The translations under genes and the position numbers were made by a program. DNA of 64,000 bases from Branchiostoma floridae (lineage: Eukaryota; Chordata; Leptocardii; Amphioxiformes; Branchiostomatidae), in the NCBI RefSeq assembly GCF_000003815.2, contig NC_049987.1, positions 16,023,329 through 16,087,328 of the forward strand. The letters are read 5' to 3'. Below are positions 1 through 64,000 of this stretch, one piece after another (the stretch's first letter is position 1; each line of letters opens with the position of its first letter). The notes beneath the pieces were generated by a model. The model was not told the DNA's origin, did no database searches, and was given only the letters and a program-made list of their open reading frames with translations.

Positions 1-177
1 ATCTTTGTAGACATCCCAGGGTTGAACACATGGTGCCGGAAACGAAGGTAAGTACGCGGGCAGTGCTGTTGTGTCGATGGCAGGTAGAGACTGTATCACT
101 GATCCGAGTGTTTTGTTAATCTCCATGGCAATACCGGGTTTGTCGTCGGGGGCGAACCCGTTGATGAAAAATTCCAT
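1..177 (-). CDS. Partial coding exon running off the left edge, unknown protein
   Basis: An open frame of 59 codons starts at an ATG at 177-175 and continues past base 1. It begins MEFFINGFAPDD and contains KPGIAMEINKTLG and YLPSFPAPCVQPWDVY. The composition looks coding, with no stop in frame and varied residues. A tag acceptor lies just upstream near 193, so the ATG may be internal and the exon may start about 15 bases earlier, with a frame reading QKIQK before the Met. A dispersed repeat fragment begins immediately beyond that point. I do not recognise the family. It faces the plus-strand gene starting at 528, so the two could share a promoter if this ATG is the true start. Confidence 0.5.
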   Translation of the reverse strand, partial: MEFFINGFAPDDKPGIAMEINKTLGSVIQSLPAIDTTALPAYLPSFPAPCVQPWDVYKD

Positions 178-189
178 TTTTTGTATCTT

Positions 190-527
190 TTGACCTAGAC
201 ATGCTATGGTCTTTATTCTTTGGTGATAGATAGCTTGTGATGTATTAAAGGAAGAAGCGACATGTAGCTTGCTCTGGAACTGCAGGGGCGTCGTTGTCGA
301 TAATTTCCAAGGAGCATTACGGAACATAGTACGACGTATAGTAACGACGAATATCCATGATATTCAGTTTGCAAGTATCTTTGGTGTATATAATGAAGTT
401 CAAATTATGCAAAGTAGACCTTAATTTGCATATCTAATAAGATTGAAAAAAAATTCTTGTTTAATAAAATGTTGTCGCTGTCTCCTAACTCTAATTAACC
501 CAGTTCTGTTGACCCCAGTAGGTGAAC
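190..527. other. Gap between divergent genes, with a dispersed repeat fragment
   Basis: Bases 190-310 match the inner part of the dispersed repeat family seen best at 10.2-11.3 kb: ATGCTATGG, then AGATAGCTT, then CTGCAGGGGCG. The remaining bases are AT-rich. A gtag acceptor directly before GTGAACATG at 522-530 suggests that the gene at 528 has a non-coding first exon somewhere upstream. No TATA box or other clear promoter motif was seen. Confidence 0.4.
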
Positions 528-3500
528 ATGGCACTAGTGGAACAACAGAACACCGCTATTCTGAGCGGAAAGATCAGACGCTTCCAGGTGGACGTCCGCG
601 TGGCAATCCAAACCGTGAGTTATCATTGAATCATGAAAACTATTATAACAAAAGTGAAATATTTCTTTCTATACCATGAACGTAAATCATTTGTTGACTG
701 TGTTGACTAGAATCTTGCATGACGATTCTTAGTAGCAGGTCCCGATGTTCTGCCCTTGGGAAAGTTATTTAACATGGATTTTTACTCTGTGACGGAGGGT
801 AACCTCCGACGACAGAGTATTGTTGTTGTTCGATGTGATGAGTGTTCGCATCTCTATCTCTATGTTCCCTTTGCCACATTCGTATGTAGTTTGTCATGTC
901 GTCTGCACGAAGTTGCACAGTTCATCTCATGTTGCAGGCGCTGAAAGAATGCGGCTGGCAGTCCCTGACTAAGGAGTTCAGTGTGGAGTCCTACACCCAG
1001 CTGGACAGGGAGGGGCTGGACCTGATTGTGGAGTGTGTGGACGAGGGTTTCCCCAACTTCAGGGAGGACGTTCAGGTGAGGTTTATCTCACAAAAAAACG
1101 TTACCGTATGAACAAGAGTTCGAAGATCTCGTACCTCTGCGAATGGGTGATCTTTGACTTCTCTGATTGTCTTGTTTTGAGCACTATCGGTACCATTTTT
1201 TACAAATTATGTGCGAACTTGCCAAAATTTCTATTTCTATCTACTCTCCAAGTTAAAGTAGAGGTTCATCCCCGACTGTTTTTTTTTAAGATTTTAGAGG
1301 TTTTTGAGGCTTTCTTATATGTCTCGTTTTTATGTCCGCTTCTGGCAGGCGAACATGAAGAAAACGGGGAAAACTAGAAATTCCGACACCTTAAAACACG
1401 TCAAAAACAGCCGGGGCCGAATCTATGCTTTTGGAGTACATCTTGTTCAATACTCTTATCTTTCTTTCCTATAAAAGGCTCGAGTAAACGTTGCCAAGAG
1501 AATGCACGCCACTGGACGGGCGGAAGTCTACAAGGGCAGAAACCAGCACGGTTTCCATGATAAATTCTACAGGTAAGTAGGTTTGTTTGATTTGGTGCCC
1601 CTTCCCTTATTCAAAGTCCGAATTTGCATGGTCCATTTTGAGGTTGATATGTTAAAAAAACTACATAAATTTACCACATCAGAATGACTTCCACATCAAA
1701 ATATACTGAAGACATTTTATTCTGAAAATAAGTCGATGAGACGTTGAGAATTTGCCCTATTTGTCCTCTGTCCCACGAACGTCTAACAAGATGTTGGGTT
1801 TATAAATTAAAGCTTTTCATATGACGTCATCTGCGCCATTTTGGATTACAACGTGCGTCTGTAAAACACACGAAGATGCTTAATCTAATTACCCACCAAC
1901 ATGGCCGCCAGGGGATTCAGATTATAATTATTATGACGCAAATGAAAGGCCCGTAGAGCATTAAATACAATCATTGTTTTGTAAGTTTACGCCATGAAAA
2001 TAATTGCATCCGATCTAGGTACTACCTGTTCGTGCGAGCCAACACGAACGGCACGTACGACGTCTTCCTGGCCTACGTCTGTCGCAAAGAAGAATTCGAC
2101 TTTTTCATGGCTGTCAAAAGGTGCATCGCGGGTAAGGAGATTGCTGCATGATAGATAATAGGATTTTTACACCAACTTTTTAATCAAAAGCTTTGTGCAA
2201 AAAAAGACCATAGCAAGACAAAAGATACAACCATATCATTACAATCAATTTAAATGTCAGGTCATACAAAACAGACACACACAGACACCGGAAACAATAC
2301 CCTCCGTTATTCATGAAGGTAGAAACGTAGTCACAGACTGTAGAAATGGGGTAGACACTTTGGTAAAGGACTTCTGAGCTAAGACCAGGCAATGTGGAAC
2401 CCATTTGCAACTATGTACCCTATCTGTGGGCCAATTTTTTGCAGCTATATCGACTAGCTTGACCTTTGGGAGGCCCTACAGAGACTTGTTCGAAAATGGT
2501 AAACCTGGCGTTTTCCTACGATTCTGCAACGGGCTGTTTATGTTTGTGTGTGTGTGTGTGTGTGTTTGTTTGTTTGTTAACAACACAAGTACAGTATCTA
2601 TGGATGGTTCTGTATAATATTTTGTGATTAGGTAGGGGTTGCAAAAAGCTAAGTCAAGTTGGATAAATGACTTCCTAGCGACTACTTACGGTACTGCAGA
2701 GTAGCTTCAAAGTTGTATCCCACGTTATGTGTTAACAGGGACCCTGAACGTGGCGAAAAGCTTGCCTGACATCATCTGGAAGAAGTTGGCAGGGGACTCA
2801 AAGGTCGCCCAGGCCATCACAGAAGGGGTCATCGGTGATGGTTCTCAGGTATTATCGTCATTATACCCCTGTCACATTATCCACGATCTTCGGGTGTATC
2901 GATGGAAGATCGGCCATTTTTAAGATCGACAGAGGGTTGCGCGTATTTTTCACCTGAAAACCGCCCTGTCACATATAAGCCATACTTTGTACCTTGTACA
3001 ATTGTTGTGCAATAAAGTTATTATTATAAGCGAGGCTCGGGCGATTGCCGCAGAATCGTCGGCCGATCGATTTTCGCACAATGTGACAGGGGTATTACAC
3101 ACACTAGTCATTACTTATACCCCCTTTCCGCTAGGACGGCGCTCTCGCCGCGCTCTCTCTGCGACATAGAATTTGAAAAATGGCTCAACGAATTGTATAG
3201 AAAAGAAATTTTATTTACACTTGTGTTTTTTGCTGTCCTCTCAGTCACACTTTTACATGCTGTATGATGTACCCAGTATGAAATCAAAAGTTACGCATGT
3301 ACTATTTAGATCGCAGTGAGAGCGCATCGCAATCGCCCTCTAGTGAAACGGGGGCCTTTATACAAAAGAATAGTGGTGCCAAATGCGAAAACGTGTACAC
3401 ATTTAGTTTAATTCAAAGATGATTTCTCCCAATGACCTATAGATTAGGGTATATTGGATCTCCTTACTTGACCTTTGTCCTGCTGAGAATTTTTTTGCAT

Positions 3501-4163
3501 ATTTAAGCATATTGATTAATCAGATCAGATCTCCCCAGTCGATGTGGTTTGTTCCGGCTTGCCGCATTAAGTAAGAAATACTCCAAACCCATAAAGATAC
3601 AGACATCATATATGTGCATCCCGTATATGTACGGGTTCAACAGGACAAGATCCCTTATACGTTGTGTTTAAAGGACCTTATTATCTCCATGAAAATGGAG
3701 ATATTATTTTGGGTGTACGTGTGTCTGTCTGTGTGTATGTTTGTCTGTGTGTATGTGGTTAAAGAGTTAAAGATAAGCAGGTACTAATTATACAGATTAT
3801 TCCCTAATTTGCATTATTAACGTAAAAGTGTCATATGCACATACAGGAAATAATCAGATTGTCAACATTATGACCTGTGTAAGTTAGTCAAAGGTGTACA
3901 TAACCAAGTATATATTATGCATATGTAAAAGTCATTTGCATAATCAGAATATTTCATGGAGATATGAGGTCTCCGAACTCTTATTTTTCCACGTTCTTGC
4001 TGTTCTGAAACTCCAGGCGGTTAGAGCTCCGAAGTATGGCGGCATCCCGAACGACCTCGGCGACAAGCTGATGGAGTTTGAGTTCGTGGAGAGTCTGATC
4101 GAGCGAGGGACTCTGGTTCCCGAGAACGAGGAGGGCACCCAGTTCAAACTCGTCATCTGTTAG
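528..4163 (+). CDS. Six-exon gene for a 229-residue protein of unknown family
   Basis: Exons are 528-614, 938-1075, 1478-1572, 2019-2131, 2739-2848 and 4017-4163. All introns are GT-AG and the phases join without a break (690 nt, 229 codons plus TAG). The protein starts MALVEQQNTAILSGKIRRF. Residues 108-144 hold an aromatic core with segments YYLFVRANTNGTYDVFLAY and EEFDFFMAVKR, typical of beta strands. The last exon is acidic and ends FKLVIC. No signal peptide or membrane helix is visible, so a soluble intracellular protein is likely. I do not recognise the family and assign no function. The start is the first ATG after a likely 5' UTR acceptor. The last intron is built almost wholly from mobile elements, the final one ending about 35 bases before the acceptor. 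Confidence 0.8.
2865..3093. mobile_element. Short inverted-repeat element in intron 5 of the 229-residue gene
   Basis: The left end reads ACCCCTGTCACATTAT and the right end is its near inverse, AATGTGACAGGGGT. The arms continue imperfectly for about 40 bases (cgatcttcgg against ccgacgattc). It is 229 bp long with no coding content, so it is a MITE-type element. It starts 16 bases after the donor of exon 5. The target duplication is not clear. Confidence 0.6.
3118..3356. mobile_element. PIF/Harbinger-like MITE, 'CCCCCTTTCC' family, copy 1
   Basis: The inverted termini of about 45 bp read CCCCCTTTCCGCTAGGACGG on the left, with the inverse on the right ending ACGGGGGCC. A GC-rich stretch GGCGCTCTCGCCGCGCTC leads to TCTGCGAC. 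The flank has TTA on the left and TTTA on the right, compatible with a decayed 3-bp TWA duplication typical of PIF/Harbinger. Related copies lie near 18.5, 20.0 and 46.3 kb and share inner sequence around AATTGTATAGAAAAGAAA. Confidence 0.65.
3680..3982 (-). mobile_element. Dispersed repeat with terminal hairpin, copy in intron 5
   Basis: One end is a small hairpin, ATCTCCATGAAAATGGAGAT, followed by TATTATTTTGGGTGT and a GTCT/GTGT tract. The other end is TTTCATGGAGATATGAGGTC followed by TCCGAACTC. Both ends recur at the borders of the large copy at 10.2-11.3 kb, which defines the element. AT-rich inner sequence contains 'tttgcataat' motifs typical of this family. It ends about 35 bases before the acceptor of the last exon. 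Confidence 0.55.
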
Positions 4164-4456
4164 GTCCTCGTTATCTGTTAAGTCATGAGATTCGGTCACA
4201 TAGGTCGCGCGATCGTCATACCATCACTAACTTGGGGCATTCCAGAGGACAATCATGTAACGTTAAGTCTCTTGCGAAGTTCAACTGTCTTTGTACACAA
4301 AATGCTGTTTTAGATCCATGTCGGTTGTTGGTTCTGTCACGAAAAACTGTCGACCCTAGCCTTTTTAGGGTGGTGTGAGTGCGGGGGAGAGTATTGGGGG
4401 CCAAGTGTTGCAAAATTACATACATATAAAGACAAGGATTTCCTCATATATAAGGC

Positions 4457-4916
4457 ATCGATTAACACACTCATATATCTTCAGCTTTACACACACATAT
4501 ATATCTGGCAGGACAAACACATATATGTTCGTCTGCACACATACACATAACACATCGAAGCACACGCTCTTATATGTTTCTCTATACACATGCACATATA
4601 CATGGTAGGACACACTCATATATCTTCAGCATTACACACACACATATATATGGTAGGACAAGCACATATATGTTCGTCTGCACACATACACATACACATC
4701 GAAGCACACGCTCTTATATGTTTCTCTATACACATGCACATATACATGGTAGGACACACTCATATATCTTCAGCATTACACACACACATATATATGGTAG
4801 GACAAGCACATATATGTTCGTCTGCACACATACACATACACATCGAAGCACACGCTCTTATATGTTTCTCTATACTCATACACATATACATGGTAGGACA
4901 CCAATATATATTTCAG
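4457..4916. repeat. 144-bp CA-rich minisatellite
   Basis: The phrase ACTCATATATCTTCAGC recurs at about 4469, 4613 and 4757, with a degenerate fourth copy near 4901, giving an exact period of 144 bases. Copies 2 and 3 are almost identical. Each unit contains smaller CA/TA blocks, so short reading frames are open on both strands and look like proteins rich in H, T, S and I. They are artefacts of the repeat. Confidence 0.85.
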
Positions 4917-5339
4917 CTTTAAAAGTACACACTCATTTGTTTCAGCTTCACACACACACTTGCGCACACAGACACACATATATATAGTATGTCACGTTCT
5001 TATATGTTTCGCTTTACACACACACACATAATTACGCACACAGACACCCACTCACATATTTACATACATGATAACTCAGTCATAAATTTCTGAAAATTAT
5101 TACTGTCACAAGCTATGGTCATGATTCTTTTAAAGTAGAAAGCTCTTACTAGTCGTAAAGAATTGGCGGCGGCTTAGGTCCCCTGTTTTGTTTGAGAAAT
5201 TGAAGGGTAGAACTCCAGAAATGTTTGACAAATCTTCATAACTATTTGTATGTTCATAGCTTAAGTGATGATGGATATAAGCTCACGCTACATATGCAAA
5301 GAAAAACAATGAGTTTAATATCNATCAGAGTACTTCAGA

Positions 5340-5361
5340 CACACACACATACACACATAAA

Positions 5362-5399
<38 letters not shown>

Positions 5400-5475
5400 C
5401 GCACACGCAAACACACTAACACACACTAACACGCAGACACACGCACACACACACACGCACACACACACACACACT
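5340..5475. repeat. CA dinucleotide tract with CG interruptions
   Basis: A nearly continuous (CA)n run has occasional TACG and GCAC variants. An unresolved base (N at 5323) lies just before it, consistent with sequencing or assembly difficulty. Confidence 0.9.
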
Positions 5476-5659
5476 CACAAGTGTTACTGAAAATATAACC
5501 TCCATGAATATCTTACAGAGGTAATTATCAAGGCAATAATTCATTCCAATAGTCTGTGGTAAATAAAAGTGAATTTCCTTTTATGGACATTTGAAATTTA
5601 AACAAAAGTAAAAATGATTAGACATACAATTATTTGTAAGACAACACTCAATCAACCAA

Positions 5660-5679
5660 TCTATCTCTCTCTCTCTCTG

Positions 5680-5715
<36 letters not shown>
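5660..5715. repeat. CT tract followed by TA tract
   Basis: An imperfect (CT)n polypyrimidine run passes directly into about ten TA units. This is a simple repeat without coding content. Confidence 0.9.
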
Positions 5716-6627
5716 CGTATATTTATCAATCAGTCGTTCAATAACATTATTATTTAATGCAAAATTGTTAACAAAAACAATTGGATATATTCACGGAAGT
5801 ATTAGGTCTCTTGCCTCCTATTACTTCTATATGCAGTTTTATTTCAGTTCTGTTAGCCGCCCATACTTCTAACTATTTACTTCCAAACAAATTTAAAACG
5901 CTTTCTTTGTAAATATGCGATACGATTGTTGTGGAATTAGAATCATTCTTATCCCCATAGTCCCTAGCATACCTAATAATCGGCAGCCTGCTCGCGTCTG
6001 GAGTCCATCCCATGGCCGGATATCTCATCTCACTCATCTCACATCCTCAAGGATTTTACTCTGTTTGTTCAATATTATGCTACATACGCGCCAACTGTTT
6101 GACTTCATTTGAAATACCTTGAAATGCTAACAAATATTCCCAATGTTTAAAAAAATGACCTGGATCATTACACATGCATTTAGATAATATGTATTCACCT
6201 TCCTCAAAATCTAGTATCTGAAAATACACATCGGTATGGTACAGTATACTATCAGGTAACAAAGTCAGTTTTATATTAGCTACAATGCGAGTTTAAGCTA
6301 AATCAAAGTTCGTGAGTATAATAATCTCCAATCAGTTACACTTTGACACTTATGTAGTGCATAAATACATACCATCAATTTTTTTATGTTTTCATGGTAA
6401 TGTAAGCTATTCGAGCGTATGGTAGACAAAATGATATGATATTTTCAAACCGAATACAATAGCTTTACTCTTTAGAAATAATGCCGAGCCTGTAATACAA
6501 AAGCAGACAAAAGGCAGCAAACTACATCTTCAAGATTCTGTCGGTAAAACGTCATCCCTGTGACCCGGACTGTCCACTTCCTTGTATACGTGTATCGTTC
6601 CGCGGCAGGTAGAGCTGTTCTTGGTCG

Positions 6628-9600
6628 TTAGAGGGAGTACTTCAGCTGCAGACGATCTCCTACTTCACTGATGGCGTCCAAAGCCTAACACAGACGATTA
6701 GGCATAGACAAAAACAATATAAACAAGAGTTCGGAGACCTCATATCTCCATGAAAAAGTCTGATTACGTTAATGAATTCCACATTTGCATAATCTATGCT
6801 TAGTTATGCACACCTGTAAATAACCTACGCTGGTCACTATGTTGATTGTCAAATCATTAGATCGATAAATGATGCACGGTGGTCACGTTGCTAGGGTATT
6901 ATCCGCGTTGCCAGGCCAAGGTGCTCCGCCCACAAGCAGGCCCGCGCGAGCCGTGGCGGTGTGAAAAAAAACAACACAAATTTCATCCAACATAACGCAC
7001 GATATGATTATCACATCAGGAAAAAAATATATGCACACGAAAATTACATTAGTTCGCCTTAAAAATATCTCAATTATTTGGGATGACCATGTGCAAAACG
7101 CTTCAAATCGCCCGCTGTTCCATGTGCGTTTTGGAGGTCGTTTTGGGTCACTGAACTTTGAACTTTGAATTTAATGCTCTATTTTACGCACCAGGCAAAG
7201 CTTTGACCTATGCTCTAGACTTTAGGACCTCTAAGAATATTTCACCTTATGCAGTTTTAAGTGTCTACGACATTTTAGCTAATTTTGTCACATTTTCACT
7301 ACGTTTTGTCCCATAGTTCCACAGCGATGGAAGAGAATCGATTGATTTTTCTCCAAGATGGCGGCGATAGTTTTTTCTTCACGATGGACTTTTTTGGTCA
7401 GCTTAAGTGTTAACTACCGGGAGATATGGCTCAAAATACGAATTGTACGTTTTGTTCAGATTTTCACGTGGAAGAATGGCTATGCTCTTGACTTATAATT
7501 AGGTTGTCGGCGAACATCAGAGCGGTTTGTTCTCGCCTCCGTACGTCGTTACAACAACAACTTACCTGGGACGGCAGTGATATGGAAATGAGCTGGCGTG
7601 GCCCCATTGTTGTCGTCCCGGGCGCGAAATTTGAGAGAGAATTGGCTGTAGCAAATTATTTGTACAGTTTGTTGTGTCTGCAAGAAGCTACCATTAATTC
7701 TACAAGATCTTTAGTGCACTTTCGCAGCTGCACTTTCTCCCATAGTTAAGATTATTTTAGAAATTTTGAACAAGGTCCCAAATAGTAAAATGGCGTCTTT
7801 TCGACTTTTGTAAACAAAAGAGAAAACCGGTTTCATCCGGTTCCGCTGTCAGGTAACAACACTACATATCTGACCCCTACTTCACAAAAGTTTGATCTAC
7901 TACTGTGCTTCTTTGATAGTTAAGTCTAAATCTTTTTTTTTTTGTAGTAATGAACCGTTTTCATTTTTCTACCAAGGGCGCCAAAAGTTGAGTTTTTTCG
8001 TCTAGTGTATGAAAGCCGATAGCACATCAAACGCTTGGGTGTGTAATGTTACAAAGCAGATTCTGTTACAAAATTCACGGGAATATAAGATTGTTCCTAC
8101 AAATAGCGGAGAACGAAGTTTTTTTCTTCATTTTTTAGTTACTAGTATTTTGTAGGACAGGAGCAGACACGCCGGTTCGTGAATCTTGATTTGAAGACGC
8201 ACTTTGTCGTGAGGTCAGTGTGTATTGCGTTCTCCGTGTGCGGTAAGCTTCCGTGCAAATGTTCAAAATATGAATTTCACTTCACAAAGAAACTAAACTG
8301 GTGTTCTGTAGTTCAATTGTGTGTGTATGTCTGTGTGTGCGTGTGGAGTGAGAGAGAGAGGGAGAGAATATTAGACTTCCGTAGGAAAGGCCGGGTTGTG
8401 TTTATATTACGGGCGGGCGTGCTCTACGCCGGCCCCGCTGAATCTTGTAGCTGCGCCCAGCAATGGCGATCACGGTAAGTTGGGTGAATTTTCATGGTGT
8501 TGCGGTTGCTATTCTTTCGTCCGTGTTACCATGCGTTTTATTACTACTTCAAATCCATTCTATAGTATAAGGTATAATTCAAACAAAGAAAATTGCGGGG
8601 CAAAGGACGCCAGTTTGAATTTTACCATGTGATGTAATGCCCATCGTATTACCGATATCCGATTCGATACATTCGCCACGTCAAGCGCTGGTATGTGCTG
8701 TGTTACCAAAATGGACCTAGTTCATTTACAGAATGACGAGAATATAAGGAGTTTGTTATTTGAGAGAACACGTTTATCAAAAAACGTAGGTTGCAATTAT
8801 TGTCTTATATTTAAATTGAGTCGTTGTGTATACAGGACAGGAACAGACACGCCGGGACTTTGGTCAAAGACGCAATATATCAAGGGGTTCGTTACGTTTG
8901 GGTATAAGTATACTAGTATGGTGAGCTTTCATGTTCTAGGTATAAATACTCATCTTCGACGAAAAACTACTGAATTTCTATCACTCAACTTTTTGTATGT
9001 GTGTGTGTGTAAAAAAAGGCACGGATAATTTTCCGGGTTGTGTCTGTAAACGACTCTTACTGCTCCGCCCCAAGCGGTGACCCGGGAGTGACGGTAACTC
9101 CTTCGATCTTTGCTCACCTAAGGTTTAGTTTTAGCATGTTGGGTAATATATAGACAAATATATAGCTCAGAAAGAATTAAAACGGTGGTTTCAATGCCGA
9201 GCTCCAGCGTGAGAATGACCGACAGAAAAGCTCAGGTATTGTTAACTTGGTAAGTGGAGAACAATGGGGGCGGAGAAAAGACGCGCATATCAAAGGAGCA
9301 AGTTCGCGTAAAAAAATAGCTCCACTTGGAGCGACCAAAACAAATGTAATCCCCGCCTACAACGGCGTAAACCAATCAGCTATTGTTGCCAGTAGTGAAA
9401 TGGATGATTGACATTGATTTCCTCATCCATATGCATGATTTGCGAGTGAGGATTTTTGAGGGCCTTTTTGACCACCGTGATGACACTTTTGTCTCAATTA
9501 TGCAGATTAAGGACTTATTTGCATAATTGGTATCTGATAATGTTCCACCTTCCACAAACTACATATATTGCATGTATTTGAGTTCTATAAAGGAAACACT

Positions 9601-12600
9601 GCAAATACAGATTTTCCTCATTAAATATGCAAATTAAGTGTCAGTTTGCATAATTTGCACTTGATGATGTGCATCTCTGTCAAAGCTACCTACATACCAA
9701 ATATCATGTAAATTTGTCGTTCCCTTCTTCAGTTATCCACCTAAGAAGATTTTGACAAAAATGTCCCTGCAGTTCTAGAGCAACCTGCTAGGGGGACCAA
9801 ATATACACCACATATCCCTTATGTCACAAGCTATCTGCAATCCAAAAACCAAGACCATAGCACATCCAGTTCAAAAGATCCAAAAAATGAATTTCTGCTG
9901 CAGTACCAAGGTCACATACTAGGTGGCCTAAAATCAATCTTGACCTTTGCCTTCCCAACACCTACCCACAAACCAAATATCATTGTAATCCATCTTGAGG
10001 TTCTTGAGTTATGCTCACTACACAAATCCGGACACACAGACACACAGACAGACACACAGACACACAGACACACCCAAAACTATATCTCCATTTTTCATGG
10101 AGATAATAATAACACACGGTCTGTGAGAAAATATGTTCTTCCTTCCATTTTTGTTGCTTGTAGTAGTGGTAGCAGTTGCAAAAGTAGACTGCTTTATCCT
10201 CCATGAAAAAATGGAGGTTTCATGGAGGTATAGTTTTGAGTGTGTCTGTGTGTGTGTCTGTGTGTGTGTCTGTGTGTGTGTCTGTGTGTGTGTCTGTGTG
10301 TCCGCATATTTGTGGTCAGCATAACTTGAGAACCTCTTGATGGACTACGATGATAATTGGTATGTGGGTAGGGGTTGGGAAGACGAAGGTCAAGGTCAAT
10401 TTTGGGCCCCCTGGTATGTGACCTTGGTACTGCAGCGCAACTTCCGGTTTTGCTATCTCGGTGTTCTAAACATGCTATGGTCACGATTTTTGAGTATTAG
10501 ATAGCTCTTATGCTCAGGAAAAAATGACATAAGTTTGGGCCCCCTAGCGTCTAGTTTGGGGATAGCAGGGGCGTTTTTGTCAAAAACTTCTGACGAGGAT
10601 AACTCAAGAAGGGAAGACCGGATTTTCATGATTTTTGGTATGTAGGTACCTTGAACAATGTTGTACAAGATAAAATACTAATTATGCAAAATTGGAGTAC
10701 ATTTGCATGATTAATGAGAATATTCTATCATAGCAGTTTTTTCAATGTATCTCTTGTCCCGTACGTGATATGGTCGTGACATTTGGGTGGTAGATAGCTT
10801 TTAGCGTCATGACAAAGTGGGGCAAATTTCAGTCCCCTAACATTCAATTGTGGAACTGCAGGGGCGTTTTTCTCAAGACACTCCAAAGAGGATAACTGCA
10901 GAAAGGAACGGCGGATTGCCTGCATTTTAGGTATACAGGTAGCATTGGCAAAGATGTTCATAATGATATGCATTTTATACAAATAAGGACTTAATTTGCA
11001 TAATTAATGAGGAAATTGTACAATTCCATTGTTTGCAACAACTGGACTTCGATAAATGTAACACTTGTTAATTATAATCCGTGGAACATATGTAAATCTC
11101 AAATATGCAAATGAGGAGCTTGTTTGCATAATTTATGCAAAAATTGCAAAACAACTTAATGATTAATGATTTGAATTGGGAATTTTATTTGTGACATGTG
11201 TACTGTACGTTATTCAATGATGAACAACACCATGCATAAATCATGTTAATGTTAAGTCATTTGCATGAAATTAACAAAAGCTTTAAATATTCATGGAGGT
11301 ATGAGGTCGCCGAACTCTAGTTAGGAAATGAATACGTATAATAGTCCTCCTGGCAGCCCTGGAGGACATTACAATCATGTTCCATTCCACGGTATTACAA
11401 CAATTAGCAAACTTTATCAGCAACGTTAAAACAATGGGTCAATGATAAGATCATAACATTAGTCATTAGTCAAAATGAAATTTCGAAGTACTACGAATTT
11501 GTTGTGTTCAAAGAATTCTGCTATTGTTAGGCTTAGAATTTATATAGACTTTTAAAACTTCAACAAGACAACTTTGTAAAACGAGTTCGTGAGTCACCAT
11601 GATGAGGCAATAGGAGTAAAAGTGTCACTGAGGAGCAAAGTTCAGCTAGATTTCATATTTGGGGATTTCTTGCCCAGGGTAAGAACAATAAGGAAGTGCT
11701 CCCACTGTGACTTGTCCAGCAGTTTGAATGGCGGATTGACCCCTATAACTACATAAACTCATAAACACCCCAGACTGTCTGCCAGCTAGAAACAATTGTC
11801 AGAGATAGATTTGCATATTACTGGTCACTGATTCAACTTGACCTGTAGCGCTTTGGCCCAGATGGCTGCTGATACTGACCAGAGTTGTGTAAGTTTCTGC
11901 CGTGCTGTTAAAAGATAAATACCGTGTATGACAAAATAAAGACGTTAAGGTTGTGACATAACAGTTTCTGTCTACTACATGGTTCTAAAAATAAGTTTTT
12001 CTGTACCTTGTCTAACATTTGTTGCGTGTGGGCAGCAGAGATACAGACACGGGCCCGACCCTTCGTGATCGATGTTGCCGGAAATGTTCCCGTCACACAA
12101 GCAATGTTCCTCTCGAAGAGCTCCTCCATGACGGCTCTTGGGCAGAAGAAATGGCACTCTAGTCATTAATTTTAACTTGATTTTCAATCTTCTCCTTGAT
12201 ATTACAGTAGACTGCATCTGAGTATCTCGACATGATTAATGGTTCAACACGCTGAGTAGTTCAACACGCTGAGTACTTCAACGCGCTGAGTACTTCAACA
12301 CGCTGAGTACTTCAACACGCTGAGTACTTCAACACGCTGAGTACTTCAACGCGCTGAGTACTTCAACACGCTGAGTACTTCAACACGCTGAGTACTTCAA
12401 CGCGCTGAGTACTTCAACACGCTGAGTACTTCAACACGCTGAGTACTTCAACACGCTGAGTACTTTAACACGCTGAGTAATTCAACACGCTGAGTACTTC
12501 AACACGCTGAGTACTTCAACACGCTGAGTACTTTAACACGCTGAGTACTTCAACACGCTGAGTACTTCAACACGCTGAGTACTTTAACACGCTGAGTACT

Positions 12601-15600
12601 TCAACACGCTGAGTACTTCAACACGCTGAGTACTTCAACACGCTGAGTACTTCAACACGCTGAGTACTTCAACACACTGAGTACTTCAACACGCTGAGTA
12701 CTTCAACACGCTGAGTACTTTAACACGCTGAGTACTTCAACACGCTGAGTACTTCAACACGCTGAGTACTTCAACACGCTGAGTACTTCAACACGCTGAG
12801 TACTTCAACACGCTGAGTACTTCAACACGCTGAGTACTTCAACACAGTGAGTATCTCAACACGCTGAGTACTTCAACACGCTGAGTACTTCAACACGCTG
12901 AGTACTTCAATACGCTGAGTACTTTAACACGCTGAGTACTTCAACACGCTGAGTACTTCAACACGCTGAGTACTTCAACACACTGAGTATCTCAACACGC
13001 TGAGTACTTCCACACGCTGAGTACTTCAGCACGCTGAGTATCTCAACACGCTGAGTATATATCTCAACATGCTGGGTACTCAATGCGTACTGAGTACTTG
13101 ATGTGTACTGGGTACTTACAAGATTCTTCCAGGCACGCAGACGAGAAATGGCACGACAGGGGAATCATCATCACCACAGACGACAAAGCCCATGTCCCGA
13201 AGTCTCCGTCGGAAATACTTAGCATTTGCTGCCAATTGCGCAATCCTGAGTTTACCTGATTTGGAACCAAATAATGCAGGTAGCAAGAAAAAAAGACTTT
13301 ACCAGTCTCGTTATTGAAACATCTCAAAATTTGAACATTCAAGCAACATAGAATGCATAATTCATCTGTCCTATAAGGATATTCGGATTCTGCAAATGAC
13401 TGACTTTAGAATAAGCTATACACAATGTTGATATTTGCAACATTTATGTAAATTAAGGACTTAACATCACCTGCAAAAGGTCCCAATTTGAAATATATGT
13501 ACTTCATCATGTACAACTCTGTCTTAGCTACCTACATACGAAATGCCATGGAAACCCGTTCGGTTATTTGTTCGGTTATTCTTCATAGAAGATTTTGACG
13601 AAGCTCCATTGTAGTTCCAAAGCCGTTATGTATATAATCAATATTTTCATAGCACAAGTGGGGTGATAGACACGACAATTATCCGTTGTATATTTCTTCA
13701 AGCAAAAGAAAACTTGTTTCAGAAAGCTAGACTTACCTATTTCCGTACCATCCTCACCCATAATGATCCTCATAGATGATATGACTTGTTGTGCTACCGG
13801 AGCTGACATGGAACACGCGTACGTGGTGCTGTGAGAGTACGTTCGAAGGTGGTTGATCAATCTCTGAAAAAGAACATACTCTAATAAGTCTTGACAAGTT
13901 TGATTTACGAGTATTTTCGTACAAATCATAATTTGGATGGGTTATGCTAATACTTACCTTTGACCCTGCGATATAGCCCCCTGCAGCCCCAAAGCCCTTG
14001 GTGAATGTTCCCATCATGATGTCCACGTCCCTGGGGTTCACCCCCCAGTACTCAGTCACCCCCCTGCCTGTCTCCCCCAGGGCCCCGATGCTGTGAGCCT
14101 CGTCCAGATACAGGTAGGCACCATATTTTCTCTTCAGACGGATGACGTCCAGTAGCTTGACGATGGAGCCCTCCATACTGTAGATCCCCTCCACTATGAT
14201 GAGGATCTTCCTCCAGGCCCGGTGTGTCCCAGGCCTGCCGCTGATGATCGCGTCCCTTAGTTTCTCCTCTAAATCGTCCATATCTGGTACAATTGAGGGT
14301 TTTGTGAGAACGACCTTTTCGACAGATGATTGCAACAGTTTATGACACCAAAAGGCAGAAAGGCAATGTAGCAAATACATTCTCCTTACCGTTATGTTTA
14401 AAGACCTGGATGACAGATCCACCCAGACGTGCGCCCAACACGATGGAGGCATGGTTCTTCTCGTCACTCAAGATCAAGCAGCCCTATGGAAACAATATTT
14501 CTTTTGTATGCCTTGAGAATATGGCGGAATGGATCACATAGCCACATCACTATTAGTATTGTTATGTTTGCGGAAGCAGCAAAAATATTGTTTTCCTGCA
14601 GATATTCCTCCTAAACGCAGGAAAAGCTGGGGCTGTAAAATGCTCTATACGTTTCCAGCTTTTGCATTGGCCACAAAAGGCCTTTTCTCGGGGACACGTC
14701 ACATGTGAACCTATCAGCAAAACGATTGCTCAAACCGAGATCCAATGAAAACACAGGTTACAAAGCCTTTGGCTGTGAAATACAGCTTTTCGATTGGCCG
14801 AAAGTCTATACTTGTCATCGAATAAACCAATGAACGCACAGGACTGAAACTGGTCGGGCCGCCTTGAGCAACATAAAAAAAATAAGGTAAAAAAATCGGC
14901 CCAGAATCATGTAAAGCCACGTTGCATGGTGGGGAGTGATATGGCCTCACACGCTGGAAGGCGCAGGATCGAGTCCCGCAGGGTAAATGTTTTATTCCCC
15001 ATTTTTGACATGTATCGTTCGTTTTACACGAAATTTTCAATTTTTTTTCTTGCGCTCAAAAGACGTGCGGGGCGTTACGGTCTGACGGTCCGTGTGGGGA
15101 GGGGGGCTCGCCAACGCCTCGTTGCCTTTCTAGTTATTTCTTTTCTTGCGATTTTTTCCTTTTTCTTTTCCCTTCGCAAATATCCTGCATTTTTGTTTTC
15201 AAAAATGTTTCCTTTCTAGTTTCAAATGGGTTGCGATCGATGAAATGTTTGGAAAATAATGTTACATGCAGATGTGCTCAAAAGAAATTTTTTCTTCACC
15301 TTCAAAGCATTGAACACTATTGTTTTGGGTATCGTTGAATTACGCGTGCAAAGATATGTATGAACAATACTATGATAATAAACGATTAAAACAAAATGAA
15401 ATCAAATTAAATTCCATTCGTATAAAAGTACGTGTGCTGGATTATATTCTATACGTAATGCTGTTAAGTGGAAACATTTTTCTGTGCCGAAATATGCCAA
15501 ACATTCCAGAAAGTCCGTATGTTAGATTTTCCCATATCCGTAGCATCAGCAAAATAAATATAAACAATCTGGGATGGTGTATAAAAAACATTGAATGATA

Positions 15601-17453
15601 ACCTCACAGTCTGATTTGAAGTTATGTAAGATACGTAACATTCTTTGAAAAATACTGCTCCGTATCTGTCTATTTTTTTGGCTTTGTCGGAATTTAGATT
15701 CCGGTTAATACGACCCGATGTCCAAAAATGTAACGCTCTTCGTCATGACCCGAGGCAATTTAGTGCAGTCAAATTACTTGTCAAATAATACAAAGATTCA
15801 GCGTGAGAAGATTGGCGATAAACAGATTGTTTCTGTCATACTTATAGTCTCTATAGTAATAACAGGTTTTGTTGTGTAGACACAAGTGCTTTATCTTCTA
15901 AGCAGTGGATTGAAAATTCCTAGCATCACTTCCAACTGTAAGAATATATCTATTTTGCCAGTTAAAACCACCTTAGCTAGTCTATACTCTACTTTGTTTG
16001 CATACTGATACCTACTTTACCACCCATAAGGACTGGGATGTTCATAGAGTTGGTGGCGAAACCCATTCCGAAGGTGATAGCGTCCTCCACGCCCAGAAAC
16101 CTGGCTGTTGTCGTCTCCAGCTCCTCGTGTATATTGTAGTTCCCTGTAGTTGTAAAAGCACATTTATTAACTGACTCCGGCACCGCAACTGTAACACATT
16201 ATGATCATCAACAGCTTCGCAGGTGGCTTTAAATGTTTTCCTACTCTTTTTCGTTGACAGCAAAGTGACGGATCTGTTTAGAGTAAGCTGTCAATTTTAG
16301 TCTCCCAGGAGTTGTAGGATGTACTGTACGAAAACACATGGCTCAGATTCACTACTGTACCTATTGCTCCCACAGAAACAAGTACTCATTCTCGTCTTCA
16401 CACATTTTTTCAATAATCTAAAGGTGTCCGCTTATTAGGTGCCTCCTTTGAAAGAACTTACCAAGTTCCTGTCTACTGCTACAGACGCCTACACCGTACT
16501 GCTGCAAGGCCTGGGCTGTGGCGTGTACACAAGGGCCATCCTTTTCCGCAAACCCCAGGTAGTTATAGGAGGCAAGGTTGATACATCGCCTCTTCTTTCC
16601 TGTCAACCTGAAGGGCACTAAGAATTTCATATGTGGCTATTCTAAAAGCATGATAGAAAACATACGCTCATGAAAACTTAAAAAGATGTTTAATGCAGTT
16701 GCAAAACAACAAATCCTTTTCTCGTATCGAACCTGAAGTGCCAATTCTCATCGTCACTCGTCCTTTCCAACACGTCCACCTCTACCGTGGGAGGGCTGCA
16801 GATCGGTTTGCCGGCACCGTGGATGGCGCGCTTGAAGATATTCCTACTGAAGAACCCCTCAAATGACGCGTATAAAGGAACAAATCCCTGCGGAAAGCAT
16901 GCACAAAACAAGCATGCAGAAAAGTGAACACTTTTAGCAGTAAATAATGAGAATTGCCTACCTATTACTGTTGCGTGTTAGTCAAAAACTGACTGATTGC
17001 ATGATCATTACAAAAATCAGGAATTCCACTTGATAATAGTTGATAGAAACTTTATACTTGTGACTTGTCTCAGTCAGATGAAGGTGAACATCATCATACA
17101 TAAATCACGTACATATGTAAGTTATTTGCATAAGATACATTTCTTGGAGGTATGAGGTATTCGAAGTTTAGTATTACAGATCAAATAATTCAGATCAAAT
17201 AATTATACCGATTTAAAACAGATAGCAAGATACGAGTATGTATCAGTATTTTGGATGAAATGAGTCTGTGTGAATTTTTTTTTCTGACCTTCATCTTATT
17301 TCTCTCCGTGGCAGACTGATTTTTGTCCAGTCCGATCCTCCGAAGAAAATCTCTCAGATAGCCGAACATGATGAGAATAGCGAGGCTGATGTACGTCCAA
17401 CAAGCTGCCAGGAAAGGTGCTGACTCATAGTCTTGAGGGGACTTACGACCAAC
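6628..17453 (-). CDS. SPTLC2: Serine palmitoyltransferase catalytic subunit (SPTLC2/3 type), N-terminal exon missing
   Basis: This is the PLP enzyme that condenses L-serine with palmitoyl-CoA, the first step of sphingolipid synthesis, in the ER membrane with an SPTLC1 partner. Exons on the minus strand are 17453-17289, 16887-16733, 16607-16462, 16143-16016, 14483-14390, 14283-13958, 13863-13737, 13255-13120, 12136-12007 and 6684-6628. All join in phase to give 487 residues and TAA. Visible marks are a membrane segment ([16 protein letters not shown]), [37 protein letters not shown] and the PLP-lysine motif [13 protein letters not shown] (Lys 325 of this part). The C-terminus ends [12 protein letters not shown], as expected for the family. 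The first exon here starts in phase 0 with VGRKSPQDY, so at least one upstream exon with the start codon is not placed. The SPTLC2 versus SPTLC3 split is probably vertebrate, so the symbol marks the group. Confidence 0.93.
6720..9400. other. Distal part of SPT intron 9: unique sequence, repeat fragments and a diverged duplication
   Basis: A 5' end of the dispersed repeat (GAGTTCGGAGACCTCATA) sits at about 6725. Two diverged copies of a segment, 8154-8480 and 8830-9110, share GGACAGGARCAGACACGCCG, then a GT-rich stretch, then GGGTTGTGT and a closing ACGGTAA. No exon belonging to the host gene was found, and short open frames here lack coding character. Confidence 0.5.
9420..10114 (+). mobile_element. 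Dispersed repeat with terminal hairpin, left member of an inverted pair
   Basis: The right border is the hairpin ATCTCCATTTTTCATGGAGAT followed by AATAATAA, preceded by a CAGACACA tract and ACCCAAAACTAT. Inside are the family marks CTTGACCTTTGCCTTCCC, CCTACCCAC, AAATATCAT and repeated 'tttgcataat' phrases. The left border is vague. It lies tail-to-tail with the copy at 10197-11321 across an 80-bp spacer, inside SPT intron 9. Confidence 0.6.
10197..11321 (-). mobile_element. Dispersed repeat with terminal hairpin, long right member of an inverted pair
   Basis: The left border is CCTCCATGAAAAAATGGAGG followed by a GTCTGTGT tract, and the right border is ATTCATGGAGGTATGAGGTC then GCCGAACTCTAG. 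Inner phrases (GGGTAGGGGTTGGGAAGACG, ACATGCTATGGTCACGATT, GCAGGGGCGTTTTTGTCAA) recur at 190-310, 9.4-10.1, 13.4-13.6, 35.7-36.4, 45.4-46.0 and 61.9 kb. It carries no transposase or reverse transcriptase, so it is non-autonomous. This is the best full-length reference copy in the window. Confidence 0.65.
12241..13079. repeat. 17-bp minisatellite in SPT intron 8, about 48 copies
   Basis: The unit is ACTTCAACACGCTGAGT, repeated head to tail for about 840 bases. Recurrent variants are AACGCGC, TTTAACA, GAGTATCTC and single changes such as ACACACTG. The array ends about 40 bases before the donor of the exon at 13255-13120. It fills most of intron 8, which runs from 13119 to 12137 in gene sense. 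Confidence 0.97.
13430..13640. repeat. Fragment of the dispersed hairpin-ended repeat
   Basis: The phrases ATGTAAATTAAGGACTTAA, CTACCTACATACGAAATGCC, GGTTATTCTTCATAGAAG and GATTTTGACGAA match the left arm of the 9.4-10.1 kb copy. It lies in the SPT intron between the exons at 13863-13737 and 13255-13120. Confidence 0.5.
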
Positions 17454-18109
17454 CTAAAGTGATACAGGGAAAGACATCCGTGCATGAAATAACACCAACA
17501 CAAACACTACAGCTACACCAGCTGCTACTTGTAGGGTAAGATGGTTTGCATGTAAAAATATACTTCATTGTGCTACGGATCATTAAAGTAATCCACTGTT
17601 AAGTTGAAGAACCTTAGGTCAACTGGTGATTGTGACAAATGTAAAACATACATAGCAAGAGAATAGACGCTCTGATTTTAAATTCAAAGCCAGAGCAAAT
17701 ATCACCACATTTGAATTGCATAGAATAATATTCATTAATTCTCCTTTGCACGCACAAATACTACAATTTTTCACACTTTACACCCAAAATTCTTCTAACA
17801 TTGGAACAATTCATCGTGGTTCAAACAGATAGCATTATTAACTATTACTAAGTATTATTTTATTTTCACTTTTGTTGTTGATGAATGCACATCTTTTGGG
17901 TCATTGATGCACGAGGGGTATTTTTATATGTTGTTACATCAACAAAACAATTCATACAAAAGATATGAGAATGACCATGTTGTGCACCAACTGTGCTATA
18001 TATCTTCCCTACGTTAGAACTTTTGCCAGCTTTGAAAAAGAACTTTTTACAACAATACAATATAACAATAACAGACTTAATGCTATTGAAACTAGAGTTT
18101 TACGACCCC

Positions 18110-18362
18110 ATACCTTCGCCAAATAATTCTCGAACTCGAAATATCAAACTCGAAAGTTCCGTTGCAGTATCTTAACAGGCCGCTAGGGGGCCCAAAATCT
18201 AATCGTTTCCAGGTCTCATCAAGACCTACCCACATATCAAATACTAATACAATTCATCCCGGCGTTTTCAAACTATCCTGGTCTTCTACAAACATACATA
18301 CATACATACATACATATATACACACGCTACCCAAAACATAACCTTCTCGGCGAAGGTAATAA
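18110..18362 (+). repeat. Dispersed repeat 3' fragment with terminal hairpin
   Basis: It contains AAAGTTCCGTTGCAGTATCT, GGGGGCCCAAAATCT, CCTACCCACATATCAAATA, a CATA tract and the terminal ATAACCTTCTCGGCGAAGGT followed by AATAAT. It is a sub-family of the element at 9.4-11.3 kb, with CCTTC/GAAGG hairpin arms instead of CTCCAT/ATGGAG. Confidence 0.6.
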
Positions 18363-18524
18363 TCTCTCTTATAGTAAAATACATTAAGGAGAAAAATTTT
18401 GTTTCGGAACATTTCATGCTTTGACCAAACAAACCCAGTCTGACTTCACACGAACTCTACCCTATAATTCCCCAAGTATTGTGCAAATATCGCTGAAAAG
18501 TAGGTAAGGTATTGTCATGTCTAA

Positions 18525-18922
18525 GGCCCCCTTTCAACTAGGCAACAATCTCGCTGCGCTCTCTCTGCGACCTAAAACGTGTGTGTGTGCAACGTTCCAA
18601 TTTTAATAAAGGTATATCATACAAAATGTAAATGTGTAACTACAACGACGACAAAACACAAACATCGTAGAAAGATGCGTTTTCTTTTCCATACAATTCG
18701 TTGTGCAATCTGTCAAATTTTAGGTCGCATGTGACCTAAATAGGATATGTGTAACTTTTTTTTGGTGTATCATACAGCATGTAAAGGTATGACTGACAGG
18801 ACAAAAAACACACACAAAGAGTAAAAAAAAAGTTTCTTTTCTTTTACATTAGTTGAGCGATCTGTAAAACGTTAGGTCGCAGAAAGAGCGCGGCGTGAGC
18901 ACCGTCCTAATGGAAAGGAGGT
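18525..18922. mobile_element. PIF/Harbinger-like MITE, 'CCCCCTTTCC' family, copy 2
   Basis: The left end is TAA then GGCCCCCTTTCAACTAGG, and the inverse on the right ends CCTAATGGAAAGGAGG. Inside each end are CTCTCTGCGACCTAAAA and its inverse TTAGGTCGCAGAAAGAGC. Two internal blocks repeat TTGTGCAATCTGTCAAA and TTGAGCGATCTGTAAAA, and a third GTCGCATGTGACC lies mid-element, so this copy may hold a nested partial duplicate. No coding content is seen. Confidence 0.65.
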
Positions 18923-19869
18923 ATATGTGTGAGTCATGTAGGAGAAAGTTTTGACTACCTTAATGATACTCACCATGATTCATACAGTGCTTAGCCCGAC
19001 AGAAGGAACTTGGAATCAACTGGAAGACACTAACTGTTTCCTGAAAGGCAAGCTGTACCATGAGATATTTATGGTCTTTTCTTATGCCTACGTTACACAA
19101 AGCCGAATTTAGCTCCAGAACACCAACCGACCCTTAGCCGACTCAGGTCAGCTGGTGTTCGGGAGCAGTCTGACCACGCCTATCTTTTAGCGCCGAACAT
19201 GTCCCGAACATGTCCCAACCATCTCCCGACCAGTAAATGACTTACTCCTGACTGTGTCCCGAATGCTAACTAACCTATTACCAGCCATCCCGACCTCTAC
19301 CCGCAGACTGTCGAATCACTCCAGACTGATTCCCAACCGATTGCTAACCCTCTTACGACTTGAAATGGACATAATCAGAGATTTTTAAAAAAGTAGCCAT
19401 TTTCATTTTTAATCAAAATAATCCTTTCTTCTATTATGAAAAAATCACCAAGAGATCAAATTTGGATCACAGATAGCTCTAATACGGTATTCATGGTTCT
19501 TTCTGTTTTGGCTGGATGTCGGTCGTGTGAAGTTCGGGGGTGATTCGCCTACGTCCTGCATGGTAATAGTCATTTTGCTTGGGATTGAGTTAGCAGAGAT
19601 TTGTCTACGGTTTTGGGGTGAATCGTTGGTAGGTTGGAAACAAGCTGGGAGTATTTAGCAGTATTTATGGCTTGGTTAAGCAGTTACAATTTGACTGCTG
19701 AGTTATACTCCCGAACACGCATGCTAAAGATATTTATGGTGAACAAGCTACATGACAGATTTAAGAGAAAACAGCAAGACAAACGTGTATATTTCAGTCT
19801 GAGTGACTGTACAGTGACCAAAGTTGGATATGATTACAGCCTTGATTTTATACTTTGAATGTTATGTAA

Positions 19870-20145
19870 GACGTAAAAGGATGACTTCAAAGATACCAAA
19901 ATACACTATACGTCAAAAGATTCGTTCTTTATCTCTGAAATTCGTTGAGTAATCTTTCGAATCTTTGCTAGCTCATAAAAAGATGCTGACATTTGAGTTT
20001 TCGTCGCGGTGAAAGCGCGCTGGGGTCGCCGGAGAGATTCCACTATAGCAGCTTTTTCTGGCGTCCCGGCGCTCTCACCGCGCTCTGGCCAATTTTCCAT
20101 CGCAGCGATAGCGCCGTGAGAGCGCCGTCAAGTGGAAAGGGGGCC
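19870..20145. mobile_element. PIF/Harbinger-like MITE, 'CCCCCTTTCC' family, rearranged copy 3
   Basis: The right terminus is GTCAAGTGGAAAGGGGGCC followed by TTA. Inside, TCGCGGTGAAAGCGCGCTGG and GGCGCTCTCACCGCGCTC are two oppositely oriented terminal blocks. ATTCGTTGAGTAATCTTTCG matches the family interior. The left terminus is not clean, so the copy is rearranged. Confidence 0.5.
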
Positions 20146-21354
20146 TTATCTACGATCACCCAGCAGCGTCAGTTATGCTTCAACTGTACCGCTGTAAGTG
20201 CAGTGCCTGCAATAAGTGCAGTGACCACTGTATTAAAGTTCAGTGACCGACCTTCTGTCGCGACACCGCTCCGGCCAGGATGGGAGAGTTTGCTAATCTC
20301 AGCTCGATCGGAAACTGCTAGCGTTCTTGACACAACTTACATTCTTCAGCACACAAACGACAACAGTGGCGCGCATACCTACCTACCTACAAGCATAGTC
20401 TCTTGGCCTCAAGGTCGTTTGGGAGGGAGCTCCGGTCAATTACCGCATGTGACACTGCGGTAGACATGGTAAAATGGGTAACGTTATATGCTCGTAAAAT
20501 TCCATAGCATGGTCGTATTGCAAAAAAAAATCACAGGGTGCTAGTGTTAATTGAATGAATAAAAACACCGGGCATATTATGTTGATATGATGGATTTTGA
20601 GGGTTAAAAACACACATTTTGGTTGAAAATATTAGGTTTATTTCATGCGCCCTGTCCTCGGTGGAGACAACGTTCTGGACACAGGATGACAGATTACCTC
20701 ATGTAGATTTACTTTGTCCGTCGCTATTTTGTTGTATGTTAATTCATCGTAACTTTTTGGGTCAAAATAGGTAAAAACGAGATGTTTTTCTCATTTATGG
20801 ACAATAATCCGCTCTTGAGGAAATCCCTTTATCACTAAACCAAATAGCTATCAATACATTTCTTTGAAAAGTGATTGTAAATGCAAATTTACCTATATTG
20901 TCAGCAAAAGTACTGTTGTCACTGGGTACCAAGCCCGTACATGTGACGGTAACGGTCCTTCAGAACCACTGCTAGCGCCGCTGTCGTTTTCCCGCCATTT
21001 CACATTTCGGAGGTTCGACCGTTCGACCGAACGCTGTTCGGACGGTACCATTTATGCGGCTTCCGCAGGGGCCTCTTTTTGTTACTCGCATCGAATTATG
21101 ACAATATTTAGTAAATATTTCATCCATAAAATCGCACACCGCACCATTGCACGTGTGGTGGGTTCTTTGGCGTGCTTGAGTTGGGACTGAACTAGGTACG
21201 TAACACGCTGCTAGCTGCCGCTGAGCCAAATAAGCTTCCGCTACGCCAGGCGATCTCACACTTTTAGAACTATATTAATTTGAATCTTGCTTTACTTACA
21301 ATAGTTCAAAACTAATAGAAGATTATCTAAAGCCCCTGGTCCTAGTCCAAAATA

Positions 21355-22228
21355 AAACATACAAACACGAGCACGCGGTCGCGCGTAAACATACACTTAC
21401 ATGTAAAAACACACACTCGCGCAAACACACACATACATGTACAAACACGCACGCGTGCGCAAACACGTGCACACACATACATGTTCAAGCACACACGCGC
21501 GCAAACACACACATACATGTACAAACACGCACGCGTGCGCAAACACGTGCACACACATACATGTTCAAGCACACACGAGTGCAAACATACACATACATGT
21601 ACAAACACACGCGCGCGTAAACACACAAATACATGTACAAACAAACGCGCGCGCAAGCACACACAGACATGTACAAACACACGCGCGCGCAAACACACAC
21701 ATATATGTACACACACGCGCGCGCAAACACGTACACACATGCACAAACACACTCCCCGCGCAAATACACAAATACATGTACAAACACACACGCGCGCGCA
21801 AACACATAAATACATGTACAAACACACACGCGCGCAAACACATAAATACATGTACAAACACACGCGCGCGCAAACACACACATACATGTACACACACGCG
21901 CAAACACACACATACATGTCCACACACGCGCGCGCAAAGACGCACACACATGCACAAACACACTCCCGCGCGCAAACACACACATACATGTACAAACACA
22001 CACACGCGCAAACACGCACATACATGTACAAACACACGCGCGCGCAAACACACACATATATGTACACACACGCGCGCGCAAACACGTACACACATGCACA
22101 AACACACTCCCGCGCGCAAACACACAAATACATGTACAAACACACACACGCGCGCAAACACATAAATACATGTACAAGCACACACACGCGCGCAAACACA
22201 CACATACGTCATGTACAAACACACACTA
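21355..22228. repeat. CA/CG satellite of alternating purine-pyrimidine blocks
   Basis: About 870 bases are built from blocks such as ACACACGCGCGCGC, AAACACACACATA and CATGTACAAA. An 80-base higher-order period is visible between 21441 and 21521, and a motif ATGCACAAACACACTCCC recurs near 21.74, 21.95 and 22.1 kb. TA, TG and CG steps are abundant while TAA/TAG/TGA are avoided, so frames of 220-290 codons stay open on both strands. These frames are artefacts. The strict RY alternation would favour left-handed Z-DNA. Confidence 0.95.
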
Positions 22229-23378
22229 TCGTTGCCGAAAACATTTCCTACTTGGCAAATAAAGTAATAGCATGATACCGGTGAGAGAGCTCAAATAAGA
22301 AAAAGGCTTAAACAATTGAAAAACCTTTCTGATGGGATTTTATGTTAAATCCGGGCAGGTTGGAGTTGCTAGGGAAAGACCCTTTACTTGTAGAATCAAT
22401 TATAAATGATGACCATTTTTTTACCCCCATGAGATAGTGGTATCATCGCCAGATAGCTGCTTTTAGCCTAAAAGACTAATGGAAGTGCTCTAAATAGGGG
22501 GGTTTATTATATCTCAAGACTAGCGGTTTAGAAATCCTTGCAAATGCGTTTTGTGATAGTAGACAGAGCAGATTATCATTTGTGGGTAAGTTTGTATGGC
22601 TTCAAGTTTTTTTTTCAGATAATGACACATTTGTTTTTTCCACTTTTTCGTACGTTTACAATGGAAAATTCTGTTGTCACCGTATAGGACCTGCAAAATT
22701 TGCAAGTGCCTATTGCAGTGAACGCTAATGGGTAGAATGTGGGAAATGCATTTTGAATGTCATGGAAAAGCTTGTGAATCATTAGCTGTAGTGTGTTACA
22801 GTGAAACTTTAGTGAAAAAGTTTAAACTTTGCTCAATAATGAAAGGAAAAACTCACCATAAATTTTCGGCCGAAGACTCTCCCACCTTCGTCAGATGAAT
22901 GAGTGAGGCTTGTTTTGGGATGCTAGAACTGGAGCCTGGAGACGAAGACGTTTTGTCCAAATAACATTTAGGGTACGTGCAGTGCGCAGGGGACTACCGG
23001 TGTGAAGAACCGAGTCGGCATTGGAAACACTGTGCTGAGTGCAGTTTTTATACATATCTCAAAATAAAATCTAATATTTGCAATTATCATAACTTACAAG
23101 ATCATTGGACTTTTTCAAACACTGTGTACTAATTTGGCGGATGAAGCTTTATTTTGCTGTTTGGTATTGGGTTTTTGTTATTGGAGATGTTATCTTTTGT
23201 CGAGGGCCAGGGATGATACACAAAAATCCTTTCCGCTAGGTACTTAGGTAACCAAACATGCCAAACGAGCAGATACCGCCGCATGATACAAGCAGAACAA
23301 TGCGGGACCTGAGCACGCGACAACACCTCAGGGAAGGACGCTTGAGAATTAAAATATTTTACTTTAGAGGTTTCTGAA

Positions 23379-23577
23379 GATACTGTAAATGCCGAAACTT
23401 TCGAGGCTGTTTAATGTTCGTGGTTTTCACGGTGGTCGCTTCACCACGAACTTAAAACCACCGCAAACATTTTCCATGACAGTACGAGACTACATGGACT
23501 ACCGTGAACTTAAACCAAACGTGAAAATCGCTATCGCGTAATTAAATCCCCGTGAATTTAAATGCATTTACAGTATC
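23379..23577. mobile_element. MITE with GATACTGTAAATGC termini
   Basis: Perfect 14-bp inverted termini, GATACTGTAAATGC and GCATTTACAGTATC, enclose about 170 bases. The interior has further palindromic phrases (GTGGTTTTCACGG, CCGTGAACTTAAACC, CCGTGAATTTAAA). It is non-coding, and its class is not decided from the sequence. Confidence 0.65.
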
Positions 23578-24072
23578 TAAAGGTAAAAGAAATATTTTGC
23601 GCAAGCGTGTAGGCGTGACTACAGTTCAATATCCTACCAAAGGACTACCAGTGTAAAGTAATATGGCCGGTAGGGCGTTGCGGGGTCATGGAAAGGGGCT
23701 TTACCATATGGGAACTGTATGTTACATACTTTCCTTTTAAAGCAACTTGCTTAAAAATGTACATGTAGTTAAACTAGAACACAAAGAGGCATAGCTCACA
23801 TGACTCACATTCTCATACACTGTAACGTATTTCGATGGAATACGGCCTCATCTTAATTTTCGGGATTGGATTTCTAAATTCGAGATTGTGATTGAGAGTA
23901 TTTTGTATGTTGGAATCAATAAAAACCAAATCATCATCATCATCATAAATGAAAAAAAAAATCTTTCACATCCGAAAAATTCTCCCCAGAGAAGAAGGAC
24001 TCAAAATGTTTAAACAGAGTTGCATGAGAATCTTTGCATGAGAAATTCTGGTCGTAAGTTATTTGACCTTTA

Positions 24073-24445
24073 GGCCACACCAATTTAATTTCTTGGTTCA
24101 CGGATTCGCTCGCTCCTATTTTTTGGAAAAAAAATAAAAATAAAAATTACCACTCAGCAAATTTTCACCATTAATGAAGCCATTCACCATCTTTCTGGGG
24201 TAGCAAATTGCCCTTTATATTATAAGCTCCTTAAAGTGTGGGTACAGCCTACAGGTGCTGTTACTGTACAGTAATAGTGTTTTTGTACTTTTTTCAAGCT
24301 GAAAACTTTTTTTCTTTATGTTTTGGATTAGCCGTTACCTTTACCCCAACCATTTTACAATTTTTATTTTTATTTTTATTTCGCCCTTTCGCTCCATATT
24401 TTTTATGAAAAAATCCGTGAACCAAGAAATTAAATTGGTGTGGCC
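24073..24445. mobile_element. Harbinger-like MITE with TTA target duplication
   Basis: The left end GGCCACACCAATTTAATTTC continues TTGGTTCACGGATT, and the right end is its inverse, finishing AAATTGGTGTGGCC. Both sides are flanked by TTA (24070-24072 and 24446-24448). The inverted arms are about 35 bases with further A/T-rich complementarity inside. GGCC termini with a 3-bp TTA duplication point to PIF/Harbinger. Confidence 0.75.
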
Positions 24446-25360
24446 TTAGGGCGGAAATACACACTTTGTCCAGCCTCGACTCCTAGAAAATTCAGCGCGT
24501 GAAAGGGTTCTGAGGACATAGACATTTTGGTTTATGGCACTGTATGAAGGTTTCCTCAACTAACGTTTTAGACTGTGATTATCCCCGTGCTTATCAGTGT
24601 GTACTTAAGTGTACTTAGTTTCCAAGCAGATAATGGTAGTGAATATTGTAACCTCATACTTCACCGTTCTATCCACACAACTTCTCATACCAAATTTTAT
24701 TCTCATATACTAACACCATACAATGTAGTCATTTACTCATTAAACTTGAGACGGATTTAATGTTGACGTATTTTATTGTATTCCACCAATGATTACATGT
24801 ACATTTCTTTAAAGTCTAAATGACACGTTTCTTTTCAGACTCAATGAAACATATTACTCGTCTTCCAAATACTAGACTGTCGTAAAATTTTCTATCAATA
24901 ATTGATAAAACGCCATTACTATTGGTAGACTTGCACCAGAACAGTGATCAACAAAACTGATGCAAACTTCTTTTGCGAAAATTATCTTATGAAATGACAA
25001 GTGCCGAACTGTCCGTCTTAAGAACAGCAAAATACCTCTCTTAGTTTAGTTATTGAATTGTGATGTGAGTCTAAATATACGTCTGATTAGCACTGATGTC
25101 ATGGCGTTTGTATCTCTTCCTTTCATCTTTAAGAAATATGAGGAACTTTCTTACGAGTTAGATATATATAGCTCAACTACAACTCATTGCCAACAACCTT
25201 AATCAAGCCGTGTGCTTGATGTGCTTCTTTACCAATAGTCTATTACTTACTTATGATGATGACTTACAAGCACTTATACAACTCATGTCTTTGCAATTCA
25301 GAGTGTAGAAGATCAAGTAGACTGTGTTGTAGACTAAAGGATACCTGTAGCCATACTTAA

Positions 25361-25678
25361 CTACTCCCGATTAGTTACAATAAGGCTGAATGGACGAGGG
25401 TAGATGAAAGCAGTGCTGATGCCGTGGAAATCAGGCTCTGCACCCTCCGGTAACTTCAGGGTGAACTGTTGTAGGGTGTTGGCGAGAAACAAGAATAACT
25501 CCATCTTCCCCATCTGTTCACCCCAACACCTGCGATATCCTACAGCAGAGGAAATGACCATGAAAATGATATTTTCCTGCGTGTTTAGCGTGACGTGAAC
25601 CGAAGGTAGAATATGATAGAAACAGGTATGTTTAACCCGGACGGACACATGGTATGTTTAAGTCATTAAAACCAGTCA

Positions 25679-25735
<57 letters not shown>

Positions 25736-27543
25736 TGCATATTCATATGTTCGACATATAATCTATTTTCCACGATTGATTGTTCAAGATAATAGGCACA
25801 ATGTTACCTGTTGAAAACGGCATGAAGGCGTCGTGTGCCAGTAGCCGCCCGTTCTCGCCCAGGAACCTGGCGGGGTCGAACCTGTGTGGGTCCGGCCAGC
25901 GGCTCGGGTCCATGTGGAGGTCCCACAGGTTCACGAACACGTTTGTACCTGCAGGAATGTCGTACCCGAGCAAGGTAGTGTCGTCGGACGTGCGATGTGG
26001 GAGGAGTGGGATGATAGTGGCGATGCGCTGGATCTCCATGATGGTGGCCTCCGTGTACGGCAGGTTGACCCTGTCGCTGAAGGCTGGAGGACGATCCCGC
26101 CCAACAACCCTGTCCAGCTCGGCTTGAATCTTCTCCTGTACGTCAGGATACGCCGTGAGGTACAGAAAACCCCAGCATAAGGTAAGGGAAGAGGTTTCTG
26201 TTCCCGCGGAAAACAAATCAGCGATTAAGTACGTCAGAGTCATGTCGGGCAGGAAGCCCTGTTTTGTCTTGTTGAAGGCGTCGATAAAGTCCCGGATTTC
26301 ATCCGGTGCTGTGTTTCCGTGCTGACCGATGTGCTCACGGATGTAGTTGTAGAGTTCTGCTGTCAGATTCATCAATTCGTTGTACATTTTCCAGAAGCCC
26401 GGCAAGAAGCGGAGCACAGGGAAACAGTTTACGATGTATAGTTTATAGAATGTCACATTGATCCGTTCAGCAAGTGCTTGCAAACGACCAAATTTCGGGT
26501 CTCCGTACTCAAACCTCTTCCCTACCGCCATGGAGACGATGATGTTAGACACAGAAGTTTCCAGACGATCCCTGAGTTCCACAGGCTGTCCCACTAGAAG
26601 CCGCAGTGTGCTGCAGAAGTGACGACACTCCTCCTGAATCTTGTCCTCTAGGATGGTAGTCCCCATACCAAAGAACCGAAGCGTTGACACAGTGAAGCGG
26701 CGAAGTGCTCTCCAACGATCACCGTATGGACAAAAAACTGCACCTGAAACAACGGTTTGGTGTACATGGCTTTTAGTGTAAAGTAACGTGGTTTGATCAT
26801 GTAGCCTAGTCAGGCAAATGAGTCAAAATCTAGACTCATTATCATTATCAATCAGACAATGTAAAAACTACTTCATGAAGAACATCGTTGGAGCTTTGTA
26901 CGTATCTTAATAAGGCCATACTGTCGCGCAAAAGCGGATATATTTGAAACTAAGCAAACAACCAAGACACTGCCTAACACGGTCCTACCCAACACTGCAA
27001 ATACTTCCCGTCCCAGCCTAGATTTCACACTAGTTTGCACGGCACGTTTCAGGAGCTCCAGTTATCAAGCAAGTATGCCACCTAGTCTATATGAGCCCTC
27101 ATCAGCATTGCAGCAAATCCTGGTAGGCTATTCGAAAAATACATAAAAAAGGCTTCTGGATACAAACCAAAGTGCATGTTCACACAGCGCACTAGGTAGT
27201 AGTCTGGGCGGTTGGAGAAGTGCTTGGCCTTCTGCACCAAGGCCTCCTTTATAGCCTCACTGCCGTTAACAATAACAGCGTCCTGTAGACCGAACCTGAC
27301 GCTAAAGACGTCTCCGTACTGATAACGCCATTTCGTCAACTGTAAATGTATGTCTTTGGTCAGACTGGGGAGGTTACCGAGAACTGGCCATCCAGGCGGG
27401 CCGGGCGGAGTATTCCTCCGTCCATGTGCTGAGAATTTTGCGACCACAACTAAAGAAACCAGAGAGGCCACAAAACAAATCAGCACCACTGTCATGCTGT
27501 GTCCAGACAGAACTACCTGCATTAGGGACACGATTGTAGCCAT
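25361..27543 (-). CDS. Cytochrome P450, CYP2 clan, complete three-exon gene
   Basis: Exons are 27543-27168, 26743-25808 and 25539-25361 on the minus strand, phases 1 and 1, giving 496 residues. This is a microsomal haem-thiolate monooxygenase that would work with P450 reductase, with the substrate unknown. Seen in order are an N-terminal membrane anchor (residues about 13-35, VVLICFVASLVSLVVV), the proline hinge PPGPPGWPVLGNLP, the C-helix WRALRRF from residue 136, the I-helix oxygen-binding motif AGTETSS at 305-311, EIQR at 362-365 (ExxR), FDPARF, and the haem motif FSTGYRRCWG at 435-444 with Cys442. The last intron splits the haem motif after its Gly. The first intron donor is gtttgt. The frame is open four codons above the ATG without another ATG. 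An alternative label would be another CYP2-like subfamily. No frameshift is seen, so it is probably functional. Confidence 0.94.
25682..25733. repeat. Perfect (CA)26 microsatellite in the last P450 intron
   Basis: Twenty-six uninterrupted CA units lie between exons 2 and 3 of the P450 gene. The length suggests a polymorphic marker. Confidence 0.95.
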
Positions 27544-27864
27544 TGCGCCGACCACTACCTACTGTGTGAGTGGGTCCCGTAAGTGTTACCTGTAGAAGGG
27601 CGGGGCTTGGCTTTCTGTGTTTACATTGAGGCATTCCAAAACCACATGAAGGGGAGGGGCCAAATTAATCAGAACTAAGAGAATTGTACCTAGAATCTCA
27701 CTGAAATCAACAAAAGTATAGATGCAAGACCCGGGTATTCACACCGTAATTTTTTTCTGATCTTGATCAACTTCATCAGGAGGCCGTTTCCTTGATGATT
27801 TGTCAAACAAGAAATCTTTTAAGAAAAGCTGTGCATTGCCGCGTATTTTATGACTGAACTGCTG

Positions 27865-29145
27865 AGAGCGACACCTAGCGACTTCAGTAGGAAATGCAGC
27901 AAAAGGGGATATTGGAAATTTACCTCATTATCATAATTTATGTCACATGAATTATTGGCACATTAAACAGGTTTTGTAAAACTTTTTGACCCACAATGAA
28001 TATGCATTATTTTTCATTACAAAATAAGTTCCTTCTGATGCAATTTGTGATATATCTTTATATAAACATGATGAGTTAAAGCGTAGATTTATTACGCTGG
28101 ACCACATACAGTAACATGCGTCTAGAAGAGAGTTTTAATACTCGCCTGGTATGCACCATTGTCTACCTATGCTATAAAACTCGCCAGGAAAGACCAGCCT
28201 TCTGTACGGGGTCTTGCATAGCCTGGTCTATAATGATCCTCCATTGATCCATGGATCCATGGAAGAAAGCTGTCATAAGGCATTGCCGCTGGCGCGGCAA
28301 TGCAAAAAATCCCACAACACACCATTTAACGTGAGCAAGCCTTCAAGCGGGAGAGACAAGACCTAGTTGTACAGTTACAAAGCAATTTGCCTCGGGGTAA
28401 ACAAACATTTAGGTGTTGTGAGAAGAATGTAACCTGGAGTTTGAAAGCTCTATAACGTGTGAGCTGTGCAAATTTGTTGACGTCCGGAGCACTGAGTCGC
28501 GCTAGCCTATGCCTCCCGGTTTTCGTGTTCTTTGCCGAAGCGGAAATTTGTATGAAAAACTTCTGTTCCTGTATTTATTTCATAATTTATGTATGTATGT
28601 ATGTTATGTATATACTCTAACTTTGAATGCAAAAGACCTGAGGACAATTTTGGATGCCCAATATGAAACAAGGTAAGACAAAGTCAAGGTAAAGATTTTT
28701 TATCGGGCCTCATTACCTTGCCGGGCTAAGGCCCGGCAAGGTAATGAGGCCCGATCTTTACATGGTTCAATCAATGGTTCAATGTTAACCCAGCCCTTCC
28801 AAAGGCCCTTCAAAAGGCCCTTTTCTCTTTGCCCAATTTTATGGCTTAGTTAGACAAGGGTACATTGCAGGCCAGTATTAAAACTGTATTTTAGACGTAT
28901 GTGGTCCAGCGTAAATAAATCTACGCTTTAACCCATGTTTATCATAAAGATATATCAAAAATTGCATCAGAAGGAATTTATTTTGTAATAAAGAATAATG
29001 CATACTCATTGTGGGTCAAAAAGTTTTACAATACCGGTTTATTGTGCCAATAATTTATCTGACATAGATTATGTTAATGAGGTAAATTTCCCTACACTTG
29101 GGGATTTTTGCTGCATTTCATACTGAAGTTCCTAGGTGTCGCTCT
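27865..29145. mobile_element. 1.28-kb element with ~300-bp terminal inverted repeats and a central hairpin
   Basis: The left arm (27865 to about 28170) begins AGAGCGACACCTAGCGACTT and the right arm (about 28855 to 29145) is its diverged inverse, ending AGTTCCTAGGTGTCGCTCT. Matched inner phrases include TTACCTCATTATCATAATTT, AAAACTTTTTGACCCACAAT and TACGCTGGACCACATAC. A perfect 25-bp-arm palindrome sits at 28702-28755. No transposase frame is seen, so it is a non-autonomous foldback-like element. It starts about 320 bases upstream of the P450 ATG. The target duplication is not clear. Confidence 0.8.
28702..28755. repeat. Perfect hairpin, 25-bp arms and 4-base loop
   Basis: The left arm starts ATCGGGCCTCATTACCTTGC and is followed after TAAG by its exact inverse, ending GAGGCCCGAT. 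It is centred within the long-TIR element. Such a perfect palindrome could extrude as a cruciform or fold in RNA. Confidence 0.9.
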
Positions 29146-30120
29146 TTGTACATTGCAACAACATGAAACAAAAAAATAGCCGCAAACTTCGGGACAAGTA
29201 GCCAGGTAAGTACATTTTAAAGACATTTGTGACTATGAATGTCCTTGATAGAGTTTGTATTGTGTGAAAAATAGATTTGAGACTGGATTGGCAGCTGGAG
29301 AAGTCACTAAAGCTTTCCCGTACAAGAATTGGGGTGGGAGGGGGGCGACATGTGGAACTCTGTGGTTGTCTCTGATTATTTTGATGTGATCCTCATGTTA
29401 ACTGATGAACACTGGTACCTTTTCCTGACGAAATCCCTACTACCCGGCAAGGTACAGCTTTTTTTTAAAGCACTTGTTTGGATTCCAATAGAAACAAAGT
29501 TAAGGTAAAGCAAAGACGAAGTTGATGCAAATGACACAATTAGTAATTGTTGTTTTAGGAAGTATTTCTGTTCTGCATCCATGTGTAGTGAAAGGTATCA
29601 CATTGGTGGAGCTATAATTATAACCCCCATACAGAGCCATTGTGTTTGACATAGTCGATGTATTCAGTATATGTGCCTAATTACTATCATTATGGAACAA
29701 CAATTATAAGTGTGGCAATAAAAATTATCATCATGGTGGCGGTTTTATTGTTTATAAGTATTAGGATTTTTGGTGTTTGTGTGCTGTACTATTCGTGTTC
29801 TATCCAGCCGCACGTATGTATGTATGAACTTCAAGATTGTTTTACGTGATGGATGTTTATAAGGCATTGCTGCCAACAAAATTCTTATGGGTGTACAGTC
29901 ACCTGTTGTGAATGAGGTCTTTAAATGCATAAATCATATCATTTTATGACTCCAGCAAAATAATAATACGCTCATACATAAACGTTAGCAAATAAAGCTA
30001 TCTGGTTAAACCTATCCTAGTTTAGTGTAGTGAGCTCACTGGAATAAATGGACAGTGCATAGATCTTATATTCAAAATAATTCCGGAATGTCAAATAAAA
30101 AACGACCGGAACATCCCTAA

Positions 30121-30311
30121 AGCCCCCTTTACAAATCAAGAATTTAGCTCGGGCCGAGTTGTCAGCGAGCTCTAAATTACGAGGAGGTATGACCCTGATG
30201 GCGGCAAAGAAACTCTGCCATTTGTTCGTAGGCATCAGGGTCATGTCTCCTCGTAATTCAGAGCTCGCTGACAACTCGGCCGAGCTAAATTCTTGATTTG
30301 TAAAGGGGGCT
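30121..30311. mobile_element. Near-palindromic 191-bp MITE with TAA duplication
   Basis: The left arm starts AGCCCCCTTTACAAATCAAG and the right arm is its inverse, ending AAAGGGGGCT. TAA flanks both sides (30118-30120, 30312-30314). The arms are about 80 bp with few mismatches around a ~30-base loop containing AACTCTGCCATTTG. RGCCCCCTTT termini and the 3-bp TAA suit PIF/Harbinger. The high arm identity suggests recent mobility. Confidence 0.85.
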
Positions 30312-30877
30312 TAACCACATTCCTCAGCCTAATATTGGGATCAAAAGTTGATATGTCTCTCCTCTGGGAAATATATCAGAAGCCTCGACTATGTATTCGT
30401 GTCCCGGTCTTGGTCGATTCAAGAAATACAGTGACAAACTGAACGTGATATACCAGTCAGACACTTTGTGGAAGAACCAGTCTGAGAATATAGCAACAGA
30501 ACAACCGGTTAACCAAAAATCTAATATGAAAAACCTGGCTTATGACGTCATTTTGATGCCTTTGATGTTTGCTTTAGTGACTTTGCGTAATGTTACCAGT
30601 TGGGTGGATATTTTTTCACGTCCTCGTAGATCGGAGAAATCATATCAAAAAAGGTAACTCTTCATTTGATTCACTGCTAAGAAACATACCAGTTAAAATA
30701 ATATTTTGAGATATTCTAATTTAGTAATAATTGTATATGTTTCATAAAACTCGTATTGATTCCGTGTGTTTCTTATTTCTTTTAGTATTGGATAGTATGA
30801 GTTCTGTTAAATGCGTGTGTATTCCGTTAAACCCTTATGAATTTGGTAAAACTCTCTTTAAGACGCTCTGTAAAATA

Positions 30878-31773
30878 CGAGGGTGAGTCAGAAAGTAATG
30901 CAAGTGGTTTCATAACAGACTCGTTTTTTGATCGAATGAGTTCAAATTTGGCACAAAGATAGAGGCATATGTCCTTTTGAGATTAAAATATCTGTTCATT
31001 ATTTTATGAGTGACTGACCAGCTTTCAAGATGACCCTAGGAATCCCGTCAGAAGAAAAGTGAGGTCCAATTAATGTACAATCAATGATTTCCCTAAACCA
31101 ATTTTTGCTATAGTAGGAGACTGAGCCTGCACATGTAATAAGCTGCATTTCTCTATAAGCCACGTGCTTATTTTCAACTCTGAAATCCGATCAGTTTTTC
31201 TTTTTTCGTTGCTGGAGTAGAGTGAGGTATACGCGGTCGTCTGGGTCATGAGATTTGTGGTGTTATGGTTAAAATTTTCTATGGCCTTCTTTCTCCATTA
31301 ACAAAGAGGAATAAAACTTAGCACACTTTTTGGCCTTTAAACAGTTAATAACTGTGTAAAGTTTCGTTTCTTTTGGTTAATAGAAAAGTAATCTTTTAAC
31401 CAACAACTCACGAATTCGTGTATCAATCCAACAGCTCTATATCACAACTTACTCCATCCTAGCAGCTGTAAATAAGGAACCATTGAGAGTTCAGAAATGA
31501 AAATCGGCATGCATCATGACATTTGATAATATATATGTGTAATTTTAACCTCCTACAGTGATTTTCAGTGCGTCAGAATTCATAGTCTGACAAGCTACCA
31601 AGGGTGTGTTCATTTTGAAATTAACTTAGTTGCTCATAAAATGATAATGACCAAATAAAAAAAATCAATCTCAAGAGGACACATGCCTCTACTTTTGAGC
31701 CAAATTTCAACTCAATTGATTAAAAAACGAGTCTGTTATGAAACCACTTGCATTACTTTCTGACTCAGCCTCG
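30878..31773. mobile_element. Mariner-like non-autonomous element, TA-flanked
   Basis: The termini are CGAGGGTGAGTCAGAAAGTA on the left and the near-inverse TACTTTCTGACTCAGCCTCG on the right, with TA on each side (30876-30877 and 31774-31775). Inverse pairing continues for more than 100 bases (GTTTCATAACAGACTCGTTT, ATGCCTCTA) and imperfectly to about 200. The GAGGGTGAGTCAGAAAGTA type of terminus and TA target are mariner marks. No transposase remnant with the D,D catalytic pattern was found. Inner sequence (CCCGTCAGAAGAAA) recurs near 43715. Confidence 0.8.
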
Positions 31774-33301
31774 TACTATTGCTTGAATCCGATCTGTATC
31801 TATATAGCCGGGATAACCGCCCTTCGGCGTAACACACCAGCTTCACAGGCACGCGGCGGAGCAGCAGCTGGTTATATTTCACCGAAGGACGCGTCGCACC
31901 TAAATCTTAATATATCATTGCATAAAATCACTAATGGCTGCAAAAAGATATGGATTGCTAAAGGAAAGGGTCTCAACAACACGTAGCGATTCTCCACATG
32001 CCGACTGAGTTCAGTGTGTCATAATCTCATTCCTGAACATTCCAGGTCATAATTACTCACCCTACACCGCATCCCGCAATCTCAAGTTTCCGAACGTCTG
32101 ATCAGGGAAAAAAAATTCTGACCAGCGGAATTAACCACTGCTTTCAAATATGCCGTCATCTTGGTTTCTGATGACATCAAAATAGGGACTGACCACTTCA
32201 TAGTAGGGGTCTGCACTGGCCAAGAAATGGACCAAAAACCTTGTTTATTGACCAAATCTGAAAATCTTCACCTTGCACTGTTTCATCAATATGAAATTAC
32301 TCTTACATTTTCTATGAAAATGTCTGTTACAAGTCTGGAATAGGCTAAAATGCTGAATAGACTAATGGACTTAAACGGGGCCTTCTGCGGCTGCGTATGT
32401 CATTGCCCAACACCATAAAGCGCACAGGGCGAGCGTCGCGTGCTTTTTTCGCTATTTTTATCATTGAAATGGACTTTTCAAGCCCGATGAACGTCACGCC
32501 TGTAGTCTGAAGTTAGGTCAAAAATAGAAAGTTGCAGCAGCTAAAACCGCAGAAAAATGGGAAGGGCGTACAGAAGGCGGTTGGGCATCTATATATGCGT
32601 CCACAGATCCCTGATATGCTACGTAAATTATCAAACGATTTGGTTTGCTCCTACGCTCGTCTTCAGGAAGGCGCTCTGTCTGAAGGGGCTGAGGTGTGCG
32701 TGCAACTTTTTTTGCTAGAAAAACCCCTGTCTGTTGCATACCAATTTCCAAAGTCATATTGAGTTATTGCAAAGTAGTAGATTGAATATTGATTTCATGT
32801 ATCACATATCAAAGATGACAATAAAGGTGTTGTAGAGACAGTTTATCATCCTTATAATATGGGTGGTGCAGCTGAAACACTGCGACTGACTACATGGCAA
32901 CTTGAGATTCCCTTGTCGAGACTTTAGCCTACGAGTCCATTCTACCCCTTTTTAAACGGGCTCCCTCACCTAATCTACTTACTTGGTGTAGTCCGATCCA
33001 TATTCAATAATGATATATCCCAATCCAATAAGGGAAGCTGGACAACTTGATAAAATTGATTTACATTTAATTTCATACAATTTAAAAAAACATATCATTT
33101 ATAGTCGGCCCTTCTTTTCTTGTCAATGGTAAATGAATACCATGCGATGACAGCGAACGATTACTTCATTGATTTATTGATACCTTGCCACCCCATTTTG
33201 TGATTTCTTCCGTGCCAATAGCCTTTGACCTTCTGGAGAGTTTCCCGCGCTTTTCGTATCGCTTGCACATAATTTCTGACAGCGACTGACTCGGCGAGAC
33301 C

Positions 33302-33364
33302 ATGTCGTCCGTGGCTGCTAGCTTTGTTCCCGTAAAACAGGAGCAAGAACTGATAGAGTGTAAG
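33302..33364 (+). CDS. Possible first coding exon (strand uncertain)
   Basis: ATG at 33302 opens 21 codons, MSSVAASFVPVKQEQELIEC plus Lys, ending exactly at a strong AAG/GTAAGA donor in phase 0, downstream of a small CpG-containing stretch. No second exon was found to the right. On the opposite strand a tcag acceptor at about 33351 opens a basic frame (SLSEIMCKRYEKRGKLSRRS) that joins in phase with the presequence exon at 34487-34626. Only one of the two readings is likely to be real. Confidence 0.3.
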
Positions 33365-34041
33365 GTAAGATAAAACAACTGTTACTACTATTGATTATAG
33401 GGATACTGCATCCCAATTTCCAGAGCGTAACTCGAAATGGCGGTGTGCGATGTCAAAACCTGTCTTGATTTCGCTTCCGTCCATGGGTGCCACCATTTTG
33501 TTGATATAGTGGTGTGTGATGGGAAGGGGTGTCGCCATTTTTCTTATGTGTTGATTATGACGTGTAATGTAATGAGCATGTTGTTGGTGTTTTGTATAAT
33601 AGAGGTTTCACTAAAGGCTTGATCTCATTGAAATGTGCCAAATTCTGTCCTCTGCCTCTACGGCTTGATATGGAGCAAGATAAGAACAACATTTTGTGCT
33701 TTCTTTCTTTCCCAATAACATCAGTTTGTTTGTTTGTTTGTTTTATAAAGATCTCCAAATCATACATCGTAACGCTACTCTTCCTGGATTCAGATAAGAT
33801 ATTGAAATGAAATACATAAAATGAAAAAAATAAGTTAACAACAAATGCAAAGACTTTAACGTAAAAGGGTAAGCAGAGGTGGTATTTTAGCTACTCTCCA
33901 AGCAGAAGTTGGTGGGGAAAATCACGACTCTTACCTCTCTGTCCTCATGACTGAATTTCTTATTTCTTACAATAGAAATGATATTGTTGCACCAAGATTT
34001 AGATTCCTGTACTAGAAAAACATCCCTCAGTTTTTCCTGTC

Positions 34042-34412
34042 CTAAAGTCTTCCTACGTCGACCCGATTAAAGTCACCCAAAACAGCTATCCCTATGTTAG
34101 AATACTTCACACAAAGAGAGTCAATCGCAGAAACTGGTCGGGTGTTGCAGGGATAAACTACGGTTCTGAGACTACGGCTATATCAGTGTTGTTACTCGAA
34201 AGTACGGACTGAAACCCGTCAAGTTTGTTTAATAGCGATCTTGGGTTAAAGATCTGGAATGTTGGTAGCTGATAACCACACCTGGGTCTGTTGTTCTTGT
34301 TTACATTCCGCTGGGGCGTCTCACGGGTACGATCACAGATGATAGAGCGCAGGTAACGCTTCTTAAATGGATCAGGGCCACATAGAAAGTCCGACGCTGA
34401 TTTGCATATCAA
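34042..34412 (-). pseudogene. Decayed LINE fragment, endonuclease part
   Basis: One frame reads FQIFNPRSLLNKLDGFQSVL then NNTDIAVVSEP, and a shifted frame continues VVYPCNTRP and GIAVLGDFNRVD. The order N-RSL..K, D-I-A, V-Y-P and GDFN is that of the apurinic-like endonuclease of non-LTR retrotransposons (CR1/L2-like). A deletion and frameshift separate the two parts, and stops follow. It lies next to the presequence exon, in what would be that gene's first intron. Confidence 0.7.
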
Positions 34413-34486
34413 AAGGTGATCACGTTACAAAGATGGGGAGGGTCGATTTCCAACGATTGTAGTTATATTACGAGCGAAGATTTTAC

Positions 34487-34626
34487 CTGCTTTCTTTTCC
34501 CCATCTCCTGAATAGTCCGTAGGTTTTCAGCTTTTCCTCGGCTTGTAGGTCAATGAAACCCGGTGTACATCGCCGCAGGCCTCTCAGAAAGCCAGCGGAG
34601 TAACGTAGAACTCCAATGGACGCCAT
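34487..34626 (-). CDS. First coding exon with a mitochondrial-type presequence
   Basis: ATG at 34626 is followed by 46 codons and a phase-2 AG/GTAAAA donor after base 34487. The peptide starts MASIGVLRYSAGFLRGLRRC and continues with LQAEEKLKTYGLFRRWGKES. The first 20 residues are rich in Arg, Ser, Leu and Ala without acids, as in matrix-targeting signals. The acidic turn and basic segment after it suggest the start of the mature protein. Later exons must lie at lower coordinates. One candidate is the minus-strand reading at 33351-33180. The product is not recognised. Confidence 0.5.
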
Positions 34627-34959
34627 TTGAGAAGACAGAGTTCAACCACACAGTACGACCAAGCGTCAGATACTCCTCTAAAGGTCGGCACAGTGCGAAA
34701 CAATCAGACGCCAAACGGTTCACATGATTGATACACATTATTTTACGTGAATATTGAGCTTCAAACTGTTCAAAATAAGCATGGACACACGCTAACTATA
34801 GAGTAGGGGAGATTAAAGCTTACGGCTGACGAACTCGAGCGCAACCTAAGAATCGAATTATATTGATGTTACGTTTCAAGATTACGTCTACAGTATTTCC
34901 GTTTTCATCTTAATTTTACAGTTTATGGTGATCTTTGAGAAGCGTTTCAATGTAATATT

Positions 34960-35280
34960 TGGTTTCCGGGGCCGTTCTTTCGATATGCCTCGGATAGGCC
35001 GTTAAATGGAGGTCCCGAGCCACACCCCATGCACGTTTAAGAACCCACCATACTTATCGAAAATAGAAGGGGTCCTTCCCGGTGCGAGCGGTTTAAACAC
35101 TACAGTTCCATGGCCGCACCTGGGGCAATTACTGTCGTATTGAGGTCACCTGTGTGGCGCCGAATGGCAGCTCGCTCCAAACCCTTGCGATTTAGCCGCG
35201 CCTATTGCAACTTCCTCGCAATGTAGCACCTGGCTGCCAAGAGAGAGTAGTCGGCCTACCCAATAGCAATAATAACAATA
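34960..35280. repeat. SINE-tail-like repeat fragment
   Basis: GGCCGTTAAATGGAGGTCCC followed by GCACGTTTAAGAACCCACC matches the body of the tRNA-derived SINE at 50.2 kb (GGACGTTAAATGGAGGTACC, GCACGTAAAAGAACCCAC). The remaining bases are GC-richer than the surroundings and end in an AATAATAACAATAACAA tract. Confidence 0.45.
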
Positions 35281-35739
35281 ACAATTAAACAATCAGAGAG
35301 TCGACGACGATTGCTGTCGCCAGGAATGTCATCCAAGCGTGGTGCTGTGTCGAGCGTCCTCTCTTCCCTTTGTTGATCTCCGCTGTACCATATCCGAACA
35401 TAAAACTATATTCATACTAATATTTGATATTTCTAGTTTGGAATAACCATTGAAGTTATTCATTGAAGTTTCCACCTCATAAAAAAGTAACACAAAGTAG
35501 CGAATTTCGGATACAGTGGCAAATTTGGGGATCCTCCGTTATTTATTTCAACCATAAGGCCACATTAATAATGTGCACTCATAATTTTGGCTTTGCAATC
35601 ATTGCAATATTTTAATATCACAATAATATTGACTCAATGTAATTGTACCGGGCTGAGCATTGGTACGACGTGGGCCATTAGGCACTTTCCTGTTAGAGAC
35701 TCTTTTCGAGGCTACCGTAGCCTTTCATAACAGTCCCAA

Positions 35740-36365
35740 GAGTTATCTCCAACTTAGAAATCACGACCACAGCATGTCCAGAACATGAGATATAAAAAAT
35801 GGAAGTTCCGCTGCAGTACCTTAGAAAGCCGCTAGGAGGCCCATTATGGAACTTGACCTTCGTTTTCCTGACCCCTACCCACTTACCAAATATCATCAGG
35901 ATCTATCCAAGGCTTCTCGAGTTATCCTGTTGACATGGAATTTTAATATTTTTTAGTTACATATGTGACACGTTTGAAGTTCCTGTCATGGGGTACAGCA
36001 AATTTCTGAATTTTCCTCATTTACTATGCAAATTAGCTGTTGGCTTGCATAACTGTACGCTATCTACATACCAAAAATCGTCACGATCAATCATTATGTT
36101 CTTTTAGTAATTGGCACTTGCTGTTCCAAAAACGCAACTAGGGGTCCCAATCTTACAGCACTTACTCTCTGCCACTAAAAAATCACGAACACAGTATGTC
36201 CAAAATAAGAGTTATCAAAAATTGAAAACTTGACCTTCGTTTTCTTGATCCCTACCCACCTACAGCATATCATCAGGATCCATATGAGGTTTCTCGAGTA
36301 ATGCTGTTAACAGACACACACAGACAGACATGCTCAAAACATAACCTTCTGGCGAAGATAACAAC
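35740..36365 (+). repeat. Dispersed repeat of the hairpin-ended family
   Basis: It contains two successive family cores: GAAATCACGACCACAGCATG, AGTTCCGCTGCAGTACCTTA, CTTGACCTTCGTTTTCC and CCTACCCACTTACC at 35760-35890, and again at 36170-36300. It ends ATAACCTTCTGGCGAAGATA. The duplication inside one element resembles the triplicated array at 48.8 kb. Confidence 0.6.
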
Positions 36366-37099
36366 ACTGACGTTAGACTGTTGATGTAATATGTGAAATA
36401 AATACGGGATTGTCTTGACCCAAACTGTGTAAAATATGTATTCACCCATTGTTGTCAACAAAGCACTCCAAAAGTGCTTAAGCTCGACAAGGATCAAAGA
36501 CTACATAACCTGAATAAAAAAAATGCTGTCGGATATATATTACATATCCAATCGCTAAAACGCGTTTACGTCATAGTGATGGTAAATACACTTCGCTTAT
36601 GTGACAACGGTTATATTGTATGACAATACTTAAGATGCTGTAAAATGTAAAGAAGCTGTGGCCTTAATTTCTCAGCATAAGACTCCAGCTTTTTCTCGCG
36701 GATAAACCAATGCCCTACTTATATCCACTGTTGTTTCAAAACAAAATTCAGCAAAAGGCTAGTGTTACCATCTCTCGCAGTTAAGGCCGGCTTATCAGAC
36801 AACATTAAAGCACTTGCATGCAAGATATCAATGGTTCAAAAAGTGCCTTATTGCTATAAAATAAGGATTTGACATCAATATTATCATTTACATTGTCAAT
36901 ACCTCAATATCAGTCTACATTTGAATAAAATCTACACCTGGTGACAAGAAAGATGCGCAATTACTGAGCAGAGTCTGACGCGTGTCTGTCATGTTCACTA
37001 TTGATTGATCCTGTCCCGTCATAAATGTTGTTATTTTACAATTCTTAACACTTGTAAACAAACATGCACTCTACTACTTCACTTCCAAAAATGATTTTT

Positions 37100-37570
37100 G
37101 CTTCTTTTGCTTACCCCATGGACAATTCTTTTATGAAGAAAAATATTCTTGCAAGAAGAAAATGTACAATAACATTCTAAGCAAAACAAGCAAAACAAGA
37201 AACTACGAAAAAATCTTAATTCTCACTCAAAGAGCTATTTTCTTATTCTTCTCTTCTTAGATGAAGAAATATTTCTCAAACCTAAGAATTTTCTGGAACT
37301 GTAAGCAAAATCTTCTTGTTTTTTCTTATGATTTAAAAAAATTCTAGAAATGCTTGCTTTTTTTATAACTCTTAAGAAATACAAGATTTTTTGCTCTTAA
37401 TGTAAGAAAAGTATTCTTGGTGTAAGAATATTAATCTCAAAAGTGTCTTAAAAATTTAAGAAATAATTTGCTTGCCCCATGGACAAGCACGTTTTTTTTT
37501 ATAAAATTTGTTGGGGACAGAAACATTTTCTTCCTGGAAGATAAATTTTCTGTGAGGAAGAAAAACAAGA
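37100..37570. repeat. Low-complexity block dominated by TTCTTA/TAAGAA words
   Basis: About 470 bases in which AAGAA, TTCTT, TAAGAA and TTCTTA recur on both strands. It is bordered by two copies of TTGCTTRCCCCATGGACAA, near 37107 and 37469. The border phrases suggest a duplicated or inserted unit. No coding content is seen. Confidence 0.5.
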
Positions 37571-38763
37571 TACACAAGAAAAAAACATTTTTGGTAGTGT
37601 TTCTCGAAGGACCAATGTGGTAACAATTGATTATCCATAGAAAAAGTCAAAGGCCAGGCTCTTGGTATATTTCTTGATGTTTAGACATGGGCTACGTTTC
37701 GTAAGATGACTAGAATTGCATAAGAAATTTGCCTAGAGACAGGCACCGAAAATGAACATTCCCACGGGCATTAGGGACAGGTGATTTCTTCTTCTTCTGC
37801 ATGTTTCCTTCCGGATAGAAGTCCCAGATAGCACACGTTTTAAAAATATTGTTGTGAAAGGTGCATTGGCAAAGGCAATACAAACTCTGACGAACATCAC
37901 GGAAAACCTGACCATCTAAGTAAAAGATAACAACAGTTTGCAAGACTAACGCTGTATCTGCACGCACGAGTAGTACGTTAGAAATGGCGTTTATAGCCTC
38001 TCTACGTACTGACACCCTATCAGCCGTCCCTTCATTGATTCACCATCTTAAGTACCACGGCAGCCGGTAAACAGCAGTTGCCCCCCCCCCCTACTTCAGA
38101 GCCCGTCTTGGGTTACTTCCCTGACGAGCACCGGGACAATTGGGACCTCAGCCTCACTAATGCCCGGTGGTTAATATAAACGTATAGGTATGATAAACTA
38201 GATAGTAGATTTTATCAATATGGTTTATTACAAATAATACTAGCTATTGATATGTACTGTTAAATATGTTTTTCTATATGCATTGCCAAAAAGTTTGACT
38301 TAGTTTAATTAGTCAACTAGATGTTACACGCATGACAGAGGTTACAGCACACTAGGCAACCAGTTTGGATCTTTCTTTATTTGAATTGTAACGGGCACGA
38401 TACAATATGGTATACCAGGATCACTACCCTTGGACAGCAAAATAAAAGAAATTATTTAAATTGAATTAATTCAATCTTGTAAGACTATGTCAATGCATTC
38501 CAACTTACTTATCATTTACATGTATCTTTGACTTTACCTTGTTTTTGTTATTCCCTTAGTTTTGGAACAGTAGTTGAGGCTATCGAGAAAATTACTTAAC
38601 ATTAAAATAACAATTGCACAACACGCATACCATTCTTTCAATGTGTAAATCTTGGTTGTATAGGTAATATATAGAAAGTTTGTAACATTTCAAAATGCTT
38701 GAATAGATACTGCTGGATCAACATGCATAATGTGTATCTTCATGCATTTGTTGGATACATGTA

Positions 38764-39415
38764 TAGAGTCAATTCCGATTCACCGAGAGGGTTTTAAAAT
38801 AATATTTGTAATACGTTTCAACTAAGTAAAAGAGTACTTCAGTCACTATAGTTCTAAATTGTTCAAACAATTCAAAATGTAAGTTTGAACATGTTCGATC
38901 CTATTCATATTTGTTGAAACATTGGAAAATTAATAATATCAATATACTAGTATCTTTATTTGGAACAATTTTCAAACATCTATGTGATTTTGTAATTGTT
39001 CCAACTGTTCCAACAATTTATGTCATTTTTTCCTTCCATAAAAACTTTTATTGCCAACATTAGCAAAGCTGCTAAGCTGGGCCCTTTGTTTTGATCTTGT
39101 ATATTTAGATTTTCTTCAGAAGACACTGGTGAGTCTTTTGTAAGAAGGTGGCAGACACACACAGTTTCCTGTACTGGGCAGGAATGTGTGAATTGCCCAC
39201 TTTCCAGCCCACTGCCCCAGATACAAAACATGTCGAACGTTATCAATGTTCGAACATGTAATAACAAATGATAAATCTATGTTGAAACTAACAGAAATAA
39301 TATATTTAATGATTGTTAGAAATTCTTCTATGAATGCAGCAGATAATACCAAGAACACTACACGGATGTTACGAATAGTTCTAAACAGTTACTTTGGTAA
39401 TGTGGAATTGACTCT
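38764..39415. mobile_element. Possible inverted-repeat element with TAGAGTCAATTCC termini
   Basis: TAGAGTCAATTCC at the left is matched by the inverse GGAATTGACTCTA at 39403-39415. Inner inverse pairs include AGTTCTAAA/TTCTAAACAG and GAACATGTTCG/GTTCGAACATG. The interior is rich in TTGTTCMAAC words. No target duplication was identified. Confidence 0.45.
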
Positions 39416-40434
39416 ACTTGTTATTTTTCTGTGCTAATTGTTATTTGGTATCTCTAAAATATAAAGTGAATCCCAAGAATATTTAGTTGAAAATGCAGAT
39501 TTTGAGAAATAGGTTGTTTTTCATGCCGTATGGTGAGATAAATGTTACATGACTTGTGCTGCAATGAACATATTTAGCAATTACCTTGTATTTGTATTTA
39601 TACATAAATGGTCTCAACTTATTCAAGGTACCCTAGACATTATACTTGCTGTAAGCCCACTATCGAACTACAAGTATGATCTTGTTAAAAATGTGAAACA
39701 AGAGATCCAACTTTTGTAAGTATGAAGCTTAATTTAACAGAAGGAAACTTTCATTTTTTTGTGGTTAGAATCATGATAAACTGAATGTCGCAACACCATG
39801 GCCTATTGTTAAAAGTTATGATTCAGCCACGCCATTGTATTTCTTTTCAAAACCTTAGTCCCAGTTGTAAGTTTTGAATAGAGTAGAATAGAATACATGA
39901 GAAAAGCAGTTGTAAGATATCCCCTCCCGAAAATTTAGAGAACTAGCCCCGGCTGAGACAGGAGGGTAGTCAGGAAAAAAAAGTGGGTTAGACAGGCAGT
40001 CTGGACTGGAGGTCCAGAGAAGAAGGGAGTCTGGATTTGTAATCCAGAGAAGAAGACTGTAAACATCTTGGAGAGAGTGGCGAATAAAGAATTGTGAATA
40101 TGCATCATCGTCTCGGCATCATTCAATCGTAAAGAACCTGTAACATTGGCGTAACAGTCCCAATAAAATATGTCTCTAGATTTTTCAATATACTTTGTTT
40201 TAGTATTTCAGAACAATTTAGATCAATAGAAGCCAAATGACTTTAATCCGTGATCTTTGATCATAAACCTGAAATTGGTGAATTTTGTAAAATATGCCTT
40301 TCAGAAACCTGTTGCGAAAAATTATGAATTTATTCTGTCATTTTCAGAGTAAATCTTTTTGTGGGTCAATGGGTTTTCATACCTGGAATAAAGGATAAAG
40401 AAAGATTTTGTGGCGACAAACGATATTACAAAAT

Positions 40435-43400
40435 CTACCTCAAACAATCCACAATGCTCACTAGGTTGTAACCGGACTTCTCGACCAAATAGTCCATGAG
40501 AAAGACCGATATCATGTAACTGTCCGGGTGGTCCGAGTCCAGACTGACGATGCCTCCCTTGTTGTCCAGCTGTTGGGTGATGAAGCGAAGAGCTTTGGGA
40601 ACCCTCTCGACATCTCTGTACCTGTAGTAGTTCTCAACAGACAGGTACCATTTCTCTGTTTAAGAAAAAAAGAAAACTTTAAGTCATAAGTCACATTTGG
40701 GACGATACTTCTGCTGTAAGTAAAGGAACACAATGTATAATTCTTGCACAATACCATTTCTGTGATTTTACGCAGATTGAAATCGCGACATGGTTGGTGG
40801 GAGCAAATAAAGGAAGTACTGAGTTTTATCAATACTACATGAAGAACTCAAAAGGTACAGCGTTACTAGTCGTGTGAGACTTTGTAGAATAGCCTTCATA
40901 CAGGGCTTCATAGCTGGAGCCTACGTCACTTTTACTACCTGGGGCCCGGCCAGGCTTCTTGCGGGAGCGAAAAAATTAAGTTTATGCTAATGAATAAACA
41001 TTAGGCATACTGTTGAATTACCATTAATCTTTTATATCGTGCCATTTATCTTTATATCGTATTTTTCGTTCCCCAAAGCTGCCCAGCGGGGGCCCTTTGT
41101 GGAAATGTGACGTTATCCTAAGCCCGGTCCCCCTCTACATCTGCCGTTTGGGTACAACGCATCCTGAGGTGTAAATATATGGCAATGATACACAAGTTAA
41201 CGTTTAACACAACGCTACACGATGAGAGCTAAGTTTAACATTCTAGACTAAATAGTTAAGCGGTGAAAAAAAAAACCTCACACCTCCCGGAAGTAAGTGG
41301 AATAAGTTCTGCAAATAATTTTGAATGCCTATGCGGACAAGTAAAACATATAGCAGATAGGCACTCTATGTAAAATTAGATTATACTAAAAGTAGATTTC
41401 CCTACCATTTCTTTACATAGCAGGCGGAATCTACCATATAGTACTGCGTACCAAGGCTCAGTGAAACAAGTTGCAACGTCATTGCATCATACAGACATGT
41501 TTAAAAATGGTGATCTTTCGAGGGGATACATGCCCACATATAGCTACTCACTGTTTTGTGTGACTGACTCAGGGCGGTGTGTCTGATGACAGTTTCGGCG
41601 TAGTTTCTGTGAAACCTAATCTTAGCCAATTTCTTGCATTTTTGAAGGGAATGTAACCCGAGATTGTTGATACCCTAAAAAAATAGACTAAGTTCATGTT
41701 GTATTATTTTCCGAAGTGAAAAAATATATTATAGTCGGGTCAAAGAACCGTCAAATTGATCATGCCAAATGCTCTGTGCTGGCGGCCCTGGTTGGGTGCT
41801 GGAGTCAGGACATTGTTTCTACTCGCCCCTTACAATGAGCATTTTAAGGAAAAGATCTTGATTGTTAGCCTATGGCTACTTCTCATCAATGAGAAACCCC
41901 CGTTTTCTATCGCTATATCAACATGACGTGCGGGACTATAAAATTGTTTGGCTATTTCAGGCAAATGAGGATAAAGGTGTGTTGATATCAATCAAAACTG
42001 TAGTGTTAAGAAAAGGAAATATATGGGTGCTATATTGTATTCTGTCAGAGCAGAACTAGAAAACATACGTCTTTGTCACTCTCCCCCGTGCTTTTACTTC
42101 GCATCTGACCAATCCTCTTCTAACTTTGAGCCCCTCAACTGGGTGGCGAGGGAGTTGTTGTTTACAAACAGGAGGGTCTGATTCCTCATGGTATTTCTAA
42201 CCGAGGAGACTGGAATTATAACTACAATTACTATTTTAACCTCCTTGTTCTAAGTTAAACTCAGACTTTGAGCAGCTCATTTTCATTCCCAAACACTAGG
42301 ATATAAAATTATGCTACACAGTTGTTGTGCAGGTCATTCATATGAATGTTTTGTTCTAGATAACATTTTCTATTTTTTGGGCAAAATTACATTGTGTACT
42401 TGAAAAGTTCATAGTTAAAGAAAAAAAAATACCATCGGTTGGAGGGAAGCGAGCTGTCGGTTGAATAATCCTCAGGCCACGAGACTTGGCTTTTTGTATC
42501 ACGGCGTTTGTCACCTTTACAGGGAAATAATAGGCTGTTTGCAGATCCACTTCGCTCAAGCGTTGCATCGCACTAACCAACCCTGTCTGGATCCAGGACG
42601 GTGACTGTAGCGTAAACTGTCCTAGCGGAAACGGTTGGCTCTGCAGGGAAAAAAGCATCATCGTTGGGTACAATAACTTAATTTTTTGTTTGTATGTGTC
42701 ATAGCTGCGATGGATAGAGTATAGATGCGGACCATATGTGAAATGTGCAGAGGTAGGTTCAGTCCATATTTAGACATTTAGACCAGACCATTTAACTCTA
42801 TCTAGATGGGAGGTAGCTAGGGGTGCCGGAGCTAAAAGTGCCTGCGCCAAATTTGACATCGTAAAAGTGCCGAACGACGTGACGTGTGCTAGTGATAGTT
42901 TCTGACTGGCATATTGTACCAAATTTTCTAATTTCAGTTTGAATAATGTTTCAAGGTTTTAATGCTGAAACAAAGGCTATTCTATATCGTTATCATCCTA
43001 TTTTGTGCTACATTCCTTAGATATGAATAGACAATGCTAATTCCATGACGTCATGGGCTTTAATTTAAGATGTCATTATTGACGACAAAATCAGGTTATT
43101 CTTTTACTCAATTTCAACAGATTTCCGTTTTTTTTACAAAACACATTTTAGCTAGAAGCCTAATAGTTCTCCTTTATTAACACATGACATACTTTTTAGC
43201 TTTCTACCATGAAATGAAGTGTATTTATAAACTGTCCATATTAATTATGCAAATTAGTCCCTGATATGCATGATTTGCATTTGATTGTGTAAGGCATCTC
43301 TCTTTAAGGCTATCTTCATTCCAAATACCATGAAGATCAGTCAACCCATTCCCGAGTTATTCCTACAAAAATTCCTGACATGCCTTGGGAAAATTGCTGA

Positions 43401-46400
43401 AATTTTGGGAATTTTTGCCAAACGGACGCAGAGTATACTATTAGGCTAGCCCCTGTGGCGTCGCCAAAAACCGTTACCGTACCGGTACCCACCACTAGTG
43501 ACAACCCCTAATTGATGTATATTTGAAAATATCAAAGAATGTCTAGAGTAAGAAATATATATATATTAATATGTAACTGTACCTAGGTACTAAATGCCAT
43601 AATTTGTACCTTGTACAAATGAAACAAGAGTTCGTAGACCTCATACATACATGGGATACTGTTAGTAGATTTGTTATTTTTAACGGAGGTGGAGTTCAAG
43701 ATGACCACACCCTTGTTATCCCGTCAGAAGAAATTAGAGGGCAAATTAACGTACATTTGGTAACGTGCCTGAAGTAATTGTAGCTATAATAAGAAACTAA
43801 AACATTAAACACCATACAGCACTTGAAGCACCACAAAGACTAACCAGAAACACGAACAAATGCGCCCCTATTAGTAAATGGAATGTAGTCTGAGCCTTAT
43901 GTGGCTCAGGGGCAACAATGGTCTCTGGAGTGATTTCTGTTAATTAAAAGTTGTTAGAACAAAAAAAAATGTAAGGAACCCCCAAATGCACACAAAAATC
44001 AGCATTCTGTACCAGGTTCAAAGTCAATTAGGCCAAAAATCGAACCTGACGGTCTGGTCAACACAACCAACCAATGTACCAAATACCATTGCAATAGCAC
44101 GCTGCAAACTGTTGATATATCGAATAAGAAACGCATAAAAACACAGAACAGGAAACTGAAAAGTATACCTGCATTTTTCATGCAGGTAATTAAGTTACAA
44201 AATGTATTATGTATAAATATACGAGTATGAGGAAAGGGTATACCCATAATTGAATAATACAACAAATCAAAACGAAACAAGCCTCACCTCGCGCATGCCT
44301 ATTGTGAAAGTTTTGGCCCATTCCTTCACCAGTTTGGGAAACGTTTCCACGAAGTCTCCATAGACGAAGAGTGTGACCGGCATCCTGCTCGAATGAGCTG
44401 CTATGGTCTCTACCAACTTGTGTGCGGCCTTAGCGTTCATACCGACTAGAACTGCCAGTGTAAGGCGAGGGGGCCCCGATGTGGCAGCATGGCACTCGGA
44501 GTAGACTGTGCCCGGAGAGCCGACAAACCTGTCGGATGCCTTAGATACAAGACATAAGAGAATGGTGTGAATTGCATGAACATGTAATTGCCCTCTACAA
44601 TGTGATTGCAAGATGTGATTGAATAGGTGTATGAACAGCCTTAGTCGCTCTTCCTGACGGTCCATTATGCATGAATCTCTCAGTTCACACTTCAATGACA
44701 TTAAGTATAAAACTATAAACAATAAAATTAGTGATGAAAATTCAACTGACAGTGATTCTTTGTGCAGTGGCAACTCCACAATGCCCAAACAGTGGGTAAA
44801 CTCTAAAATGTACCCAATGACGTCGGTGATTACAAGCGTTATTTTACGCCAAAATTCAATAAATCTTTTCTTATAATAGGACAATATCTTGCATCTATTG
44901 TGGTAGGATGTGAAATCTGGGGTAGCCCTGCGCAAGACAATAGAGTCAGCTTAAACTCCAGAAAGTCCTTTGTAAGGTTTTACCGGACCCTTTAACAGTA
45001 ACCTAGAAAATGACAGTAGGGATTGAAGAGATGAATTGTTAATGGGATGGGAAACAGCCACTAGCAACTGACAATGGATTATAATAATGAACCACCTAAT
45101 AACACACTGACATACCTCGAACATAATGATTTTCCTTGAAATCCTTTCAAATTCTTTTCGATTTCAACATTTCAATTTTGGCTCCAAAGTTTTGCTATGT
45201 GACTCACCAACGAAGGATGTAAGGTGTCAAAGTCATCATATTTTCTGTACTCGGCCGCCCATTCCATCATAGGTTTGCCTTTCGTCTGCACATCCGACTC
45301 AAGTTCTGCCATTTGTGCTTTGTTCCAGCCTGTGACAGGCTGCCAGGAGTGATACTCCCCGTAAAACCTGTGTACATTAATGGAAACATGATGTGAATAT
45401 TACTAAATAATTAAAGCTTTGTTGATGCTATTACATCCGCAAGAACTCAAAGTAACTTAAAAATGGAGGTATGTGGGAAGGATTCGGAAATACGAAGGTC
45501 AAGGTCGATTGCGGGGCCCCTGGTGCATGACCTTGGTTCCGCAGTAAAACTTCCCGCTTTTCGAACATTTTCCTTGATATGCTATGATTCTGATGTTAAG
45601 GTGGAAAGGGGCTTTCGGTGTGAGGTGTGAAGACGTAACGACAAAAACAAACTAGAGTTCCACGAACACATTCCTTTGCCAAATAAACCAGGATTGTTAT
45701 GTAGAATGATGTCTGTAGACATAAAAGTGTTACTCATTACATTCTATTTTATATGTTATTTGATAAAGTCAGACTAAATCTTATCAACTAGATTTCGACA
45801 ACCTCATACATCCATGAAATATTAAGAACTTTTGTAGATGTTATGCAAATGACCTACTAGGGGCCCCCAAATCCATCCATTAGTCATTGTTATTATGAAC
45901 ATCCTTCCCTAAGCTACCTACATCCCTAAAATGACAATTCGACGTTTATTTCTCCAGTTATCCCCATTTAAATATCTTGACAAAAACGCCTCTGCAGATC
46001 TAAAATAAAATGTTAGGGAGCTCTCTGTTTTGCTAAGACCTGACCCTGCTACTCCCTGCATTGCCCTCATTTCAATATTATAATGACCTACTGTAATATT
46101 GAAATGAACAAGGTGCTACTAAGAACTCGTAAATATGCAATAGGCATAGTGATAATTGGCCTAGAGTTCCCCACCCTTCTTTTGCATTTGTTTACGCACT
46201 AATTTCGCACCCCCACCCACGGCCCTGTTGCAGTATTAGAGGCATGCAAGTAATACACATTTGTAACCCTTTGAGGAAAGTGGAGAAAATGAGATTATCT
46301 TATAACCCCATTCCACTAGGGCGGCGCTCTGGCCGCGCTCTCTCTCTCCGACCTGAAATTTGACATATCGCTCAAGGAATTGTACAGAAAAGAAACAAAT

Positions 46401-49400
46401 CTTTTTTACCCTTTGTACGTTTTGCTGTCCTCTTGGTCACACCAAGGAGGTTAAAAATCACCTCCTTGGTCACACCTAATGTGACTTGTACGTTTTGTAA
46501 GATATACCATGTGAGAAATCGAAGGTTACACCCTACAGTATTTAGGTCGCAGTGAGAGCACAGCGTGATCGCAGTCTAATGGTAGGGGGCCTTTAGTAAG
46601 GAATAAAAACTACAGACAAGTCTCTACTAGACTGAATACACAGACAAAAGTAATGGGAGAATAACCCTAGTATGGACTCTTCTGGCCAATTATTATTGTT
46701 TGTTTTTGTTTTTGCCAAATTTACATAGGACGGTGATAGACATTTCAGATTAGAAGACAAAAATAGCCACAAAGTGTACTTCCGACACCCCCCTCCCACA
46801 AACTCTGCTGAAAGTATAGTTTCTAGCCTACCATAGATACCAAAATGCCACTAAGAAATGGTTCAGCTCGCCCCGGCGGGGGTCGTCTAGGCGCAGTCGG
46901 CTGAATGCTTCTCCCTACACAATTTGGGACCTTCCAATTTGACTGTGTGTGCGTGATTGATTGTATGTGTACAGTGTATACATGTTAGATTAAAAAAAAC
47001 AGCCATTTTCTCTTCAAATACTCCTGGACCAGTGTTTGAAAATCTGTTTGAAAAACCCAAGCTGACTATTACCACTGAGCCCAAGCTGACTGTCTGGCAT
47101 GCCAGGTAAAGGTGTGACAAGCTCCATTGTTCTCCTAGGGTAGTCTGGTGCCCTGCTGTAGGAGACTAAGTCAACAAATGTTTAAAACAAAAGCGTTTAG
47201 ACAGATTTCCACCTAATTTTGCTCTTGTAGTAAGCCAAGGTCACGCGCCGATGTTGTACGTGTAGGGTTTGTTTATTTCGGGTGAAGCAATTCAACCGGG
47301 CAGTATTTGAAGCTTTTAGGCACCACAGATTTCCGACTGTTAAATAATTGTTTGTGTGATGTATATACATAAAATTTCTTGTTCTAACAGACAAAGGGGA
47401 CTCGCATAGTTTGATGAACATGTCTATCTATTCTGACTCTCACCTGGTGCTTCCGCAAAGGGAGGGGAACAAGTATAGACAAGTCTGGATCGCAATCATA
47501 GTCATTTCAGAAGTCGGGTCAGGAACCTCGAGAAAGTCCTTGTGTTTTTTGAATAGTGAATTTTGTGCACTGCTGTTTAATTTGTGGAAGCCAAGGCGGA
47601 ATTTTCCTACATTGCGGAGCATATTTGAACATATATTCGTACAAGTAGGTTATAGACAGGTTTAACCTTTTTGATTTGCAATATGCCGAGTTGAGTTGCC
47701 ATCTTCTAAAATAGTACATGAAAACACCTGTAAAGATTTTAGTTTCCTTTGTTGTTAGCTTCTTTTTTAAAGCTAACATGGTTCTAGATAGTTTTCTCAC
47801 TTTCTTGTCTCAAGGAATTATTCCAAAGTGCTTTATTTTGGTTGGACCAAGGAGGTTGAACTCTTTCAACCTCCTTGGTTGGACAAAGGAATTGCGACCA
47901 GACATTTCTGGCCATGAGTCATGAACTGACCAATTAAAGAGTCCCTGACTGCATTCTATGCATAATTAAAGATGAATACAGGTAATTACTTTGGACCGAG
48001 GCGCTAAAAACAATTAGTCTATTGATATTAATGCTCCTGTCAACATGATGGATTGGGTTGTCAAATTGATTGATTAGCTAAACACAGGAAAACTACAAAA
48101 TTCAAGCATGTAAACTTTAAAAGCAAAGACTAGCTTGTTTATTAAAACCTATCAAGTCAAAATGGCATGGAAAGAATGCAGAACAAGTGTGTTTGCATGA
48201 ATAGCTTTCTGGAAAATCAATTTTACCATCAGAAAGTTAGATATTGACAGTTAAATTTACAGGCAACCCCCCAAATTCTATCAAAATTTCTAAACTTTTA
48301 TTAATTTCAAGTAATCTAAAGTGTATGTTTATACTCAGTAAAGCTATTCGAAAAGTATACAGTCGTCTCTACATCCTGTAAAAAAATTGTTACTTTTGGC
48401 CATCTGCAACAAGTTGGTCTCGGGCAATATTTGTCAAAATTAGAAGAGTAAATGTATTAAGATATTGTAGAAATATTATGGTAATTATTGTTTAGTCTGA
48501 TACATAATTGGAATGAGCAGTATCTCTTCTCCACTTCTGCCAAATTATAAGCCATTTGGCCTCATAAAACTTGAGATAATGACATTTTTTCTACCAAACC
48601 CCCAATACCCTCTGTTTTGGTCTTAGTCACACCTTAGCAAAACAGAGCTAAAACTTGTCCAACTTTGTCACAGCGCATCACAGCCATGTACTACATAAAT
48701 GTCAAGACTATATCATGTCCGGGACAGGAGATACATTGAAGAAACTGCTGTAATAGAATATTCTTATTAATTATGCAAATAAGCTGTTACTTTGCGTAAT
48801 TATCATATCATTATGTAGGTCTTTACTTAGGCTATATACATACCAAAAATCATGCATATCCATTACACGTTTATATTCTCCCATTAATTATGCAGGTGAG
48901 CTTTCAATTTGCAGAATTTTTCTCAGCTACATATATGACAAGTATATAGTACAACTACCATTGACTGCAGTGGATTTATAAACTTTCCTCATTAATTATG
49001 CTAATAAGCTGCTGATTTACATAATTACTCTGCCATTATGTAAGTCTTCACTTTGGATATCTACATACCGAAAATCATGACGATTCGTCAGCACGTTCAT
49101 ATTTTCTCATTAATCATACAAATAAGGTCGTAATTTGCATACTTATTATATATTGAAATTACTCTTTTTCTCAGCTATATAGATGACAAGTTTGAAAGTC
49201 CTATCATGGAATGTAATGGATTTATAAACATTCCTCATTAATTATTCAAATTACGTGCAGGTTTGCATAATTAGTATACTATTTTGTAAGTCATTACTTC
49301 GGCCATCTACATAGTTACCAAAAATCATGACCGCCTGTTAACACGTTCTCGAGTTATTCCTGTCCAATGTTTAAAAGGAAACCGGCGCCTGCAGTTCCAA

Positions 49401-52400
49401 AAAAGCCCAAACTCGCAGCATTTGCTGTCTGCCCTAATGGCTATCTAACACCAAAAATCACGAACACAGCAAGTCCAGAACACGAGATATCAAGAATGGG
49501 AGTTCCGCTGCAGTACCTAAGCAAGCCGCTCTGGGTCTCATTATTGAACTTGACCTTTGTTGTTCCGACTCCTACCCACCTACTAAATATCACGATCATA
49601 CAAGCCTAAAATATAACCTTGCCATTCTGGCAAAGGTAAAAATAATTATCAAAAACACATCTTACCAAAGAAATTTAGTAGTATTTGCTCATAAATTATG
49701 AAAATTCTACCCCAATTTAATAGAATTGTATTTATCTAACAATGTTCAACTCAACTTAACGCAAAGAATTTGAAACGCATAAAGAATGAATTTGTATCAT
49801 AAATTATGAATTATACATTACTCTTTTCTATTAACATAGATTCATAGAGCACTTTAAAGACAGCTGTTTATATAGTTCTTTTAAACTATGATTCCCAGAG
49901 TTAGTTTCACTGCTATTATAAGAACACACACGTATATGTTTGTATGGATATGAGTTGTTTGGATTTTTTTTACTTAATGGTCGCCACGTAACAAGACCTG
50001 AAGGCCATTCAAGGTTACGGGTTACACGATTGTAACTGTAACAGCATCTCTTCGCCCTAGGTCAGAAACATCATGATTGAGACCAGCTCAATTGCTCACT
50101 ATGAGTGAGGATTAACTGAGCCAATATGCGAAGCAGGGGTAACGCGGGCTACTCGGTAAATTCCCTACCCGGTACCCTATTTTGGCCGTAATGGTTTGAT
50201 TCGCTCACACCGCACAATCGCACATGTTGTGGGTTCTTTTACGTGCCTGGGTCATGGCTCTCACCAAACACGGTACCTCCATTTAACGTCCTATTTGAAG
50301 GACCGCCCTAGCCGAAGCTAGGTACTCATCTTTACCTAAGTAAACTGAGGAAAGTCGTGTAAAGATCGGTGACATGGCAGCCGGATTTGAACTCGAGACC
50401 TATCGGTCCTGAGCAATACACGCTGCCACTGCGCAACGCGGTCTCTCATTGATCGCAATAATTTGCGTAATGTTCGAGTCTAAAATTGTAATGTGACGTA
50501 GTATTGTTTTCCTTTGTATCGTATGGGCCGCATATCATCGGTAATGATGCAAATATTTAGGAACTTTTGCACTGATTAAAAAAAAAAAAACTTACTTGTC
50601 CACCCACTTGAAGGTTCCGTCTTCCAGCATCTTTTTTAAAATATCATACTCTGCACCCTCCACGTCAAGCTTGAAGATGACGTAGTCCTCAACCTCCGTG
50701 TTTTCCTGGATCCAGCGGGAAAGGTCGACTGTCGGCACCGTTCGATGATGGGCCAACTTACGTGTGCCGCCTGTCTCGGTGTCTTTTTTCTCATTAGCCC
50801 AAGCGAAGAGTGACCCCCCTCCCCACTGCATGTCTACGGCGCTGTTCTTTCCCTTGTCTGGTGACCAGGCTGACTCCGAGTAAGCAGTCATATTTCCTAG
50901 TATTATGAAAATATAAAATATTTCAATAAAAACGTAAATGCCTTTCAATAGAATAAATCAGCTCTAGATGAAATCCAATACTAGCTACCCTGCCTGATTT
51001 GCCATGAATTGCATTCTGCATATAAATAATAAAAACAAAACACAAAACTAACACCTGCATTGATATGGAGTATGCTTATCTTACAGACTGCATTGTCAAT
51101 CACTCAAACCTGACTTTGACTTTGAATTTTAACATTGACTTTTTGACGATGAGACAAGTCATTACATGGGTCTGCCTAGGCAGCTTTGGGCTGGCGTATG
51201 GCCTTGTCACTTTCGGTAGGTACTGAAAAGTAAATGGAAAGTAGAGAATTAATTTTCCGTCTCCTACTAACCGTCCTTGTTGGACACCCCGGTAGGACAA
51301 TGTAGCACGTGATTCGGGTACGGCGCAAAGAACGGCGCCAGCCTCTCGTCTATCTCGAAGGAGTGTATGATGAAGTCCTGACCGTCTGGGTAGGTCTCCC
51401 TAAAAAACTGGACTGTGGACGCCACGTTAGCACCGCAGTCCAACAGAATCTTTCTTGGCTGACCTGCGGCTGGGGGCCTGAAACGAACAATAAAAATTCA
51501 GGATGAAAATGTATAGCCATTGTACTGTTTTTTTTTCTCTCATTTCTTTGTATTAACCCTATCTAGACCGGGCTTTTTGGGATTCCTGGGGCCGGGGGGA
51601 GGCTCTTTTGAACACCCCTCTTTGTAATTTTGAAACGGCTTGGGTTACGATCACCAAATTTGAAGATGATGTACTAGTAAAATTTCGACTTTTGTATCAT
51701 CTGTAATATTGATATCGTTATGACGTATTATGACGTAATTATGACGTCATAATAACATATTTTGGGCTTAAATCGTCTAAATATGAAATTTTCGCATACT
51801 TAAAGGTAATAAACAAAATGATGACTATAAAGGTTATGTTATTGGTGTCTAAGTCTGCTAAGTCTATTGTTACCAATGGCGACGAAAATGACGCCAATAT
51901 GACCCCCCCCCCGATCTAGATGGAGTTAATGTGTATTTGGTGGTTGTGGTATCTTTTTATTTGTGTTCCATCCTTTCAATCAATCAATCGGTCGCGTGCA
52001 TCATTTGTTGATGCGTGGCGGCTACAGACAGTCCAGATAGTTCGGGCTTGTTGTATTTGTAAATATTGTTTTACGCAATGAATGTTCAGAGGGCAATGCT
52101 GTCAAGAACGGTCTCTTGTGAATGATAAGTGATTTTTTCATTAATTATGTAAAAAATGTGGTTGTTATTTGCATGGATTACATCAGTTGATCATCTTTTG
52201 CGTAAAAACATAATGTGGAGAAATTATGAAATAAGCCTATAGTTGCATTACCTTATAAATAATGTAAATGGGACATGATTTATAATTGATAATATTCAAT
52301 CTAACATAGCTGCCGAAGGTCACAAAAATGAAATCCCCGTCATTCACCACTATGGTATTGGAACTTTTTTTTTCAAATTTACTATACAAATTAGGTAAAC

Positions 52401-55400
52401 GTTTGTATATTTGATTCTACAATTTCTCTCTATTTTAATTACATATGTCATTTGTTTGAGTAACCTATTATACAATCTATTAGATCTAGAAACTGTCCTC
52501 ATTATTTATGAAAACTAGCAATAATGCGCTATTCGATATAGACATTTAGCAGAAATTAACCATCATCCTACTTCGATTTTTTAAAACGTTGCCTCAAAAC
52601 CAGAATAGTCAGGAGCACCCCTATCTAATCACCTGACTGTTCCATGTGAGGTATTTTCAATTCCTAGTGAGAAAGCTACCCTTATACCAAATTCTTATAA
52701 TCTTTTTCTTGAACCTGGGGATTTCTTGCCCAGGGTAAGAATAATAAGGAAGTGCTCCCACTGTGACTTGTCCAGACGTTTGAATGGTGGGTTGACCCCT
52801 ATAACTACATAAACTCATAAACATCCCAGACTGTCATGATTTGAAACATGATTTGAAGAGTATTTGCATATTACTGGTCACTGCTTCAAATATTCTGTAC
52901 TGGTTTTCATAGGAACATCATCAAATCATACAGAATGACCCAAAGTAAGTAACAAAGTTACATAATGCAAGGTTTCAATTAGATAAGATCATGTGATAAT
53001 AATATAATACTATCTGCAGTTCTGGAAAAACAACTTTCTTCGAATTTCAAATCATCATTGTCAAAATTGTATCGAAGCACCTACTTGCATCTACATTTCG
53101 AACTTGAAAATGTCTTCCTTACAACTTATAGCTCTCATGACTTGTGTATGTAGAAACATAACTTGTAATACTTGACTTATAGTAAGAGACCAGTATAGAC
53201 CTATGCTCTGTAGAACTGTACAAACAAAAAACTGACAGCTCACACTGAATAGCAACCCAGTATTGTCATTACTTCATATTCTGGGCTAAATGTTCTTCAA
53301 CAAGCTACTTTCTCTATGATGTGAAGTCTTACTTCAATTTCGTATCTGTTGTCTCTAGATTTCAAACATGATTTGAAGAGTACTTTCTCAGTCAGGCCAC
53401 CACTGCTGTTAACTGCACGGGTGCCTGTAGCATGCTGAAGACCATAGTTTATATTAGCTGGTCTTTAAGACTTTATATAGTTTTACCAGCCACTTTAACA
53501 CAGGAACCAAAGATATACATTTTGGGTAAAAATGACGAATAGTTCCAAATTTTACAATTCTAAGTTTTGTAACCGATAAGTGTAAATGAGGTTCAGGTGG
53601 TACATACCTCACAAACCCTCATACCAGATTTCATGTCATCTGGTATTGATACAAAGACAAAAGACACAAAACTATAAATTTTTAGTCTAAAATAAAAAAT
53701 AAAAAAACTGAATCAAACAAAAAAATATTCTTCATTGCACAATCTTCTTTTAATTCTTCCAGAAATGTTTCGGCTACAATCTGTCGCCTTTATCGGTTCA
53801 AAATAAAAACTATCGGTGTTATATGAACGTGACAGAGCCAGTGCAATCTGAATTTAACCTATTGTGTTGTGACGTAATTACTTATATGGAATATTCACGA
53901 ACATAATATGTCAATCAACCTTGCTAATTTTTGTTGTAGCAAAGTTGCGGTCCCATACATGGCTAAGTTTATATTCCCTACGTCTCTATCAATAACTGCT
54001 GTAGGCTTTCTGATCCAGATGACATCCTTGACCCAACATGTTTATTTGTTGTCCTTTCTGCTGCCCATCCTACGACTTAGCCTCCTTCACCGGCGTCTCT
54101 AGGGCCTTGGCGACAGTTGTTTTAAATTTCTCAACATTGGCTCGATCAATTGCCCTCACATTTTCGGTGTTGAAAGTGACCGTATAGTAGTAATGATGAA
54201 ATGAATTCAAGTACGTTTTGAATCTACTATACTCTCTAAAGTAGAAGTTAAATGTCGACAAATGCCCCGAACTGGTGTCTCCTATGGTATCTTTGGAAGA
54301 AATCGGGCGATAGGCTACTAATATAAGTACAACGGTATGAAAGATCTAGGACACATGTATCCCCCGCCTATACGTACCTTGTGTGTAGTCATCCATGGTC
54401 ATCCCGGTGAACAGTTTTCCTGCAAACACTTCGGGTTTCCACCTTAAATGGCAGCCATCTTGTAACACGCCTAATATTTTATAAACCATTGCCATATCTT
54501 CACCCGGGTACTTGCCACCATGGCTTCGAACTCCCTTTTCGTCATCGTCAACAGTGCGCAAGCGCCAAACGAATGTTAGTTAGTCACAGAGTACTATGTC
54601 ACAAAGCAAGGCTGACTAACGTATCACGTTCGAGAAAAATCCATGTCAAGTGATTACGTCACAATACTGTCTAGACCATATCGCACCGATAGCATTTGTT
54701 TCATTTTGTACTTCATGATGAAGGCGACAGATGGTCTTCGACACGTTTAAGGAATAATTCAAAGAAGGCTGTGCAACGAAGAGGACTTGGTTGGATTGAT
54801 CTACTAACCTGATGAAGCTTTTTATGGATGAATTTGAAGTAATCATGAAAAGCAAGATATTTAAACCATATAATTACTGAGTGGCCCTGGAGTTCAAGAT
54901 ATCCCTGAGAGAAGGCTGTGGATTCATATAGAGCTCTACGGTTTGGCTCTAAAACTAACTTAAACTGTAAGTGGTCATCACTAAAAATCATTAGTGATTG
55001 ATAAGTGATCAATTAAGAGATAGTTTGGTCTTTCCAGGCATGACTACCCACATCTCGTCTGTTTTATTCTGTGTCATGGCTCAGTCAGAACGATATCTGC
55101 TAGATGTCTAGGACCGCTCTAAGTTACACAATTGTATATATCAGTTAAAGGTGAATATACGTTATTAAACCCTACCTTTCTTTGAACCATCGGGCATCTT
55201 CGGAAAAGAAGTTCTGTAGCGACTTCTTCGGCCCTTCGTAGACGTGGAACAGCCTTTCGGGGCTTTTTAGGTAATCTTTGCCGCGTGTCATGACGTAAGG
55301 AACTTCCGGAACCATAAAGATTCGTGCCACAAAGCCCCCTATTACGACCCCGATAATCAAGCCAGCCCATCGGCCTCTGAGGATACCGCGGAGTACTGCA

Positions 55401-55405
55401 TTCAT
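40435..55405 (-). CDS. Membrane-anchored FkbM-type methyltransferase fused to a degenerate NodB-like domain
   Basis: Seven exons (55405-55176, 51477-51272, 50896-50596, 45367-45208, 44539-44288, 42640-42433, 40655-40435) join in phase to 525 residues and TAG. Residues 13-31 (AGLIIGVVIGGFVARIFMV) form a signal-anchor after a short basic N-terminus. This implies a type II, probably Golgi or ER, protein. The FkbM (Methyltransf_21) domain is shown by the SAM-binding LLDCGANVAS at 88-97, an acidic HSFEID strand end, and FKLDVEGAEYDILKKM at about 220-235. From 325 to 525 the segment order resembles a NodB polysaccharide deacetylase: LTLAVLVG, then LFVYGDFVETFPKLVKEW, then YYFP at 420-423, then GGIVSLDSDH and YLVEKSGYNLVSIVDCL. 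The catalytic Asp-Asp of strand 1, the His-x3-His and Arg-Pro-Pro-Tyr are not present, so this part is probably non-catalytic. The methyltransferase call rests on motifs and the NodB call on pattern alone. Confidence 0.86.
43440..43900. repeat. Repeat fragments in an intron of the FkbM-type gene
   Basis: AACAAGAGTTCGTAGACCTC at 43624 is the 5' mark of the hairpin-ended family. CAAGATGACCACACCC and ATCCCGTCAGAAGAAATTAG at 43697-43732 match the interior of the mariner-like element at 30878-31773. This suggests that the latter carries, or inserted into, a copy of an older repeat. Confidence 0.4.
45430..46040. repeat. Dispersed repeat fragments, hairpin-ended family
   Basis: AAGGTCAAGGTCGATTGCGG, CCCCTGGTGCATGACCTTGG and TTGATATGCTATGATTCTG match the 10.3-10.5 kb part of the reference copy. 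ACAACCTCATACATCCATG at 45799 marks another 5' end. Both lie in intron 4 (counted in minus-strand order, between exons 3 and 4) of the FkbM-type gene. Confidence 0.5.
46303..46591. mobile_element. PIF/Harbinger-like MITE, 'CCCCCTTTCC' family, copy 4
   Basis: Left TAACCCCATTCCACTAGGGC leads to GGCGCTCTGGCCGCGCTC. The right inverse runs TTTAGGTCGCAGTGAGAGC to ATGGTAGGGGGCC then TTTA. The interior TCAAGGAATTGTACAGAAAA matches copy 1. It is interrupted by the 25-bp palindromic insertion at 46443. Confidence 0.7.
46435..46475. mobile_element. 25-bp palindromic insertion with 8-bp target duplication, copy A
   Basis: GGTCACAC (46435-46442) is repeated exactly at 46468-46475. Between them lies CAAGGAGGT..ACCTCCTT, an inverted repeat with a short A-rich loop. 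It interrupts the interior of the MITE at 46303-46591, where related copies have uninterrupted GGTCACACCTTTA or similar sequence, showing the pre-insertion state. Confidence 0.8.
47840..47884. mobile_element. 29-bp palindromic insertion with 8-bp target duplication, copy B
   Basis: GGTTGGAC (47840-47847) is repeated exactly at 47877-47884. The insert has arms CAAGGAGGTTGAA and TTCAACCTCCTT around CTC. The arms match copy A at 46443, but the target sequence differs, so these are independent insertions of the same minute element. Confidence 0.8.
48766..49370. repeat. Three tandem degenerate units of 225-246 bp
   Basis: ATTAATTATGCAAATAAGCT, ATTAATTATGCTAATAAGCT and ATTAATTATTCAAATTACGT start units at about 48766, 48991 and 49237. 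Each continues with CTACATACCAAAAATCATG-like and GACAAGT..TCATGGAATG-like phrases. They form the 5' part of a hairpin-family repeat whose core follows at 49380-49635. Confidence 0.65.
49380..49637 (+). repeat. Core and 3' end of a dispersed hairpin-family repeat
   Basis: It shows CGCCTGCAGTTCCAAAAAAG, ATCACGAACACAGCAAGTCC, AGTTCCGCTGCAGTACCTAA, CTTGACCTTTGTTGTTCC and CCTACCCACCTACTAAATA. It ends AAAATATAACCTTGCCATTC TGGCAAAGGTAA, again a terminal hairpin. It lies in the intron between exons 3 and 4 of the FkbM-type gene. Confidence 0.6.
50200..50446 (-). mobile_element. tRNA-derived SINE
   Basis: On the minus strand the first ~75 bases (50446 to about 50372) resemble a tRNA. They have an A-box-like TTGCGCAGTGGCAGCG and a B-box-like GGTCTCGAGTTCAAATCC spaced as in a tRNA gene. 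A non-tRNA body follows, with GGACGTTAAATGGAGGTACC and CACGTAAAAGAACCCACAAC. Body fragments recur at about 35.0 and 21.15 kb. It lies in sense orientation within the intron after exon 3 of the FkbM-type gene. Confidence 0.65.
51553..51929. mobile_element. piggyBac-like MITE flanked by TTAA
   Basis: It begins TTAACCCTATCTAGACCGGG and ends with the near inverse CCCGATCTAGATGGAGTTAA, so TTAA bounds both ends. It is 377 bp and non-coding. The middle has repeated TATGACGTAAT / ATGACGTCATAA words resembling CRE/ATF sites. It sits 75 bases upstream (gene sense) of exon 2 of the FkbM-type gene. Related starts (CTATCTAGACCGGG) occur near 57495 and 63768. Confidence 0.7.
54070..54495 (-). CDS. Possible nested two-exon mini-gene in FkbM-gene intron 1
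   Basis: Exon a, from the ATG at 54495 to 54378, reads MAMVYKILGVLQDGC and WKPEVFAGKLFTGMTMDDYT. A GTACGT donor leads in phase to exon b (54290-54070), which reads FNFYFREYSRFKTYLNSF and ENVRAIDRANVEKFKTTVAK, then TAG. Together they give 112 residues. The frame is open another 20 codons above the ATG with coding-like content (DDDEKGVRSHGGKYPGED) but no upstream start or acceptor was identified. It may therefore be a 5'-truncated gene or a pseudogene. Exon 1 and exon 2 of the host gene join in phase without these exons, so they are not host exons. Family not recognised. Confidence 0.4.
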
Positions 55406-55952
55406 CTTACTCTACAGTAATAATATAAAAAGGGACTTTGTTAGCTTCGAACCACAATATGAAACAGAATAATGGTACATGAATGTCGTGAACAGCGAGC
55501 AGATAATTGTCGGACGTGTCATAGCCATTAGGAAAAAGTTTCTGACCGGTTACAGCTGAAAGGTACATGTTTGATATATTTCTTTTAAACTGCTCTGCTA
55601 CAAGGTGGATCACAATGACCCCAAGCGGGTGTTTTGATAATTCATTGAAAATGGAAAATAGAATTTGTTTTCAACCTCTGTAAGGGTCAAATAAAGCTGG
55701 CACAGGACAAAAATCGCTTCGGCTCATTGCAGTGTAGTTCTTCAAACCGTCTGTTTAGAACCCCTCGAGGATATGAAAACAGATCAAAGACGTTTTCGGG
55801 CCATTTTTTTTTAGAATTTGGCATGTTAAAACATGGACATTTGGGCACTAGTACTGGACAATGCTTAAATTGAGACAATAATTTTTGACCGGGGAACAAC
55901 CATAAAATAAGCTAATTTCATAACACTCGAGTATTGACCAGATTTCCTATTA

Positions 55953-56840
55953 GGCCATGTTGATTTGATTATATGGATGACATCCTCTGGGAACTCCAAA
56001 ATTGATGCGAGCGAGCGAATAAAAAAAAAATTGCCAAAAAAAAGTTGCCTCCAGTATGAAATCAAAGTGGCCAGGAAGGTTGAACATAGGACTAAACACA
56101 CATAGTATGGTATACCAACAGTTAGGTGTAGGGACCAGTACGTTATACGGATGCACAACATTTTTTCTTCTTCTTGGACCAATCCGAAAAAAACAGACCT
56201 GGAAAAAAATCAGAGGAACAGGTTTCGCCAATTACAAAATGGAAACACTTTGTCGGTAGGCATTTGGGGTCTTACCGGGGGCCAAGAAGACAACAAGAGC
56301 GAAGTCAAGTAGATTTTATAGTCAATTGTACCAAGTTTCTACAGGCAGAGGCAGAGACAGTTAGCCTTTATTACATGGAGATGGGATTTTTAAATGCCAG
56401 TGGGAGTCCAATAATCCTCTAAAAAAATTCCTTTGTAGCAAAACTGACCAATTACCTTCGTTTTGAGTATTGCCAGTTCTCAAGTTTCCACAGACAATCA
56501 GGTCCAGGTTCAGATCCGGACCTGAAAATGATCCTCTGGACCTGAACGGGACCTGAATTTTCTGTACTGGTACCTCCCCCTACCAACAGTAGATTTTTTT
56601 CTTTCTTGTCCTTTCACATCTTATTCTTTGACTTTAGATTTATTTTAGCATTCTATGGCATTAGACTATGATTAGTTATCTGTTTTCTGATACTTTTTTT
56701 TTCAATCTACGGAATATTTGTGCTCATTTTACAGCTGCTTTGCACAATTTATTTTGTGGTCGAAACCTTTTTTTTTTTTGGAAATGGCCGAAAATTGGTG
56801 CGAGCGCGGATGTCATCCATATAATCAAATCAACATGGCC
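55953..56840. mobile_element. 888-bp Harbinger-like element with TTA duplication
   Basis: The left end is GGCCATGTTGATTTGATTAT and the right end its exact inverse ATAATCAAATCAACATGGCC. TTA lies on both outer sides (55950-55952 and 56841-56843). The arms continue with GGATGACATCC and CCAAAATTGATGCGAGCGAG against CGAAAATTGGTGCGAGCGCG, about 75 bp in all. No intact transposase is seen, and the class is inferred from GGCC ends and the 3-bp TTA. Confidence 0.8.
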
Positions 56841-56844
56841 TTAT

Positions 56845-57980
56845 TTTGAATTCAGCGCATATCACTCTTCACCATTGTCACAGCAAAGTCTGATTTTCAG
56901 AAATGTCATATTCATTCGCAAAAGCTATCTGCTTTCAGATATGAAATGCAGCTACCAACTGTTATTATCATACTAGATAAACTGCATAAAGAATTTCAGT
57001 TTCAAATTTGAGCTCACAGCAAGCATATCATACAAAATAAGCCCTATTTGCAAGGGTCACTCACAGCTCTCTTTCATGTAGCTCTCTTTTGACAGTTGTG
57101 TGTTTAGAATATGGAGAACTTGTGGTGTCTTCTTTGCAATCTGGAGGCTAGGATAGACTTACTGCTACAATCTGACTACCAACCAATGTTTCCTTACCAG
57201 CCTGGCTTTACTTCCCATTTTTCTTGTTTACCTGAAGCAGAAATATCCATTTTTTACTTGCAACCAAGCTAAAATTATTCATCTATTGTTTCTACATTCT
57301 ATAATTTGTATTGATATAATCAAAGAGACTATTTTACTACAAGAATACAATGATGAAAGCAATGTACAAATTTATGTTGTATGGAATCTAAGGTCTCTGG
57401 CAACCTAAGTACAATAGACTGTTTTCAGGTTGTAAAACAGAAATGAACTTTTTCCTAACTTTAAAGCATTTGCAACTAACACCAATCGATAACACTATCT
57501 AGACCGGGGATCTACAACACTATGTACTTTCATAAATATTGTTGGTAACAATTCTGCGAAAAAAGTGACGTTGTGATTTTTTTCGTATTGCCATGGCAAC
57601 GGCTTTCTGACAGGTATATTTTACCAAATTTACTAAGATTAAATATTGAGATTTCATGGTTTTATTGTTAGACCACACTTGTTTATCTATATCATATAAT
57701 TCTATGTAAATTTAAGTAACATTTATAATTAAATGTTCATAATCAATGCTTATTTTATGACGTAATAGGCCATATCTAACATGGTGAACATTGTCATTAG
57801 CGGCACTTCCGTCAAAATCTTGCATTTTTTTTACAGAACACATTCGTGTGAACATTTTGGTCCACTTTTTTTGGGTTTATAGGTCAGATGTAGAAAGTAC
57901 GTATTTGGAAAATTCAAGATAGTCGATTCGAGATGGTGGACAAATAACGTCATTTTCCGACGTCACATAGACTTCAGTGT
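56845..57980. other. Intergenic DNA with one piggyBac-like MITE relative
   Basis: AACACTATCTAGACCGGGGA at 57490 matches the start of the TTAA element at 51553, and TTGCCATGGCAACGGCTTTC with TGACAGGTATATTTTACCAA at 57590-57630 matches sequence at 63924-63965. The right end was not found. No gene is supported. Confidence 0.4.
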
Positions 57981-57984
57981 CGTC

Positions 57985-59290
57985 GTCATTTGTGGAGTTC
58001 CTCCATGGAGGCTGCTCGTGCAGCCCTACAGCTCCACTGAGCGAGCTCTACGCACTATTAATACAAACATTTGGTTTTCGTCACCTTCCTGAAATTGTTA
58101 GAACTCCGTGGAGGAGCTTCTTTTGCAGAGGACAAACAAGCGGGCTCAACAAGCAGCTCTACGCACCTTTAATACGAAACATGGTTGTCGTTACTTTCAA
58201 GAAATTTTTAAACCTTATTAGGGGCGCTCGTAAATGACAAATGTTTACCGCACGGGGACCTTAGCACGCAGCTCTAAACACTATTAAATGTAAACATTTG
58301 GTTTAAACCTTTAACAAATTGGTGGTAAGGCTCTACGGGATATCGTGAATGGCATATATACACAGAGCGGAGAGCTGAGCAAGCACCCCTACGCACTATT
58401 AATGTAAATATTTGGTTCGCGTCAGCTGCAACAAGTTGGTGGTTGGGCTCTACAAGATATAACTAGCGTATAGAACTAGCATGCCGTGCAGAGGGCCGAG
58501 GGAGCAGCTCCACGCAGCATGAATGTAAAAACATGGTTCTCGTCACCTTTAGCGATTTCATGGTAGACCTCTATGGAGATCTCGTAAAGGCCAGTGAACA
58601 CCAACAAGTTTTTCCTATCCTTATACATGGAAATAACGGCAAAAAGAAACTGTCAAAAGTTACCTACCTGAAGTTTCGTCCGTGAGAAACTAATATTGAC
58701 AGGGTAGTCCGGCCTCTAAAACATTTTCAACTTTTTTAATATTCTGACCGGTGGAACACACGTTCACCATGGTGACCTTTGACCCCTCTGGCCTTCTACT
58801 GAGAGCTGCAAAGCAAACTTCTATTCCAGTGTTCCAGACACCGAAAACAGGCTAAAAAGTCGTTTTTTTTTCATCATGATAAAAAAGACCTACAACCCTT
58901 ACCTGTAGCCTACAGCTCCGAAGTGCCAACATTTCCAAAGAAAAACGCATCTTCTGTTAGTTTTAAAAATTAATACTGTCTGGACTCACCGGGACCTTCT
59001 GCGCAGCCGTCAATTAGTGACCTTTGCCCTAAATGACAAACATGCTTTGCGGAGGGCTGACCGAGCAGCTATACGCTCTTTGAATGTACACACATGGTTC
59101 GCGTCACCTTCAACAAATCGGCGGTGGACCTCTATGGAGCCCCGAAGTCTGAGTCAAAGTAAGTCTATGGAGATCTCGTAAAGGACAAACATGCCTTGCG
59201 GGGAGCTGACCGAGCAGCTCTACGCTCTATTAAATTGTTAACGTCACTTTCAACAAATTTGCACAGTTCTGTGGATATCTCGTAAACCTT
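57985..59290. repeat. Degenerate tandem satellite, ~111-121-bp period
   Basis: The phrase GCAGCTCTACGCACTATTAA or a variant recurs at about 58045, 58156, 58271, 58386, 58507, 59068 and 59217. Each is followed by ATTTGGTT..CGTCACCTT, then CAACAAATTGGTGG, then a CTCTA.GG.GATATCGTAAA phrase. Bases 58600-59030 interrupt the array with unrelated sequence. Divergence between units is high, so the array is old. Confidence 0.75.
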
Positions 59291-59859
59291 CGTACAGCTA
59301 ACTCCCCGCAGTGTGCAAGAAGTTAGCATCCAACAAAATGTCTGTTGTTGCAGACCTCGTACCAAGGAATCAACTCCTTGCTCGCACCCATCAGGGGTTG
59401 AATATTAAAACCTTTGAGATTGATTTTGGATCTAATTTAATACTAGTAGACAGTTTCTACAAATTTTACTTTGACTTCATTACTCTACCGGACTACATGT
59501 CCCACTTTGCAAGCTGCATGCACAGGTAGGTAGAGAACATCTCATATGTGACCTCCTCATATGCAGGTAGGACAATCGGAAAAAGGGACATATCAGAAAA
59601 AGGCCACACTTCACTCCATCAACCTCTGCTTGAAAAGTTATAGGCCCGTGCGGTCGGCCAGCTGCTTCCGAAGTGGTGAAGCCTCGCTTTGTTACGATTT
59701 CGGATTAGCAAGGAGGTTTTCCTTGCGAGAGCCGACAAACGAATCACTGCTCGCGTCACGAATGGGTTGTTTTGATTTCTTTTCGGTATTAGAAATTTCT
59801 CAGCATCAAGAATATTCTTCGCACCCACCCAACCAAACAATGAAAAAAAAAAAAAAAAC

Positions 59860-59975
59860 TGAACAATTGTTAGAAGTGTCTGTGTGCATATTTGTATGTG
59901 AGTGTGTGTGTGTGCGTGTGTGTGCGCTTGGCGGGGTGTGTGTGTGTGTGTGGGGTGGGGGGTGGCTGGGTGGGT
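59860..59975. repeat. GT/GGGTG simple repeat
   Basis: A poly-A run at 59840 is followed by GTGTGTGTGCGTGTGTGTGC and G-rich GTGGGGTGGGGGGTGGCTGG. The open frame across it is an artefact of the repeat. Confidence 0.8.
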
Positions 59976-60399
59976 TTACTGTGGAAAAATGCTTTCTTAA
60001 AGGACCATGGACCATTACAGTAGCCTGATTTAATCGCGCTTCTTAGGCCCGTCCTACATTGTCGCGCCTGCCAGCTCCAGATAGCGGTGTTTGCGTTACA
60101 CAGACTACCTTTACAGGGATAAATTCATATCTAATTTCGCAAAGCCCACATCAATAACGTAGTTCATGTGTTTCTTCTTAGTGAATCGTACATATTCAAT
60201 AAAACCCGCATGGAATCCGTTAAATTCTTTAAAAAATAAGTACCCCTGGTAGTGGAGAACTCCTCAAAACAGACCTAAATATCATAACTTGAAAGTTCAT
60301 CCGTGTTGGTAGAAGTCGTTCTTAAAATAGTTGAACTGTAATTTCCAACACAAAAATTAGACTCACCCAAATTTTCGACTGCACGGCATCTGATTCAGT

Positions 60400-60636
60400 C
60401 TTTGTCAAGGAATGGACCATCGACTGCTGTCATGACGTCACGTTAATTTACCTCTGATCTCCCACCTTCTAATTACCTTAGTTGACTTTTTCTGTTTAGT
60501 AATTGTACAAGCTTTGTTGTTTATGTTTTGTTTTTATTGTTTGTGAATTGTAGGACTCAAGGAAGAATAGTGACACTACATTTAGTATCACTGATGGAGA
60601 TCCCAATAAAACAAACAAACAAACAAACAAATAGCT
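60400..60636 (+). mobile_element. 3' end of a LINE, CR1/L2-like, with AAAC tail
   Basis: TAGGACTCAAGGAAGAATAG, then ATCACTGATGGAGATCCC and AATAAAACAAACAAACAAAC follow each other. This is the typical order of a CR1/L2-like 3' UTR with a microsatellite tail. The body upstream (GTTGACTTTTTCTGTTTAG, GTTTTGTTTTTATTGTTTG) fits the same 3' UTR, and no reverse-transcriptase part is left. It abuts the stop of the minus-strand ORF at 60672. Confidence 0.55.
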
Positions 60637-60671
60637 CGTTGGGACCCTAGTTTGTCTTCAGGTCGTCTAGG

Positions 60672-60908
60672 TTAATTTTCAGTAGGCTTGGCTTCTGAAC
60701 TGGGCCCTTCGCTTTCAGCTTGGCTGTCACGCTGCACAAGAGGGTATACTGTCCGATCGATCGTGAGGTCTAACTCCTTCAGCATGTCAGCTGACACGCA
60801 TCTCCTAGCCTCTTTGCTTAGGAGGTCTGCCTGTTCAATCTTCTTGATGGTAGAGGATGTCAGTTTGTCCTCGCTGGCCCAAGTTTTGAAGTAAAAACTT
60901 TCGGACAT
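60672..60908 (-). CDS. Single-exon 78-residue protein with a SAM-like helical segment
   Basis: ATG at 60908 opens MSESFYFKTWASEDKLTSST, then IKKIEQADLLSKEARRCVSA and DMLKELDLTIDRTV, with an acidic Ser/Glu tail ending SSEAKPTEN and TAG. The pattern of short helices with a D-L..ELDLT motif resembles one half of a SAM-like helical bundle, as seen in many short invertebrate proteins. The frame is open a further 53 codons upstream (MYVLVFKPVLPFQ), so a longer form is possible. TATATA-rich DNA lies about 230 bases upstream. No introns are needed. It could also be the terminal exon of a larger gene or a captured gene fragment. Confidence 0.5.
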   Translation of the reverse strand: MSESFYFKTWASEDKLTSSTIKKIEQADLLSKEARRCVSADMLKELDLTIDRTVYPLVQRDSQAESEGPSSEAKPTEN

Positions 60909-60929
60909 CGCACACGAGCTGGTTACATG

Positions 60930-63900
60930 GCCGCTCTGGTCAGAACAGAAGTGACCGCTAGCTAGCCGGCTTTCAGCCGGTCTGTCATCAACTTGTTTAT
61001 TTGTATATTTATATTCATCACAAAGTGATTGGAAGGGCAAAACAGGTTTGAACACCAACACATACAAAGCAATATAATATAAGCAACAACGTCAACGCAT
61101 AAAATACAGGTCATATAAAAATAGTTCTATAGGTTATATATATATGTATATATACATATATGAAAGGCATAATCTGGGTAGCATTACTCATAATACGGAG
61201 TACAAAATTAGAGCGCTGCCCATTCCTCTGCATCTGAGGGACCGTTCGTTAATCCTAACAATACGACTTAAACAACTAAAGCAAGAGGAGAAGAATGAGA
61301 GACAATTGGTAGTCATTAAACAACTTTCATATTGGCCCATCTATTTTTTTCACTCCGCCATAACGTAGGCATATTTTATTCGAAATGCTTCTTCTTCTTT
61401 TTTCTTCTTGTTTTCCTGTCTCGATCTTCAAAGTGATCCCCGTCGTTCCTGGAACAAATGACCTGAAGTTTGGCACAAGAGAAGAGTGGACCAATACGGG
61501 GACGATTTTTTCTGTTTTTGACACAATGCATTCATGGATGATCTTCTGACTAAAACTTTATATTTGTGCTTCTCGTGCCCAGGTATATATTAAGCAAAAG
61601 GGACCTGAAATTTTGTATGAAAGTGCATGAGATATTTACTAAAAAGACCCTGTTATCATTCTTGGCCAAAAATCAATTCAAAATGATTTATAATATTAGG
61701 CAAAGTAAGTGGGTTTCTTTGTCTTCGTCTGCGCCGCCTTCGAGCGTTTAACCATATATGGTAAATGGCTGAGTGCACTTTACCCGTGTGTAGGACCAGG
61801 TGGCCGTGCACGTGGTCGCTAATTCCCCTCGCCAAGAAAGTAATAGTTTTATGGGAAAATAGTGTTGTGACTCTATATGTAGGGCATCGCATATAACTCG
61901 ACCAGCTGGATGGAATTTCATGACATTTGGTATTTGAGTAGCGGTTGCAGAGACAAGGGTTTTGTTCAAAAACGATTCCCCTTACTTAGAACGGCAGTGA
62001 ACCTTTTTGTTTATAACTTTAGAGAATGATAACTCCAGTGGGGATTGATAGATATTCATTGTTTTCGGCAGGCAGGTGCTTTACGTGATGATTAGCATAA
62101 TGTAATATTTATTTATGCAAAATAAGGCATCATTACATAGATAATGGGTGGAATGTGCAATCTTTTATTTAAGCTATGAACTGACCTCTATCCAGGGACA
62201 GTATCTGCCTTTGATTTGGTTGTAAGTTGGATATAAGTCAGACGAACAAACAATTACCATGCAGCGGTGTGTGATTTATGTTTCAAACATCTGAATAAGG
62301 GGTCGTCTTCTTCCAACAAAGTACGATGTGAGGAAAAATGCACAGAAAATTATCAAAAGCTTTAGTTCCCCGAACACATACAGTACATACTTCCAGGATT
62401 TACAATAATTCCGGAATGGTTATAAATAGGCATCCTTCCTAATAGTAACCCTTGTTTATTTATCGAAGATTTGTGTTCGTGGAACTATAGTTAGATAAAT
62501 ACAGCGCAGCGAATAGGCGTGTGACAGTTGGGGTTTGGGGTGCTGCGTTTAGCGATAGTAGTGTGGTACAAATGTAGATGGGATGTCAATGGGAGCGCAC
62601 GTATGCATGTACAGCTATTTTATCAATATATGGACTATTTGTGCACTGTGTTTGAGACAGTATTGTATTATCAGTAAAACGTTTAGAGTTGTTCTCCTCC
62701 ATATTATATTATAGTACAGGTTGTCAGGGGCGAAATCTGATGACACGTGGGGTTGTGCCTTGATAGAAGGTGTCACATGCATTATAAAATTGTGACAGAA
62801 ACATCAGCTGTATATAAGGTTATTCTCTTTGGGACAATATTGTACGTTAGTAAGTGTTAATTGTAGATATTACAATATCAGCCATGAGATCAAACATTGC
62901 ATTCTATGACAGAGATGAATATGTTTTCAGGTCTCATTACACAATACTTATTAGATCGCCCCATTGAATTCAATGCTTTAACACACAACTTCTATATCCA
63001 CAAATTCAATTTAAACACAGTCTATTTGGATATGTTTTGCTTTCTATTGTAAGCACACACGTTTGTTAGACAATAAAAAAATTTTCACCCAAATCTCCAA
63101 CACCTCCCGAATCTATGTAAAAGTACAATGTGCCTTTAATTGTCATTTGAACGTGTCAGAAGAGTAATTAGGACTGATTTTTTAACACCTCTGGTTAGAG
63201 TAATATACTCTGTGTATAATGCTTGCGCGTAAACCTGAATAGAATACGCGAAATAGATATTTTCCATACTAAACAATTTGTGAAGGCTGCGGAAAGAAAC
63301 GGGTAGAATCGGTAAGGGTCTTGAGATAAAAATCGCATTGGGAGAAGCCCCCCAAAGCAAAGGCATCCACATTTCACGACTAGCTGTAAAGCCATACATC
63401 TACACTTGCAAAAATTGCTACCCACAGTAAGAACTAAGAAGAGAAATGCTGTTGATAGTGAGGCGAGCGCACTTAAGAAGTCATCCCTACGTAGGGCGGG
63501 GAATGGTTATTGAGAGCGCATGATTCTTCTTAACCCTCAAACCACCGTAGCTTTTTTGTGACGTAGATTACCGTATGGGGTCAAAACTGACCCCATAACG
63601 TTTTGTACAAATACAGTTTTTTTGTGTGAATCTTTTTGTGCTTTGTATATATGTATAGTTTCATTGATCTATGTGGGACAATCTGACATGATTAGGTGAA
63701 AATACTTCAAGCTTATTATCATAATTTATGCAAAAGATCATGAGGACCACATTTTGCACCAACGCTATTCAGACCGGGAAGGAGGTTTTTGATGCCTGTA
63801 CCAACTTTAATGCCTTATAGCGCCTGAATGGATTATAGTAGGGCCACGAAACTTGGTAACTTTTTACAAAATGTTGAAAGCAAACATTTTCAATGAACAA

Positions 63901-64000
63901 AGTATGTTCATCATTTTTCATGTTGCCATGGCAACGGAATTCTGACAGACATAATTATTACGAATTTTTCTAATTTTGTATTAAACATTTAAGTTTTAAG
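60930..64000. other. Right-hand intergenic region, repeats only
   Basis: It contains a dispersed-repeat fragment (about 61865-62170, with GCATATAACTCGACC and TTTGGTATTTGAGTAGCGG). A TTAACCCTCAAACCACCG stretch at 63533 is followed by CCGTATGGGGTCAAAACTGA CCCCATAACG, which looks like one end of a piggyBac-type element. A third relative of the CTATCTAGACCGGG element lies at about 63765-63965 and runs towards the edge. No gene is supported. Confidence 0.45.

Follow-up and report, generated by a model that had tools for sequence, protein, structure and literature searches.

Related proteins and pathways

In the rhizobial plasmid pNGR234a, about 6 kb separate the FkbM methyltransferase gene noeI from the deacetylase gene nodB within a single nod region, whose genes serve an oligosaccharide pathway, and therefore the FkbM and NodB families can serve one and the same pathway of this kind. 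NoeI is annotated as a 2-O-methyltransferase (PF05050, E 2.6e-20). The CE4 polysaccharide deacetylases (PF01522; NodB, PdaA, PdaB) possess an open groove in which a sugar chain is held. The FkbM proteins of animals may also have non-enzymatic roles, as exemplified by Star, a protein that carries a membrane anchor. 'Protein Star' (PTHR34009) designates animal proteins described by the Methyltransf_21 domain, and this family, defined by the same Pfam domain, is over-represented in an annelid together with carbohydrate sulfotransferases (PMC12403961).

The window analysed here is a stretch of 64,000 nucleotides from the lancelet Branchiostoma floridae. According to a preliminary description of it, a membrane anchor, an FkbM domain and a degenerate NodB domain are combined in one gene. 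Hydropathy, the Pfam and NCBIfam profiles, hhalign alignments and the recurrence of the combination at 19 of 19 loci all lead to the same view.

Structure of the gene and of its product

The gene lies on the minus strand, from 55405 down to 40435, and its seven exons (Table 1) join into an in-phase frame of 525 codons (1578 nt, i.e. 525 residues and the stop); their translation gave the exon count and the length previously announced. All six introns are of the GT-AG type and their phases (2, 1, 2, 0, 0 and 1) match at every junction.

Table 1. Exons of the gene encoding the anchored FkbM/NodB-like protein (positions in the window)
Exon	Position	Strand	Codons and content	Basis
1	55176..55405	-	1-76 and part of 77; start codon, basic N-terminus, anchor, stem	Hydropathy
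2	51272..51477	-	77-146; FkbM domain with SAM-binding motif LLDCGAN, FEID	Pfam, alignment
3	50596..50896	-	146-246; FkbM domain, motif DVEGAEYD	Best PF05050 match of the genome
4	45208..45367	-	246-299; end of FkbM domain (YGEYH) and linker	TIGR01444 reaches residue 252
5	44288..44539	-	300-383; region of strands 1 to 3 of the NodB-like domain	Profile alignment
6	42433..42640	-	384-453; middle of NodB-like domain, Arg-Pro-Pro-Tyr motif lost	Profile alignment
7	40435..40655	-	453-525 and stop; C-terminal part of NodB-like domain with GGIVSLDSDHPDS	Profile alignment

The strongest hydrophobic segment of the protein covers about residues 14-32 (hydropathy peak 2.29) and is preceded by three arginines, so that a type II anchor is predicted. 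This short basic N-terminus followed by one hydrophobic segment corresponds to the anchor proposed earlier ahead of the FkbM domain. A counterpart of exon 1 could be aligned in two other copies of the family and anchor-like frames starting with ATG occur 5' of exon 2 in three more, while a search for exon 1 in the C11 region and in both C1 copies did not find it.

An FkbM methyltransferase domain

The N-terminal half matches PF05050 over residues 90-234 (E 5.6e-10; 40.0 bits for a curated cut-off of 22.7) and the NCBIfam model TIGR01444 over residues 88-252 (E 1.8e-12; 47.9 bits for a curated cut-off of 37.7). Its initial assignment to the FkbM family is thus upheld by two models above their curated cut-offs, and the two motifs then cited, LLDCGAN and DVEGAEYD, are both found in the translation. 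The SAM-binding and FkbM signature motifs, DCG-x-N (as DCGAN or DCGGN), FE-x-D, DVEGAE and GE, are conserved in eight copies aligned to rhizobial NoeI. By its scores and motifs, the protein is therefore classified as a member of the FkbM methyltransferase family. It shares with NoeI a domain of the PF05050/TIGR01444 type, the SAM motif and DVEGAE/DVQGAE, but NoeI is a protein of 243 residues devoid of any anchor or NodB part, whereas the lancelet domain is anchored and fused. Comparison of this half with the PDB by phmmer gave 18 weak matches, all of them antibody light chains except one carbonic anhydrase.

An FkbM domain behind a single N-terminal anchor is also the layout by which Star is recognized. 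The gene could encode a Star-like trafficking factor, i.e. a protein related to Star, with little or no enzymatic activity, acting as a membrane-anchored escort of the secretory path, a reading favoured by the existence of an anchored animal class of FkbM proteins and by the matching anchor found here. However, the FkbM signature motifs are conserved in the aligned copies, a family of at least 19 loci suits glycan diversification better than a single escort and Star is not known to carry a NodB-like domain; such a role consequently appears rather improbable.

A C-terminal domain related to NodB

The 226 C-terminal residues match no Pfam family, PF01522 being absent from this domain as well as from eight members of the family, and neither phmmer against the PDB nor the PHROGs collection gave any match. 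The sole NCBIfam match is the polysaccharide deacetylase PdaB, with a sub-threshold E of 0.062; PdaB was also matched by four of the eight members. A profile search of the PDB returned three matches. The first, 4l1g (E 0.18), is a peptidoglycan deacetylase whose alignment is in register at motif 1, and the second is an unrelated adhesion receptor (E 0.23).

The relationship emerges from alignments between profiles. With hhalign, eight family members against ten NodB sequences gave P 1.7e-4 (score 33.7 over 168 columns), a score attained neither by the 200 shuffles of the family and the 100 shuffles of NodB (best shuffle 23.2) nor by the reversed profile. The same eight members against 39 NodB sequences gave P 1.4e-7 (probability 94.0%), and 15 genomic copies against these 39 gave P 6.8e-9 (probability 95.8%, score 59.7 over 183 columns), family positions 21-225 being aligned with NodB positions 7-196; none of 200 column shuffles reached this last score (best 24.9). 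The NodB set includes 29 of the 36 viral NodB loci and, of the 12 plasmid loci, those other than L033 and L035. The 15-row alignment leaves aside six of the 21 C-terminal clusters found in the genome; the C2 copy at 34.46 Mb, which has an in-frame stop, and an incomplete C11 copy were excluded from the C-terminal alignments. A chance resemblance to NodB is ruled out by the shuffle controls (0/300 and 0/200), and the order of NodB segments first noticed in the C-terminal part is recovered as a collinear alignment over nearly the whole domain. Judging from these profiles, this domain is homologous, from end to end, to polysaccharide deacetylases of the NodB type.

When single proteins were ranked blindly among 102 ORFs from three plasmid regions (ORFs above 1200 residues being removed), the NodB of NGR234 came first with a score of 34.9, against 21.9 for the next ORF, although its alignment was limited to 55 columns. 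The deacetylase of Nostoc, in seventh place, was aligned along its full length without reaching significance (P 0.063), and that of Streptomyces was not among the best 15. The family alignment was also used to scan viral and prokaryote collections; it gave 27 and 35 pattern matches, respectively, none of which was a relative.

Fold predictions were obtained for two exons, each taken alone, and both had a low confidence. Exon 5 was modelled as strand-helix-strand-helix-strand (pLDDT 67). Foldseek found no match to this model at E 0.001 or better; polysaccharide or chitin deacetylases occupied ranks 6, 8, 11, 44 and 47 among its best 50 matches (E 0.6 to 1.9), and no NodB chain appeared among the best 50 matches of VIA-align. 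Exon 7 was modelled as all helical (pLDDT 61), whereas NodB has a strand there.

Loss of the catalytic residues and presence of other invariant ones

In the alignment of 15 copies with 39 NodB sequences, the Asp-Asp and Arg-Pro motifs of NodB are missing from all 15 rows and His-x3-His from the 14 readable ones, the fifteenth having missing letters at this site. The loss of Asp-Asp, His-x3-His and Arg-Pro-Pro-Tyr reported for the single gene thus extends to every readable row. The NodB Asp-Asp is aligned with Leu-Val in the protein encoded in the window and with Gln-Val or Gln-Leu in other copies, the first zinc-binding His with an invariant Arg, Arg-Pro-Pro with Phe/Leu/Tyr/Cys-Pro or Leu-Ala, and the late Leu-His-Asp with the LDSD stretch. 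Unlike the CE4 deacetylases with which it is collinear, the lancelet domain displays neither a PF01522 match nor any of these motifs, and a true CE4 deacetylase is ruled out, as the catalytic Asp and the metal-binding Asp-His-His motifs are gone.

Other residues are invariant in the 15 rows, among them a Gly-Met, an Arg-Glu located after strand 3 (14 readable rows) and a Ser-Asp-x2-Asp-Ser near the last strand, which sit at the active-site motifs 1, 2 and 5 of NodB. This suggests that a second active site could have been neofunctionalized, the metal site being lost and replaced by a new set of residues, which would make the protein a two-headed enzyme with another C-terminal chemistry. However, such residues would equally be conserved in a binding groove or in a folding core, and two copies depart from the pattern, one with Asn for the first Asp of LDSD and another with Asn for the Asp of YGDF; this second activity is thus considered unlikely. 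Two cysteines situated close to the domain ends are also invariant in the 15 rows and could form a disulfide bond. The reading of LDSD as a DXD motif of the GT-A type was set aside, since about 30 residues separate this stretch from the C-terminus, which does not fit the layout of that fold.

A multi-copy family in the lancelet genome

The searched assembly comprises 513,431,437 bases in 431 contigs. An initial search with PF05050 pointed to nine places, and C-terminal exons were found in all nine regions. A search with protein queries then gave at least 19 FkbM loci and at least 21 C-terminal clusters, two lower bounds as only the best candidates were scored. All 19 FkbM loci are followed, within about 10 kb downstream and on the same strand, by a C-terminal cluster; this count uses one representative per FkbM locus and omits two of the 61 C-terminal matches, with E above 0.05, and the row C5:24746936 (E 1.01). 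The exon order and strand of the gene recur in other copies, two of which could be spliced through all seven exons, the same phases being imposed, to give frames of 515 and 521 residues that remain open.

These data bear on the possibility that exons 1-4 form one gene and exons 5-7 a neighbouring one, their join being mis-predicted. The introns of several kb between exons 3 and 4 and between exons 6 and 7 would be compatible with such an error, and two C-terminal clusters without any FkbM exon upstream exist (C1:33074767 and C8:4920741), both of them with in-frame stops. However, the two halves occur in the same order and on the same strand in 19 of 19 FkbM loci and the phases agree at the exon 4/5 junction. 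The separate-genes reading, which seems highly improbable, was therefore rejected, and the earlier claim of a single gene stands, on the basis of genomic recurrence rather than of transcripts.

In a more distant group of copies, exon 3 is interrupted by an additional intron, which suggests that the family is old. At least one copy, the C2 copy at 34.46 Mb, looks broken, and assembly gaps overlap some copies. Both halves are under purifying selection: in the FkbM half, where 7 of 15 pairs allowed a calculation, dN/dS is 0.08-0.17, and in the C-terminal half, where 13 of 21 pairs did, it is 0.13-0.36. Globally, since at least 19 loci combine the two domains, a little-known family of enzymes that may decorate glycans is indicated.

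A putative glycan O-methyltransferase

The favoured reading, for the most part inferred and given about one chance in two, is that the gene encodes a glycan O-methyltransferase of the type II Golgi class, with the acceptor glycan held by its degenerate NodB domain. The product would be anchored as a type II membrane protein in the secretory pathway, probably in the Golgi, both of its domains being luminal. The FkbM domain would move a methyl group from S-adenosylmethionine onto a hydroxyl of the glycan, whereas the degenerate NodB domain would only bind and position this acceptor, which would differ from copy to copy. The vicinity of noeI and nodB in pNGR234a provides a context for this reading, as does the methylated KDN reported on the O-glycans of lancelet ovary (PMC6994554).

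A bolder version, tentative and more doubtful than the previous one, would have the NodB domain stripped of its metal site and rebuilt on the Arg-Glu and Ser-Asp-x2-Asp-Ser residues in a secretory-pathway enzyme family of at least 19 loci that methylates glycans, the second domain reading or modifying them. If this version is true, the rebuilt-NodB family would be a candidate for the methyltransferase behind the methylated sialic acids of the lancelet.

Novelty and significance

No prior description of a fusion between an FkbM and a NodB-like domain was found in the literature searched, in which the coverage of subscription journals is slight. The statement that no animal protein with such an architecture had been described agrees with this literature, mostly that of non-subscription journals. 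A gene model or a database entry for the gene may well exist already; what is new is that an FkbM family member is fused here with a degenerate NodB domain, which goes unrecognized by Pfam.

Methylated glycans have been reported in many invertebrates (PMC6272458, PMC6994554). An anchored, multi-copy FkbM family with a second domain of a glycan-binding type would supply direct candidates for the making of such glycans. In addition, it would offer a clear example, in an animal, of selection maintaining a deacetylase fold whose catalytic residues have been lost.

Other coding frames in the window

Besides the fusion gene, the window contains other apparent coding frames, listed in the table, on the minus strand. 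The aminotransferase frame has the appearance of an exon of serine palmitoyltransferase type, and the CYP2-like frame looks, by eye only, like the N-terminal exon of the neighbouring cytochrome P450. Long frames are also found on both strands at 21342-22290 and 4466-4987, where they are made up of ACAC-type simple repeats.

Other coding frames in the window
Feature	Position	Strand	Evidence
Aminotransferase class I/II frame	13754-14467	minus	PF00155, E 2.6e-15
Cytochrome P450 exon (span of match)	25743-26822	minus	PF00067, E 1e-81
Second frame near P450 exon	27082-27558	minus	CYP2-like, judged by eye only

Variation among copies of the family

The copy located at 34.46 Mb on contig C2 is probably a pseudogene: its exon 5 (7516-7749 of region L013) carries an in-frame stop, and exon 7 was not found within this retrieved region. 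Exon 6 is doubled in tandem in the copy from contig C5 (8471-8620, which is partial, and 8649-8852 of region L023), and in one more distant set of copies (L079, L080, L082, L083 and L084) the FkbM half has its exon 3 interrupted by an additional intron. Outside the family, another NodB fusion occurs in the comparison set, on a Deinococcus plasmid (L028), where a protein annotated as a glycosyltransferase contains a NodB domain.
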